The translations under genes and the position numbers were made by a program. Below are positions 1 to 64,000 of a DNA stretch of 64,000 nt, piece by piece. The notes beneath the pieces were generated by a model, which did not search any database, had not been told where the DNA came from, and saw nothing but the letters and a program-made list of their open reading frames with translations. The stretch is from Vibrio atlanticus (GTDB lineage Bacteria > Pseudomonadota > Gammaproteobacteria > Enterobacterales > Vibrionaceae), in contig NZ_AP025460.1 of NCBI RefSeq assembly GCF_024347315.1, positions 1,860,001 to 1,924,000 on the forward strand. The letters are read 5' to 3'. The number at the start of each line of letters is the position of its first letter. Within the stretch, counting starts at the first letter, position 1.

Positions 1-182
1 GCAAACTTGGTCCTGATGAACTTGAAATAATGCAAACCACAATTGCAGGCTTCGCTCGAGTAATGAACGAAACTACTGATGAAAGACGCTTGGCATATTT
101 AAACACGATTCGTCGCGAGTGGGGACTGGTCATCAGCGAGTTTTTAGAAGAACCATCAGTCGATGACTTGGATGAGTTTTAA
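1..182 (+). CDS. C-terminal fragment of an unidentified protein (cut by window start)
   Basis: An open frame (codons starting at base 3) enters from the left edge and ends with TAA at 180-182. The visible 59 residues end in an acidic tail (SVDDLDEF). I see no diagnostic motif in this fragment and do not assign a family. Its stop overlaps the ATG of the next gene by one base, so the two are probably translationally coupled and functionally linked. The gene's start and most of its body are outside the window. Confidence 0.7.
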   Translation, partial: KLGPDELEIMQTTIAGFARVMNETTDERRLAYLNTIRREWGLVISEFLEEPSVDDLDEF

Positions 183-1108
183 TGTCGGGTTTAATTTCAA
201 ACACAGAACTAACTAAACAATTAGAAGTAATACTTCCAAGTTGTAAAAAATTAACTATCATTTCTGCATTCATGACTCAGCCAGCTACCCGCTGGCTGAG
301 TCTTTTAATCGCAGAAAATAAACCTATTGTTCAGCTAGTCGGTCGTTTCACACCTAATGACTTCGTTAAGGGCTCAAGCGATTTAAACGCGCTACGTGAT
401 TGTATCAAAAATGGTTACCAGGTTAAGGCTCTAGTAAACCTACATGCTAAAATTTATCAAATTGACGAAGACACCATTTTTAATGGGAGTGCAAACTTAA
501 CTGGCAAAGGTTTAGCACTAGTCAATGATAGTAATCTAGAATCATGTAGCCAAGTCACGCCTAGTCCTGAGTCCAGGACTTTTATAAATAAGATTGCTAC
601 ATCCGCAATAGAGATAACTCTTCCTACGCTTGATAAAATGGAAGAATACCTTAAACAATTCCGGGATGAAGATACCGGTGACTCACCCGCTATTTGGCCA
701 GAAGAGATACTTTCTCTCGCGACAGAGTTATTCGTCTCCGATTTCCCATTAGGAAAGCCTGGGGCAAGTGTAAATGAATACACTCTAAACCCATCTCTTC
801 CATTTGCTCAAATTGAACATTCTAAGGATAACGTTGAGATAGCATCTATTATTTTCAAGCAAAGTAAAGCCTATCGATGGTTAAAAGCTCAAGTTAAAGA
901 AAATAAAAGTGGGCGTGACTTGGGCTTTGGTCAAGTATCACGTTTGCTCCACGACGCGCTTTCCGATGATCCTGCACCATATCGTCAAGATGTAAAAAAC
1001 TTGCAAAGTAACTTGTACAGATACGTTGAAATATATTCATTTGATGAAATGGCAATAAAAACCCCAGGAAGAAGGAGTGAAGTTTTAATTTTAAAAGATT
1101 ATAATTAG
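182..1108 (+). CDS. Phospholipase D-like (HKD) protein, putative nuclease
   Basis: This 308-aa protein carries one phospholipase D-type half-site around residues 88-112: HAKIYQ (H-x-K), a following acidic residue, then a GSANLTGKG segment, the usual pattern of PLD-fold nucleases and restriction endonucleases. One HKD motif usually implies a homodimeric active site. The C-terminal half has no domain I recognise. The ATG overlaps the stop of the upstream partial gene by one base, so the two form an operon. The next gene also carries a PLD motif, which suggests a restriction or defence role. The substrate (DNA) is inferred from family and context, not shown. Confidence 0.75.
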   Translation: MSGLISNTELTKQLEVILPSCKKLTIISAFMTQPATRWLSLLIAENKPIVQLVGRFTPNDFVKGSSDLNALRDCIKNGYQVKALVNLHAKIYQIDEDTIFNGSANLTGKGLALVNDSNLESCSQVTPSPESRTFINKIATSAIEITLPTLDKMEEYLKQFRDEDTGDSPAIWPEEILSLATELFVSDFPLGKPGASVNEYTLNPSLPFAQIEHSKDNVEIASIIFKQSKAYRWLKAQVKENKSGRDLGFGQVSRLLHDALSDDPAPYRQDVKNLQSNLYRYVEIYSFDEMAIKTPGRRSEVLILKDYN

Positions 1109-1214
1109 TTGGAAATGTTGAAGCTGTTACTATCTATATTTATTTTTCTAAACTTGGGTAATAAATAATCAGAAAGTGACTATTTAATAATAGAAGAGAA
1201 AATGGAGATAACTA

Positions 1215-3302
1215 GTGACAAAAGTTCCTAAATCTAGTGAGTTATTAGACCACCTACCCCCTGTTTACTTTCCAAATGAAACAAACATTGTAGATGACCT
1301 ATTTCTTCCTGTCGCCAAAACATCTTTTAGCTTTGATTGCCTCTCAGGATACTTCTCATCTAAAGCCTTATCTGAACTAGCGGAGCCACTAGCCTATCTA
1401 TTTGAAAAACCGAGTACTTATGGAAGATTCATTATAAGCCCGAACCTAAGTGAAGAAGATAAAAATGCACTATTGGAAGCTTATTCTTGTGATGAATCAA
1501 TACTTCATTACTTGGTAGATGAAAACAACTTAGATAAAGACGCTATCTCAAAACATACGCTAGAGGTTATGAAGTATTTGATCTCTAAAAAAAGGTTAGA
1601 TATTCGTATTGTACTTATGAAAAAAGGGATGATGCATGCCAAAATCTGGCTTTTTAATACAAGTTGTGGGAAAGTTGCAATTCATGGGTCGGGAAATGCG
1701 ACAAAATCAGGTTTAATGACTAATTTTGAGCAACTTATTTTTAGTAGAGCGTGGGACTCTAATAGTAACAATATAATTATTGACTCCTATCAATTGAGAT
1801 TTTTGGATTTTTGGGATGACAGACGTAACGATTCATACACCTTAAAGTTGAATGACAAAACTGTTTCCAAAATGTTTCATTCAACAAAAATATCTGACAC
1901 GTCAAATGATAATTTCAATAAACTTCTAGATGATCTGAAAGCACATATAGAGGGTGAATATAACATGAAAAAGCTGACAATACCAAAGTGGCTAAACTAC
2001 AGAACTGGAGAGTATAAGCATCAAGGCGAAGCTATTGATGCTTGGTTGGCTAATAATAATGAAGGTATATTATCTATTGCTACAGGAGGAGGAAAAACGT
2101 TAACGTCTCTAGCAGCTGCTTCCTTAGCACTGTCCAAAGAAGGTAAGGCATTAATAGTAATTACAGTTCCCACCAAACCATTAATAAGCCAGTGGGCTAA
2201 AGATGTAACAGGTTTTGGTCTAATTCCTTTAGAAACAACTGGATTATCTAGTAGATCAATAATTAAAGAAATCAAAAGTATCAAAAGAGAACTCAGATAT
2301 TCAGACGAACATAAAGTAGTTATTCTTACACATAGCGCTTTAAAAAATGCTGATATTTCGCAAGAGCTTGGAAAGTTTCAATGCTTAAAGATGTTGATAG
2401 CTGATGAAGCACATAATTTGGGGTCATCTGGTTTTTTATCAAATTTACCCACTTTTTTTGATCTAAGACTTGCTCTTTCCGCAACAATTGAGAGGCAATA
2501 CGACGAAGCTGGTACATTAGAATTAAAGAATTTCTTTGGGGAGGTCGTTTATGATTTTCCCGTTGAAAAAGCAATTGGAAAGTGCTTAGTACCCTTTAAG
2601 TATTTTGTACACAAGGTATATTTGGACAACGACGAAGTAGAGAAGTGGATTGAGTTATCTCAAAAAATTCGACGATTATATGGATTTGGTGATTCAAATT
2701 CTGAAGAAAAGGCAGATCTACTAGCAATAAGAAGAAGAGCTATTTCAGAGAATGCTTCAGAAAAAATATCTAGTTTCCACAACCTATTTAAAGTGCAAAA
2801 ACAAAAAGAATATACTCTGGTCTTTTGTACAGATAAAGACAAAGATCAATTAATATCTATAAATCAAGTCCTGAGAAGCGAAAATGTCCGATATAGACAA
2901 GTGACTTCCGCTGAGACTTGTGACAAAAAATTAACGAGCCAGATTATTGATGACTTCTCTAATAAAGAGCTACAAGTTCTGACATCAAAAAGAGTGTTAG
3001 ATGAAGGCTTCAATATTCCGCCAATTCAAACTGCTTACATAGTATCTAGTAATGGTGTAGAGAGGCAGTGGTTACAAAGGTTAGGCAGAGTATTACGTAA
3101 AAGTGAACAAACAGGGAAAACCGAAGCAATTATCCATGACTTTATAGTTATCCCTCCTAATATTGAGCAAGATAAGTCACTAAGAACCCTGATTAATAAT
3201 GAACTGAAACGAGTTATTCGTTTCAGTGAACTATCAAAGAATGGAAGCGGTGACAATGGTAGTTTGAAAATAATTCAAGAACTAACGGACTTATTGGAGT
3301 AA
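1215..3302 (+). CDS. PLD-domain / superfamily 2 helicase fusion, phosphorothioation-linked restriction protein
   Basis: The 695-aa protein has an N-terminal PLD-like region (HAK at 141-143, HGSGNATKSG at about 157-166) followed by a superfamily 2 helicase: Walker A ATGGGKT at 289-295, DEAH at 397-400, SAT at 422-424, and a motif VI-like QRLGRVLRK near the C terminus. This layout matches proteins annotated as the DNA phosphorothioation system restriction enzyme, which cluster with dnd/ssp genes. I start it at GTG because GGAG at 1204-1207 lies seven bases upstream and the product aligns from there. It heads a tight four-gene operon (spacing 3, 0 and -1 nt). It probably translocates on and cuts unmodified DNA; that activity is inference. 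Confidence 0.8.
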   Translation: MTKVPKSSELLDHLPPVYFPNETNIVDDLFLPVAKTSFSFDCLSGYFSSKALSELAEPLAYLFEKPSTYGRFIISPNLSEEDKNALLEAYSCDESILHYLVDENNLDKDAISKHTLEVMKYLISKKRLDIRIVLMKKGMMHAKIWLFNTSCGKVAIHGSGNATKSGLMTNFEQLIFSRAWDSNSNNIIIDSYQLRFLDFWDDRRNDSYTLKLNDKTVSKMFHSTKISDTSNDNFNKLLDDLKAHIEGEYNMKKLTIPKWLNYRTGEYKHQGEAIDAWLANNNEGILSIATGGGKTLTSLAAASLALSKEGKALIVITVPTKPLISQWAKDVTGFGLIPLETTGLSSRSIIKEIKSIKRELRYSDEHKVVILTHSALKNADISQELGKFQCLKMLIADEAHNLGSSGFLSNLPTFFDLRLALSATIERQYDEAGTLELKNFFGEVVYDFPVEKAIGKCLVPFKYFVHKVYLDNDEVEKWIELSQKIRRLYGFGDSNSEEKADLLAIRRRAISENASEKISSFHNLFKVQKQKEYTLVFCTDKDKDQLISINQVLRSENVRYRQVTSAETCDKKLTSQIIDDFSNKELQVLTSKRVLDEGFNIPPIQTAYIVSSNGVERQWLQRLGRVLRKSEQTGKTEAIIHDFIVIPPNIEQDKSLRTLINNELKRVIRFSELSKNGSGDNGSLKIIQELTDLLE

Positions 3303-3305
3303 TAA

Positions 3306-3521
3306 ATGAGTATTGGCTTTAGACACATGCTTCAACTAATTGAAGCTGAAATAAAAGAAAACGAAATATACGCATCCTCATATGACTTAGACAAATTAAA
3401 GAGCTTATGCTCTCAAGTTTATTTGATTGCTTCATCATCAGATTCTGTCGCACTTGCCAGTCAAAACGAAATTAAAAATAAAATTGACCATGTTTATGAC
3501 CTAGTAAAAAAGGAATTATAG
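3306..3521 (+). CDS. Small protein of the restriction cassette, unknown
   Basis: This is a 71-aa, mostly helical, charged protein with no motif I recognise. It has a good GGAG seven bases before its ATG, starts three bases after the helicase stop, and its own stop directly abuts the ATG of the DndD-like gene, so it is clearly translated as part of the operon. Its place between helicase and SMC-like ATPase suggests a structural or adaptor subunit of the restriction complex. That is inference from position only. Confidence 0.7.
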   Translation: MSIGFRHMLQLIEAEIKENEIYASSYDLDKLKSLCSQVYLIASSSDSVALASQNEIKNKIDHVYDLVKKEL

Positions 3522-5651
3522 ATGAAGCTTATTAGAGCAAAATTCTCTAACTTTAGATTAATGAAGGATGTAGAGCTGAACTTTTCTACGGATGAAACTA
3601 AGAGTCTAACAGTTATAAGAGCTGCAAATGAAACCGGAAAAACAACTACACTTACAGCACTCATATGGGCTTTATATGGCAGCAAAGCTGTAAATAAGAA
3701 AAATGGGCTACATAGCGCTACAGCTCTTAATGATAACGGAGTGGGAGAAGTTGACATCGAAGTCGAAGTCGAGTTTTCAACAGAAGAAGTCGTAGATAAA
3801 AAAGGGAAAGCAAACCTTGAACTGAAGCATTACCGCCTGATACGACGGTGTACCGAAATAGTTAAAGACACCAACTTTCAGAGAGTTAGAGAGAACAAAA
3901 GTTTATTCCTAGTTAAGCCTACAGGTGATGATAGAATTATTGACTCCGAAGTTGATAGTATTATTGAAAAATCAATGCCTAAAAACTTGAAAGACATTTA
4001 TTTCACAGATGGCGATAGTGCTATGTCTTTTATCGAGGCATCAGCTGATCAAAGAGTAAAGCGGAAGAGAGTTCAGGCTGCAATTGAGTCTTTATTATCT
4101 ATGGACACTGTTAAAGATCTCATTTCAAAATTAGAAAAAGTCAGAGCATCTTATGGACGAAGCATTGAAAAAGGTAATTTAGGAGCAGAGCTATCTAAAC
4201 TAAATGAGAAAAGAGATGATTTAGAAGCATTTTTAGAAGGTGAGTCAGAAGAAATCGATGAACTTAGCCAAAATAGAAGTGACCTGAAGTTATCATTAAA
4301 AAAAGTTGATAAACAAATAGAAGAAACTCTTAAATTAGGCGATAGATCGAAGTTACTAAAAGATATTAAAAAACAAGAAAATGAGAAAAAAAGATTAGAC
4401 AGCCTACATCAAAATGCCAAACTTAGATTATCCAAAATTCTCAGCAAGAATCAGGTTGCATCATTTTTGATTGAGAGCAAAGCATTACCTGCCATTGAAA
4501 TCTTACAAAAGCTAAAAAACAACAAGCAGTTACCAAAGCAAAGTATACCTGTATTAGCTGAATTACTAGAGGTTGACAGTTGTTTTTGCGGTTCTGATCT
4601 TTCACCAGAAACAAAAGAAGGACAAGCAAAAAGAGAGTTTATTGAGACCAAAATAAAGCACAGCGAAGCATCTGACAAGCTGAACGCAATAGCTACAGAT
4701 TTATATTATGCTTTGCAAGGAGACCCCATTAAGAAAGGAACTTCTAAGCATTGGCTTAAAGACTATGAAGCCTGTATGGGTGATGAAGCTAACATAGCTA
4801 AGCAGCTGCAAGAAACTCAACGAACTATTGAAGGTTTGGAGGAAGATGTATCAAAAATAAAAGATGATTTTCTTCAAAACTTAAAGAGCCAGCAAAGGCT
4901 TTTATCAAGGCAAATAGAAAGTCTCACTAGTGATATCTCAGGGCGAGAGTATGAGTGTAAGTTTAAGAATAGCCAACTAGCCACCATAAATTCAGAAATT
5001 GATAGCCTTAAGAAAAAGTTGGACAAAAAAGATAACTCTGCTGGTAAATATAAACTGACAGATGATTTAAACAAAATATTTTCCAACGTTTTTCAAGTTA
5101 TCAAGACTAAAGAACTAGAAAAAGTTAGTAATAAAATGAACGAAATTTTTCTCAGTATGATTGGTTCTGACCCAGTGGCTAATCCAAATACGATGATTCA
5201 TAAAGCTGTTCTAACAGAAAAGTTCGATATAAAAGTCTTTGGTGTAAATGGCCATGAACTTGACCCAGACGAAGACTTGAACGGAGCCTCGAGAAGAGCA
5301 ATTACTCTAGCATTTATATTAGCCCTCACCAAAGTTAGTAAAGTAGATGCGGCCAACATCATTGACACCCCTTTAGGAATGATGTCTGGTTACGTAAAGC
5401 GTTCAGTATTAAAGAACCTAGTAAATGAAAGTAAACAGGTCATTTTATTTTTAACTCATTCTGAAATTTCTGGCGTTGAAGATATTATTGATGACTATGC
5501 TGGAGAAATTTATACTTTAACTAACCCGGGACACTACCCTATGCAGTTGGTAAATAAGCCCCATATAGAAGAAGCAGTAGTGCTTAGATGTTCTTGCAGT
5601 CACCGAGATACATGTAAATTATGTGAAAGAAAAATTGGGGATACAGCATAA
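3522..5651 (+). CDS. DndD/SMC-like ATPase of the restriction cassette
   Basis: The 709-aa protein has the Rad50/SMC/DndD plan: an N-terminal Walker A (AANETGKT at 34-41), long charged coiled-coil arms (about residues 210-300 and 440-510), a central CFCG (about 354-357) that may act as a zinc-hook-like hinge, and a C-terminal Walker B region (IIDTPLG, about 612-618). An unusual cysteine-rich tail (CSCSHRDTCKLCERK, about residue 690 onward) looks able to bind a metal. The preceding stop codon touches its ATG and AAGGA lies at the right distance. The likely role is DNA sensing or tethering for the helicase-nuclease. It is not the modification DndD, since the Ssp modification genes form a separate operon. 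Confidence 0.75.
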   Translation: MKLIRAKFSNFRLMKDVELNFSTDETKSLTVIRAANETGKTTTLTALIWALYGSKAVNKKNGLHSATALNDNGVGEVDIEVEVEFSTEEVVDKKGKANLELKHYRLIRRCTEIVKDTNFQRVRENKSLFLVKPTGDDRIIDSEVDSIIEKSMPKNLKDIYFTDGDSAMSFIEASADQRVKRKRVQAAIESLLSMDTVKDLISKLEKVRASYGRSIEKGNLGAELSKLNEKRDDLEAFLEGESEEIDELSQNRSDLKLSLKKVDKQIEETLKLGDRSKLLKDIKKQENEKKRLDSLHQNAKLRLSKILSKNQVASFLIESKALPAIEILQKLKNNKQLPKQSIPVLAELLEVDSCFCGSDLSPETKEGQAKREFIETKIKHSEASDKLNAIATDLYYALQGDPIKKGTSKHWLKDYEACMGDEANIAKQLQETQRTIEGLEEDVSKIKDDFLQNLKSQQRLLSRQIESLTSDISGREYECKFKNSQLATINSEIDSLKKKLDKKDNSAGKYKLTDDLNKIFSNVFQVIKTKELEKVSNKMNEIFLSMIGSDPVANPNTMIHKAVLTEKFDIKVFGVNGHELDPDEDLNGASRRAITLAFILALTKVSKVDAANIIDTPLGMMSGYVKRSVLKNLVNESKQVILFLTHSEISGVEDIIDDYAGEIYTLTNPGHYPMQLVNKPHIEEAVVLRCSCSHRDTCKLCERKIGDTA

Positions 5652-6073
5652 TGGAAAATAACTTTGCAAATTATCAGATAGCCATTCCAACAAAGTACCA
5701 AGAGAAAATTAAAAAGTATTGCAGTACAGGTGGCTCTGGTATTGACACTTTTAACGCACCATTTAAAAGGCAAGTGGATTTTTGGTTCATTGCGCTATGT
5801 ATTTCATTTAAAGAAGGTTTACTTAGAGAAAAAGTCAATGATACTTATAATGCAACCACAGCAGCCATATTAAGTAATGACTCATATAGGGTTCACTTAA
5901 TGTATTTAATTGCATTATCTGACACTAAGGACCAAGAGATACTAACCAATTCTAAGGCCATTTTTGATATTTGTTGTGAATATGCCAATGCTGGAATTCC
6001 ATACTTACTAGAGTTGCTCGACGACCCTGACCAAAAGCCAATTTGGAATATTTTTGATTATTTAGAAGATTAA
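5651..6073 (+). CDS. 140-aa protein closing the restriction cassette, unknown
   Basis: The ATG overlaps the stop of the SMC-like gene by one base (TAATG), so this is a translationally coupled operon member. The N-terminal third contains IPTKYQEKIKKY and later FWFIALCISFKEG, which vaguely recalls the small helical DndE proteins; I give that similarity little weight. The C terminus is acidic and helical. No catalytic motif is visible. It probably forms part of the same complex as the helicase and ATPase and may be one of the SspFGH-type subunits. Comparison with those proteins would settle this. Confidence 0.65.
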   Translation: MENNFANYQIAIPTKYQEKIKKYCSTGGSGIDTFNAPFKRQVDFWFIALCISFKEGLLREKVNDTYNATTAAILSNDSYRVHLMYLIALSDTKDQEILTNSKAIFDICCEYANAGIPYLLELLDDPDQKPIWNIFDYLED

Positions 6074-6104
6074 GTTACTAGAACCTATAAATAATTCAAC
6101 TTTA

Positions 6105-6146
6105 ACATCCCTGTAATGATGCTAATAGCTAACATTATAGGGATGT
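6105..6146. terminator. Large hairpin between convergent operons
   Basis: The segments at 6105-6118 and 6133-6146 are inverted copies (14 bp, one mismatch) around a 14-base loop. The hairpin lies between the stops of the + strand restriction cassette and the minus-strand sspBCD operon. There is no strong T-run on either side, so it may be a weak bidirectional terminator or an mRNA 3'-end stabiliser. Confidence 0.5.
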
Positions 6147-6201
6147 AAGTAGAGCTTGGAAATACCTAGGTTTTCAAGCCCTACTCTTAATTTATATCAT
6201 A

Positions 6202-7101
6202 TTACTTATAACAAGTAATGCATGCCCCACCACCTTCTTCTAGGTCGTACATGGCGTCCATATCTAAAGTGTCTATCAGCATACTTTCATCAACCATAGA
6301 GTGCATACCTAAACGACGTTTACGTTCACGCTCCTTCTTCTTCTCAAAACGAGCTTTTACCTTTTCGTGGTTTTCCTTTATTTGTTTAATACGTTCAGGG
6401 TCCTCCAGCGTTTCCAATGGCTCATTTGGCCCCATCCAGAAAAAGGTTTCACCATTGGCACTTGTTTCAGCACGTTTTTCATAAGATTTAGCTTCTTCAA
6501 AAGCTTCTGGGTGTTCCTCACGCAAACGAACCCATTCAATTTTCCGCTGGAAGAAGCAAAAAGTGCAACCTGAACGAGACCTCCATTCATAATATTTAGG
6601 TAAGCCTAACCCCGCACTATCAAGCATATCTAAAACACCCTGCTTCTTAATACCATCTTCAGCGAAAGGCATTTTAATTGTCAGGTATTTCTGGTTCTCA
6701 TTAGGTCTATAGCCATCACGCCACGGTTCGTCTGCACGAATTCCTACATACGAAATGACTTCATAACCATCTTCGAGATAAGGCTTAATCCATTTTTCAA
6801 ATGGTTCAAGCTTCATTCGAATTGTACACCATCGTTGCTGGCCCGCTGGCAAAAAGTTATTGTGCTGCTCTAACCAGTAGTCAAAGCCTTTCTTATCATT
6901 GATGTGTGAAATTGGTTTACCCAATACAATCTCAAGCTGTTCTAAATACTCATAGACCTCAGGTAGCTCTTTTCCGGTATCAGTAAAGAAATATTCAATA
7001 TCAAGCTCAGGATAGTTCCTAGCCATATATACAGCCAAAGCCGCACTATCCTTACCCCCGGACAATCCAAGGACATGTTTTACTTTTCGTGTTTCAGTCA
7101 T
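6202..7101 (-). CDS. sspD: SspD-like phosphorothioation PAPS-reductase/ATP-pyrophosphatase
   Basis: This protein of about 299 aa belongs to the PAPS reductase / DndC family. The PP-loop SGGKDS is at residues 14-19. Cysteines in QRWC, CTFC and a terminal ACITCYK are candidate iron-sulfur ligands, as in DndC. In the Ssp pathway this enzyme is thought to activate the DNA backbone with ATP so that sulfur from SspA can be inserted. It is the last gene of sspBCD, starting about 15 bases after sspC. I chose ATG at 7101 over a TTG two codons earlier. The family call is strong; the Ssp name rests on gene order and partners. Confidence 0.85.
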   Translation of the reverse strand: MTETRKVKHVLGLSGGKDSAALAVYMARNYPELDIEYFFTDTGKELPEVYEYLEQLEIVLGKPISHINDKKGFDYWLEQHNNFLPAGQQRWCTIRMKLEPFEKWIKPYLEDGYEVISYVGIRADEPWRDGYRPNENQKYLTIKMPFAEDGIKKQGVLDMLDSAGLGLPKYYEWRSRSGCTFCFFQRKIEWVRLREEHPEAFEEAKSYEKRAETSANGETFFWMGPNEPLETLEDPERIKQIKENHEKVKARFEKKKERERKRRLGMHSMVDESMLIDTLDMDAMYDLEEGGGACITCYK

Positions 7102-7115
7102 GAGCAATACTTCTT

Positions 7116-10100
7116 TTAAACTTGAGCTTCTAATGTTTTTTTAAGTAATTTCTGTAGAACATGTACTTTTTCAAACTCATTTAAGTCATTGAGTTTCGCT
7201 TCAATGGCATTTAGTACAGGCTGAATTTTTTCCACTTCTGCAACTCGCACTTCTTTTTTGTATGAAGTTAATTTTCCGTCTTCACCTTCCAGGACCAAAG
7301 AAACGAGCTTAGTCTTGGTTACTTCTGAGTTTTCATTGTTCTGTAATCGTTGAGATTTTACTACACTTAAAAAGTCTTGTGCATAATCACTTATTTTGTT
7401 ATCAGCAGTTCGTAGTATCCCTTCATTCCAATTTTGTTTACCACGACCGACAACAATTTGAATCATACTTTCTAACCATTGCAATAATCCCGTGTTGCTT
7501 TTAGCTAACTCACGCGCAAAGGCTTTTAAACGTAGATCACCGGCGTTTTCTTCAACAAACCTGCACATGTCAACAAGCTCTTCTCCCGCCTCCGGAAAGA
7601 TAACTTTCACTTTATCTTTAATACCACCAAGCATTCGTTCATGCTTTTGTCTCAACACGGAAAAACAGTCAGACAAAATATCTATTTGTTGAGTCAATGT
7701 AGAAACACCTTCAAGATTTAACTCTGAATGTAAGTCTTTGATTAGTAGAGTATGTGGGTCATTTGCTTGTAAGAAAAGATCTCGAATACGCAAGTAAATT
7801 TTGTTCTTTGTAGCATCCTCAGGGACTAGTTCATGTGCATTCTTCACCCACTGAGGAAGGTTATGAATGGTCGTAACCAGCGGAGTAGCGACAGACAAAA
7901 TATCGGTTGTTATCTGTTTATTAGTTTCATTTGAAGCAAAGACAGCTAAGTGTTGAAGCCATTCGCGTTCACTTTTTTCTAGCACTATATACTTTACCGC
8001 TAACTCATCTTGGTTTTTGATTAACTTATGTACATAGTCAAGATCTGGCTGGGCAATGAACGCGAAGCTTCCTGACATATCTTTCTCATAGTAAGCAATA
8101 TTACTCCCCTGAGATTTCAAAAATGCGAGCAAAAATATGGGTATAACGCCCTTAGTCAAACCATACGGTTGAGCTGCCCATAATTCTGCTATTTCAGAAA
8201 GCTTTACTTCTTTGCCGGAAGAATCCTCCAAAAGCTCTAGGCTCTTGATAAATAGCTCGCTTAACTTAGGGTCCAGGTTTTCTGTATGCCAATAACGCTT
8301 ATCCTTCGCTTTGGCATCGTGGATACTTGTATTTTTTAAGCAACTAATATACATCGACTTTTCTGGTGGAAAGCCGTTAATACCTAAGTCTTCTTTCTCT
8401 TCAAACTTTAGCATTGCTTCTAGAAGTTTTTTTAGCGCAGAGACAGCTGTTCCTGAGAGCTTATTCCTATTTACTAATTCATTTTTTATTTCTGGAGAAT
8501 GATCAAATATGTGGTCAGCTGCTAGAGTAGTAACATGGCTTAATGACTCATGGCTATACTCTTCCCCTCTATAGCACCAAGTACTACTTTCAAATGAGTA
8601 CAAAATGGCATTATTCAATGCCAGCTCAGCATTGATGAGCCTACCTTCGTATTCTTTTTGAGCAACCTTGTCATGAGTTAAAATCCGACCTATTTTCTCA
8701 TCTGATTTAATTAGATCTAGGGCATAACACTCTTTAGCCAAAGCGATAATTTCCTCAGCATCATTCGCACGAGCAAGAACAATCCGGTCATTTTTTTGAC
8801 TTGCCTTTTTCAGTTGCTCGCTATCATCTAATACTAGGTAAAACGAAATAAAGGCACCTTCTGACGAAGAACTCGAAGGCCATTTTTCTAGCTCCTCTAG
8901 ATTAGTAACAAGGTTCTGCTCTGCCCAACGCAATGTCCCAGTGGTATGGTAATGACCTTTTGCGATAACCTGACTTTGAAACTTAGCATGCGTAATTGCT
9001 TCTTGAACATCCTTGATTTGCTCTACTTTCTCTTCAATTAAACTAGGAATGTCAAGATCTGAGCCTTCAAACACCATCCATGACGACAGATGTTTTCTAT
9101 AGATGATGCAAGACTTATCCTTAAGCATATTAAGGTACTCGGTCAAGCTTTCTCGTGTATCTACATCTGTACTAGCAAGAAGTAATTCTTCCGTTGCAGT
9201 TAGGTTGGCAGGTTTACCAAATAAAGTGATGAGTGCGATTGTTTTTAATATCTCTGTGGCTATATCCGGTAGACCTTTTTGTCTCGCCTGTCTGATCGCT
9301 TCTGTCGCTGTCGCCCACGCATGGCCATCAGGCGAACTTATAATTGCATGTTCAAGGTTAACCTCAAGATAGTCCCAAAGATCGACTAAGTTATATCGAT
9401 CACTTTTTTCTACTGCTGTTTTCAAGAAAAGTTGAAAGCTATTTTGTTCATGTGAGTTCAAAAAACTAAACGTTGAGCGCTCATTCTGGCTAAATCGACG
9501 CTTAGAAATTGGCCCAAGTAATAAGGCAGAAGTCGGGTGTAATGGTATACAACGATCGAGCCGTTCTTTTAATAGTTTTTTACGCTCTTGCTTATCGTTC
9601 ATAGCCTCCAAAACAGCATTAACATAATGATCATCAGTACATCTTTCACCAGATTCATTTTGTATTGATTGACCAATTAATGCGACCGTTTCATCAGTGG
9701 AAACGTTATAAATAATGTCGTTATAACGACCCTGTATTTTGTTCCACTCTTCTTGAAGTTTACTACCACGTTCTTTTGCATACTCAGAAAATGATTGATG
9801 CAGCAAGCCCATAAAAATGACGGGAGTTTTAGTACGACCTAATACTTCAGCGATATCTTGGAATAAGTGGAGTTCGCCGCGGCTTTTATTGATGTATTCA
9901 AGACTCTTACCCATTTCATCCGCTAGAAGTAGAACACCATCAACTAACTCATGAGCCTCTTCAAATAGAGCCTCCCATATATTGACCAACTCGGATTCAG
10001 TATGAATTGATAATGTACAATATTTTTCATACAGCGTATTTGTTTTATGATGCTCTTTTAATGCCGCTAGTGTAGCGTTCCAAAACGTCTTTACGGGGCT

Positions 10101-10457
10101 ACTTAATCCTCCAACGGAACGAATTTGTAGCCAGCCTTTATCATATACAATGCTGTCTTTAAGTAATTTTTTTGATTGGCTATTAATGACATCTAACGCA
10201 GCATTTCTCAACGAAGCTTCGTGATGTAATAACCCGGTGAGTAAAAGAGCAATCGTCGACTTACCAGACCCATATGGCCCGGTTAAAGTGTAAGATCGCT
10301 GACCCGTTTGAGCATACTGCCTGAGCAAAGTTTCTAAAGCGGTTTGAGCTGTACCGTGATAAACGAGACCTGGGAAAAAATCTTTACTTAAGTCGCTGTC
10401 GATACGAGTCGAGCGCTGGTGTCTAGTTGCAATAGAGTAATTATTACTTAACGTCAC
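7116..10457 (-). CDS. sspC: SspC-like large P-loop ATPase
   Basis: The 1113-aa protein has Walker A GPYGSGKS at 60-67 and a Walker B-like hydrophobic strand ending in ADE at about 174-181. The remainder is long, mainly helical and without other motifs I recognise. Position between a DUF4007 gene and a DndC-like gene fits SspC, the ATPase needed for single-strand phosphorothioate modification. It starts with GTG, overlaps the end of sspB by 14 bases and has AGGGAAA upstream, so it is coupled to sspB. ATP hydrolysis probably drives DNA unwinding or exchange during nick-directed sulfur insertion; that is family knowledge, not visible here. Confidence 0.8.
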   Translation of the reverse strand: MTLSNNYSIATRHQRSTRIDSDLSKDFFPGLVYHGTAQTALETLLRQYAQTGQRSYTLTGPYGSGKSTIALLLTGLLHHEASLRNAALDVINSQSKKLLKDSIVYDKGWLQIRSVGGLSSPVKTFWNATLAALKEHHKTNTLYEKYCTLSIHTESELVNIWEALFEEAHELVDGVLLLADEMGKSLEYINKSRGELHLFQDIAEVLGRTKTPVIFMGLLHQSFSEYAKERGSKLQEEWNKIQGRYNDIIYNVSTDETVALIGQSIQNESGERCTDDHYVNAVLEAMNDKQERKKLLKERLDRCIPLHPTSALLLGPISKRRFSQNERSTFSFLNSHEQNSFQLFLKTAVEKSDRYNLVDLWDYLEVNLEHAIISSPDGHAWATATEAIRQARQKGLPDIATEILKTIALITLFGKPANLTATEELLLASTDVDTRESLTEYLNMLKDKSCIIYRKHLSSWMVFEGSDLDIPSLIEEKVEQIKDVQEAITHAKFQSQVIAKGHYHTTGTLRWAEQNLVTNLEELEKWPSSSSSEGAFISFYLVLDDSEQLKKASQKNDRIVLARANDAEEIIALAKECYALDLIKSDEKIGRILTHDKVAQKEYEGRLINAELALNNAILYSFESSTWCYRGEEYSHESLSHVTTLAADHIFDHSPEIKNELVNRNKLSGTAVSALKKLLEAMLKFEEKEDLGINGFPPEKSMYISCLKNTSIHDAKAKDKRYWHTENLDPKLSELFIKSLELLEDSSGKEVKLSEIAELWAAQPYGLTKGVIPIFLLAFLKSQGSNIAYYEKDMSGSFAFIAQPDLDYVHKLIKNQDELAVKYIVLEKSEREWLQHLAVFASNETNKQITTDILSVATPLVTTIHNLPQWVKNAHELVPEDATKNKIYLRIRDLFLQANDPHTLLIKDLHSELNLEGVSTLTQQIDILSDCFSVLRQKHERMLGGIKDKVKVIFPEAGEELVDMCRFVEENAGDLRLKAFARELAKSNTGLLQWLESMIQIVVGRGKQNWNEGILRTADNKISDYAQDFLSVVKSQRLQNNENSEVTKTKLVSLVLEGEDGKLTSYKKEVRVAEVEKIQPVLNAIEAKLNDLNEFEKVHVLQKLLKKTLEAQV

Positions 10458-11433
10458 GTTGTTTCCCTTCCTGGTAGTAGCTAACCAGGTATTGTTCTGG
10501 TAATTCTAGTTGTAAGTCTGAGTAAGCATGTTGAAGCTGACGTAGGCCCTGAGTATCAGTCCAAGCTAACTGCCCTATAGTTAGTACTTCCAATTGATCT
10601 AGTTTTTCACTTAAACCTGTACTCGACAATCGGAAAACTCTACCTGGAGAGCCTACATCATTCAGTAATGAATCGAATGACACTGTTCGCTGTTTATGAA
10701 TTACATTACCATCAGTATCTTTTTGTTTTCTCTGCATAAAATCGATAACTGCATAGGAAAAAACCTCTATAGGAAGTGATGCTTGCTTTGAAAGTTCAGC
10801 TCTATAATCTTTTGCACTTTCTTGAGAGATTAATCCTAGTTCAGTAAAGGGAGAGGTAAAGCTATCTTCATTGATTTTATGCACTGACGTTTTTTTAACC
10901 GCATACATTTGAAGTAAGCAGTCAATATCTTTTTTGAGTGTTGCTTCCGTTAATTCTTTCTCATGTTGCTTAAGCGAAAGCCTAATCTCACTTAGAATAT
11001 GCTCTTTGTTCGTGCGGACACCGTTGTAGTAATTAAAAAACCACCGTGCGGCATTAAGCTCTGCATTTTGACTATCGACTGATTGCATTAACCAATGTAG
11101 TAACCAAACAGTACCAACCTTATCCATGAATTCATCATAAGGTTTTACGTCGGATGACTTACCTACAAACAACAGATTAGCTAAAGGAGTCAATTTATAG
11201 CTCTGATCCTTTTTATCAATACAAGTAACTAAATTGAGAGTGCGAATCCAATGCCGTACAGAAAGAACCATATTCTTACCCATACCCATCGTTCTCATCT
11301 GTTTTTCAACATTATCTTTACTTGAAAGAGACTCTCCTTTCATAACCTCTTGAATTATCTTATAAATCCAACCATATCGGATAGGGAATGTCTGATGACC
11401 AGAAAATTTTAGGCTACTAGTTTCGATGCTCAA
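10444..11433 (-). CDS. sspB: SspB-like DUF4007 protein (site-specific nickase of phosphorothioation)
   Basis: The N terminus FSGHQTFPIRYGW, followed by GMGKNMVLSVRHWIR and LLHWLMQS, is the DUF4007 signature. In Ssp systems this protein is the DNA-binding subunit that recognises and nicks the target before sulfur insertion. I place the start at the TTG at 11431-11433, preceded by TAAGG eight bases upstream, which gives about 329 aa; a TTG at 11475 would add 14 residues but lacks a ribosome site. It leads the sspBCD operon. The 330-375 bp gap to sspA is a divergent promoter region. Confidence 0.82.
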   Translation of the reverse strand: MSIETSSLKFSGHQTFPIRYGWIYKIIQEVMKGESLSSKDNVEKQMRTMGMGKNMVLSVRHWIRTLNLVTCIDKKDQSYKLTPLANLLFVGKSSDVKPYDEFMDKVGTVWLLHWLMQSVDSQNAELNAARWFFNYYNGVRTNKEHILSEIRLSLKQHEKELTEATLKKDIDCLLQMYAVKKTSVHKINEDSFTSPFTELGLISQESAKDYRAELSKQASLPIEVFSYAVIDFMQRKQKDTDGNVIHKQRTVSFDSLLNDVGSPGRVFRLSSTGLSEKLDQLEVLTIGQLAWTDTQGLRQLQHAYSDLQLELPEQYLVSYYQEGKQRDVK

Positions 11434-11808
11434 TGTACTTACCTTACTGAATTGGAGATTTTGTCCAAACAGCAATTCTACAGCATATCTATAGCAGATC
11501 TAGCTCTAATGCAAAAACTATCAATCAAACACAGAATAAATAAACAAATACATTAAAATACAATTACTTACGCAGAGAAATCTGTGCATACATACAGCAG
11601 TTGAATATCGAATGATATATATACGTTTATCCCAATTTACACTCTACTTGTACTGCATTGTATTTTAAAAGATGGTAACGTCTCTATAACTTTGCAAAGG
11701 ACTATTTGTCGAGTAATGAGTATTCTAGTATTAAACTCATTACTACAATGAGCTTGTTACGATCTCCAAGACTGATATAAGTCAACTTACAACATAGACA
11801 TAACTGTG
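11434..11808. promoter_or_regulatory. Divergent sspB / sspA promoter region
   Basis: This AT-rich stretch of about 375 bp without a gene separates the minus-strand sspBCD operon from the + strand sspA gene. It must hold both promoters. I could not pick out a convincing -35/-10 pair or operator by eye, and no regulator gene lies within it. Confidence 0.5.
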
Positions 11809-12864
11809 ATGAATAACTATTACGATTACGCCGCTTCTACTCCTATATCTCCACTCGCTCTCGACGTAATGAAGCCATGGGAAGTGGAGAACTTTTCTAA
11901 CGCCTCATCGGCTCATCAAGCCGGTAGATCTAGTTGTCAAGCTATACAGCAATCAAGAGAAATAATTGCCAATAAAATAGGGGCGTTGCCTAGCGAGATC
12001 ATCTTTACTAGTGGGGCAAGTGAAGCAAATAATCTTGCTCTAAAAGGGATTGCGTTTAAACACCTTGAACATAAAGGGCACATTATAACTTCGTCAATAG
12101 AGCATAAGTGTATCCTCAATACATGTGCTTTTTTAGAATCTCTTGGATTTGAAGTGACGTACTTAGAGCCCAACAAAACAGGTACAATTTTAACAGAATC
12201 TCTACGCGAAGCACTTCGTAACGATACGATCTTAATCTCAATCCATCACGTTAATAATGAGCTAGGTACGATTCAGCCCATTGAAGCATTTGGCGCAATC
12301 GCATTTGAAAATGATATCCCCTTTCACACCGATGCAGCACAAAGCTTTTGTAAGTGTGATATTGATGTCGATGATATGGATATCGACATGCTGTCGCTGT
12401 CAGGACATAAGATTTATGGCCCTAAGGGCATTGGCGCGCTGTATGTGAGAAATGCTAGAGACGCCGACCTTGTGCCACTTATTCATGGTGGCGGACAGGA
12501 AGGAGGCCTAAGAGGAGGCACCTCTCCCACCCCACTCATGATTGGACTGGCCGCTGCGGTCGAGCATTTTCCTAAGAGTGTGAGTGAGCAAGAGCACCAC
12601 TTTCTAACTGTTATTCAAGATTTCAAATGGATTAGAAACGGTGGTGAGCAAGTTGTCTCAACAACGTGGAGTCTTACCTTTGAGTCCGACGACGAAGTGA
12701 AGCGGTTTACTCAAGAACACCCTTGGCTAATATCTCAGGGGTCAGCATGTAATGCCTTATCAAACGTCGCGTCACATGTACTGACTGCGATAGGACTCGA
12801 TGAAGAGCTGGCAAGACGAACCTATCGCATTAGCCTACCACCACACCGAATTAACGGCGAGTAA
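11809..12864 (+). CDS. sspA: SspA-like cysteine desulfurase
   Basis: A 351-aa class V aminotransferase-fold cysteine desulfurase of the IscS/DndA/SspA type. Visible features are H99 (SIEHK), the PLP lysine in SGHK (K201), and the active-site cysteine in GSACNA (C314). It mobilises sulfur from L-cysteine as a persulfide for transfer to SspD. The ATG at 11809 is preceded in frame by a GTG at 11806; neither has a clear ribosome site. Its 3' end overlaps the end of the convergent methyltransferase gene by 14 bases. It is shorter than the usual 380-400 aa but the catalytic residues are all present. Confidence 0.87.
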   Translation: MNNYYDYAASTPISPLALDVMKPWEVENFSNASSAHQAGRSSCQAIQQSREIIANKIGALPSEIIFTSGASEANNLALKGIAFKHLEHKGHIITSSIEHKCILNTCAFLESLGFEVTYLEPNKTGTILTESLREALRNDTILISIHHVNNELGTIQPIEAFGAIAFENDIPFHTDAAQSFCKCDIDVDDMDIDMLSLSGHKIYGPKGIGALYVRNARDADLVPLIHGGGQEGGLRGGTSPTPLMIGLAAAVEHFPKSVSEQEHHFLTVIQDFKWIRNGGEQVVSTTWSLTFESDDEVKRFTQEHPWLISQGSACNALSNVASHVLTAIGLDEELARRTYRISLPPHRINGE

Positions 12865-14911
12865 GCCGGTAGCCATTTACTGTTTTTCCCGCAGATAAAA
12901 GCAGTTCGTCGTATTGCTGCCGATGAAGAATAACTTCTCCAGTGCTTTCTACACCCAAAATCTTTGATAAACGCTTATCAAAGCTTTTTTGCTTTTCATA
13001 GTTCTTGTCGCTAACGCTCAATAATTCGTGTTTATTTAACAGTGGTGGACGTCGCTTTACATCAACATAGTCAAAGAAGTCGATATCTTGATCTGCCATT
13101 CTAATTTTTGTTCGCTCGACTAAAAACGGTACCGATTGTTCAAACTCATCATAATGCATCAAGGTTAACTTACCCGACGTCATATGAACCTTAATCAAGT
13201 CAACGGAGTCATTCAGGTCTCCATACATCTGCAATCCAGCTCCAACATAAACCCGAAGGGCTAGTGGCAATTCCTCTACAAACTGTTTGTGACAGATAAG
13301 GGAATGCCCTTTGTTTAACAAGCTTGCAGGCAAGTTTTGATGAGCTTTTTCACACTGGGAAGCAATCAGCGAAGTATCTGCAATGGCAAAGAGTAGTTCT
13401 GTCGCCAAATTTACGGCTGTACTGTAGTCATCAAACAATGCCTTAATATCACGTTTTAGAGAGTCAGGTTGCTGTGCATAAGGCTTTCTTTTCTCAAATA
13501 GCCCCATTGCAAAGTAGAGTAATAGATCTTCTTTCCTAGCAGTTTGAGCAGCGGAAAATTCATGTGTATCAAACATCTCTTGCAGTAAACCAAAAACTTT
13601 TTTATGCGAGCCTACCAACTCACGAATACATTCTGATTGCTCAAACTCATCATTGGCCGGGATGCGGCCTAGCGTTAAGCATCTATTCCAAAAAGCATCG
13701 AAGATTACTTGGTTTTGAGTGATCACTAATTTTGCTTGATCTTTACTATCGATCGGTTGCGGCGACGTTAGTTGCTGCCAAGTATGGTGCCGTTGATATT
13801 TGCTTTGCAGGTATAACTGCTCTTCCAATTTATCTTTAAAAACAAAAAATATTCCAGGGGAAACGGCAATGGCGTCTTCCTGAAGTGAACGTTCTAAGTA
13901 TCCCTTAATTTCCGATTGCCCGTAATACTTCTGAAATGTGTTACGTGAGGTGATAACGCCATCGTTAAACGGCTTAAACTGTGCAATGTAGCTATCATTT
14001 GCCAGCATAACCGACACAACAAGTAGCTTATCTACAAGCTCCCATGCCCCTAGAAGCGCATCAAGTCTCTCGTCTTGGTTTTCTATTACGTTCAGTACAA
14101 AACCAAGATTCACGATATCTGAATTAACCTTGTCGCCATCTGGGCTAAATACGGGGTCCCAGCCAAGCACATCTATCCCATGAGCCTCTAGTTCTCTTAA
14201 GTCATCCCCTCGCCCACAACCATAATCAAAAATGGAATATCTAGCATCTAAATAGCCTTGCTTAGCTAACGACTTCATCGGTCCAGAAAGATCGTGACGT
14301 ACGATAGCTGTTTTATATCTATCTATTCCAACTTGTAAGTCATCATCGTTTTTATTTATATCAGGTATGGGAGTAGCTTTAAATAGACGTCCATCTATTA
14401 ACTCATACCCTTTTTTATCAATAATGTTCTGCCAAGAACGCCTAAAACCTATCGTTCTTCTATTCTCATATAAACCCGCACTTTCGCCCTCTTTCGTCAA
14501 TGAAACAAAATGTTCAAAGTAGTCACTACTCGGCAACACCATGGTTTCTTTACGATGAAGGATTGGCGGATTATCTGAATTTCTATAACAGGTAACTTTG
14601 TGGCTAAGCTTGTTTAAATCGACATTAAGACTTTGTTCGAGAACTGGATATGAATCGGAATAAAATTCAGGGTAACTAAGTAAAGAAAGGCGAAACTCAT
14701 TTTTGAACAGTTTTATCAAATTCCATTGCTCGTCAGGTAAACTCACAGCTTTGGCAACAGCAATAACAAACTTTTGTAACTGATTAGGTATAGCCTCCAT
14801 AGCATCTTTGTGGATGTAAATAGCATCTGGTAACTTTTTACCTACTTCAATGTTCTTAACCAGTTGCTTAAAAAGCTTACAGTCCATAAGTTCTCGTTCC
14901 TCTTCATCCAC
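12851..14911 (-). CDS. Putative DNA phosphorothioation-associated methyltransferase
   Basis: The 686-aa protein contains an S-adenosylmethionine-binding motif I, FDYGCGRGDD at about 227-237, with GIDVLGWDP after it as motif II. Flanking regions fit the family annotated as DNA phosphorothioation-associated putative methyltransferase, found beside dnd/ssp loci; its target has not, to my knowledge, been fixed. It starts at GTG with AGGA eight bases upstream. Its end overlaps sspA tail to tail, and its start is divergent from the HEPN gene across about 165 bp. Methylation of DNA, RNA or protein all remain possible. Confidence 0.75.
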   Translation of the reverse strand: MDEEERELMDCKLFKQLVKNIEVGKKLPDAIYIHKDAMEAIPNQLQKFVIAVAKAVSLPDEQWNLIKLFKNEFRLSLLSYPEFYSDSYPVLEQSLNVDLNKLSHKVTCYRNSDNPPILHRKETMVLPSSDYFEHFVSLTKEGESAGLYENRRTIGFRRSWQNIIDKKGYELIDGRLFKATPIPDINKNDDDLQVGIDRYKTAIVRHDLSGPMKSLAKQGYLDARYSIFDYGCGRGDDLRELEAHGIDVLGWDPVFSPDGDKVNSDIVNLGFVLNVIENQDERLDALLGAWELVDKLLVVSVMLANDSYIAQFKPFNDGVITSRNTFQKYYGQSEIKGYLERSLQEDAIAVSPGIFFVFKDKLEEQLYLQSKYQRHHTWQQLTSPQPIDSKDQAKLVITQNQVIFDAFWNRCLTLGRIPANDEFEQSECIRELVGSHKKVFGLLQEMFDTHEFSAAQTARKEDLLLYFAMGLFEKRKPYAQQPDSLKRDIKALFDDYSTAVNLATELLFAIADTSLIASQCEKAHQNLPASLLNKGHSLICHKQFVEELPLALRVYVGAGLQMYGDLNDSVDLIKVHMTSGKLTLMHYDEFEQSVPFLVERTKIRMADQDIDFFDYVDVKRRPPLLNKHELLSVSDKNYEKQKSFDKRLSKILGVESTGEVILHRQQYDELLLSAGKTVNGYRLTRR

Positions 14912-15075
14912 TAGCTATATCCTACTAAAGGAACGATAACTCTGTCACTATCTGTAATCATTTGTGAATCGCATTCAAGTAAGTCGCTAAACTAATCTTG
15001 TATGACAGATCAATATTTACGCATTAAATTGCTTATATACTCAACTGTAAATTAGCAACCACATTTGGATTCACA

Positions 15076-15732
15076 ATGCATAATTATAATGACTTAAAAC
15101 AACGTCAAAGATCTGAGCGTGCTCGCTACCCTCAGAACCTTAGCTTACGTGTGCACCGAGCCTTGAGCTGGCTGAATAAGTCAGAGCTTTGTGATGACGA
15201 TGACTCCAAGTTCATTTTTTTATGGATTGCTTTCAACTCCGCTTATGCTCAAGAGTTTGAACAACGACAACAATTCGGCGAGCAAGGTCTTTATGGCAAG
15301 TTTTTGAAAAAGCTCATCACTTGTGATCAGCGAGAGCAATTACACAATTTAGTTTGGGACGAGTATTCCAACACGATTCGAGTGATCTTGGATAACGAAT
15401 TCATCCTCCAGGCATATTGGGATTATCAAGCCAGCCGAATTACCGAAGATAGCTGGAAAAATGAACGAAGCAAAGCTAAAGCTGCCGCTAACAAAGCGCT
15501 GAGTCAAAACGATACAGCTAAAGTTCTATCGATATTGTTTTCTCGCCTATACACTCTGCGTAACCAGCTTATCCATGGCGGTGCTACTTACTTAAGCTCG
15601 GCAAATAGACAGCAGCTCAAAGACTGCTGCGGTATTTTAGAAAAACTGGTCCCGAGTATTATTGAAATCATGATGGACTCAGCAGACAAGGTTTGGGGAG
15701 AAGCTGTTTATCCGCTTATCAGCCAGGACTAG
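15076..15732 (+). CDS. HEPN-domain protein, putative RNase
   Basis: The 218-aa protein is helical and carries RNQLIHG, which gives the HEPN ribonuclease signature R-x4-H (R162, H167). An intact motif of this type marks the metal-independent RNases found in many abortive-infection systems. It starts 165 bp from, and divergent to, the phosphorothioation-associated methyltransferase. No nucleotidyltransferase antitoxin gene is next to it. An effector that halts growth on infection, linked to the Ssp locus, is a reasonable inference but is not demonstrated by the sequence. Confidence 0.65.
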   Translation: MHNYNDLKQRQRSERARYPQNLSLRVHRALSWLNKSELCDDDDSKFIFLWIAFNSAYAQEFEQRQQFGEQGLYGKFLKKLITCDQREQLHNLVWDEYSNTIRVILDNEFILQAYWDYQASRITEDSWKNERSKAKAAANKALSQNDTAKVLSILFSRLYTLRNQLIHGGATYLSSANRQQLKDCCGILEKLVPSIIEIMMDSADKVWGEAVYPLISQD

Positions 15733-15789
15733 CTCTGTGGGCAGTCAAAAACTTCATTAATCATCACCGTTACATCGTGATGAAAGAGA

Positions 15790-16404
15790 CTAACTCGTAG
15801 CGGACTCATTAACCTGTGGGATAAACCCTACTTTGATTATTTCAACCATACATCTTGGCGTTAGAACCGTAACATTCAAATCACCGTATATATCTGCTCG
15901 ATCTCTATATCCATCTGGATGCCACTCATGTAGTTCATTTATCCATATGAGCCAAGGCTTACCTTCTAGCTCTACAAACACCCCATTGGGTAAATTCTCA
16001 AGCTTCTCGTTATAGATAACCTTTTTACCACCTCTTATCGCTCTATCTTGATGAAGAACTTTATCTATTTCATCGACTTTCAATTCGCTTAGCTGAGCCG
16101 CATCCCATGCTTGTTTAAACTCATCAAACCTTTGCCTTCTGCACGAAGCGCAAGGTCTATGTCCTGCCGACAATGCGGTGGCCTCATCAAGAAAAAACAG
16201 TTCGGAGTAACTATTTTGACTAAAAACCTCACGTTTACGTTCTTTGAAATTTAACTCACAAAGCACCCAGTTTTTGTGCTTCCAAGGACGTATAATTTCC
16301 TTCTTTTCATTATGCAGAATGCCTCTATTGCCAAGCCAAGAACCTCGAGCGGTGTCAATAAGTAGTTCACCACTTGGGCTTACTCTATTTTGTAATGGCA
16401 TCAT
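15790..16404 (-). CDS. Conserved protein with Ada-like RPCxxC zinc-site segment
   Basis: The 204-aa protein contains ATALSAGHRPCASCRR (residues 75-90). This closely resembles EALAAGFRPCKRCQ, the second half of the zinc-binding, methylphosphotriester-repair domain of E. coli Ada. A single further cysteine (C49) lies 36 residues before C85; Ada has a pair there. The N-terminal part has a GSWLGNRGILH segment I associate with a widespread uncharacterised family. AAGGAG precedes the double ATG. It ends the minus-strand run that also encodes an HNH nuclease. A role in sensing backbone-modified DNA is an attractive but untested inference. Confidence 0.6.
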   Translation of the reverse strand: MMPLQNRVSPSGELLIDTARGSWLGNRGILHNEKKEIIRPWKHKNWVLCELNFKERKREVFSQNSYSELFFLDEATALSAGHRPCASCRRQRFDEFKQAWDAAQLSELKVDEIDKVLHQDRAIRGGKKVIYNEKLENLPNGVFVELEGKPWLIWINELHEWHPDGYRDRADIYGDLNVTVLTPRCMVEIIKVGFIPQVNESATS

Positions 16405-16436
16405 CGAACTCCTTGAGTCTGAATTGGTTTAAATCG

Positions 16437-17339
16437 TTAGGTATTTCGATGCTGCTTATCGTCTACCGGTACAAATAGCTCATTGATAATAGAGATATAA
16501 CGCTCAGCTACGATACCGCCTTCTAGGTATGCCATCTCGAGGATCATTGACACCTGTTCACTGTTCTCGAGAGGTGTGTAGTTTTTCTCCGCCATATAAG
16601 CTTCAATTACCGCAATCTGATCATCACACCCTTCTAGGAACTCACGAAAATCTTTGCTTGCCTTTGCGCTGTTACATTCTTTACAACTCGGTACCAGATT
16701 CCCGAGTCGATGCTCTCCTAGGTAAACCTTATTAATGGGGATTGCATGCTCAATAATCAGTTCCTTTGACTCACCACAATAAACACAACGATGGTTGAAG
16801 TAGGCTTTGGTTTCCTGCCAGTCTTCTTCTAAGAACTGTTCTGTTCCGAGGTTACTAAGAATATTTCGCACTAATAGATTTTGAGCATTGGCTATAGCAT
16901 TACCTCGGTAACGGCTCTTGGTTCTTAGCGTTATTACTGATGGTCTGCACGAAGATATTGTTCTTGATTCAAGTAACTCACTCTCCACCTGAGAATGATC
17001 ATAGTCGATACCGATCCGTTCTAAGTATTTAGTAAAGTAAACCTCGTCTTTTTCAAACCACTGGCTACATGCACGAACAGTTTGCCCACGCACCAAGTAA
17101 GCTTTGGTCCAATATCGTTTAGATAAATCCGAAGAAAGACTGCTGATTGGAACCAAAAAAGGAAAGTTAAGGTTAAAGTTACGTTTGGAGTAATCTGCAT
17201 CGCAAAGGCACTCAAATTCGTTCTGACTTTTTTGCTCGCAATATTCCAATATCTTGGGCAGAAGTGTCTGTACTAACTTTCCAATTTTCATAGCTGGTTC
17301 ACTTATTCCTAAACTGACGATACTAGTAAGTATATGCAC
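16437..17339 (-). CDS. HNH endonuclease
   Basis: The 300-aa protein has a classic HNH motif at about residues 185-224: CVYC, then IIEHAIP (catalytic H198), LGNLVPSCKECN (central N214, second zinc pair). The N-terminal 180 residues show no recognised domain and may bind DNA or a partner. The open frame begins at GTG (17339); an ATG at 17291 is an alternative start, and neither has a strong ribosome site. It lies between the ankyrin gene and the Ada-like gene on the same strand with short gaps. It is likely the DNA-cutting part of this unnamed module. Confidence 0.75.
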   Translation of the reverse strand: MHILTSIVSLGISEPAMKIGKLVQTLLPKILEYCEQKSQNEFECLCDADYSKRNFNLNFPFLVPISSLSSDLSKRYWTKAYLVRGQTVRACSQWFEKDEVYFTKYLERIGIDYDHSQVESELLESRTISSCRPSVITLRTKSRYRGNAIANAQNLLVRNILSNLGTEQFLEEDWQETKAYFNHRCVYCGESKELIIEHAIPINKVYLGEHRLGNLVPSCKECNSAKASKDFREFLEGCDDQIAVIEAYMAEKNYTPLENSEQVSMILEMAYLEGGIVAERYISIINELFVPVDDKQHRNT

Positions 17340-17369
17340 TAGCTATGAAACAGGAGAACGTGATTTAGC

Positions 17370-18845
17370 TTAATCGGTTAGATACTTTTGTATATAACGC
17401 ATAACATCATGGGATTCGAAGTGTTCCGCGATATCTAAACAATCAATGGCTCGTTTAGGAAAAGGTCTACCAACCGGTACTGTATACGTTTTCTTCCAGT
17501 CTCCACCCAGTTCGATCATTTTCTTGAACAATTGCGGCTCGTTAAGCTCTGCAGCCAGCATCAGCGGTGTATAACGCATGCCATTTTTTACCACTTCAAT
17601 ATTTGGATTGGCACCAGCATTTAAAAGGATTCGAGCAATCTGGCGCATAGAAGAAGGTTTGGGGAAGCGTTCCGTCACATATTCAAAGAGAGCGTCCATC
17701 ATCGCGAGGAGCCTTTGGTCCTGTTGTTGAGCACTCAAATGAGTGCTCAACTCTGCATTGAATGGTGAGCTCGTCCCTGCGAATAGGGGCTTAAGCTGGT
17801 TCACTGCCTCTTCACTTGGCATCGACATAAGACTTTCCTTGAACTTGCTCGGATTATTGATCATTGCAAGCTTACCCAAACACGCATACAGCGGCGTTTG
17901 ATATTCAATACTTCCCTTCAGATCGATCGTGATATCCTTGCTCATCGATAACACCTCTTTCACGATCTCTGGACGACCACTCTCAACCGCAGCAAACAAA
18001 GGAAAATTCATTTTTCGCGTAGAGATTGAATTTAGAGTTTTCTCGCTGTGCACATGCACTGAGATAAGATTGAAAATTGAGTCGTCTAGTGGCGACGTCG
18101 GTTCACTAAAATCAAGATTCGCTAGAGCAATCAATAGCGGGGACTCGCCCACTTCCGAAAGAGCATTAACACTTGCACCCAATTTAAGCAGTTTTTCAAC
18201 TTTCTCAACGTCGTTGTTTAGACAAGCATAGATAAGTGGTGTTGTCTTTCGCTTCGCTCCCCCATCCAGACCAATTTCAATTTTCTTTCGCTTAGAGTCA
18301 GTGTGCTCGGAAGAGTCGATATCTTCTAGAACATGACCAACTTTTTGCTTGTATACCGACCATTTAATTCCTGGATAACATAGTTCATCAGGGTAGTAAC
18401 GCTTAAATTCCGTGCGATAAGCCTCCGCTTCGTTGTTAGCTAGTACCTGGTATTTTCCTGAACCTTCTGTTTGGTACTTTGCTGGCAACAGTTCATTAAA
18501 AAAGTAGACCTGTGCAGTTTTTAATCTTTTGAGAAAAACTAAATCTGGCCTAGTTTGATGAGCGGCAACCAACAACGACTCCTTGATGATCTCTCCTAGC
18601 GCTGCATTTGAATGATCCCGATACAAAGCCGCTGTAAACGCTTGCTGACAGTACTCGTTTGCTTTGGTTAGCCCCCCAGACCAAATCGAATGCCTAGCTT
18701 TGTACCAAAGCAGATGATGATACGCTTCTATCTTGCTAGGAAGCCCCTCAATCACCAGTTCCAAGTTTGTTAACCGCTTTTCAAACTCGTTCTTGTGGGC
18801 CACAGACTTTGAAGTATGACTGACTGCCTCGTACCACTGTTTCAA
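17370..18845 (-). CDS. Ankyrin-repeat protein
   Basis: The 491-aa protein has ankyrin-type repeats: TTPLIYACLNNDVEKVEKLL at about 206, further units around NFPLFAAVESGRPEIVKEVL and, near the C terminus, YTPLMLAAELNEPQLFKKMI. The N-terminal 190 residues are helical and unrecognised. There is no signal peptide or membrane segment, so it is cytoplasmic and probably mediates protein-protein contact. It starts at TTG overlapping the upstream stop (TTGA), a translationally coupled start without its own strong ribosome site. Coupling to the 244-aa gene implies a stoichiometric partner. Confidence 0.75.
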   Translation of the reverse strand: MKQWYEAVSHTSKSVAHKNEFEKRLTNLELVIEGLPSKIEAYHHLLWYKARHSIWSGGLTKANEYCQQAFTAALYRDHSNAALGEIIKESLLVAAHQTRPDLVFLKRLKTAQVYFFNELLPAKYQTEGSGKYQVLANNEAEAYRTEFKRYYPDELCYPGIKWSVYKQKVGHVLEDIDSSEHTDSKRKKIEIGLDGGAKRKTTPLIYACLNNDVEKVEKLLKLGASVNALSEVGESPLLIALANLDFSEPTSPLDDSIFNLISVHVHSEKTLNSISTRKMNFPLFAAVESGRPEIVKEVLSMSKDITIDLKGSIEYQTPLYACLGKLAMINNPSKFKESLMSMPSEEAVNQLKPLFAGTSSPFNAELSTHLSAQQQDQRLLAMMDALFEYVTERFPKPSSMRQIARILLNAGANPNIEVVKNGMRYTPLMLAAELNEPQLFKKMIELGGDWKKTYTVPVGRPFPKRAIDCLDIAEHFESHDVMRYIQKYLTD

Positions 18846-19576
18846 TGAACGGATCTGTTCGCAGAACTCATGATAATTTTTCTACGATTCCTGTTAGCGT
18901 CCAGAAAGGCTTTTGCATGTGAAAATGATACGTTCGTAAACGTCGAACTTGATTGTATATAACGAACAAAACGTGAGGTAATGATACCCCACTTGACCAT
19001 TCTCCATGATTCGTCCGATAAGGCGTGATCAGCTGCGCTATCCATACTCATCACAAAACGAAAAGAAGGAAGTTCAGTTCCATTCCACCACGTTCGTAGC
19101 CGGTCTTTCATGTCCTTATCATCAAAACAGCTTTGAAGTAATGGAAGCATGTCCGGATTGAATAAGGTGAGTTCCATGTCATTTGGCAGACTGAGAGTTA
19201 GTCCAGCTTCCTCTTCATTCAAAAAGCAACTAAGTACAAGATTTTCAAAAAACTGCGTGCGCTCAAACAGTTCATTCGCCTGCTCAACAGAAAGAGAATC
19301 CAATGGATAGTTTTTCATCCAATGAGCGTAACGTTTGAGTAAGTTAGACAAAAAGTTTTCAACTCTCGCTGAAATCTCGTCATCAAAGTTTTGTCTTATT
19401 GGATTCAGAATGTTCAACGACAATATCGCGTGATACTTGTCGATACTCAATTCTTCTACTTTGCAGCTGTCATCTTCGTCACTAGCTGTTTTTACATCAA
19501 ATGCAATAGCGACTTCTCGCAGTAAGCACTGAATAGTGGGATACTGCTTAGCTCGTTTTTTGTGAAGCAGCTTCAT
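18842..19576 (-). CDS. Unknown 244-aa protein of the ankyrin/HNH module
   Basis: I do not recognise this protein. It is soluble, mostly helical, acidic in the first half and basic at the C terminus (NRNRRKIIMSSANRS). No enzyme motif is visible. It starts at ATG 19576 with AGGA eight bases upstream, overlapping the end of the HicA-like gene by 29 bases. Its stop overlaps the start of the ankyrin gene. The double overlap places it firmly in this operon. Confidence 0.6.
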   Translation of the reverse strand: MKLLHKKRAKQYPTIQCLLREVAIAFDVKTASDEDDSCKVEELSIDKYHAILSLNILNPIRQNFDDEISARVENFLSNLLKRYAHWMKNYPLDSLSVEQANELFERTQFFENLVLSCFLNEEEAGLTLSLPNDMELTLFNPDMLPLLQSCFDDKDMKDRLRTWWNGTELPSFRFVMSMDSAADHALSDESWRMVKWGIITSRFVRYIQSSSTFTNVSFSHAKAFLDANRNRRKIIMSSANRSVH

Positions 19577-19775
19577 TGCTGATTATCCTTAGAATGTCTT
19601 TCTTGAAGTTAATGTAAGCCCACCGTTCACTGGGAGTGGAAGGTATGGTTATACGTTTACCTAAAGGTGATAACAACGCAACATGTTTGGTACCACGGAC
19701 AGCGGTCCAGCAGCTAAGTTTCACTAATGAGCGCACAAACTTATTGATATCCTTATCTTTGCTCATTCTTCGCAC
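19548..19775 (-). CDS. HicA-like small protein
   Basis: The 75-aa protein has the pattern of HicA mRNA interferases: a tryptophan strand, then RGTKHVALLSPLGKRITIPSTP, in which the KH resembles the conserved HicA histidine region, followed by a terminal helix. There is no HicB-like antitoxin next to it. AAGGAG lies four bases before a GTG start (19775). It overlaps the 244-aa gene. It could be a HicA-type toxin reused as an RNA-binding subunit of the module, or simply a dsRBD-fold protein. The family call is tentative. Confidence 0.45.
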   Translation of the reverse strand: MRRMSKDKDINKFVRSLVKLSCWTAVRGTKHVALLSPLGKRITIPSTPSERWAYINFKKDILRIISNEAASQKTS

Positions 19776-19785
19776 AAAACTCCTT

Positions 19786-19810
19786 CATAGGGCCGTGAAC
19801 CGGCCCTATG
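19786..19810. other. Perfect 10-bp hairpin
   Basis: CATAGGGCCG is followed after a 5-base loop by its exact inverse. It lies between the 46-aa gene and the HicA-like gene on the minus strand. There is no T-run, so it is unlikely to be a full terminator. An attenuator, RNA-processing site or protein-binding palindrome would fit. Confidence 0.6.
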
Positions 19811-19819
19811 CTAGTTGAT

Positions 19820-19960
19820 TTACTTAGAACGCTTATCTACGACACTTTGAGCTTTGGCCGCAAAGCTGCCTTTTGGGATTTTTCCTCCGTTCGCTTTTGC
19901 CGTGGCTGACTGTATACGGCGAACATCAGTTTGAGTTAAAGGTTTCTTAGATTCCGTCAT
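19820..19960 (-). CDS. 46-aa SMP-like peptide
   Basis: This short gene encodes 46 residues with the pattern seen in small bacterial proteins annotated as seed-maturation-protein (SMP)-like: DVRRIQSATAKANGG, then KGSFAAKAQS. AGGAG is seven bases before the ATG. Such genes are often on plasmids and islands and have no known function. It is the first gene of the minus-strand run ending at 15790. Confidence 0.6.
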   Translation of the reverse strand: MTESKKPLTQTDVRRIQSATAKANGGKIPKGSFAAKAQSVVDKRSK

Positions 19961-20172
19961 GGTATAGCTCCTGGTTGATTAAGACAGTTACATCTTAGTA
20001 ATCAGAACTATAAAAATCGGCGAGGAGATTGGAGAGAAAATATTTAAAAGCATATGACGTGTCTAGATCATTTAAAATCAAAAAGCAGACTAACGGTCTG
20101 AAAGACACTCAGACATCGCCATACCTACACTACGGACCTAGACAATACCTTTATCTAATCAACAATATGTAC

Positions 20173-20613
20173 TTAGAGCACCTCCCTAGCCATATCCCCC
20201 GCTCTTCCCATCTGTTCAAAATCCCCGACCTTATGCGCACGCCTTACTTCAACAAACTTACTGGATCTCAACGTATCAACTTGTTGCCATAAATGACGGT
20301 TAGCTACTGGTTTCTTATCTGATTTGCGCCACCCTTTTGCTTTCCAGTTATCTAACCATTCATTGAACCCTTTCACACAATATTCACTACTCGAATACAG
20401 GCAGTCTCCATCTCTGGCATAAGCTATAGCTTCTATCAATGCGATAAGCTCTAACTCAGCACTATCGGCAATCTCACCGACTAATAGATTATTTTCGTCA
20501 ACTAACTGCCCATCGTAGTTATAAACACTGATACCAATCCCACCTTGTAGGTTTGATGTATTGTCTTTCGAAGTCGCGATAGCAATGTAGATTGCACAGT
20601 TTTCTTCATTCAT
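20173..20613 (-). CDS. Degenerate ribonuclease HI-like protein
   Basis: The 146-aa protein aligns along its length with RNase HI, for example WLDNWKAKGWRKSDKKPV (residues 86-103) and HLWQQVD. Of the four catalytic acids of E. coli RnhA, the equivalents of E48 and D134 are present (E55, D140), and H124 (H127), but D10 is Ala13 and D70 is Ser75. It should not cleave RNA-DNA hybrids by the usual two-metal mechanism. It may still bind hybrids or R-loops. It lies upstream of the ankyrin/HNH run on the same strand but 200 bp away. Confidence 0.7.
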   Translation of the reverse strand: MNEENCAIYIAIATSKDNTSNLQGGIGISVYNYDGQLVDENNLLVGEIADSAELELIALIEAIAYARDGDCLYSSSEYCVKGFNEWLDNWKAKGWRKSDKKPVANRHLWQQVDTLRSSKFVEVRRAHKVGDFEQMGRAGDMAREVL

Positions 20614-20690
20614 AATTTTGTTCCTCTTTTTAAGTTTTGGCCCACCATTTTGGCAAAGCCTTAATTTTTTGTCGTAGCGTTGATTCAGTC

Positions 20691-20876
20691 TTAATGGCTT
20701 GGTCTTTGAGCCAAGCGCATTTCCATCCAGTTATTCACCTCTTCTTCTACCCAAGCGACAGCCCTATCTCCCAGGCTTACCGATACAGGAAAATCACCCT
20801 CGTCCATTTTTCTGTAGATCGCCGAGCGACTTAATGCAGTTTTCTCAATCACTTCTTTTAGCTTTAAAAATCTCAT
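20691..20876 (-). CDS. AlpA-family transcriptional regulator
   Basis: The 61-aa excisionase/AlpA-type winged helix-turn-helix protein starts MRFLKLKEV and carries ALSRSAIYRKMDEGDFP as the helix-turn-helix, then the family's GDRAVAWVEEEVNNW. I start it at ATG 20876, seven bases after AGGAG. P4/CP4-type AlpA proteins activate excision genes. The gene is divergent from radC. A second, distinct AlpA gene lies at 30447, nearer the integrase. Confidence 0.85.
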   Translation of the reverse strand: MRFLKLKEVIEKTALSRSAIYRKMDEGDFPVSVSLGDRAVAWVEEEVNNWMEMRLAQRPSH

Positions 20877-21024
20877 GGGACGTTCTCCTATGCCTGTAGT
20901 CCTCATGGGATAAGGAGATAGTGTTAAAAAAAATGAGGCTGGTTCGGCTGACTCTGATTCAAACCTTTTTGAGGTATATGTCATTAAAGTGAATGACCTA
21001 AAGCCTGATTAAAGGAGAACCAAA

Positions 21025-21495
21025 ATGAGAACACTTTCACCACCACTACTCTCACAGCAAGAGCATGAACATCGCGTTCTAGAAAAGGCAGCAGAGATAT
21101 TAGAAGATCGTTATGTACGAGGAGATGTATTTACCAATCCACAAGCTACCCGAGACTATTTGCGATTTAAGATAGGCGGCAGTGAACGCGAAGTGTTCGC
21201 CGTCATGTTGCTAGATAACCAACACCGATTAATTGAGTTTGAGGAGTTGTTTCAAGGGACGATTGATGCGGCAAGCGTCTATCCAAGGGAGGTTGTAAAG
21301 ACTGCTCTGAAGGCTAATGCAGCGGCGGTTATCTTTGCTCATAACCATCCATCAGGCGATCCTGAGCCGTCCCAAGCAGACAAGCGCATCACGACGAGAT
21401 TGCAAGATGCTTTAGCGCTCATTGATGTTCGAGTTTTGGATCATATTGTTGTCGGGGAACAATGCACATCGTTTGCAGAGAGGGGCTGGTTATGA
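21025..21495 (+). CDS. radC: RadC-like JAB/MPN domain protein
   Basis: The 156-aa protein is the MPN (JAB1) metalloprotease-like domain of the RadC family, with the metal motif [16 protein letters not shown] (H-x-H-x7-S-x2-D) at about residues 111-126. It lacks the N-terminal UPF0758 region of chromosomal RadC, as is usual for island-borne copies. AAGGAG precedes the ATG. It is divergent from alpA and overlaps the next gene by four bases. Its function is uncertain; a DNA repair role is disputed. Confidence 0.85.
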
Positions 21496-21920
21496 TTGAG
21501 AAACACTATGGTGACATCACCCTCAATAGCAAACTCCACCAGCAGTTAGAGCAAACTATCGCTCGCTACTCGATCCCTAAAGACACGACACGCATTGCAC
21601 TCAACTGCCGAAACACAAGCTACTACAAAACAAAAGAAGGGGTCGCCCCTGTAGAGATTCAGTTAAAGCGGGAGAATTCACGCTCTGATTGGAATTTGGT
21701 TTTCGTGGCCAATTTTACTTATCAGGACAAAGCCACCGACTCGCTCGATGTGTATCTTTATTTCCACCTACTGAATCACTGGTGCTATCAACCAGATGCA
21801 GGGGCAGCGAGCCTGAGCCACCCTGTCACAACAAAAGTGTTTCAAGCCTGGATGTGCGCTTTCCATGAGCATTTAACTCAGCATGTCTTCGATGACATAC
21901 AGCTCACTCAAGTCCGCTAA
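21492..21920 (+). CDS. DUF2787 protein (first copy)
   Basis: This protein of about 142 aa matches DUF2787, a vibrio-centred family: [20 protein letters not shown], then [12 protein letters not shown] start it at the ATG that overlaps the radC stop (ATGA), ten codons inside the longest open frame. The function of the family is unknown. It is paralogous to the next gene; both have a core pattern R-x-[TS]-S-Y then PVEI. Confidence 0.7.
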
Positions 21921-21969
21921 GGCTAATCCATCACCCGACTCGTTCACCTAAATTCAAGGAGGCATCATT

Positions 21970-22410
21970 ATGTCTACTCTGCTCTTTCATCCATCAAGCT
22001 TACCTGTGTCAGACAAACTTCACGCACTGTTAAACAACCATTTTCAACAACAATTAACCCAGAGTGAGTCAATAGCCCAAAGTACTTACCTGACGTTCAA
22101 CTTTCGAGATAGTTCATACAGCTCAGAAGCTGGTGGGTTTCACCCTGTTGAAATCGCGATGACACAGATCTCCAGTGGTCTATGGAATGTCGAATACATC
22201 ACTGATTTCGCTTACGTTGGGAATGTGTATCCAGAATTGGCGCGATGTCTAGACTTTGATTTTCGAGACCAAGCGTTCTTTACAGAATTCGGGGGATGGA
22301 GCCCAATCAAGGGCAACTATTCCGCTGTAGAGATGTTCGAGCTTTGGCAGGATAACTTCTTAAACTACATCGATATGGAAGCGTTTGACTCTATATCTAT
22401 CACTTCGTAA
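21970..22410 (+). CDS. DUF2787 protein (second copy)
   Basis: The 146-aa paralogue of the preceding gene has NFRDSSYSSEAGGFHPVEI and WNVEYITDFAYVG. AAGGAGG lies nine bases before the ATG, a strong ribosome site. The two copies are quite diverged from each other, so the duplication is old. The role is unknown; association with radC and alpA is typical of vibrio islands. Confidence 0.7.
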   Translation: MSTLLFHPSSLPVSDKLHALLNNHFQQQLTQSESIAQSTYLTFNFRDSSYSSEAGGFHPVEIAMTQISSGLWNVEYITDFAYVGNVYPELARCLDFDFRDQAFFTEFGGWSPIKGNYSAVEMFELWQDNFLNYIDMEAFDSISITS

Positions 22411-22586
22411 TGAGAGAACAACCCGTCCGGGTCTATGTCACGATACAAAGGCACCGGACCACTACAGCCATCAAAAGTCGTGCTTCGGAGAGAGCTAACC
22501 CTATATGTAGTAAGGCCTGAATGACTTTTCATCATTGACTCCCTCCCCTCGACTTATCACTACATTACCGATAAGTGATACCAATC

Positions 22587-22838
22587 ATGCCCAATATCTC
22601 CCCATTAAAAGAGCAGCTCACAAAAGCGCTCATCAGAGTCGCTCTCGCGAGTTGTCATTACCTTAATGAACAGTATCAGCACTTTAAAAAGGAGGTAGAG
22701 CAAAGTTCAGATCACGAACTGTTTGAATTCGTTCAACGCCTTTCTTCCACCCATCTGAAACGGCTCTTAGCCACTATTGAGTTGATGAACAGAGGTTATC
22801 TACTGAGTGAAATTCTAGAAGCTGGAAAGGATAAATAA
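22587..22838 (+). CDS. Small helical protein, unknown
   Basis: This is an 83-aa soluble helical protein beginning MPNISPLKEQL. The open frame extends four codons upstream to a GTG, and no clear ribosome site decides between the two starts. I recognise no family. It sits in the same + strand series as radC and the DUF2787 genes, after a 175-bp gap that holds nothing I can identify. Confidence 0.5.
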   Translation: MPNISPLKEQLTKALIRVALASCHYLNEQYQHFKKEVEQSSDHELFEFVQRLSSTHLKRLLATIELMNRGYLLSEILEAGKDK

Positions 22839-22986
22839 TGGCCTTTCCCGAGGTCATTTAAATTCAAATATACAGCCCATTTCACATAATCATTATCCGC
22901 CATTTGAGTGAGACGTTATTTGTCTCACCCATCCTTATCCTAATGCCATCAGTGATGGTTCATAGACACCCAACTAAGGATTCACA

Positions 22987-23322
22987 ATGACCACAAGTAA
23001 TGTACTGCATCATACCAATGATGAAGAGCTCATCGCTTTAATCCAACGAAAAGAGTCGTTCACCATAACTCGGGTAAAAAACTTCTCTCAAGCAGTGAAA
23101 AAGATTGAGCGGCTCATAGAGGAGCAAAGGCTATCTTGTCGAATATACACAGCAGGTCGTTCAACCACGATGGCAGCAACTTTTGCTTCAGGCCCTGCTG
23201 TCATTTTTGGATTAGCTTCAGCTGCCGCAATATCGGCGCATAACTTAGCAACCAGAAACCCAGATTATGAAATAGCTAAGTACCCTCTAGCTAAGAAACT
23301 AGTCATTAACTACAAAAAGTAA
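22987..23322 (+). CDS. 111-aa protein with one hydrophobic segment, unknown
   Basis: The protein has a charged N-terminal half, then a small-residue hydrophobic stretch (about residues 61-85: TMAATFASGPAVIFGLASAA) and a basic C terminus. A single membrane helix is possible, but the alanine/glycine content also fits a buried helix. An AAGGA at the right distance precedes the ATG. It belongs to the island's vibrio-type backbone; no function is assigned. Confidence 0.55.
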   Translation: MTTSNVLHHTNDEELIALIQRKESFTITRVKNFSQAVKKIERLIEEQRLSCRIYTAGRSTTMAATFASGPAVIFGLASAAAISAHNLATRNPDYEIAKYPLAKKLVINYKK

Positions 23323-23429
23323 TCGCATCAGGCTGTGTGGCCACCAGCCGATCCCTAATCAAGTTGAATCTTTAGCTCATCACTTTTTAGTGATGAGGCG
23401 ATTGATCACGTTTAAATTTTGGTGGTCCC

Positions 23430-24179
23430 ATGCCCTCTAAACCGAACAAGCAACGCATCGAACATATTGAGTTGGTGTTTGAAGTTTACTCTCTCATCCC
23501 AACTCAACGAAAGATCACAGTTAGTGAAATTCATGAACGATTAGCGAGTACTGGGATTAAGCGTTCGAAACGTACCGTACAACGCTGCTTGAATATTCTG
23601 ACGGATTACCTAGATATTGAAAAAGACGATAGAACCCTGCCCTATAGCTATCATCGAAGACCCCAACCCGGTGTATTCATGGGCCCTAAAGAATCTGTAC
23701 TTCTTGAGTTTGCTTTTGAGAGTTTAAAAGCAGCACTTCCTGAAAGTTATCTACCAAGTATGCAAGGCGCATTTGCACCCTTTTTGCTAATGGACCACAA
23801 CCAAGGTCCACGTATTGATATTCGATACACGTTAATAAATCAGAAAGAAAATTATGACGAAGCTCTTTTTGACAAGCTTTGTCTAGCAATCTATTACCAG
23901 CGTGAAATTCGCCTCCATCTCAACAGCGAACAAACTCTCCAGTATGTCTGTCCACTTGGGCTTGTGTTAGAGAGTGAAGCCCTTCAATTGATCTACCAAT
24001 TCGAAAGCCATGTTTGCGCCATCCCTCTCAATCAAATTCAAGACATCTACATCAGTACATTCGGGTTTACCTATCCAAAGGGATTTTCACTATCTGAGGT
24101 CATTACACCTAAACGAGAACCAACACTTATAGCCAAATGTTCAAACAACCACACAAGGAATGATCATGAAAAATACTAA
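23430..24179 (+). CDS. WYL-domain transcriptional regulator
   Basis: The 249-aa protein has an N-terminal winged helix-turn-helix (about residues 10-65, KITVSEIHERLASTGIKRSKRTVQR) and a WYL-type ligand domain (about 150-225, LCLAIYYQREIRLHL, then PLGLVLESEALQLIYQFE). WYL regulators commonly control defence islands and mobile elements, often binding nucleotide ligands. The last 14 bases overlap the start of the lipoprotein gene, so the two are co-transcribed. It may regulate its own operon or the island at large. Confidence 0.75.
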   Translation: MPSKPNKQRIEHIELVFEVYSLIPTQRKITVSEIHERLASTGIKRSKRTVQRCLNILTDYLDIEKDDRTLPYSYHRRPQPGVFMGPKESVLLEFAFESLKAALPESYLPSMQGAFAPFLLMDHNQGPRIDIRYTLINQKENYDEALFDKLCLAIYYQREIRLHLNSEQTLQYVCPLGLVLESEALQLIYQFESHVCAIPLNQIQDIYISTFGFTYPKGFSLSEVITPKREPTLIAKCSNNHTRNDHEKY

Positions 24180-25512
24180 CTTACTCAGAACAACTCTCGT
24201 CAGCTCTATCGCTTTAGCTCTGACAGCTTGCGGAGGGGGATCCAATAGCAGTACACCACCTAGCGACCAAACACGCTCAATATCAAGCATGAGTGTTGTT
24301 AATGATGGTTTTCAGACCTTTAAGCCTCGCGCTCACGATCTAACTGGTTATCGAGCATACTCTAGAGCAGCCGCGTTCAATATGCCTTTAGATGACGGGC
24401 AAAGTGCTTACGTTTATGAGAACCCAGAAAATGGTGAAGTCAGCTCGATTAGCTTTGAAGGCGATGATAATGAGAGTGTTGCGACTCCGACTATCGATAT
24501 GATCGTCGACCTAAATACCACCTACTCCGCAATCAACATGAGTAACGTCACCGTCACCGTGGATGACGTGGTGTATGAAGGCAATTACACCCTCATACAG
24601 GACAAGAATACCGGTGATCTTTATCCATTGATCGAGAGCGGCGTTCCTATCTATAAGAAGGTGGAAGCTGAACATGAGGCTTGGATTACCGATACACGCT
24701 TTTCCCACAATGGAGATAGCACGCGTATTTACTTAAGGCACAGTGATGAACTCAGCCTGCATAAAGCAGAGCTTATTGATGGTACGTTTGTCATTTCTAA
24801 AGTCTTTGATGATTACTTCAGAAACAACGTCATTCTATCAACAGGTGATATTGTCACCGTTCCTTGGAGTGGTGATAGCTTAACGTGGCTAGAGTCAGAC
24901 GGTACCGAGCACAACTTTAGTTACGATACGTCACAGCTGTCTGTCCCATTTCTATACGCAGATAAACTTTATGCAATTCGAGATTCCGATGATGCACTGA
25001 TCGAGCTTACATTGAATGGCGCTACCTTAGACCAAACCGATGCTCTATGGACCACCAATGGATACAGGCCGTCCTCCATGAGTGTGGTCCGTGGTGATTA
25101 TAAAATGCATTCAGATTGCTCTGTGTATCAGTTCGATGACATAACCAAAACCATCACACAACTCGAACCACCGAAAGCGTATAGTGGCCACGTAGCCAAT
25201 GCAGGCCAAACCTCACTGTACTGCATGTACTCAAGTGCAGATGATAATAGTGCATGGCCTAGCTTCATGCGTTTTGATATTAGTAAGGCTGAGCTTAACC
25301 AAGCCGCTACAACGACAATCGATGCTTCTAGTGGTACTAAACTCGATGCCAATGAACGAATGGCCGTTGTCAGCGACAACGAGCTGATGTTCTATCAATA
25401 TCCAAGTGGAACCTTTACTGAGTACTACATCAACTTTGACGCTGGTACTACAGTGGAAAAAGAAGTGAGTTCAATAACGGCTATTAAGATGCAAACCGTC
25501 ACTCAAAACTAA
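24166..25512 (+). CDS. Lipoprotein of unknown function
   Basis: This protein of about 448 aa starts with a lipoprotein signal: MKNTNLLR, a hydrophobic run, then LTAC as the lipobox and a GGGSNSST linker. There is no Asp at +2, so outer-membrane sorting is likely. The mature part is acidic and beta-rich with repeated short blocks, perhaps a propeller; I recognise no family. I chose the ATG at 24166 because AAGGA is correctly spaced there and abuts the earlier ATG at 24160. It overlaps the WYL gene and ends at a good terminator. Confidence 0.7.
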   Translation: MKNTNLLRTTLVSSIALALTACGGGSNSSTPPSDQTRSISSMSVVNDGFQTFKPRAHDLTGYRAYSRAAAFNMPLDDGQSAYVYENPENGEVSSISFEGDDNESVATPTIDMIVDLNTTYSAINMSNVTVTVDDVVYEGNYTLIQDKNTGDLYPLIESGVPIYKKVEAEHEAWITDTRFSHNGDSTRIYLRHSDELSLHKAELIDGTFVISKVFDDYFRNNVILSTGDIVTVPWSGDSLTWLESDGTEHNFSYDTSQLSVPFLYADKLYAIRDSDDALIELTLNGATLDQTDALWTTNGYRPSSMSVVRGDYKMHSDCSVYQFDDITKTITQLEPPKAYSGHVANAGQTSLYCMYSSADDNSAWPSFMRFDISKAELNQAATTTIDASSGTKLDANERMAVVSDNELMFYQYPSGTFTEYYINFDAGTTVEKEVSSITAIKMQTVTQN

Positions 25513-25530
25513 TTATTTAGAAGGATTAAT

Positions 25531-25557
25531 GAGGGCGATGTTCTGCCCTCTTTTTTT
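25531..25557 (+). terminator. Rho-independent terminator after the lipoprotein gene
   Basis: A GAGGGC/GCCCTC stem with an 8-base loop is followed by seven T residues. It ends the + strand radC-to-lipoprotein series and lies just before the convergent gene at 25556. Confidence 0.85.
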
Positions 25558-26191
25558 AGGTTCGAGAGCACCCAAAACTTCGTGTTCTATCGCCGTAGTG
25601 CTTGGTCTCAACCTTAGCTAAATAGCTGACTCGTTTAAACAGGCTACCCACCTGTTGGTCAAATTTATCTGAGTTTTGCTCTAACCAATAGGTGGGGTTG
25701 TCTGGGAAGTGGACTAAGGTATCACCTTCATTGGCTTTGATATCCAACGCTCGACACCACGCCTTCTTTATCATGTCTGATAAATTGCCTTTTTGATCAA
25801 ACCTTCCAAGAGAATGGTACACGTCTTTGTTCAATAACAAGACAAGGTGGTAATGGTGACTCAATGACGTGCTTCTTTCTTTACACCAAGCATATCGAAC
25901 CTTACAACTACGAACAGTTTGACCTCTCTTTTTTTTTCGACTGAGATCAGCTTGAATCTGAGCATCCAGCGAAGCAATAAAGTTCTTGATGACTCCAGTG
26001 TCATCGAACAATAAAGATTTAGCTAAACGTAAGTCTACTCTAATGGCTGTCGTACGAGGGTGTTGTGTGACGGCTTTATCAATCGTGTCATACAGCTTAT
26101 CAAGGTAGCTAAGAACTAAACCACCTTTTAGCTTTAAGATTGGCAATCCATTGAATGTATCATTGGTCGTTGTTTTAAGTTTTCTCATCAT
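25556..26191 (-). CDS. Inovirus Gp2 / YagK-YfjJ family protein
   Basis: The 211-aa protein matches the YagK/YfjJ C-terminal (inovirus-type Gp2) family, known from E. coli CP4 cryptic prophages: IRVDLRLAK near residue 47, HHYHLVLLLNKDVYHSLG at about 113-130, and AWCRALDI. The H-x-H with flanking hydrophobics resembles a HUH replication-initiator strand, and the family is thought related to rolling-circle initiators. No catalytic tyrosine context is clear to me. Its role may be island replication or mobilisation. Confidence 0.65.
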   Translation of the reverse strand: MMRKLKTTTNDTFNGLPILKLKGGLVLSYLDKLYDTIDKAVTQHPRTTAIRVDLRLAKSLLFDDTGVIKNFIASLDAQIQADLSRKKKRGQTVRSCKVRYAWCKERSTSLSHHYHLVLLLNKDVYHSLGRFDQKGNLSDMIKKAWCRALDIKANEGDTLVHFPDNPTYWLEQNSDKFDQQVGSLFKRVSYLAKVETKHYGDRTRSFGCSRT

Positions 26192-26499
26192 TATACCTTT
26201 GGGGTGAATGTCTCTGGTATAGGATGATTGGGAGTGGTTATTTAATGAGGTGAGTATCTTTATTGAATTGTGTTTGGTAAGGGTAAGTTGATGAATGGTA
26301 TATACGTAATATTACCATACCGCAATAACGATATCTGAACATACTCCGGACGAATCATTCCATTCTGGTTTTACCCCAAAACAGATGATGTCAGCGTGAC
26401 AGCTCAATCAATTTTAGGTAATAAACTCGAAATTCCAGCATTTGAAGTTACTCTGAAATTAAGTTACGTAGCGGCTACATCCCCACCTCTCTAGGATTG
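26192..26499. other. 308-bp non-coding gap with one imperfect palindrome
   Basis: No gene is visible. At 26295-26318 an imperfect palindrome (ATGGTA...TACCAT arms around an AT-rich centre) could be an operator for the Gp2-like gene, which starts about 100 bp away. I see nothing else. Confidence 0.35.
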
Positions 26500-27702
26500 C
26501 TACTTAGATAATGGGTAAGACTGAACTCTAAGATCATATTTTACTGTCTTTGGGAAGACTATTTCTTTTTTTAACGAATGGTAATCAGTACTTTCGCCAG
26601 ACTTTACTTGAGCATCAAGCTCTGACAAATATTGGGCCTTTGTCTTAGTTTCGGGCTTCAAATGTACAAAGAAAAATTTAGAATCAAAATAAAAACCGCA
26701 TGACAACCCGAAAGACGGAAAGTAGAGACCAAGTTTATCAGAATGATATGACTTCAAGTCATGCAAAATCACATTGATATTTCTAAGTCCATTTGTAACC
26801 AAGCATTTTTTACGCAATACCTTCTGTAATGAAAACGATAAATTTAAGGATAGATATAAAATCACTCGTCCTAAAAACACTCTTTCAGATTCTAACTCTT
26901 CTAATTTATCTTCTTTCTCGCTTAGATACTTCTCGGAAAACATTGTTCCATTATCAATGTTCTTTTGAAAACACCCATCATCCCAAATGGCCTTCGATAC
27001 CGCTTCCAATGACGTTTTATCAAAAGTCTCATGATTAAGTTCCTGAACTTGATTCCAATAGTTTTCCATAATGAAAACCACTACACGCTCTAATTGCCCC
27101 ATGATCGGCAAATGAAACTGTGAAACACCGTTGAATGCTTTTGGGTCCAATTGAGCTACCGAGAAATCAAGAATACGCTTTTCATTCCTTTGAGATAATT
27201 TTAACGCACCAAACAAAAAAGCCATTTTAAAAGGAAACTCAAAATCAAAATCGATTTCGAGTAACTCTAATTCACTTTCAAACTTAAACGTTAAGAATTT
27301 TTCAGGTATCTCATAGGTAAGAGACTCTACGTTATTTATTAAAGTCGCGTCTTTGCTCAAAGGATTGTGTGTACGACCAAAAGGTAGATTATGTAACTCG
27401 ATAAAGTATCTATTGCTCATTTTACCAAAGTAAGAACGAAAAGATCCGCCTCTTCCAATTGCCTTTATAAAACCAACTTTAAACAAGGCCTCTAACTGTG
27501 ACTTTAAGCGACTCTCAGAAATCCCCCCCATCAACTCCCTAATTCTTTTATTTGTCAGGTTTCTAACAAAACCGACTTCATTAGAATGCATTACAAAAAT
27601 GACTATCAAGAGCAAATTGGAGTTTCTCAGCTTAAAACCTCCTTCTGAGTCTTTAAATTTTTCGATTTTCAGTCGTGTATCTAAGGAAAACAGCTCATTC
27701 AT
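26500..27702 (-). CDS. 400-aa protein with N-terminal winged-helix-like region
   Basis: I do not recognise a named family. Residues about 25-95 look like a winged helix (LTNKRIRELMGGISESRLKS, then a basic turn IGRGGSFRSYFGK). The rest is alpha/beta, neutral and Phe/Leu rich. AGGA is about eight bases before the ATG. The layout recalls replication-initiator or regulator proteins of islands. The frame stays open upstream of the ATG to the insertion sequence at 27765, which is compatible with chance. Codon use is AT-rich like the rest of the island. Confidence 0.6.
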   Translation of the reverse strand: MNELFSLDTRLKIEKFKDSEGGFKLRNSNLLLIVIFVMHSNEVGFVRNLTNKRIRELMGGISESRLKSQLEALFKVGFIKAIGRGGSFRSYFGKMSNRYFIELHNLPFGRTHNPLSKDATLINNVESLTYEIPEKFLTFKFESELELLEIDFDFEFPFKMAFLFGALKLSQRNEKRILDFSVAQLDPKAFNGVSQFHLPIMGQLERVVVFIMENYWNQVQELNHETFDKTSLEAVSKAIWDDGCFQKNIDNGTMFSEKYLSEKEDKLEELESERVFLGRVILYLSLNLSFSLQKVLRKKCLVTNGLRNINVILHDLKSYHSDKLGLYFPSFGLSCGFYFDSKFFFVHLKPETKTKAQYLSELDAQVKSGESTDYHSLKKEIVFPKTVKYDLRVQSYPLSK

Positions 27703-27834
27703 TATTTTATTCCTAAAGCATGTATTATCTACCGAAAACCTTTCAAGATAATCCAGCTTGAATGTGAACTGCCCCCTCTGGCAGGATAGTTGTCACTGTT
27801 AAAATTTAACCAGTTTGGGCGATAAAGAGTAATT

Positions 27835-28335
27835 GTGTCTCGTATCTCAGTAGAAAGAAAAGAAGCTATATTGAAGAAGCTGTTGCCTCCCTATTCGATG
27901 TCAGTTAAAGAAGTGTCGGAAGAGGAAGGAATTAGCACTGCGACCCTGTATCATTGGCGCCAGCAACTCAGACGTTCAGGAGCCGCCGTGCCAAATAGCA
28001 ACACTTCATCAGAGCAGTGGTCTGCTCAAACTAAACTCGCCATTGTTGCCGAGTCTTACTCGATGACCGAAAGTGAACTCAGCCAATATTGTCGTGAAAA
28101 AGGTCTTTTCCCTGAACAAATCCAAAGTTGGCGCAGCGAATGTATGCAAGGGTTTAAGTCGAGTAAAGAGCAGGAAGCTGAAGCAAAGAAGCAGGCTAAA
28201 GCTGACAAACTTGAAATCAAAGAGTTGAAGAAAGATTTACGACTCAAAGAAAAAGCACTCGCTGAAACGGCCGCCCTCTTGGTACTAAGAAAAAAGCTGA
28301 GAGCCTTTTACGGGGAAGAGCCAGAGGACGATTAA
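27835..28335 (+). CDS. IS3-family transposase OrfA
   Basis: The 166-aa protein has an N-terminal helix-turn-helix (KEVSEEEGISTATLYHWRQQ, about residues 26-45), a second HTH-like segment, and a C-terminal leucine-zipper-like coiled coil (about 110-150). It starts at GTG. The slippery heptamer A-AAA-AAG is in register at 28290-28296 near its end; a -1 shift there enters the orfB frame with no stop before orfB, so an OrfAB fusion transposase can be made. Confidence 0.85.
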   Translation: MSRISVERKEAILKKLLPPYSMSVKEVSEEEGISTATLYHWRQQLRRSGAAVPNSNTSSEQWSAQTKLAIVAESYSMTESELSQYCREKGLFPEQIQSWRSECMQGFKSSKEQEAEAKKQAKADKLEIKELKKDLRLKEKALAETAALLVLRKKLRAFYGEEPEDD

Positions 28336-28361
28336 CCTCAACCGATGAAAGGCAGACCATA

Positions 28362-29369
28362 GTGACTCTTATCCTTGAAGCGAAGCAATGCGGATGCCGT
28401 TTAGAGCCAGCTTGCCATGAAGTTCAAATCGACTTGAGAACGTATCGTCGCTGGTATCAGCAAGGTGAAGTTCAAGCTGACAAAAGGCCGATATGCATCA
28501 GGCCAGAGCCTGCTAACAAGCTCTCTCAGCAAGAGCGTGATGCGATTATCGAGGTGTGTAACCGCTCTGAGTTCGCAAGCTTACCTCCGACTCAAATCGT
28601 CCCGACACTGCTTGACCGAGGTGAGTATATCGCCTCTGAATCGAGTTACTATCGGGTGCTGAGTGCACAGGGACAACTCCACAGACGAGGTCGTCAAAGA
28701 AGTAGGCAGAAGCAAGCGAAGCCATCAAGTTACACAGCGACAGATTCGAACCAAGTCTATACATGGGATATCACTTACTTACCTTCAAAAGTTCGAGGCC
28801 AACACTATTACCTGTATGTCATCGAGGACATCTACAGTCGAAAAATCGTTGGTTATGAAGTGTATGAGCGTGAATGCGGTGAGCTGGCGTCACAACTTCT
28901 GCAACGAACGTTGATGCGAGAGCAATGCTTCAATCAAGCGCTGGTTCTTCACTCAGATAATGGTGCACCGATGAAGTCGCTGACGTTTAAAGCAAAAATG
29001 GAAGAGTTAGGTATTACCTCATCGTATAGCCGCCCAAGAGTCAGCGATGATAACCCGTATGTCGAATCATTGTTCCGCACGGTAAAGTACATGCCAAGCT
29101 GGCCAACAAAGGGCTTTGAAAGTATCAACAGTAGTCGAAGTTGGGTTGAAGCCTTCGTACGCTGGTACAACACCGAGCATAAGCACAGTAAGCTAAATTA
29201 CGTCACGCCTTCAGAGCGTCACAATGGAAAAGATAAAGAGATCTTGAAGCGCCGAGCAAAGGTATTACTCGCAGCAAAAGAGCTAAACCCTGAACGCTGG
29301 CCAGGTGATATCAGAAACTGTGAACCTGTTGGTGACATTCACCTAAATCCAGAAAGAGAAGCTGCTTAG
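28362..29369 (+). CDS. IS3-family transposase OrfB (DDE integrase)
   Basis: The 335-aa catalytic part carries the DDE triad of the retroviral-integrase fold: TWDITYLP (D), LHSDNGAPM (D), and PYVESLFRTVKY (E), the last two spaced as usual for IS3. Its frame is -1 relative to orfA and remains open upstream to the slippery site. No internal stop or frameshift is visible, so the element may be active. Confidence 0.9.
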   Translation: MTLILEAKQCGCRLEPACHEVQIDLRTYRRWYQQGEVQADKRPICIRPEPANKLSQQERDAIIEVCNRSEFASLPPTQIVPTLLDRGEYIASESSYYRVLSAQGQLHRRGRQRSRQKQAKPSSYTATDSNQVYTWDITYLPSKVRGQHYYLYVIEDIYSRKIVGYEVYERECGELASQLLQRTLMREQCFNQALVLHSDNGAPMKSLTFKAKMEELGITSSYSRPRVSDDNPYVESLFRTVKYMPSWPTKGFESINSSRSWVEAFVRWYNTEHKHSKLNYVTPSERHNGKDKEILKRRAKVLLAAKELNPERWPGDIRNCEPVGDIHLNPEREAA

Positions 29370-29395
29370 TAAACAAGCGAATGATGACAACTACC

Positions 29396-29646
29396 TTGAA
29401 AAACGCCGACTGCCTTTCTCTCTTAATAGATGAACCAACACTCCCCCGACCTTTTTCTTTAAAAAGCTCAATGACCGTTTGCGTTGTTTTATGAGAAACA
29501 CCAAAGTCATTTTTCAAACGAGAGGCAGATATATCCACCACTAAATTTGGTGTTCTTATTAAATCTAAATGTAAAGCAAGAGATAGAAATCGACACTCAG
29601 GTGAAAGTTCAAGATCTTGGCTCAATAACTCACTAATCAACTTCAT
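29396..29646 (-). pseudogene. Winged-helix-like gene truncated by the IS3 element
   Basis: The ATG at 29646 opens a frame of about 84 native residues, with a helix-turn-helix-like stretch (ISASRLKNDFGVSHKTTQTV), before it runs into the right end of the IS. The general plan resembles the start of the 400-aa gene on the other side of the IS but not closely enough to call it the same gene. The missing C-terminal part is not evident to the left of the IS, so either it was deleted or the 400-aa gene was once its continuation. Confidence 0.6.
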
Positions 29647-29770
29647 AATTCACTACACATACCCTATTTAAAAATCAAAATCCTATAAAACAAACAATAA
29701 TAAAACAACTTTAAAATACGGTTTTAAATTGATACAGTCAAATGTCATAGTCACATTTGGACATAAACTC

Positions 29771-30364
29771 ATGAGTGAAAAAACTATTGAAGAGAGAATG
29801 AAATGGCTTAACCCTGATGATGAACATTTAGCAGATTGGTTCAGAGCTTATGCAGATAGTCGAGAATGGATCTGTAAATATGTATATAAAGAAGAGCAAA
29901 ACATTGGCCTAATCAGTAGCAGTAGCGCTATATTTTGTGAAAAGTTTTTGAAGAATTGGGCAAGTAAAGGAAGCATTACCAGTAAAGATAAACATAGAAT
30001 AAACCTCCTAAGAAGTGCTTGGTCTAGTCACAAAAATTCGAAAAGCAAAGTAACCCTATCATTAAGCTCTGAGGCAAAAAAATCGTTAACCTTTTTATCT
30101 GAAATTAATGGCATTACCAAAACAGAAGTAGTGAAGGAACTATTAATAAACGCCCATGAACTGTTCAATATGCAGAAATCTTTGAAGAAGATACTAAGAC
30201 GTCAACCCAATGCAAATGAGTTCAATAAGAAGTTTGACTTTTTAAGTGAGATACTTAATCACAGTAGTCTTACGGAAGAGGTTAATAACTTAAAATCAGA
30301 AAATAGGCTGTTAAAGCTAGAACTAGCTAAGCTGGGGGGTTGTAAGCCAAGTAGCAAAGTGTAG
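29771..30364 (+). CDS. Ribbon-helix-helix-like DNA-binding protein
   Basis: This protein of about 197 aa starts at ATG 29771; an upstream TTG would add 14 residues without a ribosome site. A ribbon-helix-helix pattern is seen at about residues 95-135 (KVTLSLSSEAKKSLTFLSE, then NGITKTEVVKELL), similar in plan to MatP/Arc-type proteins. The C terminus is a coiled coil (LTEEVNNLKSENRLLKLEL). It is probably an island regulator or partition-type DNA binder. It is divergent from the truncated gene. Confidence 0.5.
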   Translation: MSEKTIEERMKWLNPDDEHLADWFRAYADSREWICKYVYKEEQNIGLISSSSAIFCEKFLKNWASKGSITSKDKHRINLLRSAWSSHKNSKSKVTLSLSSEAKKSLTFLSEINGITKTEVVKELLINAHELFNMQKSLKKILRRQPNANEFNKKFDFLSEILNHSSLTEEVNNLKSENRLLKLELAKLGGCKPSSKV

Positions 30365-30418
30365 TTCCATAGTGAATTTGGCCACCATTCGATCGTTTTA
30401 TGTGAAGTGTATAAATTT

Positions 30419-30440
30419 GGAGAGCACATAGCTCTCCTTT
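30419..30440 (+). terminator. Terminator after the RHH-like gene
   Basis: GGAGAGC and GCTCTCC form a 7-bp stem around ACATA, followed by TTT. It lies 55 bp after the RHH-like stop and just before the end of the convergent alpA gene. Confidence 0.6.
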
Positions 30441-30446
30441 GTCATA

Positions 30447-30647
30447 TCAAGATAGGTAACGATCTTCTATTTTTTCAGCTATCCACATTTGAACCTCACT
30501 TTCTACCCATGCGACGGCCCTATCTCCAATTGGCACCTGTGATGGAAACTGCTGTTTTTCTATAGAGCGATACATTCCCGACCTTGATAAGCCAGTCATT
30601 ACTAGTACTTCATTGAGACGAATTAAGCGAGTGGTTACGTTTGGCAT
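30447..30647 (-). CDS. AlpA-family regulator next to the integrase
   Basis: The 66-aa protein has the AlpA layout: RLIRLNEVLVMTGLSRSGMYRSI (helix-turn-helix), then GDRAVAWVESEVQMW. It is clearly related to, but diverged from, the AlpA at 20691. It lies about 175 bp from the end of int, in the position typical of the excision activator of P4-type islands, and probably controls excision. Confidence 0.85.
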   Translation of the reverse strand: MPNVTTRLIRLNEVLVMTGLSRSGMYRSIEKQQFPSQVPIGDRAVAWVESEVQMWIAEKIEDRYLS

Positions 30648-30822
30648 ATTGACACCTTACAAGTGAGTGGATTTCACTTAAATGACATATGTCTGAAATT
30701 ATTTAGGTTATATGCGCCATAGAAAAACCGTTCTCTATGCCAATGCCCAGCCTTTAAATTCAGCAAAGCCCCCTTGTGACGCCGTAACATAAATTTACTG
30801 AGATCAAATTACATACATCCTA

Positions 30823-32064
30823 CTAACCCACAACCTTAAGACTCTTTTTACCGCTCATCGACAAGCTCCCCTTTGCAGCTTCTTCAATGTGGTCACTCCA
30901 CCACACCATGAGAACTTTACGACGTTCAAGGTAATCTGTGCGATTGTATGCGCTTCTTACCTTATCTCTATCCACATGAGAAAGTGCGGCTTCTATAATA
31001 TCTGGATCGAAGTTGTGCTCATTTAAGGTGGTACTAGCTAATGCGCGCAAACCGTGAGAAGTTTGCCTACCCTTCATGCCCATTCGTACCAATGCTTTAT
31101 TTGCTGTCTCTTTGTTGATGTGATTTTTGTTACTTTTGTCTGCTGGGAAAAGGTATTCACTATCACCCGTGATGAAATCAATGGTTTTCAATAGATCTAG
31201 AGTTTGTTTTGTTAAAGGAACAGTATGCACTCTTCCCTTTTTCATTCGTTCAGCAGGAATGACCCAAAGCATCTTTTCTCTGTCAATTTCATCCCAACGT
31301 GCCCCAGCCGTTTCAGCTGGTCTTGTCATGGTATGAAGTTGCCATTCTAGCAAGCAGCGAGTGATGGGTTTAATGGATGCGTAGTTGATGGTTTTGAGAA
31401 GCTCTGGAAGCTCATCTGGGGCTAACGAAGCTTGGTTGGTTACCTTAGCAGTCTCAAATGCTTTACCAATGCCAGCAAGCTTGTTGTGTTCAATCACACC
31501 CGTGTTGACTGCAAAGGTCATTATCTCATTGAGGTTACGACACAAACGCCCTACTGTTTCTAATTTACCTTGATTCGCAATGGGTTTAATTGTTTTGATC
31601 GCTTGAGGGGCCGTAATATCACCAAGAGGAAACTTACCAAGATCAGGTAAGAGGTACTTCTCAATTCGTTGCTTTAGCTTCTTAGCCGTTTGCTCTTTGA
31701 CGCTTGTTTTCTTCACTTCAATCCAGTCATCAAACACCGACTGTAACGTATTCGACAATTCTAACTGTTTTTCTCTGAGTGTCGTATCACGGTGCTCTTT
31801 AGGGTCAATACCATCAGCGAGTAGTTCTCTTGCCTCAATCGCTTTAGTTCGAGCTTTAGCAAGCGATACAGATGGGTATTTACCAATACTGAGGTTTGCT
31901 CGTTTACGAGTAATTGGACGGTAATAGTTAAAGAGCCACAATTTGGAACCGTTGGGCTTTATTCTCAATGCAAGACCATCACCATCGAGCAGGCTATATT
32001 CCTTTTCTTTTGGTTTTGCTTGTAAGATCTGAGTCGCTGTTAATGGGGTTGTTTTCCTAGCCAT
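30823..32064 (-). CDS. int: P4-type tyrosine integrase of the island
   Basis: The 413-aa protein has the P4-integrase N-terminal arm-binding domain (DUF4102: LLDGDGLALRIKPNGSKLW, LSIGKYPSVSLAKAR) and a tyrosine recombinase catalytic domain: MTRPAETAGARW (Arg I), HGLRALASTTL (H-x2-R), ALSHVDRDKVRSAYNR (third H and nucleophilic Tyr). It is transcribed away from the tRNA-Val 3' end, 174 bp from it, the usual P4-type placement. It is intact, so the island may still excise. Confidence 0.92.
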   Translation of the reverse strand: MARKTTPLTATQILQAKPKEKEYSLLDGDGLALRIKPNGSKLWLFNYYRPITRKRANLSIGKYPSVSLAKARTKAIEARELLADGIDPKEHRDTTLREKQLELSNTLQSVFDDWIEVKKTSVKEQTAKKLKQRIEKYLLPDLGKFPLGDITAPQAIKTIKPIANQGKLETVGRLCRNLNEIMTFAVNTGVIEHNKLAGIGKAFETAKVTNQASLAPDELPELLKTINYASIKPITRCLLEWQLHTMTRPAETAGARWDEIDREKMLWVIPAERMKKGRVHTVPLTKQTLDLLKTIDFITGDSEYLFPADKSNKNHINKETANKALVRMGMKGRQTSHGLRALASTTLNEHNFDPDIIEAALSHVDRDKVRSAYNRTDYLERRKVLMVWWSDHIEEAAKGSLSMSGKKSLKVVG

Positions 32065-32198
32065 AGTAACATCACCAATCCGTATTTCCTGTAGTGTTAC
32101 TAACAGTGTTACTTTAAACGGTGGATTTTACAACACATCATGAAATCTCTTGGGACCAAGAAATGGCTAAGAGCCTGATAAAGCAAGGAATTACAGGC

Positions 32199-32230
32199 AC
32201 AAAAAAGCCCACACTAGGTGGGCTCTTTCG
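32199..32230 (-). terminator. Terminator of the tRNA-Val gene
   Basis: AGCCCAC and GTGGGCT form a stem, followed on the minus strand by a run of six T residues. It lies directly after the tRNA 3' end. Confidence 0.8.
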
Positions 32231-32237
32231 TATAATG

Positions 32238-32260
32238 TGGTGCCCGCTACTGGACTCGAA
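32238..32260. other. Inferred island attachment site (attR core in tRNA-Val 3' end)
   Basis: P4-type integrases recombine within the 3' end of a tRNA gene. The placement of int and the change in gene content at this point make this the right border of the island. I could not see a second copy of this segment inside the window. Confidence 0.5.
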
Positions 32261-32314
32261 CCAGTGACACCTTGCATGTCATGCAAGTACTCTAACCAAC
32301 TGAGCTAAGCGGGC
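32238..32314 (-). tRNA. tRNA-Val (anticodon GAC)
   Basis: On the minus strand a 77-base cloverleaf starts GCCCGCTTAGCTCAG and ends with encoded CCA. The acceptor arms GCCCGCT/AGCGGGC pair perfectly. The anticodon stem CTTGC/GCAAG encloses ATGACAT, giving anticodon GAC. The T arm has GGTTCGAGTCC. The island integrase abuts the 3' end, so this is the integration site. The second attachment repeat should be outside the window on the left. Confidence 0.93.
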
Positions 32315-32579
32315 AATGCTGTGAAACTTATCTAACCGCTTTATTAAGTGGCTAACGCTTCAGAACGAGATGGATAATAACGAGTGAATGGGTAGCGTGC
32401 AAGGATAAATTTGCACAAAACTGATCGTTTGCTTTTAAAAACAACAATCAGAATAAATTTTAAACACAAAGCAGATCAATGGCTTGAAGTAGATCACATT
32501 TAAGTTCAACTTCGATGATTACCTACATCAGCATGCTTCGCGTCTTTTCTCCCTTTACTGAGCACTTCGGCGCAAGGTA

Positions 32580-33248
32580 TTAGTTAGAATCTTCGTCCAT
32601 GTCGAACACGACGTTGTAGTTCTCGGTATAAGTACAGTTAGGTTGACGACTACAAGTAAAGAAACGTCGGCCTTTATAATCGCCATGGCTTGCGAGTTTG
32701 ATGATCATAGGGCTGCTACATTTCTTACAGAATCGAACTTCTTTAGATGGCTCAATCAAATCGATGTGTGCTGCCAGTAACCTCTTCAAACGGCTCACTT
32801 GATAACTGTGCTTAATTGAAGCGCCAATAAGTGGAAGGCCAGCCGATTTACAAACGTGCATCAATAGCTTCTCGCGATCAACCTTTCCTTTATTAAGCTC
32901 CTTCCCATTATCCAATTCGATGATTACACGTGGCTCTAACGTTCGCGGGTCGCACACTACAAAGTCAAAATAACTGCGTGAGATTTTGTTGTTCGCAATA
33001 AACCAATTCTTTTTATTGTGCGCCTTTGCGGGGACAACAATGTTAGACATGCTCACTTTAGCAAATACTTCCCCATGGTTACCCACTGCGGATTTGAGTG
33101 CGTTATAGAAGGTCGCTTGTTGCGCCGACATTAACGAGCCTTTCTTTTGATAAGCATGATCTTTGGTGTCATCATTTTTTACTAGATAGTTTTGAATAAA
33201 GTAAAAGAACACAACCAGAACAATTACAACGATAAAAATATTAGTCAT
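32580..33248 (-). CDS. DUF2726 protein with membrane anchor and zinc ribbon
   Basis: This protein of about 222 aa has an N-terminal membrane helix (IFIVVIVLVVFFYFI), a DUF2726 nuclease-fold region (FDFVVCDPRTLEPRVIIELDNGKE, about residues 90-115) and a C-terminal topoisomerase-type zinc ribbon (CKKC...CSRQPNC). The D and E/K residues fit a PD-(D/E)xK-like core. I start it at ATG 33248; an upstream TTG adds four residues. The substrate is unknown. It is the first chromosomal gene after the island junction. Confidence 0.75.
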   Translation of the reverse strand: MTNIFIVVIVLVVFFYFIQNYLVKNDDTKDHAYQKKGSLMSAQQATFYNALKSAVGNHGEVFAKVSMSNIVVPAKAHNKKNWFIANNKISRSYFDFVVCDPRTLEPRVIIELDNGKELNKGKVDREKLLMHVCKSAGLPLIGASIKHSYQVSRLKRLLAAHIDLIEPSKEVRFCKKCSSPMIIKLASHGDYKGRRFFTCSRQPNCTYTENYNVVFDMDEDSN

Positions 33249-33456
33249 TTTCCAACACAATCACATTTGTATAGGGATTAAGAGAGTGGTTAGCGTATGT
33301 AGAAAAGCGTCACGTGGCAAGCAAAAGAAGCAGAGCTGCGAATTGGAATCATGACCTTTGAACGCTTTAATCGTCAGAGGCGGTCTCTTTATCGGCTTCG
33401 ACAGTTCAAGACGCACATCTCCTATTTAATAATCAAATCATCAATTACATATTAAA

Positions 33457-33470
33457 TTGATTCAGATCAA
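33457..33470 (+). promoter_or_regulatory. FNR-type binding site
   Basis: TTGAT-TCAG-ATCAA is an exact match to the FNR consensus TTGAT-N4-ATCAA. A TAGCAT box at 33493-33498 is a plausible -10; its start point near 33505 puts the site centre at -41.5, the class II activator position. Confidence 0.7.
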
Positions 33471-33534
33471 ACCGCACCAAGTTGTGACCAATTAGCATAA
33501 AAAACGTTAGACAAATGTTAACAAGGAAATTGCT

Positions 33535-33720
33535 ATGGAACTCAAACAAGACCCAAGATGTTATACCGATGTGTGTGTCGATGGTAAGTGGTTCCATTAT
33601 GACCACTGTGGCACTCAAGCTTATATGCTAAAAGGTGGCGCTTCAGCAGTCATTGAACTCGCTCGAGAACCAGCAACAGAGAGTGAGCTAGTTGAAATGT
33701 TAGAAAGTATCGCTAAGTAA
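33535..33720 (+). CDS. 61-aa protein, likely FNR-regulated
   Basis: The 61-residue soluble protein has three cysteines and histidines in its first half (RCYTDVCVDGKWFHYDHCG), so metal binding is possible. I do not recognise the family. AAGGAAA lies seven bases before the ATG. It is monocistronic, with a perfect FNR box at -41.5 of a plausible promoter and a terminator hairpin directly after it. Anaerobic expression is therefore likely. Confidence 0.65.
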   Translation: MELKQDPRCYTDVCVDGKWFHYDHCGTQAYMLKGGASAVIELAREPATESELVEMLESIAK

Positions 33721-33741
33721 TACTCTTAATAGATAATATAA

Positions 33742-33786
33742 AAACTAAGCGAATAGGAGTTGATAACACTCTTGTTCGCTTAGTTT
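33742..33786 (+). terminator. Terminator of the 61-aa gene
   Basis: AAACTAAGCGAA (33742-33753) pairs with TTCGCTTAGTTT (33775-33786), a perfect 12-bp stem, followed by a T-rich stretch with three copies of TTATTTGC-like sequence. Confidence 0.75.
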
Positions 33787-33945
33787 CTTATTTGCTTATT
33801 TGCTTATTTGAATGGTTGCTTTAGGTTCTTTTACTTGATTAAATTTAAACACTTCTGCCTAAGGGGAATGATTCTGATTAGGCTGCCAAGTATTTAAATT
33901 ACAGGTTCATTTAAGCTGTATTTTCGCACTAAGCTGTATTTTTCG

Positions 33946-35904
33946 CTAAGCAATGACCACCTGGTTGCGCCCTGATTGTTTTGCTTGATATAAAGCGTCA
34001 TCTGCTGATTTCAAATGCTGTTTGTAGGTACTGCTATTTAATTCTTGATACGTTAAATGAATGGTCGCACCAATTGATGTAGTTAACGCTAACGGACCGG
34101 AATACGTTTCTATCGTTTGATCAGCGATTGTTTGCCTTATCATTTCCAACTGTTCGTCTGGGTCTTGAGTGCCAGCAAGCAGTAAAACGAATTCTTCCCC
34201 ACCCCATCGAGCCAACACATCGTTTGTTGATAGCGCTCGCTCTATACGCTTAGCAACCTCTACCAAAACTTGGTCCCCAATATCATGTCCGTATGTATCA
34301 TTGACTCGTTTAAATTGATCTAAGTCCAAAATAGCAAGCGTATACCCGAACGGCGACAAACGGTATGGCATTGGCTGAGTTAACAATTGTTCCAGGTAGC
34401 GTCTATTGAATAAACCTGTCAACTCACATCTCGTCGATTGCTTAACCAACTCTTTGTTGGTCTTATGCATAGTGCATAACCTTACCAGAAGTACAGCAAA
34501 GCTTATGATGACCATAACACCGAGTACGACAACAATGCGGTCTTTTAAGCTCTGTTTATCTAGCGTCATCTCTGCGAGCTCTTTTTCTGCATTAAGCAGT
34601 TCATTCTCTTTCGCTAATGAAGCCGTAGCAAAGTCTTGTTCTAATAAAAAGATATCACTCTGACGCTTTTCAAATAACAGCGCTTTGTTGCCCTTGTAAT
34701 AAAGCTTGAAATACCGAAGTCCAATTTCACTGTTGCCTTTAGATTCATAGTATTCTGCAAGCGCTTTGAAACCAAGCACCTTCCAACTACGGCTGCCAAC
34801 AATATCAAACATCGTAGACGAACGTTTTAGATCAAAGAAAACAAAGTTATCTTGGTTCAAACCGATATTTGCTAAAGCTCTGTTTAAGTAACACTGACCC
34901 AGTTGGAGTGTGTACTTTGCAACACCCGGGTAACCAATACATTGGTTTGTTACTTTCCTTGCTAACTCAAAGTTCTTTTCTGCTAGCAGTACTTCACTCT
35001 GAGCTTTTAGAAGAAGGATTTTGTACCTTTCACTTACGCTATCATCATTAAATTTAGTGGCACTTTTATAAGCCTCTCGACCTTTTACTAAGTCGCCACT
35101 GCGTAGATAAGCAAATGATTCATTAACATATAACACACCGATGGTTGAACCATCGCGTAATCCACTTTTGATATAGAGCTTTTTGGCCTGTTCGATAAGT
35201 TTGAGTGCTTTCGGCCAATCTTCCAGATAGATATAAAGCAATGCCATATTCGACATCAACTTACTGTTATAGATATGCCGTGGGTATTTCTTGCCAAGAT
35301 TTAAGCCCTTATGAAAAAAATACTGAGCTTCGGAAAAATCATTTTGGATGTTTTTGATCGACCCCACAGTGTTGTAGGCTTTTATCAACAGTTCTTCATA
35401 CTGGATTGATTCAGCGATACTTATTGCTGCTTTAACTTGAGATTCAGCCTCTACTAATTCACCTTGACTCATCTGCTCAATCGCTAGTTCAACTAAAGAT
35501 TGCGCCTTTAACCACCCCATATCTTCACGCTGTGCTAATGCCTTGATCTGTCGTGTGTATTCAGACACAGCCTGTTTATCGAGATCATGCTGTGCGAGAT
35601 TCGATAAAATCATTAGTTCATAACCACGATAGATGGCTTTATGTTGCGTAGGGCTCGTTGCTTTTAAGGTTTCAAGCTTTTGGGAGGCAAGTTTGGGATC
35701 ACCGCGAGACACATTAAGGATTTCAATGAGTTCAGCGCCATATTGAGTCGCTGATAACTCTTTTTCGGGACTGTACGCGCCTGGGGTTTCTGGTCGAATA
35801 GTCTGTAAATCGTCGTCATAAGTTGGATAGAGTAAATACAATCCTAGTACAACACTGATCAGTACGACGAGAAAAAATGAGCCTAACACTCTGTTGTTAT
35901 TCAT
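33946..35904 (-). CDS. Membrane TPR-GGDEF diguanylate cyclase
   Basis: The 652-aa protein has an N-terminal membrane helix (about residues 8-25), a periplasmic region of TPR-like helices (about 60-420), a second membrane helix (about 457-477) and a cytoplasmic GGDEF domain with the active-site GGEEF (RWGGEEFVLLLAG). It should make cyclic di-GMP in response to a periplasmic signal. The allosteric I-site RxxD, expected just before the GGEEF strand, is STND, so product inhibition at this site is probably lost. It is a single gene, divergent from the peptidase. Confidence 0.85.
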   Translation of the reverse strand: MNNNRVLGSFFLVVLISVVLGLYLLYPTYDDDLQTIRPETPGAYSPEKELSATQYGAELIEILNVSRGDPKLASQKLETLKATSPTQHKAIYRGYELMILSNLAQHDLDKQAVSEYTRQIKALAQREDMGWLKAQSLVELAIEQMSQGELVEAESQVKAAISIAESIQYEELLIKAYNTVGSIKNIQNDFSEAQYFFHKGLNLGKKYPRHIYNSKLMSNMALLYIYLEDWPKALKLIEQAKKLYIKSGLRDGSTIGVLYVNESFAYLRSGDLVKGREAYKSATKFNDDSVSERYKILLLKAQSEVLLAEKNFELARKVTNQCIGYPGVAKYTLQLGQCYLNRALANIGLNQDNFVFFDLKRSSTMFDIVGSRSWKVLGFKALAEYYESKGNSEIGLRYFKLYYKGNKALLFEKRQSDIFLLEQDFATASLAKENELLNAEKELAEMTLDKQSLKDRIVVVLGVMVIISFAVLLVRLCTMHKTNKELVKQSTRCELTGLFNRRYLEQLLTQPMPYRLSPFGYTLAILDLDQFKRVNDTYGHDIGDQVLVEVAKRIERALSTNDVLARWGGEEFVLLLAGTQDPDEQLEMIRQTIADQTIETYSGPLALTTSIGATIHLTYQELNSSTYKQHLKSADDALYQAKQSGRNQVVIA

Positions 35905-36162
35905 TTATAAGTGCCATTACTGATTGCATACCAATTTAATCGACGGTTACCTTAAGCGGTTTCACATTGTACCCGACACATATGGAGATTTAAATCCTGC
36001 ACATGGGTCGATCCGCGTAGTATTTTTCTCATAAATTAGAATAATCAGATAATTTTCTTGATTTAACTCAGGCAATGATTCTGTAAAAAGGCGTTATAGT
36101 TATTTTCCTGTTCCAGCCTCCGTGACTTTTTTAGAAACAACGGAGCAAAATGAGAATTAACA

Positions 36163-37269
36163 ATGACCCAAATTAATGAACAACGTCTCGTAGAACATTT
36201 CTGCGATCTAGTGAAAATTGATAGTGAATCTCGTAACGAAAAAGCGATTGCTGAAGCTTTGGCTGAGCAACTCGGTGAGCTGGGTTTTGAAGTTCACAAA
36301 CTGGCGGTTCCTGAAGAAGTGTCTAACGGTTTCAACATCTACGCTCGTCTAGATGGCACTCTTCCAGGTAGCACAGTATTCAGCTGCCACATGGACACAG
36401 TAACGCCAGGTATCGGCATTGAGCCAATCATCGAAGACGGTATCATCCGTTCAAAAGGCAACACAATTCTAGGTGGCGACGACAAGTCTGGTATCGCAGC
36501 TATCATGGAAGCAGTTCGTTGCATCAAATCTGAAGGCCAAGAGCACAAAACTATCGAGATCGCATTTACAGTATTCGAAGAAGGCGGTCTGTTCGGTTCT
36601 TTAAACTTCGATATGTCTTACATTCAGTCTGAGCACGCTATCGTACTTGATACAGGCGGCCCGATCGGCACTATCGTAAATGCAGCACCTGGCCAACAGA
36701 AAATCGTTGCGAAGTTCAAAGGGCGCCCTGCTCACGCGGGTTTAGCGCCAGAAGAAGGCATCAGTGCCATTCAAGTTGCAGCAGACGCGATCACTAAGAT
36801 GAATCTGCTTCGTATCGATGAAGAAACAACAGCAAACGTCGGTATTGTTGAAGGCGGTCAAGCGACTAACATCGTAATGCCAGAACTTAAAGTCGTGGCT
36901 GAAGCTCGCTCTCTAAACGGAGAAAAGCTAACAGCTCAAGTTGAGCACATGATCTCTACATTCCAAGAGAGTGCAAAACAGTTCGGTGCTGAAGTAGAAA
37001 TCGAGTCGACTCGTGCTTACGATGCATTCGTTATCGCAGACGATCACCCACACATTCTTTCTATCAAATCCGCATTCGAGAAGCTTGGCGTAACAGCGAA
37101 CACTAAACGCACTGGCGGCGGTAGCGATGCAAACAACTTCAACGCGAAAGGCCTAACAACAGTTAACCTTTCTACTGGTATGGCGAAAGTTCACACCACT
37201 GAAGAGTACATTGCAGTGAAAGACATGGTCGCAATCACTGAGTTTGTTGTGGCTTACGTGACTCAATAG
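36163..37269 (+). CDS. PepT-like M20 metallopeptidase
   Basis: The 368-aa protein is a PepT-like member of peptidase family M20. Metal and catalytic residues are visible: CHMDT (H and D), GGDDKSG (bridging D), FEEGG (general base E and metal E), VLDTGGP (D) and KVHTTEEY (H). It is probably a cytosolic di/tripeptidase; members of this subgroup differ from PepT and the substrate is not known. It has highly biased codons, suggesting strong expression. A bidirectional terminator follows. Confidence 0.88.
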   Translation: MTQINEQRLVEHFCDLVKIDSESRNEKAIAEALAEQLGELGFEVHKLAVPEEVSNGFNIYARLDGTLPGSTVFSCHMDTVTPGIGIEPIIEDGIIRSKGNTILGGDDKSGIAAIMEAVRCIKSEGQEHKTIEIAFTVFEEGGLFGSLNFDMSYIQSEHAIVLDTGGPIGTIVNAAPGQQKIVAKFKGRPAHAGLAPEEGISAIQVAADAITKMNLLRIDEETTANVGIVEGGQATNIVMPELKVVAEARSLNGEKLTAQVEHMISTFQESAKQFGAEVEIESTRAYDAFVIADDHPHILSIKSAFEKLGVTANTKRTGGGSDANNFNAKGLTTVNLSTGMAKVHTTEEYIAVKDMVAITEFVVAYVTQ

Positions 37270-37354
37270 TCTTACTGGTTAACTAGCCGGCCTTATTTGT
37301 TAACAAGCCTGTCTTATTCGTTGACGAAATAGAAAATGCCATCTAGTTAACGTC

Positions 37355-37396
37355 AAAAAGCCGAGTTCACATGTAGCGTGTGACTCGGCTTTTTTG
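37355..37396. terminator. Bidirectional terminator
   Basis: AAAAAGCCGAGT and ACTCGGCTTTTTT form a strong stem with A- and T-runs at either end, serving the PepT-like gene and the convergent DUF3859 gene. Confidence 0.85.
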
Positions 37397-37424
37397 TTGT
37401 CTTAATTTAGACAGAAGTTCTAAT

Positions 37425-37847
37425 CTAAAAACCCCTACGCTTCCAAAACTGCCCTTCGTCTTTCGCAACAAGGTCGAATGTCTTATCAGCAATGATGTTG
37501 CCTTTTAGCTCGACGGTCATGCGCCATTTACCGAGTTTGTTGGAGACAGGCGCCCAGATAGTATCGCCTAAGTAAAAATCCCAGTCATTGTTGCCGACAT
37601 GCTCTTCACCATCGAACGGTTCGAGCACTTCACCCGTGTCGGTGGTGATGTTCGGGTGATAGATGCAGTAACGGATTTTTTCACCTTTGGCTTTTTTGAT
37701 ATTCAAGATATAGCCAAATTCCACGTCGATTTCAGCATCAACGGTAGTGGTGAACTCTTGGATTTTTGGAAGATCTTTAGATTTGGAATCCCACGTTGTA
37801 TAGATGCCGTAAGATGTCATGTCGACCACAACAGAGCGCTTTGCCAT
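37425..37847 (-). CDS. DUF3859 protein
   Basis: The 140-aa protein matches DUF3859 (SYGIYTTWDSKSKDLPKI at the start, IYHPNITTD in the middle, WKRRGF at the end). It is a beta-rich, soluble protein of unknown function. It lies 73 bp after the convergent direction of the ATPase gene on the same strand, and they may be co-transcribed. Confidence 0.75.
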   Translation of the reverse strand: MAKRSVVVDMTSYGIYTTWDSKSKDLPKIQEFTTTVDAEIDVEFGYILNIKKAKGEKIRYCIYHPNITTDTGEVLEPFDGEEHVGNNDWDFYLGDTIWAPVSNKLGKWRMTVELKGNIIADKTFDLVAKDEGQFWKRRGF

Positions 37848-37920
37848 TTCAATCGTTACCTTGGAGTTGTTCTATTAATTAATTCTATTTGCCACTCACC
37901 CAAGCTGGATAAGCACGAGG

Positions 37921-38289
37921 CTATTCTTGCCAATCTTTTGCCATGCGCTTAATCACCGACGGTTCAATGTCGTGAATGCTGCCATATTGCTCTCGGCACA
38001 CTTCTATAACTAAATCCGCTTTATATTTGAGTGCGAGTTGGCGGTAGGCTTTCATTTCCCACTGCTTAATAAAAGTATTCGACACCACAACGTCTAACCC
38101 TTGCTTCAAGCCGTCTTCTGCAGTGTTCTGACACCACTCATGCGCTTGCTGCAACTGCCTTGGGTCAAAATTATAGTCGCCTTGCTCATTCACGTAATAC
38201 ATATCCGCTTCGACATGCAATGCATCGTAGGTTTTTGCTTTTGTTGACTTGCCGGAACCGGGCAACCCTCGAATGAGTATTAACTTCAT
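37921..38289 (-). CDS. Small P-loop ATP-binding protein (kinase-like)
   Basis: The 122-aa P-loop protein has Walker A GLPGSGKST at residues 8-16 and EADMY as the kinase-type acidic site. It belongs to the group of small AAA/zeta-toxin-like or N4BP2-type kinases. The substrate is unknown. It is the upstream gene of DUF3859. Confidence 0.8.
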   Translation of the reverse strand: MKLILIRGLPGSGKSTKAKTYDALHVEADMYYVNEQGDYNFDPRQLQQAHEWCQNTAEDGLKQGLDVVVSNTFIKQWEMKAYRQLALKYKADLVIEVCREQYGSIHDIEPSVIKRMAKDWQE

Positions 38290-38523
38290 CTGTCACTTTA
38301 CAGGCTAATTTTAAAACATGAGTTTATCTTAAATAGTGACGAGTTTCTCTGATAACTGCCGTTGCTCAACATCCGAAAACCGAGTCCTTATACTCGACTC
38401 AGATAATCACTGAATACAATGAGAATCCCCTCGACGTCGGTGAATGACTTCTGAAAGCAAACACAAATAATTTACAACTATCCATTTTGTATATCGACAA
38501 GCGTATCAAACTACTATAGATTT

Positions 38524-38547
38524 AGATGTATAGACGTCTACATATCT
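38524..38547 (+). promoter_or_regulatory. MetJ operator: three tandem met boxes
   Basis: Three adjacent 8-mers AGATGTAT, AGACGTCT and ACATATCT match the met box AGACGTCT; the middle one is exact. They lie 17-40 bases before metA, so MetJ with S-adenosylmethionine should repress it. Confidence 0.88.
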
Positions 38548-38564
38548 AGCTTAGGGAGAAAGCT

Positions 38565-39506
38565 TTGCCTATTCGCATTCCAGACCAATTGCCAGCATCT
38601 GATGTTCTTCGTGAAGAAAACATCTTTATTATGCCGCTATCAAGAGCATCGACACAGGAAATTCGTCCACTTCGAGTCTTGATCCTCAACCTAATGCCAA
38701 AGAAGATTGAAACTGAAACTCAATTCTTACGCCTACTATCCAACAGCCCACTGCAAGTCGATGTAGAGCTGTTGCGTATTGATGACCGACCAAGTAAAAA
38801 CACGCCGACAGAACACCTTGATAACTTCTACCGTCAATTTGAAATGGTCAAAGGGAGAAACTTTGATGGATTGATCATCACTGGTGCGCCACTTGGCCTG
38901 GTTCAATTTGAAGACGTTATCTACTGGGATCATCTAAAAACCATCATGGAATGGGCAAACAAGCATGTGACCTCAACCTTGTATGTGTGTTGGGCTGCTC
39001 AAGCTGGCTTAAAGCTCTTGTATGATTTACCAAAGCGAACTCGTAAAGATAAGCTTTCTGGGGTTTACAACCACGAGATACATAACCCGTACCACCCAAT
39101 TTTACGAGGCTTCGACGATACCTTCTTGGCACCACACTCTCGCTATGCTGATTTCTCTCAGGAATACTTAGCCGAACATACTGACCTTGATGTTCTTGCG
39201 ACTTCTGATGTGGCGGGCGTATACCTAGCGGCAACCAAAGATAAGCGAAACGTGTTTGTAACCGGTCACCCTGAATATGATGCTCATACACTTCACAATG
39301 AATACATTCGTGATTTGGGTGAAGGCATGGAGCCTGTTATTCCAATTAACTACTACCCGAACAACAATCCAGACAACAAGCCTGTAGCAAGTTGGCGTAG
39401 TCATGGACACTTATTGTTTTCAAACTGGCTTAACTACTGCGTTTACCAACAAACACCTTACGATCTGGATCACTTCAGCGAAGACAACTTCACCAAAGAC
39501 GACTAA
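38565..39506 (+). CDS. metA: Homoserine O-succinyltransferase
   Basis: The 313-aa enzyme of the MetA family makes O-succinylhomoserine (or the acetyl ester in some members), the first committed step of methionine synthesis. The N terminus [14 protein letters not shown], the cysteine nucleophile in YVCWAAQAG and HPEYDAHTL near 235 are typical. The start codon is TTG, with AGGGAGAA a few bases upstream; a TTG start probably lowers expression. Tandem MetJ boxes lie at the promoter. Confidence 0.95.
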
Positions 39507-39553
39507 ACGATAAGTCATCTAACTAAAAAGCCAACTAGGCATTTTGCCTATAT

Positions 39554-39581
39554 GCTAACAAGCTAACAAGCTAACAAGCTA
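39554..39581. repeat. Short tandem repeat GCTAACAA x3.5
   Basis: An 8-bp unit repeated three and a half times in the metA-pilF-like gap. The 250-bp gap holds no gene; the rest is AT-rich promoter sequence. Confidence 0.8.
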
Positions 39582-39757
39582 TTTAGACAGTTGGCTATCC
39601 AGATAAAGAACAATTAAGCTGTGTTCCATAGGTTGTTGATAAAACACCAAATGGGACACGGTTTTTTTTATGGTGTTTGGGTCGCATTCCATAATCTATC
39701 TAACACTTAAATATGTTCGATTTCATATCATAGGTTTGTGTTCAAAAGGAGCTGCAC

Positions 39758-40507
39758 ATGCCTAACAAGTCGCTATTACCAAAATCCACCCTGATATCTC
39801 ATATCACGCTACTCGCCTCTCTCTCTTTGGTAGGTTGTGTTTCTGTAACCGAAGGGCCACCAAAAATGGCAAGTGACCCAATTGCGATGTCTCAATCACG
39901 TATTGAATTGGGTTTGGGCTACATGGGACAAGGTAATATGGTCAAGGCACGTGAAAACCTAGAGCTCGCTATCAAACACGCTCCTAGCTATTACCGCGCC
40001 CAACTTTCGATGGCACATTATTACGAGCAAGTTGGCGAAGTAGATGAAGCAAGAACCACTTACCGCAAAGCACTCAGTCTAGATTCAAGAAACGGCAATG
40101 TATTGAATAACTACGGTACGTTCTTGTGTAAACAAGGCGAATACGAGCAAGCTGATAAATATTTCAATCGCGCAATTGACCAACCCTACTACTACCTTGT
40201 CTCTGCAAGTTATGAGAATGCGGCATTCTGCGCGTTTAAGGCTGGTAATACCGACCAAGCAAAATACTACTTCACACGAGCGATTGACCACGATCCAAAT
40301 CGCGTAAAATCGATACTACAACTATCAAAAATTGAAGTGAGTGACGCCGATTACAACGACGCTAGGCTTCGTTTGTTCAAATTCCACCAACGTTATGGCT
40401 ACCAAATTCCATCGCTTAAAATCTTGGTCGATCTCGAAAACAAAGCAGGTAACAGTGCTCTAGAGAAGAAATATCAGAGTAAGTTAGATGAGTTACTTTC
40501 TGCATAG
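39758..40507 (+). CDS. PilF/PilW-like TPR lipoprotein
   Basis: The 249-aa protein has a lipoprotein signal ending LSLVGC (lipobox) and TPR repeats through about residues 45-200 (LGLGYMGQGNMVKARENLELAIKHAP and following). This is the plan of the type IV pilus pilotin PilF/PilW, which brings the secretin PilQ to the outer membrane. The canonical pilW lies by rlmN and ispG in gammaproteobacteria; this copy stands alone between metA and rlmF, so it may be a paralogue. Confidence 0.7.
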   Translation: MPNKSLLPKSTLISHITLLASLSLVGCVSVTEGPPKMASDPIAMSQSRIELGLGYMGQGNMVKARENLELAIKHAPSYYRAQLSMAHYYEQVGEVDEARTTYRKALSLDSRNGNVLNNYGTFLCKQGEYEQADKYFNRAIDQPYYYLVSASYENAAFCAFKAGNTDQAKYYFTRAIDHDPNRVKSILQLSKIEVSDADYNDARLRLFKFHQRYGYQIPSLKILVDLENKAGNSALEKKYQSKLDELLSA

Positions 40508-40522
40508 TGCATATGAAAAACA

Positions 40523-40558
40523 CAAAAAACGGGCTTGTTGCGTTAACAACAAGCCCGT
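40523..40558 (-). terminator. Terminator of rlmF
   Basis: ACGGGCTTGTTG and CAACAAGCCCGT form a 12-bp perfect stem with a 6-base loop, followed on the minus strand by TTTTTTG. Confidence 0.88.
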
Positions 40559-40596
40559 ACGTAATTTCAACTTAATGTCTTAACTTAGCGCAGCCG

Positions 40597-41949
40597 CTAT
40601 TTTAGCGTGATCCACTCTTGTCTTTGCTCGTCGTCCATAAAGGTCCATGCGATAAAGCGACTCACCTTCTGGCCTTGCGACATCTCAACCACTTTTACTT
40701 GTTTAGCTCTTAGCTTACCCAGCTCTGAACGAACCATATCGACGTTATCTTTCTTAGAAATCAATGTCGTAAACCACAATACTTGAGTAGCAAAAAGTTG
40801 GCTCTCTCTCGCCATTTTCATAATGAAAGCAGCTTCGCCACCCGGACACCAAAGTTCAGATTTTTGGCCACCAAAGTTTAAGGTTGGTTTCTCTTGCTTA
40901 ATCGATTTGGCTGGCTTCTTATTCATCTCGGGCTTGAATGACTTGCCCGCTTTCTTAGCTCGGTTTGCCGCTAAGTTATCCAGTTTACGTTGTGACCCCT
41001 TTTCCGCCTCTTCTAGAGAACTATGGAATGGAGGGTTACAAATAGTGACATCGTAACGTTCATTATCCTTAATCACGCCCTTAAAGATAGATTCAGAGTC
41101 CGCTTGTAGACGAGCTCGGATCTTACCTTTTAGATTAGGGTTACTTTCAGCAATGAAGTTCGCTGTTTTGATGGAGACTGAATCGACATCCGTACCCGTA
41201 CAGCGCCACTTATACTCTGTCGCGCCAATGATTGGGTAAATACAGTTTGCACCAACACCGATATCTAATGCTTTCACAGAGGCGTGATTATAAGGCTCAC
41301 CTTGTCCATCGCTGTTTAGGATGTCTGCCACTCTGTGGATATAATCTGCACGGCCAGGAATTGGTGGGCACAAGTAACCAGCAGGAATATCCCAATGCTT
41401 AACGCCATAGTGATGCGCCAGTAAAGCCTTGTTAAGTAGCTTAACAGCCAATGGATCAGAGAAATTAACGGTGTCTTCGCCCACCGGGTTCTTGATCAGA
41501 TGTTCTTTTAGCTCAGGTAACGCTGCAACCAATAACTCAAAGTCGTAGCGACCTGTGTGTTGGTTTCTTGGGTGTAATCCACCTTGAGGCTTCTCTGCCG
41601 AACGTCTTTTCTGTGCTGCATTCTTGTTAAATACAGTTTTATTGAAAGACGCCTTATTCGATGGCCCTTTATTAGCGCCCGGCTTACCTTTGCTATCTTT
41701 TGCAAAAGGTCGCTTTGCTTTGTTGTTACTAGCGCCTTTTGAAACTGTACTCTTTCGGTTTTTATCCGATGTGTTCTTTGAAGAAATACGCTTGTCGCTG
41801 CTTGGTTTACCTGCACTTGGCTTAACATCACCTTGCTTACGGTTACCTTGCGTACTGTTACCTTCGTTAGCTTGGTTATCTTTTGTTTTTGCTGCGGAGG
41901 TACTGTTTTTCGACAGGCTTAGCGTCGTTCTATTTTGTGATTGGCTCAT
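40597..41949 (-). CDS. rlmF: 23S rRNA (adenine-1618-N6)-methyltransferase with basic N-terminal extension
   Basis: Residues from about 125 onward match Rlm[32 protein letters not shown] (SAM motif I) and the N6-adenine motif NPPF in CNPPFHSS. The enzyme methylates A1618 of 23S rRNA. The E. coli enzyme has about 308 aa; this one has 450 because of a 125-residue low-complexity head rich in Lys, Ser, Asn and Gly, and an internal Lys-rich insert. It is four bases from the upstream YgjP-like gene, so the two form an operon. Confidence 0.9.
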
Positions 41950-41953
41950 TGGG

Positions 41954-42451
41954 CTACTTCTTTAAATCTAAATACATCATGAATAAACGGGCATCTAACT
42001 CAAGTTGATGATATTCCGGTTCCATGTGACAGCATAGTTGGTAAAAGGCTTTGTCGTGCTCTTTCTCTTTGATGTGCGCCAGTTCGTGTACCACCAACAT
42101 TCTCAGCAAAGGTTCTGGCGCATTTTTAAAAACACTGGCGATACGGATCTCATTCTTCGATTTGATCTTTCCACCGTGATTTTTCGCGACGTAAGAGTGC
42201 AGACCTAATGCATTATTGATTAGGTGTATCTTGCCGTCATAAATCACTTTACTGATCGGTGGTGTTTTTTTCATATAACGATTTTTAATCTCAATCGCAT
42301 AGTCAAACAGGGCTTTCTCGCTTTTTATTTCATGATTCTTTGGGTAGCGAGCTTCGAACCACGGCACCAACTTTCCCGATTCAACTAGTTGAGTTACCGG
42401 GTCGAGAATGTGCTTCGGGTAGCCTTGGATATAGCGTAAAGAAGGATGCAT
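41954..42451 (-). CDS. YgjP-like metallopeptidase-domain protein
   Basis: The 165-aa protein has [16 protein letters not shown], the HExxH zinc motif with downstream His of the YgjP/SprT-like (DUF45) family, at about residues 119-134. It is cytoplasmic. Its substrate is unknown; it is co-transcribed with rlmF. Confidence 0.8.
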
Positions 42452-42604
42452 GCTGAAAGACCGTACAAGTTACACCACGACAATACGTTGTGGTCTTGAA
42501 AATTGAGCCGCATAGTGTAACTGATCACACTTTTCTAATCACCTAGGATTCGTTACACTTTAGCGAGATTCACCAAGAGCTAGACTCAAAAAGAGATTAT
42601 AAAA

Positions 42605-42841
42605 ATGAAACGTGTTGTATTGTACGTCGCAGACAAATGCCCGCACTGTAAAGATGCACAGCGCTATTTGGATTCAAAGAAAATTGTTTACCGCCTAACG
42701 AATGCAAAGATGCAGCGTGGTCGTAAAGAGTTGCAAGCGATGGGAGCTCGCTCTATCCCCGTACTTAAAATCGGCGACCAGGTGATGGTCGGCTGGAATC
42801 AGAAGAACTTCGATAAGATGTATAACTCAAAGAGTACCTAA
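42605..42841 (+). CDS. Glutaredoxin-like protein
   Basis: The 78-aa thioredoxin-fold protein has the active site CPHC at residues 13-16 and the cis-proline in RSIPVLKIG. It is a small dithiol glutaredoxin of the NrdH/GrxA type. A terminator follows. Confidence 0.85.
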   Translation: MKRVVLYVADKCPHCKDAQRYLDSKKIVYRLTNAKMQRGRKELQAMGARSIPVLKIGDQVMVGWNQKNFDKMYNSKST

Positions 42842-42872
42842 GTGCTCTAAGCCAGTAATACTTCTATAAAAT

Positions 42873-42908
42873 AAAGCCCGAATGTCCAATCTAGGATGCT
42901 CGGGCTTT
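42873..42908. terminator. Bidirectional terminator
   Basis: AAAGCCCGA pairs with TCGGGCTTT between the convergent glutaredoxin and LysR genes. Confidence 0.75.
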
Positions 42909-42929
42909 GTTGTTCTATACCATTCTAAA

Positions 42930-43802
42930 TCACACGTAGCGCTTAACGAAATCAATAAAGGTTCGGTCTGCCTTCGACAGGTACCCTTCCTTTCTCCAAG
43001 CCAAAGATAGATTGAGTTTTACAGGATCTTTAAATGGCACCCCCACGACGTCTTCTTCGTATTCTGTGACCAAACTCAGCAGCGCAGTAATGGCAAACTC
43101 TCGTTTTACTATAGAAAGAATCATTGGCAATAAGTTGGTTTCGAAGGCGATGGTCATATCGAGATTGTACTTTTTACAGGTCGCATCAATAAAATCACGG
43201 TGGAAATAACCCGACTTGAACATAATCAGTTCTTGAGCGAAAAACTCTTCAAAGGTGATGGATGCTTGCGTTGCCAATGGGTGTTCTTTACCAACAACAG
43301 CTAGCATCTCAGAACTCAACAAGTGATCGGTTTCGAGATCATCTGGGACATTTTCATGATTGATAACCCCAATATCCAGTTCGCCGTTTAATAACATTTC
43401 ACGAATCGATGCGGTGCCGGCATCAATTAAAGTCAATTTTAGGTTTGGGTATTGGCTTTTAAACGCCATCACGACTTGGGGGAAAAAGTAACTGCCCATC
43501 ATGCTTGGAGCGCCTAATCGCACTTCTCCCTTTTCTAGTCCCTTTAGCTCATTCATTGCGAGTTGAGCATCATTAAACTGTTGGGCGATTCGCTTCGCAT
43601 GCTCAAATAACACTTTACCCTCTTCCGTTAAGGTGACTGATTTATCTCCGCGACGAAACAGAATCAACTCAAGCGTCTGTTCTAGTTTTTTTATAGAGAT
43701 ACTCAAAGCAGGCTGTGCGATATGCAGCGCTTTGGCGGCTTGAGTGAAGTTACCAAACTGAGCAACAGCCAGAAAATGTCGAAGTGGTTTTGATTCAAGC
43801 AT
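42930..43802 (-). CDS. LysR-family transcriptional regulator
   Basis: The 290-aa protein has the LysR helix-turn-helix at residues 1-60 (FTQAAKALHIAQPALSISIKKLE) and a substrate-binding domain. It is divergent from an MFS transporter across 110 bp. The gap has an AT-rich interrupted palindrome near 43805-43850 that could be its binding site. It most likely controls the transporter. Confidence 0.9.
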   Translation of the reverse strand: MLESKPLRHFLAVAQFGNFTQAAKALHIAQPALSISIKKLEQTLELILFRRGDKSVTLTEEGKVLFEHAKRIAQQFNDAQLAMNELKGLEKGEVRLGAPSMMGSYFFPQVVMAFKSQYPNLKLTLIDAGTASIREMLLNGELDIGVINHENVPDDLETDHLLSSEMLAVVGKEHPLATQASITFEEFFAQELIMFKSGYFHRDFIDATCKKYNLDMTIAFETNLLPMILSIVKREFAITALLSLVTEYEEDVVGVPFKDPVKLNLSLAWRKEGYLSKADRTFIDFVKRYV

Positions 43803-43912
43803 GTCGATATATTAATTATATTGAGGTTATATTTTTAATATATTTCTTTAATCGCCATTGTGCTGATAACTTGTTCACAAATAGCTTACTAACTCGCGCA
43901 GGCACAACGTAA

Positions 43913-45112
43913 ATGTTTGATAAAGGCAGTCCTCAATACAAAGGTATCACCCAATCATTGGCGATTGGCTCGTTTATCATTTTCTGTAACCTTTATCTCT
44001 TTCAGCCAATCTTGCCGCACATGGCCGAGCACTTCCAAGTATCTGAAACTCAAATCAACTGGCTGTTTGCCGCGACAACACTTGGGCTTTCCATCAGCTT
44101 GGTGCCTTGGGCAATCGCTTCTGAAACCTTTGGTCGAAAACCTATTATCCTATTCAGTCTGTTCGCTATTCCTTTGATTGGATTGAGCATGGTGTTCACA
44201 ACCACTCTACTGCAACTTGTTATTGCCAGAGCAGTCATGGGAATCGCCGTTGCTGCTTTTGCTGGCGTAGCGGTTGCCTATATGGTCGAAGAGTTATCAC
44301 CCAAAGCATTCGCAGTCGCGATTGGAGGTTATATTGCGGCTAACTCATTAGGTGGCATCTTCGGGCGTGTATTGGGTGGCTTAATTACGGATTATTTCGA
44401 CTGGCACGCTACGGTGTTGTTTTTCGTGGTCGGATCCTTAATCGGCGCACTCTATATTGCGTATAGTCTGCCTGACCAACAAAACTTCAAACCTCAGAAA
44501 GGGTTGTTCTTTCATCATAACCGCTCGGTTGTGATGCACTTAAGAAACCGTACCTTGTGGCTCGCGATGTTGATTGGTGGCGCTAACTTCGCGCTATTCG
44601 TTAACCTGTATTCAGTAATGGGCTTTAGGCTAGTATCTGCGCCTCACTCAGTGCCAGTGGGCTTAGCTTCACTGATATTCCTATGTTACTTGGCCGGTAC
44701 GGTAAGCTCTAAGCTCTCCAACAAATGGACACTTCGCTTTGATCCGTTAAACGGAATATTGATGGGCGTGTGCATTAGCTTAATCGGAATGCTAATTTCT
44801 GCCGTCGACAAAGTCCCGTTCATGCTAGCAGGCTTGTTATTGATTAGTGGCGGCGCGTTCTTCGCCCATACCCTTGCCTACTCTTGGGTAAGTCAAAAAG
44901 CGCCGAGCGCTAAGGCGACAGCAACCGCACTTTACTTGGTTCACTATTATATTGGCGGGAGCTTAGGTGGTTTCTTACTCTTGTATTGCTGGCAACTGTT
45001 CGGTTGGAATGGCGTGATTGCGGGCGGTTCAATCTTCTATGTTGCGATATTTGCTTGGGTCTACCAATTAAAACAACTTCAAGTATCGGCCTCTAAACTC
45101 GCACAAGCATAA
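43913..45112 (+). CDS. MFS transporter
   Basis: A 399-aa membrane protein with about 12 helices and the MFS motif between helices 2 and 3 (SETFGRKPIILFSL). It is of the YnfM/drug-efflux type, close to the family of arabinose/multidrug exporters. The substrate is unknown. The divergent LysR gene is its probable regulator. Confidence 0.88.
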   Translation: MFDKGSPQYKGITQSLAIGSFIIFCNLYLFQPILPHMAEHFQVSETQINWLFAATTLGLSISLVPWAIASETFGRKPIILFSLFAIPLIGLSMVFTTTLLQLVIARAVMGIAVAAFAGVAVAYMVEELSPKAFAVAIGGYIAANSLGGIFGRVLGGLITDYFDWHATVLFFVVGSLIGALYIAYSLPDQQNFKPQKGLFFHHNRSVVMHLRNRTLWLAMLIGGANFALFVNLYSVMGFRLVSAPHSVPVGLASLIFLCYLAGTVSSKLSNKWTLRFDPLNGILMGVCISLIGMLISAVDKVPFMLAGLLLISGGAFFAHTLAYSWVSQKAPSAKATATALYLVHYYIGGSLGGFLLLYCWQLFGWNGVIAGGSIFYVAIFAWVYQLKQLQVSASKLAQA

Positions 45113-45197
45113 GTACGACTGAGGTTGTAACTCAATTATTGCTTTTGATTGACGTCCGTTCTGATATCCTACGCAAAATTTCATTTCGGAACCTGTT

Positions 45198-45764
45198 ATG
45201 TCGAACACTCAAAGCACAGATCTTCAAACCATCCACGACCAAGTAAAGCAGTGGTTAGACGATGTCGTTATTGGCCTAAACCTGTGTCCATTCGCAGCCA
45301 AGCCACAACGTAATAAGCAGATTAAGATCTTTGTGAGTGAAGCGAATACGGAAGAAGCGTTGTTGGAAGACATCATGACGCATTTCGTAGAGTTAGATAA
45401 CACGCCAGTCGCGGAATTAGAGACGACTTTGGTGGTTGTGCCTAACATGCTGCAAGACTTCTTCGACTACAACATGTTCATTGATTGGATTGAAGCGTTA
45501 ATCAAGCAAGAAGATTGGGAAGGCGTTTACCAAGTAGCAACCTTCCACCCAGACTATTGCTTTGGTGGTGCCGATCCAGAAGACGATGAAAACCTAACTA
45601 ACCGCTCTCCGTATCCGGTTTACCATTTGATTCGTGAAGCGAGTATGGAAAAAGTGTTGAAGCACTACCCTAACCCTGAAGCGATTCCTGATACCAACAT
45701 CGCGAGAGTTGAATCCTTAACGCCGGAAGAACGTCGTCAACTGTTCCCTTATCTGTTCAGTTAA
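45198..45764 (+). CDS. DUF1415 protein
   Basis: The 188-aa protein matches DUF1415 (VVIGLNLCPFAAKPQRN, ATFHPDYCFGGADPEDDENLTNRSPYP). The family is of unknown function; a conserved Cys and the His-Pro-Asp segment suggest an enzyme. It is monocistronic, 85 bp after the MFS gene. Confidence 0.85.
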   Translation: MSNTQSTDLQTIHDQVKQWLDDVVIGLNLCPFAAKPQRNKQIKIFVSEANTEEALLEDIMTHFVELDNTPVAELETTLVVVPNMLQDFFDYNMFIDWIEALIKQEDWEGVYQVATFHPDYCFGGADPEDDENLTNRSPYPVYHLIREASMEKVLKHYPNPEAIPDTNIARVESLTPEERRQLFPYLFS

Positions 45765-45792
45765 TCGTTCAGTTAATCGCTAAAATGCTGGC

Positions 45793-46863
45793 TCATATTC
45801 CTGAGCGCTCTTGATGATATGGGCGAGAAATGAACTGATCTCGTCCATTTTGTTTAGCAATGTACAGGCATTCATCGGCAACTTTGATTAGCGAGTCTAA
45901 TGCCGACATTCTCTCCCCTTTGCTATCTCCAGTGCTCAACTCAAAATGACACGCACCAATTGATATGGTGATAGGCTTACTATCTAGTGTGATTTTCTTC
46001 ATTTCTTGTAAAAGAGTCATGAACTTATCTTCAACACCACTTGGTGTACTATTTGGATACCAAAGAATGAACTCTTCACCACCAAAGCGAGCTACAAACT
46101 CTCCATCTTGAATATTATTGCGCAGAACGTTTGCCACTTTCTTTAAAACCACATCACCCATTTGATGACCATAAGTGTCATTGACCTGTTTGAAAAAGTC
46201 GATGTCGACAACCGCTAAGGTTCCCTTTCCTAAAGATCCTTTTAACTGCTCGACTTCCGCATTCAGCGTTTTGAACAAACAACGTCGATTCGGCAAGTGT
46301 GTAAGAGGATCGTACAAAGCTTGATATTCAAGTTTTTCATTTAACTCTGTCAGTTTACGTTCTTGCTGTCTTCTCACCAGTTCCACTTCGATCCATGACG
46401 CCATTAACCGCATGACGTCGATATCGAACTCTTTAAACTCACGATGATAAGGCTCTGGGCTTGAAAAGTTTAAGGTGCCATAAAGCTCATCATTAACGAA
46501 AATGGGAATACCAATGTATGACTCCAAACCAAAAGACTGATAGGCAGGATGAGTCGCATACTTATCGTGTTTACCACAATGCTCAATGCAGATAGGACCA
46601 ATCGATTTACAAGTAATTTCGCAATAAGTCGAAGGATAATCGAAGGTGTCACCGCTATTGAGTTCTACCCCTTCAGGTGTAACGCAGTGCTCAACTAAAT
46701 AAGAATTACCATCGACTTTCGATAAGATACCAATATCAAGGTTGAAGCGTTCAAGCCCCATGATAAGCAGCTGAGCGATCTGAATATCGAACCCTTTTCG
46801 ATAATCATTGGTGATTTGATACAAACGACGTATAACAACTTCACTTTCATTAGCTTGGTGCAT
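45793..46863 (-). CDS. GAF-GGDEF diguanylate cyclase
   Basis: The 356-aa cytoplasmic protein has an N-terminal GAF sensor (about residues 15-160) and a GGDEF domain with FGGEEF near 270. The inhibitory I-site position reads QDGE instead of RxxD, so product feedback is probably absent. It makes cyclic di-GMP. It stands alone and converges on the DUF1415 gene. Confidence 0.88.
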   Translation of the reverse strand: MHQANESEVVIRRLYQITNDYRKGFDIQIAQLLIMGLERFNLDIGILSKVDGNSYLVEHCVTPEGVELNSGDTFDYPSTYCEITCKSIGPICIEHCGKHDKYATHPAYQSFGLESYIGIPIFVNDELYGTLNFSSPEPYHREFKEFDIDVMRLMASWIEVELVRRQQERKLTELNEKLEYQALYDPLTHLPNRRCLFKTLNAEVEQLKGSLGKGTLAVVDIDFFKQVNDTYGHQMGDVVLKKVANVLRNNIQDGEFVARFGGEEFILWYPNSTPSGVEDKFMTLLQEMKKITLDSKPITISIGACHFELSTGDSKGERMSALDSLIKVADECLYIAKQNGRDQFISRPYHQERSGI

Positions 46864-47050
46864 AACTGTGATCCTACGACGGAGAACTGATTGGCAATAT
46901 TACGTATAGCCTACTGTAAATTATATATTAATCAATTAGTTTTTATGCAAGATACCTCATTAAACCAATGAATAAAAGTCGACTTTGCGTTAGCACCCTA
47001 TTCCCAGCTTTGGTAAAATACCCCACTAACGAAACAGAATGGATAGGAAA

Positions 47051-47626
47051 ATGAACCTTTCTCAACTAAGCCAAGAAATCTACGATCACCTTTACCGCGA
47101 CATTGAAGAGTTCCGCAGTACTTTTGATCTGCCTGTTGCTGCTCCTGAAACAATGGACGAAAAAGGCGATACGCTACACACATCTCTAGCGATCGAAGAA
47201 CTAACAGAACTTGCAGAAGCTGACTCTAAAATCGAACAAGCGGACGCTATTGTAGACAGCGTTTATGTTTTGATGGGACGTTTAGTTCACCTTGGCCAAG
47301 CTAAGGTAGAAGACAACCTAGCAATCAGCTACCTGATCGACCTACTGTTGAATGTTTCTAAAAACCGCTCAATCGACTTTCTGCCTTGTTGGGACGAAGT
47401 ACACTCAAGCAACATGAGTAAAGTGTGCCGTAACGAAACAGAATACGCAGAAACTGAAGCTTTCTATGCTGAGCAGAACATCAAACTGATGGCTGTTCAA
47501 AAAGGCGAATACATCATCGCTAAGTGTGCGGAAGATTTCGTATCGGAAGGCAAGACAGTTCGCCAAGGTAAAGTACTAAAATCAGTACACTACCGCCCTG
47601 CGAACCTTGAGCCTCTAACGGCTTAA
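47051..47626 (+). CDS. MazG/HisE-type nucleotide pyrophosphohydrolase-like protein
   Basis: This protein of about 191 aa has an all-alpha NTP-PPase pattern: EELTELAEADSKIEQADAIVDSVYVL, giving the metal-binding ExxE...ExxD set. I start at ATG 47051, with AGGAAA just before it, rather than four codons upstream. It probably hydrolyses non-canonical nucleoside triphosphates. A strong terminator follows. Confidence 0.75.
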   Translation: MNLSQLSQEIYDHLYRDIEEFRSTFDLPVAAPETMDEKGDTLHTSLAIEELTELAEADSKIEQADAIVDSVYVLMGRLVHLGQAKVEDNLAISYLIDLLLNVSKNRSIDFLPCWDEVHSSNMSKVCRNETEYAETEAFYAEQNIKLMAVQKGEYIIAKCAEDFVSEGKTVRQGKVLKSVHYRPANLEPLTA

Positions 47627-47663
47627 GACTGGTTGTCTAAACCGATCAGCACGCCAAAATAGC

Positions 47664-47694
47664 AAACGCCACGTTTAAATAACGTGGCGTTTTA
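47664..47694 (+). terminator. Terminator of the MazG-like gene
   Basis: AAACGCCACGTT and AACGTGGCGTTT form a 12-bp stem with a short loop, followed by TTATT. Confidence 0.85.
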
Positions 47695-47789
47695 TTATCT
47701 GTTAGTGATTTCAAACTGTGTGTAAATTGTAGCTGTGTGCTAAAGCAGCCGAGTGTCAGTTGCAGCTGGGTGTTAATTGTAGCTAAATA

Positions 47790-48278
47790 CTATACCAGTC
47801 GTGCCATGTGATAAGCCGCCACATATTCGCCATTTCTGAAAGCGAATCCTGCGGACTCCCCTTCAATCACAAAACCAAACTTCTTATACAAGCTGATCGC
47901 TCTTTCGTTATCGGTATAGACCGTTAGTTCAAGTCGTTTGATGTTAATCCAGTTATCACACAAGTCGATTGCGGTCGCGAGCAGTTGGCTACCGACACCT
48001 TTGCCTAAAACATTGTCTTTAACACCCATACCGAATGAAGCAACATGACGCCTTCTCGGGTTTACACACACTTCCATTCCCAAATTACCAACAATCTCAT
48101 CATCGATCATCGCGACATACGAGTACACGTTGTCAGGCATATTTGAGATTCGTTTCTGCCAGCTTTCCAGAGATGGATTTGGGAGTTGCAGCGTACCGGT
48201 ATAAGCATTAGTGCATTCGTAGACTTCTTTTATTCCCTTTGCATCTGACGGTTCAGACCGTCTCACTATAATACTCAT
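47790..48278 (-). CDS. GNAT N-acetyltransferase
   Basis: The protein of about 162 aa has the acetyl-CoA motif GKGVGSQLL (Q/RxxGxG/A type) at about 97-105 and the fold of the GNAT family. I start at ATG 48278 because AGGAG is six bases upstream. The substrate is unknown. Its sequence is most like the YhhY-type amino acid acetyltransferases. Confidence 0.85.
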   Translation of the reverse strand: MSIIVRRSEPSDAKGIKEVYECTNAYTGTLQLPNPSLESWQKRISNMPDNVYSYVAMIDDEIVGNLGMEVCVNPRRRHVASFGMGVKDNVLGKGVGSQLLATAIDLCDNWINIKRLELTVYTDNERAISLYKKFGFVIEGESAGFAFRNGEYVAAYHMARLV

Positions 48279-48439
48279 CGCAACTCCTACTATTTTCATC
48301 GCTAAATATGAAACACATCCTTAATGTGCACCTAGACACACTATCAAATACTAAATATTTAACAATAGGTTAGCTTTGGTTCATCATGATCTAACTAATT
48401 CTGTTCTGGTTAATCATGAACTAATTCATCTTGATCTAG

Positions 48440-48619
48440 TTAATCACGCTCACATTGAACTTGCATGACTTTAAGGGCCGTAGCATTGAGCTTCTTAGCT
48501 AACGCTGCACCTTCTTCATTCCATTGCTCAAGAGTCGTAAATTGAGTGTTAACTTCCATTTCTGCTGTGCTGTCTGCACCACCCATCATTAGACTTAGAA
48601 TCAGTGTTAGTTCGTACAT
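48440..48619 (-). CDS. 59-aa small protein
   Basis: A short open frame beginning MYELTLILSLMMGG and ending in a charged helix. AGGA lies about eight bases before the ATG. The N-terminal hydrophobic stretch could be a weak signal or membrane segment. I do not recognise a family, but the frame is well defined in an otherwise gene-free gap of about 560 bp. Confidence 0.5.
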   Translation of the reverse strand: MYELTLILSLMMGGADSTAEMEVNTQFTTLEQWNEEGAALAKKLNATALKVMQVQCERD

Positions 48620-48790
48620 AAGTTAATCCTCTTTCGAGTTTTGAAAGCATCCATTCGAATAAGATAAAGTGACTAAACTGAGTCTTAGCTCACTTGTTTC
48701 GTTTGAGATAATTCTAGTCATTCACTCGAATCGAGTCTTACCATTTTGTGCCACTAACTAATAAAGCAGCATAGCCATGATTTAAAGGTA

Positions 48791-48828
48791 TAAAAAAGAC
48801 CAGAGCATCATGCTTCTGGTCTCTTTAT
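48791..48828 (-). terminator. Terminator of the cyd operon
   Basis: AGACCAGA and TCTGGTCT form a stem, followed on the minus strand by TTTTTTA. It lies 15 bp after cydX. Confidence 0.85.
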
Positions 48829-48842
48829 GAATCAAAGGTCAA

Positions 48843-48956
48843 TCAGAACTCAGTTTCTGAGTCACTTTTCTCTAGGCTGATGACATTCAAAACTGCAAAT
48901 GCAGAGGCTAGAAATAAGCCTAATATCCAAACAAAATACCACATGAGAAACTCCAT
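48843..48956 (-). CDS. cydX: Cytochrome bd subunit CydX
   Basis: The 37-aa protein starts MEFLMWYFVWILGL and has one membrane helix, then a charged tail (EKSDSETEF), the standard CydX layout. It stabilises the CydAB heme site. It is too short for an ORF scan, but its ATG is in the usual place directly at the end of cydB. Here the whole gene is also read in another frame by the extended cydB. Confidence 0.85.
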   Translation of the reverse strand: MEFLMWYFVWILGLFLASAFAVLNVISLEKSDSETEF

Positions 48957-50091
48957 AATACAGTGAATTGCCGTTGCGTTCGACATACTCGTTATCGAGT
49001 CGTCCAAACATGGTTCGGTAGCTGAACGCGGTATAACAAAGAATGATAGGCACCATCACAAACGCGACACCTGTCATGATGTTCAAGGTCAGTTCGCTAG
49101 AGGTTGAATCCCACAATGTTAGGCTATGACTCGGTTTAACGCTAGACGGGATAATGAACGGGAACATCGAGAAACCAGTCGTTAAGATGATGCAAGCGTT
49201 AGTCAGGCTGGAACTAATAAAAGTAATCGCATCCAATTTCAACCTTGCCCCAATTAAAGCCAGTAGTGGAATAAACACACTGCCAATTGGTGCAAACCAC
49301 ATCCAAGGGTAAATCTCGAAGTTAGATAACCAAGCACCAGTTTCTGCTATCGCGTGTTTGTTTAACGGATTCGAAACAGCGCTATGGTTCAACTCACTGG
49401 CAATCAGATAACCATCAATGTAGCTTATTGTTAAACCACCTAGCACCATGAGACTCACCACAAGTATCGCACTCACCTGAGCAACCAATCTTACCTTGTT
49501 GTATAGCGCATCTGTCGTTTTCATCATCAGCCAAGCACTGCCTTGCAACAACGCCATCAATAACCCAACGAAGCCACACAACAGAGCAAACGGATTAAGC
49601 AAATCAACAAACGATCCGTGGTACTCAACCATGAGTAAACTATTGAGCGAGAATGGAAGCCCTTGCATCAAGTTGCCAAACGCGACACCAAATAAAATCG
49701 GCGGAAAAAAGCCTGAAAACGAAATCGCTAAATCACACACTTTTCGCCATTGGTCGTTATCTATCTTGGCTCGGTACTCAAGTGCAAGAGGACGCAGCCA
49801 CAATGAGATAAGAACCAAGTACATCGCAACATATAAGCTTGAAAACGATGTCGCATACACTAACGGCCAAGCCGCAAACAAAGCGCCACCTGCGGTAATT
49901 AACCACACCTGGTTGCCGTCCCAATGGGGTGCAATGGAGTTAATCATCACTCGTCTTTCAGAGTTGGTTTTACCGATAAACGGTAACAACGCTCCTACTC
50001 CCATATCGAAGCCATCGGTGATCATAAAACCAATCAGCAACACACCGATTAGCACCCACCAAATTAAACGCAATGTGTCATATTCAAACAT
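48862..50091 (-). CDS. cydB: Cytochrome bd oxidase subunit II (with C-terminal frame extension)
   Basis: The membrane protein matches CydB through residue 378 (...YVERNGNSLY), the usual length. The normal stop is missing: the frame reads 31 more residues through cydX and ends at 48862. Changing CTGTATTATGGAG to CTGTATTAATGGAG, one more A, would restore a stop at exactly the expected site and keep the cydX ATG. A single-base deletion, real or a sequencing error, is the simplest reading. It is 12 bp after cydA. Confidence 0.9.
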   Translation of the reverse strand: MFEYDTLRLIWWVLIGVLLIGFMITDGFDMGVGALLPFIGKTNSERRVMINSIAPHWDGNQVWLITAGGALFAAWPLVYATSFSSLYVAMYLVLISLWLRPLALEYRAKIDNDQWRKVCDLAISFSGFFPPILFGVAFGNLMQGLPFSLNSLLMVEYHGSFVDLLNPFALLCGFVGLLMALLQGSAWLMMKTTDALYNKVRLVAQVSAILVVSLMVLGGLTISYIDGYLIASELNHSAVSNPLNKHAIAETGAWLSNFEIYPWMWFAPIGSVFIPLLALIGARLKLDAITFISSSLTNACIILTTGFSMFPFIIPSSVKPSHSLTLWDSTSSELTLNIMTGVAFVMVPIILCYTAFSYRTMFGRLDNEYVERNGNSLYYGVSHVVFCLDIRLISSLCICSFECHQPREK

Positions 50092-50103
50092 GAGTCAGTC
50101 ACC

Positions 50104-51690
50104 TTATTGTTGAACTTGTTGTACCAATTTGGCTTCAAGCGATGTTGTTGTCTGTTCATAGTGATAACGCCCCGTTTTCAAACTGCTTGGGCCTTTTTTA
50201 GCGACGGTAATCATCAAGTAACTTTCAACAATGATGAAGACCGTATAGAGGCCAATAATTAGCGCGAGAGACGTAAGTAAATTTCCAACGGTTTGCGAAG
50301 AAGCCGCGACCGCAACAGGGAGAATTTCACCGACCGCCCATGGCTGACGACCATACTCCGCAACAAACCAACCTGCTTCGATTGCCACCCAAGGCAACGG
50401 AATTGACCAAAGTGCCGCCTTCAATAACCAAGGCTTTTGCGTAATGTTTTTACGGTAGGTTTGCAGGAAGGCCGCACCAAACACAAACAACATAATGAAG
50501 CCACAACCCACCAGGATTCTGAATGACCAGAACAGAGGCCACACAGTTGGGATTGAATCATCGGCTGCTTGTTGGATTTGTTGTTCAGTCGCGTCAGTCA
50601 CTGTATCGGTGTAACGCTTAAGTAATAAGCCATAGCCGAGATCGTGCTTGGTTTGATCGAAAGCTTGCTCTGTCTCATGTGAGGTATCGCCAGATCGCAA
50701 ACGCTCTAGCAATTCATAAGCAATAATACCGTTTCGAATACGCACTAAATGTTGGTCACGCAAGTCATGAAGCCCTGTCACTTGCTCATCCAAAGATCGC
50801 GTTGCAATAATCCCCATCACATAGGGAATTTTCACAGCAAAGTCGGTTTTGCCTTCTTCTTGATTTGGTAATCCAAACAAAGTAAACGCCGCAGGTGCCG
50901 GTTCGGTGTGCCATTCAGCTTCAATCGCCGCAAGTTTCACTTTTTGGACGTCACCCAGTTCATAACCAGATTCATCGCCAAGTACGATTACGGAGATAAT
51001 CGATGCGATACCAAAAGATGCCGCTACAGCGAAAGAACGCTTGGCAAAGGCAACGTCACGACCTTTAAGCAAGTAGTAAGAACTCACGCCAAGGATCAAC
51101 ATCGCACCGCAGGTATAAGCTGAAGCGACTGTGTGCAAGAACTTAACCTGAGCAACTGGGTTGAGCACCACTTCGGCGAAGCTAGTCATTTCCATACGCA
51201 TGGTTTGGTAATTAAACTCCGATCCAATCGGATTTTGCATCCAACCGTTAGCAACCAGAATCCATAACGCAGAGAAGCTAGAGCCCAACGCCACCAACCA
51301 AGTCACGACAAGGTGTTGGCGTTTGGATAGCCTTTCCCAACCGAAGAAGAACAGTCCAACAAAGGTGGATTCTAGGAAGAATGCGACAAGCGCTTCGATG
51401 GCTAAAGGCGCACCAAAGATGTCGCCGACATAGTGAGAATAATAAGACCAGTTGGTGCCGAACTGGAACTCCATGGTTAATCCGGTCGTGACACCTAATG
51501 CGAAGTTAATACCAAAAAGTTTGCCCCAAAAGCGAGTCATGTCCTGATAGATTTGCTTACCGGTAAGCACATAGATCGACTCCATGATCGCCAGTAAGCA
51601 AGACATACCAATAGTTAACGGGACGAAGAGAAAGTGAAACATAGCGGTTAGCGCAAACTGTAAACGCGACAATTCAACTACATCAAACAT
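50104..51690 (-). CDS. cydA: Cytochrome bd ubiquinol oxidase subunit I
   Basis: The 528-aa membrane subunit has the heme ligand in MFHFLFVP (H19 region), the GRQPW sequence ([12 protein letters not shown]) of the quinol/heme region, and the Q-loop. It oxidises ubiquinol and reduces oxygen to water at low oxygen. It leads the cydABX operon; no ybgE follows. Confidence 0.95.
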
Positions 51691-51865
51691 TTAAGCTCCA
51701 AACATCATAATGATGGCTTTCATATTAAGAATTGGAGCGTATTTCAGCACAGTTCGAACAAACCAAACTAGAACAGATTAGTTATTAAAAAACAGAACAG
51801 ATTGAATCATCTGACGAGTGACAAGCTAAATTTCAAGTAAACATAGTCGAGGATTGACTAACGAC

Positions 51866-53287
51866 TTAGGCTTGTGATTCCATGGTCTGAATCAAACCAC
51901 CTAGCGTACGAATGGCGTCTGCGATTTTGTCGTCGCAAGCATACGAGCAATTAAGTCGAATGTGATGGGAGAACTTTTTGTCACTACTGAATATGATCCC
52001 TGGCGCGACAGAGATGTTGTGTTCAAGTGCTTGCTCATAAAGCTTCTCAACACAAACAGAATGAGGCAACTCTATCCAAAGGAAGTAACCACCTTGGCTT
52101 TTATGCACCATCGCACTTGAAGGTAAGCTAGATTCTAACAATGCAATATGTGCCTTCTTCCTTTCATTCAAAAGCTTGCGAAGTTTTTTAAGATGGTTGT
52201 CATAACTATAAAACGTCAGGTAATGAGACAGTCCAAGTTGGATAGGAATACTGCTTGAGAGCGTCGAAAGGTGCTGCAATCTCTGAATCTTTAACGCTTG
52301 TTTCCTTGCAACCACCCAACCAATTCGAAAGCCGGGCGACAGTGATTTGGAAAACGAACCACACAACATGATTTGTTCGCCAGTGTCATAGGCTTTAGCT
52401 GGCAATGAGCTTTGGTTTCCAACGTGAAGTTCACGATACACATCGCCTTCAATCATTGGGATCTTATGGTCATTCACTAACTCGGCGAGTCGCTGCTTGT
52501 TGTTATCACTCATCGAATAACCCACTGGGTTTTGCGATTCTGTCATGAACCAGCACGCTTTGATGTTCATTGAAGAAAACACCGATTCCAACACATCTAA
52601 ATCGATACCGGTTTCAGAGTCGGTCGGGATCTCAACAGCGGTAAGATTAAGCCTTTCAATAGTCTGTAACACACCGTAAAACGCAGGGTACTCTATCGCG
52701 ACTAAGTCACCCGGCTCGGTACAGGATTGCAGGCATAAGTTAAGTGCTTCCATTGCCCCTGACGTGATCACAATATCGTCGGGCAATACATCTAGCCCAC
52801 CAGCTTGATAGCGCTGAGCGATTTGCCTGCGTAATGTTTCACTGCCCGGTGGCAGATTAGTAAGCATGCTGTTATCGGGCATTTGGCGGCTGGCATTGGC
52901 TAAACTGCGCGACAATGCTTGATGCGGAAACAAAGCAGGGTCAGGGAATGCCGAGCTAAGTGGAATGATGCTAGGGTCTTTGGCTCGTTGAAGTACATCG
53001 TAAAGCAGGTCGCTGATCTTAACGGGATACGGCTTGATGGCTTTTTGTTGTACGAGTTCTGAGGTGAACACATTTCTGCGCGGTAACACGAAATAGCCAG
53101 ATTTAGGCTTTGAGCGCACATAGCCTTGGTCTTCAAGCTGTTGATAGGCCTGAAGTACCGTCTCGATACTGAGTTTATAGCGCTTACATGTGTCTCTAAT
53201 TGATGGGATCTTCTCACCACTCAGCCAGATGTTTTGTTCTATCTGATTCTTGATTGTATTGGCGAGTATCTGAGATTTTTTCATCAA
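51866..53287 (-). CDS. MocR-type (GntR/aminotransferase) regulator
   Basis: The 473-aa protein has an N-terminal GntR winged helix (about 1-75, KIPSIRDTCKRYKLSIETVLQAY) and a class I aminotransferase fold domain (about 100-470) with the PLP lysine in GSFSKSLSPGFRIGW. MocR proteins sense PLP or amino-donor compounds. The regulated gene is not evident, as neighbouring genes face away. Confidence 0.88.
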   Translation of the reverse strand: MMKKSQILANTIKNQIEQNIWLSGEKIPSIRDTCKRYKLSIETVLQAYQQLEDQGYVRSKPKSGYFVLPRRNVFTSELVQQKAIKPYPVKISDLLYDVLQRAKDPSIIPLSSAFPDPALFPHQALSRSLANASRQMPDNSMLTNLPPGSETLRRQIAQRYQAGGLDVLPDDIVITSGAMEALNLCLQSCTEPGDLVAIEYPAFYGVLQTIERLNLTAVEIPTDSETGIDLDVLESVFSSMNIKACWFMTESQNPVGYSMSDNNKQRLAELVNDHKIPMIEGDVYRELHVGNQSSLPAKAYDTGEQIMLCGSFSKSLSPGFRIGWVVARKQALKIQRLQHLSTLSSSIPIQLGLSHYLTFYSYDNHLKKLRKLLNERKKAHIALLESSLPSSAMVHKSQGGYFLWIELPHSVCVEKLYEQALEHNISVAPGIIFSSDKKFSHHIRLNCSYACDDKIADAIRTLGGLIQTMESQA

Positions 53288-53417
53288 AAAGTCTTTTCTA
53301 TCTAATGTGTAAAAGATTACTAAACCGTGGATATTCGAAGCACTCGGACATTCAGGTATAACAAAGCCCTACCCTAAACCCAATTACCTTCACGGTCGAC
53401 TTGTTTATCTCTCCCAC

Positions 53418-53455
53418 AAGAAAAGACACCACACTCATCAAGCGAGTGTAGTGCC
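53418..53455 (-). terminator. Terminator displaced from the LPMO gene by an IS
   Basis: GGCACTACACTC and GAGTGTGGTGTC (minus strand) form a stem with one mismatch, followed by TTTTCTT. The downstream orientation fits the LPMO gene, but an IS5-family element now lies between the two. Confidence 0.7.
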
Positions 53456-53465
53456 TTAGTTACTA

Positions 53466-54348
53466 GGGCGTGTTGATCTTTGCTGTACATTTTGTGTTCA
53501 ACAATACATCGGTAGCCACATTAACATGAATGCCAGCGATAACATGCTGGCATAATTCCTTTCTAGCTTGTCATATCTACTTGAAATAGCTCGATAATGC
53601 TTAATTCTCCCAAAGGCATTTTCGACCAAGTGACGATACTTGTATAGACACCAATCCATACTGTCTTTGTCTATATCTTGTCCGTAATTGCGTTTAGCAA
53701 TTACCGTTTCTCCGCCACGTTCCTTAACAAAAGTACGGAAAGGTTCGCTGTCATATCCTTTATCACAAACGATAGTATTAACTTCATCGAGTTGTTCAAC
53801 TAAGCTTTCGGCATGCACTATATCGTGGCGTTGTCCTTCTGATAAATCAAAGCAAATCGGCAGACCACCACTATCTACGGCTAAGTGAATTTTGGTTGAG
53901 TTGCCCCCGCGACTTTTTCCTATTTGCTCTGAGCTTTCAGTAGCTGCACCTGTACTATGCTGATGCGCTCGAACTATAGAGCCATCAAGAAAGACCCATT
54001 CAAAATCAGCCATGCTAGATAAGCTTTTGAAAAGTTTATCTAAAATCCCTTTCTTTGACCAAAGATTAAATCGTCTGTAAACGGTACTCCACTCTCCGAA
54101 CTCAGAGGGTAGATCTCGCCAAGGAATACCTGTTCTCATTCGATAAAGTATTCCTTCAAATGTCATTCGATGTTCAGTTTTATCGTAAATACGACCTGTA
54201 CTTTTCATAACTTGGAGTAGCAGTTCCCAGCGAATATCAGTTAGCATTGTTCTTGGCATGGTATTGGTTATGGTTTTACTTTTGGCGAAGCAAATTATAA
54301 CTCTTTACCATGCTGTTCAAAAAACACTCACGAAAGATCAACACGCCC
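53466..54348 (-). mobile_element. IS5-family insertion sequence (IS427-like)
   Basis: An 883-bp element with 16-bp perfect inverted ends GGGCGTGTTGATCTTT, flanked by TA on both sides as the target duplication. It is intact. The only gene is the transposase. Confidence 0.88.
53498..54259 (-). CDS. IS5-family transposase
   Basis: The 253-aa DDE transposase of the IS427 type is in one frame: N-terminal HTH region GIPWRDLPSEFGEWSTVYRRF, catalytic D in FLDGSIVRAHQHS, D in CDKGYDSEP and E in LVENAFGRIKHYR. No frameshift is needed. The catalytic residues are intact. Confidence 0.9.
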   Translation of the reverse strand: MPRTMLTDIRWELLLQVMKSTGRIYDKTEHRMTFEGILYRMRTGIPWRDLPSEFGEWSTVYRRFNLWSKKGILDKLFKSLSSMADFEWVFLDGSIVRAHQHSTGAATESSEQIGKSRGGNSTKIHLAVDSGGLPICFDLSEGQRHDIVHAESLVEQLDEVNTIVCDKGYDSEPFRTFVKERGGETVIAKRNYGQDIDKDSMDWCLYKYRHLVENAFGRIKHYRAISSRYDKLERNYASMLSLAFMLMWLPMYC

Positions 54349-54377
54349 TAGTTACTTAGTTTAGATTAACTAACTGA

Positions 54378-55880
54378 CTAGTTAGCTGGACGCCAAACGC
54401 CCCACTGATCATTTTCGTAGGTCGCTTTAGGGTTTGTACCACCTTGAATCCACCACTGTGCTTTCCAAGACTGGTTCGAGTACGTTACTACTTCACCGCC
54501 TAGGTAAGTCGCTGAAGAGTCCCAAGTGCCATTGTCTGGGTCAGGAGTCGGATCAGGATCCGGCGTTGGATCTGGGTCTGGTGTTACACCACCGTCATCG
54601 GCAATTACTTCAAAAGTGAAGGTTTCAACACTGTCACTTTCAATAGAACTAGCCATGAATGACAAGGTTTCATTAGCTACAATACCAGTCGTATCTACGA
54701 CAACTGACGCAGTGCCGTTATTTTGGATGCTTACAGCAGAACCTTGAGTTTGAGTTAATGTCGCCGCTTCACTTGTTGCAATCACAACTTTGTCGCCAGC
54801 ATTCACTACGTTGTCACTCTTCACTAGCTCGTAGATGTCGCCTTTCAATGGTTCAACACCACCGTCGCCACCATCAATCAGCGTTAACTGACCAGAAGCA
54901 CGGCTATCTTTTGAGTTGAAGAAGTTACGTGAAGGATCGTTTTGGAAATACATGTAGTGCTGCATTTCAGCGTGCCAGTCACCAATGAAGATCGCGCCAT
55001 CTTTAAACTCTTCATGCCAGCCGTTAATCTCTGAAGCCAACAAGCGAGCCCAATCGTTAACGTTTGAAGCATCGATAACGATGTCGAAGCTACGCGCTAC
55101 TTCACCGTACTTGTTGATGATGTCATATTTAACCGTATCACCAATTCCTGGCGTACCAAACTGGTCAGAAACAAACAGGTCGCCACGGACTAGATCAGGT
55201 TGAGGACCCGGCTCTGGTGGAGGAGTTGTTCCCCCCGCGATAGTGATGTCTGAACAGTTGTAGAAACCTTCACCGGCGGCATCGTCACGTTGCCAACGAA
55301 CGTATAAGATTGCGTCGCCAGATCGGTCTGAAGGAATCGTTACGTTGATACGGTATTTGCCACCACTTACAGGAACATTCCCAACTTCTTGGATAAGATC
55401 TAAATCACCCCACGCTAGGCCTTTGCTCAGGTCGGCGTTTGGTTTTGTTAGATAGAACTCCCAGAATGACGGGTTGTGTGGTGCAGTCGCGTTGAATACA
55501 TATTCAAATGTACCAGTGCTTAACTCGGTGCGAGTCCAACCAGTATGAGGTGCGCCCATACCACGTTTTTGCGAATCATTGGCGTAACATAACGTGCCGT
55601 CTGGAATCGCCGCTTTCACTGCATTGATGTTGTTGAAGTCTTGAATGTTTTTCGCATACTCGTTGCGTTGAACGAACGGATATGACCCTGAAATCTCTTT
55701 TGCTTGAGCACATGCTGCATTTGGTGGCGTACCCGACCAAACCCCGCCTTGTTCATAGCACGTATTCTGACGTGCACTTGGAAATTCAGACCAGCCATGA
55801 GCGTTTGCTACTGATGGTACGCTGGATAGCATAGCCATCCCCACTGCTATTTTTAGAATATTATTATTTGCTGTTTTCAC
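54378..55880 (-). CDS. Chitin-active lytic polysaccharide monooxygenase (AA10) with CBM5/12
   Basis: This protein of about 500 aa has a signal peptide ending SVANA, with mature N-terminal His (HGWSEFP) as the copper histidine brace, and a second His in GAPHTGW. The AA10 domain runs to about residue 220; it is followed by a GbpA-like domain, an Ig-like domain, a PDPDPT-repeat linker and a C-terminal CBM5/12 chitin-binding domain (YLGGEVVTYSNQSWKAQWW). It cleaves crystalline chitin oxidatively outside the cell. I start at GTG 55880, which gives a good signal peptide; the longest frame adds 40 unlikely residues. Confidence 0.88.
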   Translation of the reverse strand: MKTANNNILKIAVGMAMLSSVPSVANAHGWSEFPSARQNTCYEQGGVWSGTPPNAACAQAKEISGSYPFVQRNEYAKNIQDFNNINAVKAAIPDGTLCYANDSQKRGMGAPHTGWTRTELSTGTFEYVFNATAPHNPSFWEFYLTKPNADLSKGLAWGDLDLIQEVGNVPVSGGKYRINVTIPSDRSGDAILYVRWQRDDAAGEGFYNCSDITIAGGTTPPPEPGPQPDLVRGDLFVSDQFGTPGIGDTVKYDIINKYGEVARSFDIVIDASNVNDWARLLASEINGWHEEFKDGAIFIGDWHAEMQHYMYFQNDPSRNFFNSKDSRASGQLTLIDGGDGGVEPLKGDIYELVKSDNVVNAGDKVVIATSEAATLTQTQGSAVSIQNNGTASVVVDTTGIVANETLSFMASSIESDSVETFTFEVIADDGGVTPDPDPTPDPDPTPDPDNGTWDSSATYLGGEVVTYSNQSWKAQWWIQGGTNPKATYENDQWGVWRPAN

Positions 55881-56108
55881 TTTCCCACTCTCTATTATTT
55901 TACCCCCGTATGAAATATTGATTGGACATTTACTAATCAATATTGCAGTTCGAGGGTTTATAGTTTCTGACTTAAAGAACACGGAAAATATATACGTCAT
56001 AACAAATAAGGATTAAGGTGTTGCGCAGCCAACACTAAATCCCGAGTGTTGAACAAGCCCGAAGCCACTTTATTAAGTAAATTGTACGATTGAACTTGAA
56101 GGGCACAT

Positions 56109-56169
56109 CGCTTTGAGGCTTTTCTCAAAGCGAGCGAAGCTAAGATAAGGTTGCGATAGCAATCTTATC
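56109..56169. repeat. Two adjacent hairpins at the end of the IS91-like element
   Basis: CGCTTTGAG/CTCAAAGCG (56109-56132) and GATAAG...CTTATC (56144-56169) are strong stems just beyond the transposase stop. Such hairpins occur at the ends of IS91-type rolling-circle elements. Confidence 0.6.
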
Positions 56170-56256
56170 AATCAGTTAGCTGTTTTCTATTTCTTTCGTC
56201 GTCACATCTCCTCTGTTTTCGTCAATGCCATTCTCCTTGTTATCAATGCCTTTCGG

Positions 56257-57309
56257 CTACATGGGTCGGCTCACTCCAACACACGCCATCTCATGCTCAC
56301 AGCAAGGGCAGATTCTTATCGCTTTGCTCCTTATCGTTGCCGTTAGCGGCGGCATCATATAGACCAAGTTCAATAACAGCAGTTGAATGCGGGCTCTTAA
56401 GGCGTGTGCTTGACCACGTAAAAAACCGTAATCTCGTACTCGCTGCAACCCTTTGGGCAGCGCGTGCTGCAAAATGAGCAGTAAGAACTTCAGAGTGGGC
56501 AAGGTGCGCGTTCGCCATGCATTGGTCTGGCTCTCTTTATAGCGGAAGGTGACAGTATCATCTGTAATACTGATGATGTCTTCATCAGGCAGCACACCAC
56601 GATAGAGATAGCGAGCCAAATAGCTCAACGCAGCCTGACCGTATCCCACTTGTCTGCAATCGACCACCCATTGTTTGGGTATGCCACTCGGCAACCACAA
56701 CGTTGGGTGTTGATTAATGGCCTCTAGCATTCTTGCTCGCCAGACTTTGGCCAAAGCAAACACGTTAAAAAGGTAATGCTTGTTGCCTTTGTGCCAGGTT
56801 TGTCTTGATGGGTCGTATTGGCCTGCCGCCACGATAATGTGCAGATGTGGGTGCAAGTTTCGTTGTCGGCTGTGAGTATGCAACACGGCGGTAAAACCAA
56901 GTTCACCTTGGCGTTGCCGGTTGGCAAAATCCTTTAATACCCCTGATGCCACCTTAAACATACCGTTATATATCGCTTTAGGTTGATGTCTTGCTAAAAC
57001 CCTTAGTTGATACGGCAAAGTGAAGGTCACCATGAAATAGTGAACAGGTAACCGCTTTTGCTGCTGACGTTGAAGCCAATCAGCGGTGGTGCGTTGTTGG
57101 CACTGAGGGCAGTGTCGATGACCACAAGAAAGCGGTAATCGGTCGTCGTGATGGCAGTGGCTGCAAAACCACTGTGACCGACCTTGTTGCTCTGTTTTGC
57201 AACGGAGCATCGCCGCAATGGCCCGATGCATATCGCCATTGAGCTGCGCATGATAGTGACGCTTAAGCGTAGAGTGGTGTTGGCGAAGCAGTTCAATAAA
57301 GGTACTCAT
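56257..57309 (-). CDS. IS91-family HUH transposase
   Basis: The 350-aa protein has an N-terminal zinc finger (CSHCHHDDRLPLSCGHRHCPQC), the HUH motif HPHLHIIVAAG and the YLARYLYR segment with the catalytic tyrosine region. IS91-type elements move by rolling-circle replication of a single strand. It starts inside the end of the recombinase gene (4-base overlap) and is coupled to it. Confidence 0.9.
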   Translation of the reverse strand: MSTFIELLRQHHSTLKRHYHAQLNGDMHRAIAAMLRCKTEQQGRSQWFCSHCHHDDRLPLSCGHRHCPQCQQRTTADWLQRQQQKRLPVHYFMVTFTLPYQLRVLARHQPKAIYNGMFKVASGVLKDFANRQRQGELGFTAVLHTHSRQRNLHPHLHIIVAAGQYDPSRQTWHKGNKHYLFNVFALAKVWRARMLEAINQHPTLWLPSGIPKQWVVDCRQVGYGQAALSYLARYLYRGVLPDEDIISITDDTVTFRYKESQTNAWRTRTLPTLKFLLLILQHALPKGLQRVRDYGFLRGQAHALRARIQLLLLNLVYMMPPLTATIRSKAIRICPCCEHEMACVGVSRPM

Positions 57310-58193
57310 GTAATGCTCCCCGTTAAGTCTAGAGCGTCAGTTAAATGGTTGATGGCCATCGCCGCATCGCGTTGTTTTAGCGCAGTCATTCGGGTGTAAC
57401 GGGCTGTGGTATTAAGGCTTGCGTGACCCAGCAGCGTTTGCAGTGAACGCAGGTCAAGCCCTTGCTCAAGCAAGTGCGTTGCAAAGCAGTGTCTGAGAGA
57501 GTGGGGGCTGGCGTGTTTTTGGATGTCACACTCTTTGAGCACAAGCTTCATGGTTTTTTGAATACCGCCTCTGTCCATCGGTGCGTCGTCACCTTTTCCA
57601 AGCCCGGGAAACAGTAAGCGAGGGTGCTTATGGCTGAGCCAGTGTGTGCGGAGTGCCTTAAGCGTTCGCAGAGGAAGCGGCACCATTCGGTCTTTGCCGC
57701 CTTTTCCTTCGCGTATGTGAACCCGCATCGTTTGGCTGTCGATATCGTGAACCGTGAGATTGAGCCCTTCACCAAGGCGTAATCCCATGCTGTAAAGAGT
57801 TAAGAAGAAGACTTGATAACGGGCTTGTCGCGTGTGGTTAATCAGTGAGCTGACTTGTTGCGGTGTGAGTATGTCGGGCAGTCGTTTTACTTGTGGCGGC
57901 TTGACGATATTGAGCCACTCCCACTGTTTACCCAGTGTGTAGCGATAGAAAAACTGCAAGCCATTACGATCGAGTTTAATGGTGCTCCACGAGTGGGTTT
58001 GAATAAGAGACGCGAAGAACTGTTTGAGGTCGGCCGTGGTTAATGTGTCAGGGACGCGATCGAAATGAGCGGTGATCCGACGAACTGCACGGGAATAGGC
58101 ATCGATCGTCGCAGGTCGTTTACCTTGCAGCTTTAGGTTGGTAAGGTGTTGTTCATAAAGGGTGTTGTAGCGTTTTAAGTCGGTGGGATTCAT
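57306..58193 (-). CDS. Tyrosine recombinase (XerC/D-like) of the IS91-like element
   Basis: The 295-aa protein is a XerC/XerD-like phage integrase with SAM-like N-terminal domain and catalytic residues in SMGLRLGEGLNL (Arg), HSLRHCFATHLLEQG (H-x2-R) and LGHASLNTTARYTRM (His, Tyr). It lies upstream of and overlaps the transposase. The two together are a known type of vibrio element; the role of the recombinase in movement is not clear. Confidence 0.88.
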   Translation of the reverse strand: MNPTDLKRYNTLYEQHLTNLKLQGKRPATIDAYSRAVRRITAHFDRVPDTLTTADLKQFFASLIQTHSWSTIKLDRNGLQFFYRYTLGKQWEWLNIVKPPQVKRLPDILTPQQVSSLINHTRQARYQVFFLTLYSMGLRLGEGLNLTVHDIDSQTMRVHIREGKGGKDRMVPLPLRTLKALRTHWLSHKHPRLLFPGLGKGDDAPMDRGGIQKTMKLVLKECDIQKHASPHSLRHCFATHLLEQGLDLRSLQTLLGHASLNTTARYTRMTALKQRDAAMAINHLTDALDLTGSIT

Positions 58194-58280
58194 AAGTTAC
58201 TCCTGTCAACGACCATCAGGGTGATGGTGTTACAAGAGTATGGTTCGCACTCGTTTTACTCTGCCGCGTAGCGGCTTCGT

Positions 58281-58633
58281 TCAACTATCAATAAAAGTGG
58301 GATTTATTTTGAAAGGAATCAGAATCACACAACTCAAAGAAATGCGTTAGAGATAGATGATATTGGTTCGAATTATCAATTTTTACCGACAAAAATTACG
58401 CATTCCCTAAGAAAATAGATCGCTAGGAAGGTATTTTTTCATTGAATTAATTGGAGTGAAACGCTCGCATAAATAATGATATTGAGTGCTTTTTATCATC
58501 ATTATTATTACGTTGTTGAGACTGCTGTAAAGTCGCAAAGTCGCTAAGTGACTAAGCTATTAAGCTATTAAGCTATTGAGCGTATACGTTTATAAATGGA
58601 TAAATCATTAAACGTTAATTTGAACGAGCTAAA
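58281..58633. other. Gene-free gap of about 350 bp
   Basis: AT-rich sequence with no ORF that I accept. At 58554-58577 the 8-mer AAGCTATT is repeated three times in tandem. It may hold the promoter region once used by the neighbour that was moved by the IS91-like element. Confidence 0.4.
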
Positions 58634-58993
58634 CTAATAGCGGCTATTCATGCCAAATCGATTCGACATATCATCGTCCATACGACCGCCCTTCCAACCG
58701 CCACCGCCCAACAAATTAAGTACATCACGCGCGTTATATTCCTCACCACCGAAGAAGTCATTAGACACATCATTACGCAGCAGTTGAATGGCTGGAGCAA
58801 TTTCAGCAGCAAGGTTTTGTGGATCAGCAAACAATGCTAAGGCAACCAGTTGTTGGCGCTTACTCAATTCACATGAACTCGTTTCTACTTGCCCAATAGA
58901 GAAAAAGTCACTGCTTCCGTACGCTTTCACCAACTTTGCAGAAAGTGATTTGATTACTTTCTTGATTCGTCGTCGTTGAATATATCTAAACAT
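58634..58993 (-). CDS. Conserved 119-aa protein
   Basis: A small basic N terminus (MFRYIQRRRIKKVI), a central helix-rich region and a Gly-rich loop (GGGGWKGGRMDDD). It resembles a small conserved vibrio family of unknown function. It follows btuD at 29 bp and is probably transcribed with the btu genes. Confidence 0.6.
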   Translation of the reverse strand: MFRYIQRRRIKKVIKSLSAKLVKAYGSSDFFSIGQVETSSCELSKRQQLVALALFADPQNLAAEIAPAIQLLRNDVSNDFFGGEEYNARDVLNLLGGGGWKGGRMDDDMSNRFGMNSRY

Positions 58994-59022
58994 ATAGATT
59001 GCCTTGTATTGATGAGCCTAAA

Positions 59023-59781
59023 TTAACCAAACAATAGGTAAGTTTGATTGTCGACCGAGATGCTTTTCACTTGTGTGTTAAACACAGACTCAAGTTGTTC
59101 TGGAGTCAGAACTTGTGCCGCAGAACCAGAAGCTTGTAAAACGCCCTTTTCGAGCAGCAGTACTTGGTCGGCATGCCTCAAGGTTCGGTTCAGGTCGTGG
59201 TTAGCCATAATAACCGCAATGCCCTTCTCAGCCACTCGTTCGATAAGCTTATACAGCAACGCTTCTTGAGCAATATCTAACGGCGCTGCAGGTTCGTCGA
59301 GGATCAGGAGCTTTGCGTAAGGATTAAGCGTCGGCCAAATTTGCAGGCACATTCCCGCCAAACGAACGCGTTGCCATTCACCGCCAGACAGTGTCTGAAT
59401 TGAACGATGAAGTTTGTCTGTGATGTCCAACATCTGGCTTATCTCTTCCAAAGCCGTGTTGATTTCAGTATCAAGGCCGTGCGATGAACTTGGCAGTGAT
59501 AACGCAAGGTATTGGAACACTTCCAAGTTGAAGGCCGGTCTTGCACTTTGACAAAGATAAGCACGATGCAATGACAAGTCTTGTAGTGATAACAGTGACA
59601 AATCTTGTCCGTCGAGCTTTATATCCCCTTTGTAGCCATCACCAACGCCAGATATCGCTTCTAGTAAGGTACTTTTACCACTGCCATTAGGACCGATGAC
59701 ATGAGTCACCTGCCCTTTCTTGAGCTCAAATGATAGTGGTAATAGACGAGCGCCGACGCTCAGGCTCTTAATTTGAATCAT
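59023..59781 (-). CDS. btuD: Vitamin B12 ABC transporter ATP-binding protein
   Basis: A 252-aa ABC ATPase with Walker [10 protein letters not shown], signature [11 protein letters not shown], Walker [13 protein letters not shown] and the switch His in [10 protein letters not shown]. It overlaps btuC by 14 bases and starts inside it. It powers cobalamin import with BtuC and periplasmic BtuF, which is not in the window. Confidence 0.92.
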
Positions 59782-60763
59782 GATTTTTAATTAACATCCA
59801 AATGAAGATAGGCGCGCCGATACTGGTGGTCATCACACCCAAGGGTAGTTCTGCTGAATCTAGTAAAGTTCTTGCACAGATATCAGCAAATACCAGCAAT
59901 GCTGCACCAGCCACGGCAGACAAGGGAAGAAGGTATCGGTTGTCAGTACCAATCGCTAAACGCAGCAAGTGTGGCACAACCAAGCCAACAAAGCTGATCA
60001 CGCCGCCTAAGGCAACCGCGCAGCCGACTAGAATAGACACAGCAAAGATTAGACGCCAACGTAATCTCGGAACGTTCACGCCTAACTGTGCAGCATGAAT
60101 CTCGCCAATCATCAGTTTGTCTAGCTTACTGCCTTGCAAACACAACCAAATAATCACGGGGATCATCACTAACGTGAGCGAGTGTTGATACCAAGTCACG
60201 CCACCCAAGCTGCCCATCAGCCAATACATCAATAAGCGGAGGCTGAGGTCGTCACTAAAGTAGAACGCCCATGTCACCATCGCACCAGAAAGAATGCCCA
60301 ACGCGACACCGACTAGCAGTAATTTAGCCGTGGTGAGTCGCATGGTTTTTACCATGCTCACTAGAATCACGGTAAAACAAAGTGAACCTAAAACGGCGGC
60401 AATCATGAACAGTTCTGGTGTAGGAGCAAACGGCAAGAAGAACAGTACGATAACCATCGCCAAGCTTGCGCCACCAGAAATGCCGAGCACACCTGGCTCT
60501 GCTAATACATTACCCAATAAGACTTGTAGGCTTGCGCCAGATACAGCTAACCCTGCCCCGATAGCAATCGCTGCTAATAATCGAGGTAAGCGTAAATCAA
60601 TCAGTAATTTTTGTTCTAACGTGGACAAAGTGCCCAGAGGGGAAATGAAAAGATCGCCAACCATTAGGTAAATCGCACTCAGCGCGACAAGCAGTGCTGC
60701 CATCAGATAAATGGCTCGGGTCCATTTGCGCTGTTTTTGGTGAAGAAGTTGTTGGAAATCCAT
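59768..60763 (-). CDS. btuC: Vitamin B12 ABC transporter permease
   Basis: A 331-aa permease of the FecCD/BtuC family with about ten membrane helices and the sequence [36 protein letters not shown]. It is the first gene of btuCD. I see no cobalamin riboswitch in the 134-bp gap upstream. Confidence 0.92.
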
Positions 60764-60896
60764 ATCAAGCTACTTTGAAATTGTTCGCGTAACCTTACCT
60801 GTATCCCTCAATAAACTCAAGGCTCGCACCGTAATGTGAACCTTGATATTTCAACCAGTTGAGCGGTTGTTTTGGTCGTTCTAGTTCGACTAGGTA

Positions 60897-61925
60897 TTAA
60901 TCGTACACAAGCTGACCGTGGTCGAATCGTGTTTCAACTTCGCACACCATTAAGGCCGCTCGTTGACCGATAGCAACGTTGCGATTTGGGAACACTACTG
61001 CTTCGTTTTCATTCTTCGCCATCAATGGCTTATCACCATCATGACCAAACACTTCACCGTGCTTGAACGCCGTAAAGTTTTCAACGGCATCAGAGAACAT
61101 GAAATCAAAATCATCATGCAAACGAACAATGGTTCGGCTTACGCGATAAGTAATGGTTTTCTTTGGTAAATGCTCTGGTTCTATTTCAGCAATCAAATTG
61201 CGCATTGCCAAATCGAAAGCAGTTAACTTATCAAGCTGGTTCTCACCAATTCTTGCTACCTGCCCTAGCTCCATTGTCAGTGCTTGCGCTTCAAAGTTTT
61301 CAGCGCTGTACCAACTGAAAGTACTCGTTGGCGCATTGGATAACAACACCGCTTCAACGTGAGCACTGTTAATGAAATCGAACAAGGCTTTACTGCGAAC
61401 TTCGTGGCGAACCTTAGGGCTTACGGCGAAAGAGTAATGCTTAGACAAACGGATCGCACAGTGCAGATCTAAGTGCCAACGAGTGGCAGGCACCGTTTCC
61501 TTGTAAAACTCAGTAACCAAGTACTTAAGGTTCTTCGCGATGTCCACTTCTCGATTACTCTCGTGCTGTTTTTCATCAAACAGACGGTTCATATTCACAT
61601 CAAGAAAACGCGTATGCGCATTGGTCGCTTCTGGGTGAGCAATGATGAACAAACATCTTGCTGTCACGACTTGGAAGCCGGTTTCAATATCCTCAATGAG
61701 CTTATCAATCAGCTCCATTGGTGAAGTTTCGTCGCCATGAACACCTGTTGAAAAGATGATGTTCTTGGTCTCAGAATTATACTCTGCGGGAATCACTTCC
61801 AATACACCGCGTTGATGAAGCTTAATTTGAACACCGTTACTCAGTACGGTCTGTCCTGCAACCACTTCTTGCTCAAGATCTAGGCTGTCAAAAAGAAATG
61901 ATTGGCGAAAGAGGGTCTTCGTCAT
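60897..61925 (-). CDS. astE: Succinylglutamate desuccinylase
   Basis: The 342-aa zinc carboxypeptidase-like protein has HGDETSP (metal H and E), DLHCAIR (metal H) and MELGQVARIG (catalytic Glu). It hydrolyses N-succinylglutamate to succinate and glutamate, the last step of the arginine succinyltransferase pathway. The other ast genes are not adjacent, as usual in vibrios. Confidence 0.9.
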   Translation of the reverse strand: MTKTLFRQSFLFDSLDLEQEVVAGQTVLSNGVQIKLHQRGVLEVIPAEYNSETKNIIFSTGVHGDETSPMELIDKLIEDIETGFQVVTARCLFIIAHPEATNAHTRFLDVNMNRLFDEKQHESNREVDIAKNLKYLVTEFYKETVPATRWHLDLHCAIRLSKHYSFAVSPKVRHEVRSKALFDFINSAHVEAVLLSNAPTSTFSWYSAENFEAQALTMELGQVARIGENQLDKLTAFDLAMRNLIAEIEPEHLPKKTITYRVSRTIVRLHDDFDFMFSDAVENFTAFKHGEVFGHDGDKPLMAKNENEAVVFPNRNVAIGQRAALMVCEVETRFDHGQLVYD

Positions 61926-62138
61926 GCGCTACTCCTTAATTGCACGGCCGTATGTTAATAAATTGTACATAGAAATTGTGTTGCTAGGATCGCACTTATC
62001 AATAGAAACTCCGTTATCACTCACAAATACTACCCATATATTTTTGTATTACCTGCTGACTTTACTAACCGACATCTGTTCCAAATAATTTTACCTATTT
62101 AGAACAACTTTTGGTTATCTCTGTTTATATCAGCAAGA

Positions 62139-62168
62139 TAAGAGCCACGTAAGCTAACACAGCTCTTA
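62139..62168 (-). terminator. Possible terminator after the M3 peptidase gene
   Basis: TAAGAGC and GCTCTTA form a 7-bp stem with a 16-base loop, 25 bp after the stop at 62194. There is no good T-run, so the assignment is tentative. Confidence 0.4.
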
Positions 62169-62193
62169 CCTACCATGAACAGATTGAGATCAA

Positions 62194-63990
62194 TTAATCT
62201 TCCTGATCGAGCAATCTTTCAAATTCATCGATTTGAACTTTGACCATGTCGATGCTTTGTTGCCAAAAGTCAGCTTGAGTCAGGTCCATTCCTAAGTGCT
62301 TTTGAACGACTTCTTCCGCCATCATGCTGCCCGTATCACGAAGCAACGAAACGTAATCGCCGTAGAATTGCTCACCTTTCGCATCGCGCTGAGCGTAAAC
62401 ACCTTTACTGAACAGGTAACCGAACAGGTATGGGTAGTTGTAGAAGCTCACTTGAGAGATGCTGAAGTGCAGTTTGCTTGCCCAGAAGTAAGGGTCGGCT
62501 TCTGTCATTGCATCGCCATACCACTCCTTCCAAGTGGTTTCCATCAAGTCACACAGCTGCTGAGCCGTTAGCTCACCTTTTTCACGCTGCTCATAGAAGG
62601 CTTTCTCAAACTCAAAACGAACGGGAATATTCACCATTAATGCCAAAGAAGAAGAAAGCTCTTCCCACAACATTTCAAGTTTCTCATTGCGTGTTTGTGC
62701 TTGTTTTAACAAGTGGTCACGGACGATGTTTTCAGCAAAGATCGAAGCGGTTTCTGCTAGAGTCATTGGGTAGCGTGTCTGACACAAAGGCATGTCCTTC
62801 ATCACCCAGTTATGGAACGCATGGCCTAGCTCATGCGCCAATGTCATTAAGTCTGAGCGACTACCACTCCATGTCATGAACACAAGCGGGGTACGTGTCG
62901 CAGCAAACTTGGTGCAGTACGCACCTAGACGTTTGTTCGCAGCTGGAGCTGCATCAATCCAACCGTTCTCAACCATCAAAGCGACAAAATCAGCCATCTC
63001 TGGATTCACTTCAGCGAACGCAGTTTTGATCACTTCGATCGCTTCATCAAATGGGTAGATCTTAGATTCAGCGTCACCAAGTGGTGGCATTGCTGCTAAA
63101 TGATTCCAAGGCTTCATTTCATCGAGCCCGTGAACTCTTGCCATCAACAAACCCGCTTTCTGGCCAACCGTTCGATTAGCTTTTGCTACCGACATCATGG
63201 TGTCTAACGTTTCTGGCACAATGCGGCTACCGTGTAGGCTTGGAGCAAGGAAATGCACATCGCTAATTTTCGAGCGCTTTTTGTTTTCCGTTAGTCGCCA
63301 ACCCGCCAATGCATTTAGAATCGAAGCAAACGACTCTTGATGCGTTTTCATTGCGCCTTGGACTGCGCGCCATGCCGGTTCTTGTTTGTCGAATTCGCTG
63401 CCGTACAACAAGCTCGCAGCTTGTGAAAAACCTAGCGCTTCGTCTTCACCGTTCAGCTTTAGCGACAGTTTTAAAGAACCGGTTAAGTTATCGTACAAAC
63501 GACCCCATCCATCACGGCCATCAACCTTCATCGCGGCTAATAACTGCTCTTCAGCAACACTAAGGCGGCTGCTTGATAACTTACGCGAGCTTTCAATCGC
63601 AAAGCGTTGTCCTGCTACATCTGCGCTGTCATGCTCTAAAACTGCATCAATAAACTCTGGTTCTGCGTGGATTAGCGTGTCTTCATAAGGGCTGAACGCT
63701 TGAGACATTTCAGAATTCAGTTTCGCAACTCGACCAAGCAGTGCTTTGGCTTCTGTGTGTGTCGCGTCTACCGATGCGTGGCAGTTAGCGAAGGTGTTGA
63801 TTGTACTCAGTAACGTGCCTGCCGCTTCAGAAGTTTGAATGGCGTTTTGCATCGCTAGGATAATATGACGCTTTTCAACGTGTAGGTACAACAGCTCAAT
63901 GCACTGCTGGATGAGTTCAATGTCCTGCTCGATTTTTGCATCATCAAGATCACGATAAGCAATGCTTAGATCCCAACTCGGTGTTGTCAT
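62194..63990 (-). CDS. pepF: M3-family oligoendopeptidase F
   Basis: The 598-aa protein has LAHELGHAFHNWVM, the HExxH zinc motif of family M3, with downstream SIFAE as the third ligand region. It is a cytoplasmic oligopeptidase. The start ATG at 63990 (MTTPSWDLSIAY) is 10 bases from the end of the window, so its promoter is not seen. Confidence 0.92.
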   Translation of the reverse strand: MTTPSWDLSIAYRDLDDAKIEQDIELIQQCIELLYLHVEKRHIILAMQNAIQTSEAAGTLLSTINTFANCHASVDATHTEAKALLGRVAKLNSEMSQAFSPYEDTLIHAEPEFIDAVLEHDSADVAGQRFAIESSRKLSSSRLSVAEEQLLAAMKVDGRDGWGRLYDNLTGSLKLSLKLNGEDEALGFSQAASLLYGSEFDKQEPAWRAVQGAMKTHQESFASILNALAGWRLTENKKRSKISDVHFLAPSLHGSRIVPETLDTMMSVAKANRTVGQKAGLLMARVHGLDEMKPWNHLAAMPPLGDAESKIYPFDEAIEVIKTAFAEVNPEMADFVALMVENGWIDAAPAANKRLGAYCTKFAATRTPLVFMTWSGSRSDLMTLAHELGHAFHNWVMKDMPLCQTRYPMTLAETASIFAENIVRDHLLKQAQTRNEKLEMLWEELSSSLALMVNIPVRFEFEKAFYEQREKGELTAQQLCDLMETTWKEWYGDAMTEADPYFWASKLHFSISQVSFYNYPYLFGYLFSKGVYAQRDAKGEQFYGDYVSLLRDTGSMMAEEVVQKHLGMDLTQADFWQQSIDMVKVQIDEFERLLDQED

Positions 63991-64000
63991 GACTAAATTC

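Follow-up and report, generated by a model that had tools for sequence, protein, structure and literature searches.

Six closely spaced open reading frames (ORFs) on the minus strand of a Vibrio atlanticus contig raise the question of which of them form a unit and what that unit may do. They lie in a 64,000-nt stretch of DNA, here called the window. An earlier sequence-only reading took all six for one module, either a stand-alone defense system or an accessory effector of the adjoining phosphorothioation (Ssp) system. The six ORFs are confirmed at the coordinates listed below, as are the 29-nt overlap between the HicA-like and the 244-aa ORF, the 4-nt overlap (TTGA) between the 244-aa and the ankyrin ORF, and the location next to the phosphorothioation system on an AlpA/RadC island. 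The guesses of SMP, HicA-like, ankyrin, and HNH domains hold as well. The assignments after comparison with relatives are as follows.

19820-19960, minus strand: SMP-like peptide, 46 aa (PF04927, E value 1.1e-5); first gene of the cassette
19548-19775, minus strand: HicA-like protein, 75 aa (PADLOC HicA-like PDLC02910, E value 1e-20); second gene
18842-19576, minus strand: 244-aa ORF, read as the 5' piece of the ankyrin gene Ank750 (model positions ~2 to 238)
18845-18890, minus strand: stretch in which the frame departs from that of intact relatives
17370-18845, minus strand: 491-aa ORF, read as the 3' piece of Ank750 (model positions ~251 to 748; Ank_2, E value 4.5e-13)
16437-17339, minus strand: HNH protein, 300 aa (PF01844, E value 3.2e-8); outside the cassette
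15790-16404, minus strand: PDC-S40 protein, 204 aa (PADLOC candidate PDC-S40, E value 7e-86); outside the cassette

A mobile cassette of three genes

Comparison with relatives identifies the true unit as three genes, encoding the SMP-like peptide, the HicA-like protein, and a helical-ankyrin protein of ~750 aa (Ank750). Among 20 loci found with Ank750 queries, the HicA-like gene lies directly upstream of Ank750 in 19 and the SMP gene precedes the HicA-like gene in 17. The start of Ank750 overlaps the HicA-like stop or sits within ~12 nt of it. Gene order is kept and the genes codiverge among the relatives compared; the cassette, a mobile one, turns up again in further gammaproteobacteria. Intact copies include those of Shewanella avicenniae (L092) and Photobacterium swingsii (L044). 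Against the nearest relative, whose Ank750 is interrupted too, dN/dS is 0.04 to 0.23 for the SMP, the HicA-like, and both ankyrin pieces, the lowest value belonging to the 46 codons of the SMP gene compared with genome G100. Since these ratios are low, the cassette ORFs are not chance frames.

There are 26 Ank750 loci in all. The 20 query loci comprise 13 places including the window, 5 new ones, and 1 each from two later searches; L092, L093, L094, L095, L096, and L100 came from a HicA-like query and stand outside the pairing count. Duplicate genomes were dropped from the counts, three near-identical Acinetobacter plasmids were counted as one locus, and L054 and L071, 99% identical, come from different genomes. 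No carrier of the cassette was found in viral contigs or phage records, and no cassette-like DNA was found in the E. coli genomes searched. Near the cassette genes, no Rfam family reaches its gathering score; promoter-like sites (4) are fewer than in shuffles (9.6), and terminator-like sites (5) are near the shuffle mean of 3.6. SMP-only loci, which served as the comparison set for defense neighborhoods, are rich in type I restriction-modification genes.

Ank750 and its interruption in the window

The 244-aa ORF had been read as a gene of its own, coupled at TTGA to the ankyrin gene. Neither point survives the comparison: relatives carry a single ~750-aa frame, open in 10 of the 12 other places, and an intact near relative exists (P0004, a protein without surroundings and thus outside the locus count), so the 244-aa and 491-aa ORFs are to be read as two pieces of one gene, with a frame change inside it at the supposed border. 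Ank750 consists of an all-helical N-terminal part and C-terminal ankyrin repeats; the 491-aa piece holds the repeats and the remainder of the helical part. Full-length Pfam scans of three Ank750 relatives recognized no catalytic domain. When the 244-aa ORF was used as a protein query against candidates of similar length, it matched nothing but itself, as a fragment should in a search of this kind. An Ank750 profile search, in which the 7995 candidates sharing most words were scored, matched at least three proteins. The match lists of Ank750 searches are filled by the ankyrin part. Alignment A4 omits the window, L043, L053, and L095 (in pieces), L070 (which runs to the contig end), and the later finds L150 and L151. 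Programmed frameshifting was considered for Ank750 but not adopted, since in most relatives a single unbroken frame spans the gene.

Because the frame change splits Ank750, the window copy is probably impaired and may be inactive, its HicA-like gene being still intact. It is slightly favored that this copy is a decaying remnant in which an intact HicA-like protein and SMP peptide lack a working partner: besides the frame change between the two pieces, the 5' piece has a ten-residue gap relative to P0004, and the nearest island copy (L043 in G100) is likewise interrupted, by an in-frame stop. The dN/dS of 0.18 to 0.23 over both pieces against that relative, however, indicates constraint until recently; the two pieces might still assemble, and an assembly error is possible in a short run of A. 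An interrupted Ank750 stands beside an open HicA-like frame in 4 of the 26 loci; L150, with a full-length frame and an extra out-of-frame ankyrin piece, is not scored among them.

The HNH and PDC-S40 neighbors and the Ssp region

The proposal of one six-gene system, or of an accessory effector of Ssp, rested on the common strand, the short gaps, and the adjoining Ssp genes. Where genes do not overlap, the gaps are indeed 30 to 44 nt as the ORFs stand, but the one between ankyrin and HNH is probably 78 nt, not 30, to judge by relatives and the Met that is residue 17 of the window HNH protein: a relative 81 to 83% identical has just two open codons ahead of this Met, and the annotated Vibrio pectenicida relative starts at it. 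The 204-aa protein, previously called Ada-like, has no Pfam hit; its match to PADLOC PDC-S40 covers almost the full protein.

Asked whether they co-occur with the cassette, the HNH and 204-aa genes prove to occur apart from it. HNH relatives are present in 4 of 197 family genomes, 3 of which lack Ank750; PDC-S40 is present in the window genome only of the 197, yet in 32 plasmid records, most from Shinella, Rhizobium, Sinorhizobium, or Ensifer. The HNH gene, the PDC-S40 gene, and the Ssp-region genes of the window were looked for in the flanking DNA of 24 other cassettes, a set drawn without L151, and no relative of any of them was found. The record of L151 carries two annotated HNH genes. Genes of PbeA and PbeC type already accompany the Ssp genes of the window; in archaea, Pbe proteins have been described as partners of DNA phosphorothioation with an antiviral role. 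The distribution of HNH and PDC-S40 together with the neighbor scan leads to rejection of the six-gene module, and the absence from all 24 loci together with the Pbe-type genes to rejection of the Ssp accessory role; the combined proposal is very improbable. What stands of the module is the conserved set of HicA-like protein and ankyrin protein, for which no match to a named system was found.

The HicA-like protein

A relative at L048, 47% identical to the window protein, has an alpha-beta-beta-beta-alpha fold, and its nearest PDB structures are HicA toxins, with moderate scores. In alignment A5 (28 HicA-like rows, omitting L053, L071, L150, L151, and the plasmid hits L152 to L155), one histidine, residue 31 of the window protein, is invariant in all rows and is the sole such residue besides Met1; we take it to be the equivalent of the HicA catalytic histidine. 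The Pfam family HicA_toxin (PF07927) matches neither the window protein nor two relatives scanned; among the matches listed, 2 of 120 HicA-like profile relatives bear it. No HicB-type Pfam match was found in the genes flanking the cassette in the window or in three Ank750 relatives. An order-wide search gave 16 places with the HicA-like gene, 6 of them lacking Ank750.

The failure of the Pfam model on these three proteins and the coexistence of the HicA-like protein with interrupted partners could also point to a noncutting, RNA-binding guide or regulator, with Ank750 as effector or scaffold and a cassette that may regulate island or host RNA instead of serving in defense. This is rather unlikely, given that the only residue conserved throughout besides Met1 is a histidine and that Pfam finds no catalytic domain in the Ank750 relatives scanned.

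Relationship to known systems

HicA domains have been described with HicB and beside viperins, and in hicAB the toxin gene comes first (PMC10865869). Among the papers listed in the searches made of open-license literature, none was seen that gives HicA an ankyrin partner. The HicA-like protein resembles the HicA toxins of HicAB (PF07927) in its fold, its best PDB matches, the invariant histidine, its small size, and its gene's upstream position in a pair that overlaps or lies close together. It differs in that no HicB was found, the partner is a ~750-aa helical-ankyrin protein, and the window protein is below the reach of Pfam.

The toxin-first order of overlapping or close genes, the HicA-type fold, a partner in which no HicB-type domain was found, and the AlpA/RadC island backbone would all suit a toxin-antitoxin pair in which Ank750 replaces HicB as the antitoxin and stabilizes the island, with or without a role against phages. 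Such addiction is unlikely, though less so than the regulator: HicA-like frames stay open beside interrupted Ank750 genes, others occur without Ank750 altogether, and 750 aa is an unusual size for an antitoxin.

The HicA toxins linked to viperins (classes 9 and 10 of Gerdes 2024) share with the cassette the PADLOC HicA-like family PDLC02910, found in viperin loci with E values of 2e-28 and 6e-26, and in a weakly supported tree the viperin-linked rows fall among the ankyrin-linked rows. In contrast, no viperin (pVip) gene adjoins the window cassette, in which the neighbors of the HicA-like gene are the SMP gene and, as the different partner, Ank750. The PADLOC family Ankyrin PDLC02908 (880 positions) has C-terminal ankyrin repeats as in Ank750 and stands beside a viperin and a HicA-like gene at L101, whose member scores 1568 bits; Ank750 matches it through the repeats only and was therefore rejected as a member. 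PDLC02909 (Csa3), numbered between the Ankyrin and HicA-like families, was found in 0 of 13 genomes.

Proposed function

The preferred reading, to which a probability of roughly 0.4 is given, is that the mobile three-gene cassette is a system against phages or other mobile elements, with the HicA-like protein as effector and Ank750 as gate or sensor. The effector, a small protein of dsRBD fold, would bind and probably cut RNA. Ank750, translated from a start overlapping or near the HicA-like stop, would bind it, and a phage-borne or stress signal meeting the ankyrin surface would cause Ank750 to let the HicA-like protein act, with the SMP peptide as an auxiliary factor. We infer the RNase activity, the gating, the trigger, and the defense role alike. 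The cassette could be related to the toxin-based antiphage systems, as a kind not yet described. More tentatively, it would constitute an undescribed mobile immune system of three parts: a HicA-fold RNase without HicB, a dedicated helical-ankyrin sensor of ~750 aa that gates this RNase, and an SMP-like peptide.

If this is true, one RNA-acting module would be swapped among different innate-immune partners. The HicA-like family common to ankyrin and viperin loci makes it testable whether a partner is needed to switch the HicA-like protein on and whether the partner decides which signal it answers.

An ankyrin gene read as two

The six minus-strand ORFs that the sequence-only reading delimited at 15790..19960 are present with their overlaps, and the SMP-like, HicA-like, ankyrin and HNH guesses stand; the 204-aa protein, taken for Ada-like, is instead a nearly whole-length match to PADLOC PDC-S40. 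The TTGA overlap of 4 nt between the 244-aa ORF (18842-19576, minus strand) and the 491-aa ankyrin ORF (17370-18845, minus strand) had been regarded as a border between two genes. Relatives' matches to the 244-aa ORF fall in the same frames as the ankyrin matches, and in the alignment the two ORFs follow one another along a single protein, here called Ank750, with pieces covering model positions 2-238 and 251-748 in different frames. P0004, a very similar relative of 744 aa on another contig, is intact. The overlap is therefore the site of a frame change inside one gene. The 5' piece lacks ten residues of P0004. Of the 12 other places matched in the family search, 10 have the ankyrin match inside an open frame of 750 to 760 aa; in the remaining two, the frame is interrupted or shorter (701 and 681 aa). 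Interrupted copies occur at 4 of 26 loci: the window, L053 and L095 show a frame change, and L043, the nearest island copy, shows an in-frame stop. The HicA-like ORF is open in all four.

Pfam scans of three Ank750 relatives show only ankyrin repeats exceeding the cut-offs and no recognized enzymatic domain, residues 1-430 having been scanned within the whole protein. The predicted structure of the L048 homolog (mean pLDDT, 86.7; pTM, 0.79) is helical until about residue 410, with the ankyrin matches starting at about residue 432.

The three-gene cassette

The SMP-like peptide, the HicA-like protein and Ank750 form a real, recurring cassette that is unnamed as far as searched. At the 20 loci found through Ank750 queries, the HicA-like gene lies directly upstream of Ank750 in 19 and the SMP-like gene precedes it in 17, the order, where present, being SMP, HicA-like, Ank750. 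The latter two either overlap or are separated by no more than about 12 nt at all 25 loci having both. Of 197 family genomes forming a fixed sample, 12 have Ank750, and all 12 are among the 13 with the HicA-like gene; SMP occurs in 27, of which 12 have the cassette and 15 show SMP in a different setting. In a class-wide sample of 360 genomes, some from the window's own order, two have a match with an E value of at most 1e-30, and one of the two is the genome of the window itself (5.1 Mb). Hosts include members of Vibrio, Photobacterium (including P. swingsii), Salinivibrio, Enterovibrio, Psychromonas, Marinomonas, Shewanella (including S. avicenniae) and Actinobacillus; an Acinetobacter soli plasmid also bears the cassette, with the HicA-like gene unannotated.

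Between the window and L043, dN/dS is 0.04 for SMP (46 codons), 0.20 for the HicA-like gene, and 0.18 (residues 52-230) and 0.23 for the 5' and 3' pieces of Ank750. Intact Ank750 genes give 0.12 to 0.13 (two pairs) and 0.11 (a third, nearly identical pair); the pair of Photobacterium iliopiscarium (L051) and P. malacitanum (L053), the latter interrupted, gives 0.63. Ank750 and HicA-like distances correlate with an r of 0.81 (18 loci) or 0.73 (thinned to 16), values that ignore host descent.

SMP-like peptides without a HicA-like gene (L135-L149, 15 genomes) lie mostly between two small opposite-strand genes; type I methyltransferase models match 11 of 95 neighbor ORFs there.

Neighboring genes and island setting

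Genes flanking the cassette in the window; the phosphorothioation set spans 1215-14911
1215-3302, PbeA, phosphorothioation set
3522-5651, PbeC, phosphorothioation set
6202-7107, SspD, phosphorothioation set
7116-10457, SspC, phosphorothioation set
10444-11475, SspB, phosphorothioation set
11806-12864, SspA, phosphorothioation set
12851-14911, phosphorothioation-associated methyltransferase, TIGR04096
15076-15732, plus strand, 218-aa protein facing the 204-aa gene, RiboL-PSP HEPN match below threshold (E value, 9e-6)
15790-16404, minus strand, PDC-S40 gene, nearly whole-length PADLOC match
20173-25512, island backbone common to the L043 island: RNase H, AlpA, RadC (named by eye), then further genes

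The proposal of one six-gene module fails, as the HNH and PDC-S40 genes occur apart from the core; in part, the set is ordinary, consisting of two unrelated neighbors and one split gene. The HNH gene is found in 4 of 197 family genomes, 3 of these without Ank750. PDC-S40 is found in 1 of the 197; its relatives lie on 32 plasmid records, 24 of them from Shinella (13), Rhizobium (6), Sinorhizobium or Ensifer. A link to the Ssp system is likewise not borne out: the window's Ssp-region, HEPN, PDC-S40 and HNH genes have no tblastn match (E value, 1e-8) in 24 other cassette loci, L151 being left out, mostly with at least about 5 to 6 kb of flanking DNA (shorter contigs, e.g., L052 and L070, provide less).

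Relatives of the HNH gene (16437-17339) occur in three other genomes of the genus, two at 53% identity, one of those on a Vibrio pectenicida plasmid. The closest is flanked by two ORFs resembling DNA methyltransferases (by eye), with an AlpA gene nearby.

L043 and the window show 94 to 99% identity over the genes compared on the AlpA-RadC side (RNase H, 81.5%) and 82 to 96% over the cassette; on the opposite side, none of the tested window genes is common to L043. The cassette thus behaves as a single cargo unit, frequently located within AlpA/RadC islands. Among the 108 ORFs neighboring 20 cassette loci are type I restriction-modification, Mrr and GmrSD genes (raw domain counts: N6_Mtase, 4; Methylase_S, 4; Mrr_cat, 2; GmrSD_N, 2).

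Elsewhere, viperin, a HicA-like protein and a 931-aa PADLOC Ankyrin protein occur together (L101:4747-8803). HicA-like genes adjoin a helix-turn-helix protein at L102:4537-5902 and L154:3481-5189 (385 or 425 aa), possibly a further HicA-like context.

Proposed mechanism and role

HicA toxins act as RNases (PMC10865869, section 3). The same review (Gerdes 2024) lists 14 HicA contexts, and its main text, supplement apart, does not contain the word "ankyrin." Openly licensed literature, with few subscription papers and little bioRxiv, gave no description of the cassette among the matches listed, judged by titles and abstract starts, either for HicA-like proteins with ankyrin or phage defense or for ankyrin with anti-phage topics; "PDC-S40" is named in none of its papers.

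The HicA-like protein is predicted to be the effector and Ank750 its gate or sensor, because no other member of the cassette has a fold associated with RNA cleavage and because the HicA-like gene comes just ahead of Ank750. The four loci combining an interrupted Ank750 with an open HicA-like ORF speak against a simple toxin restrained by Ank750. At these loci, either the pieces still function, the HicA-like protein is harmless until activated, or the copies are otherwise dead. Activation of the HicA-like protein by Ank750 is preferred over plain restraint with modest confidence. That the cassette may serve in defense is suggested by its location in islands, by the viperin connection that it shares and by views published on HicA.
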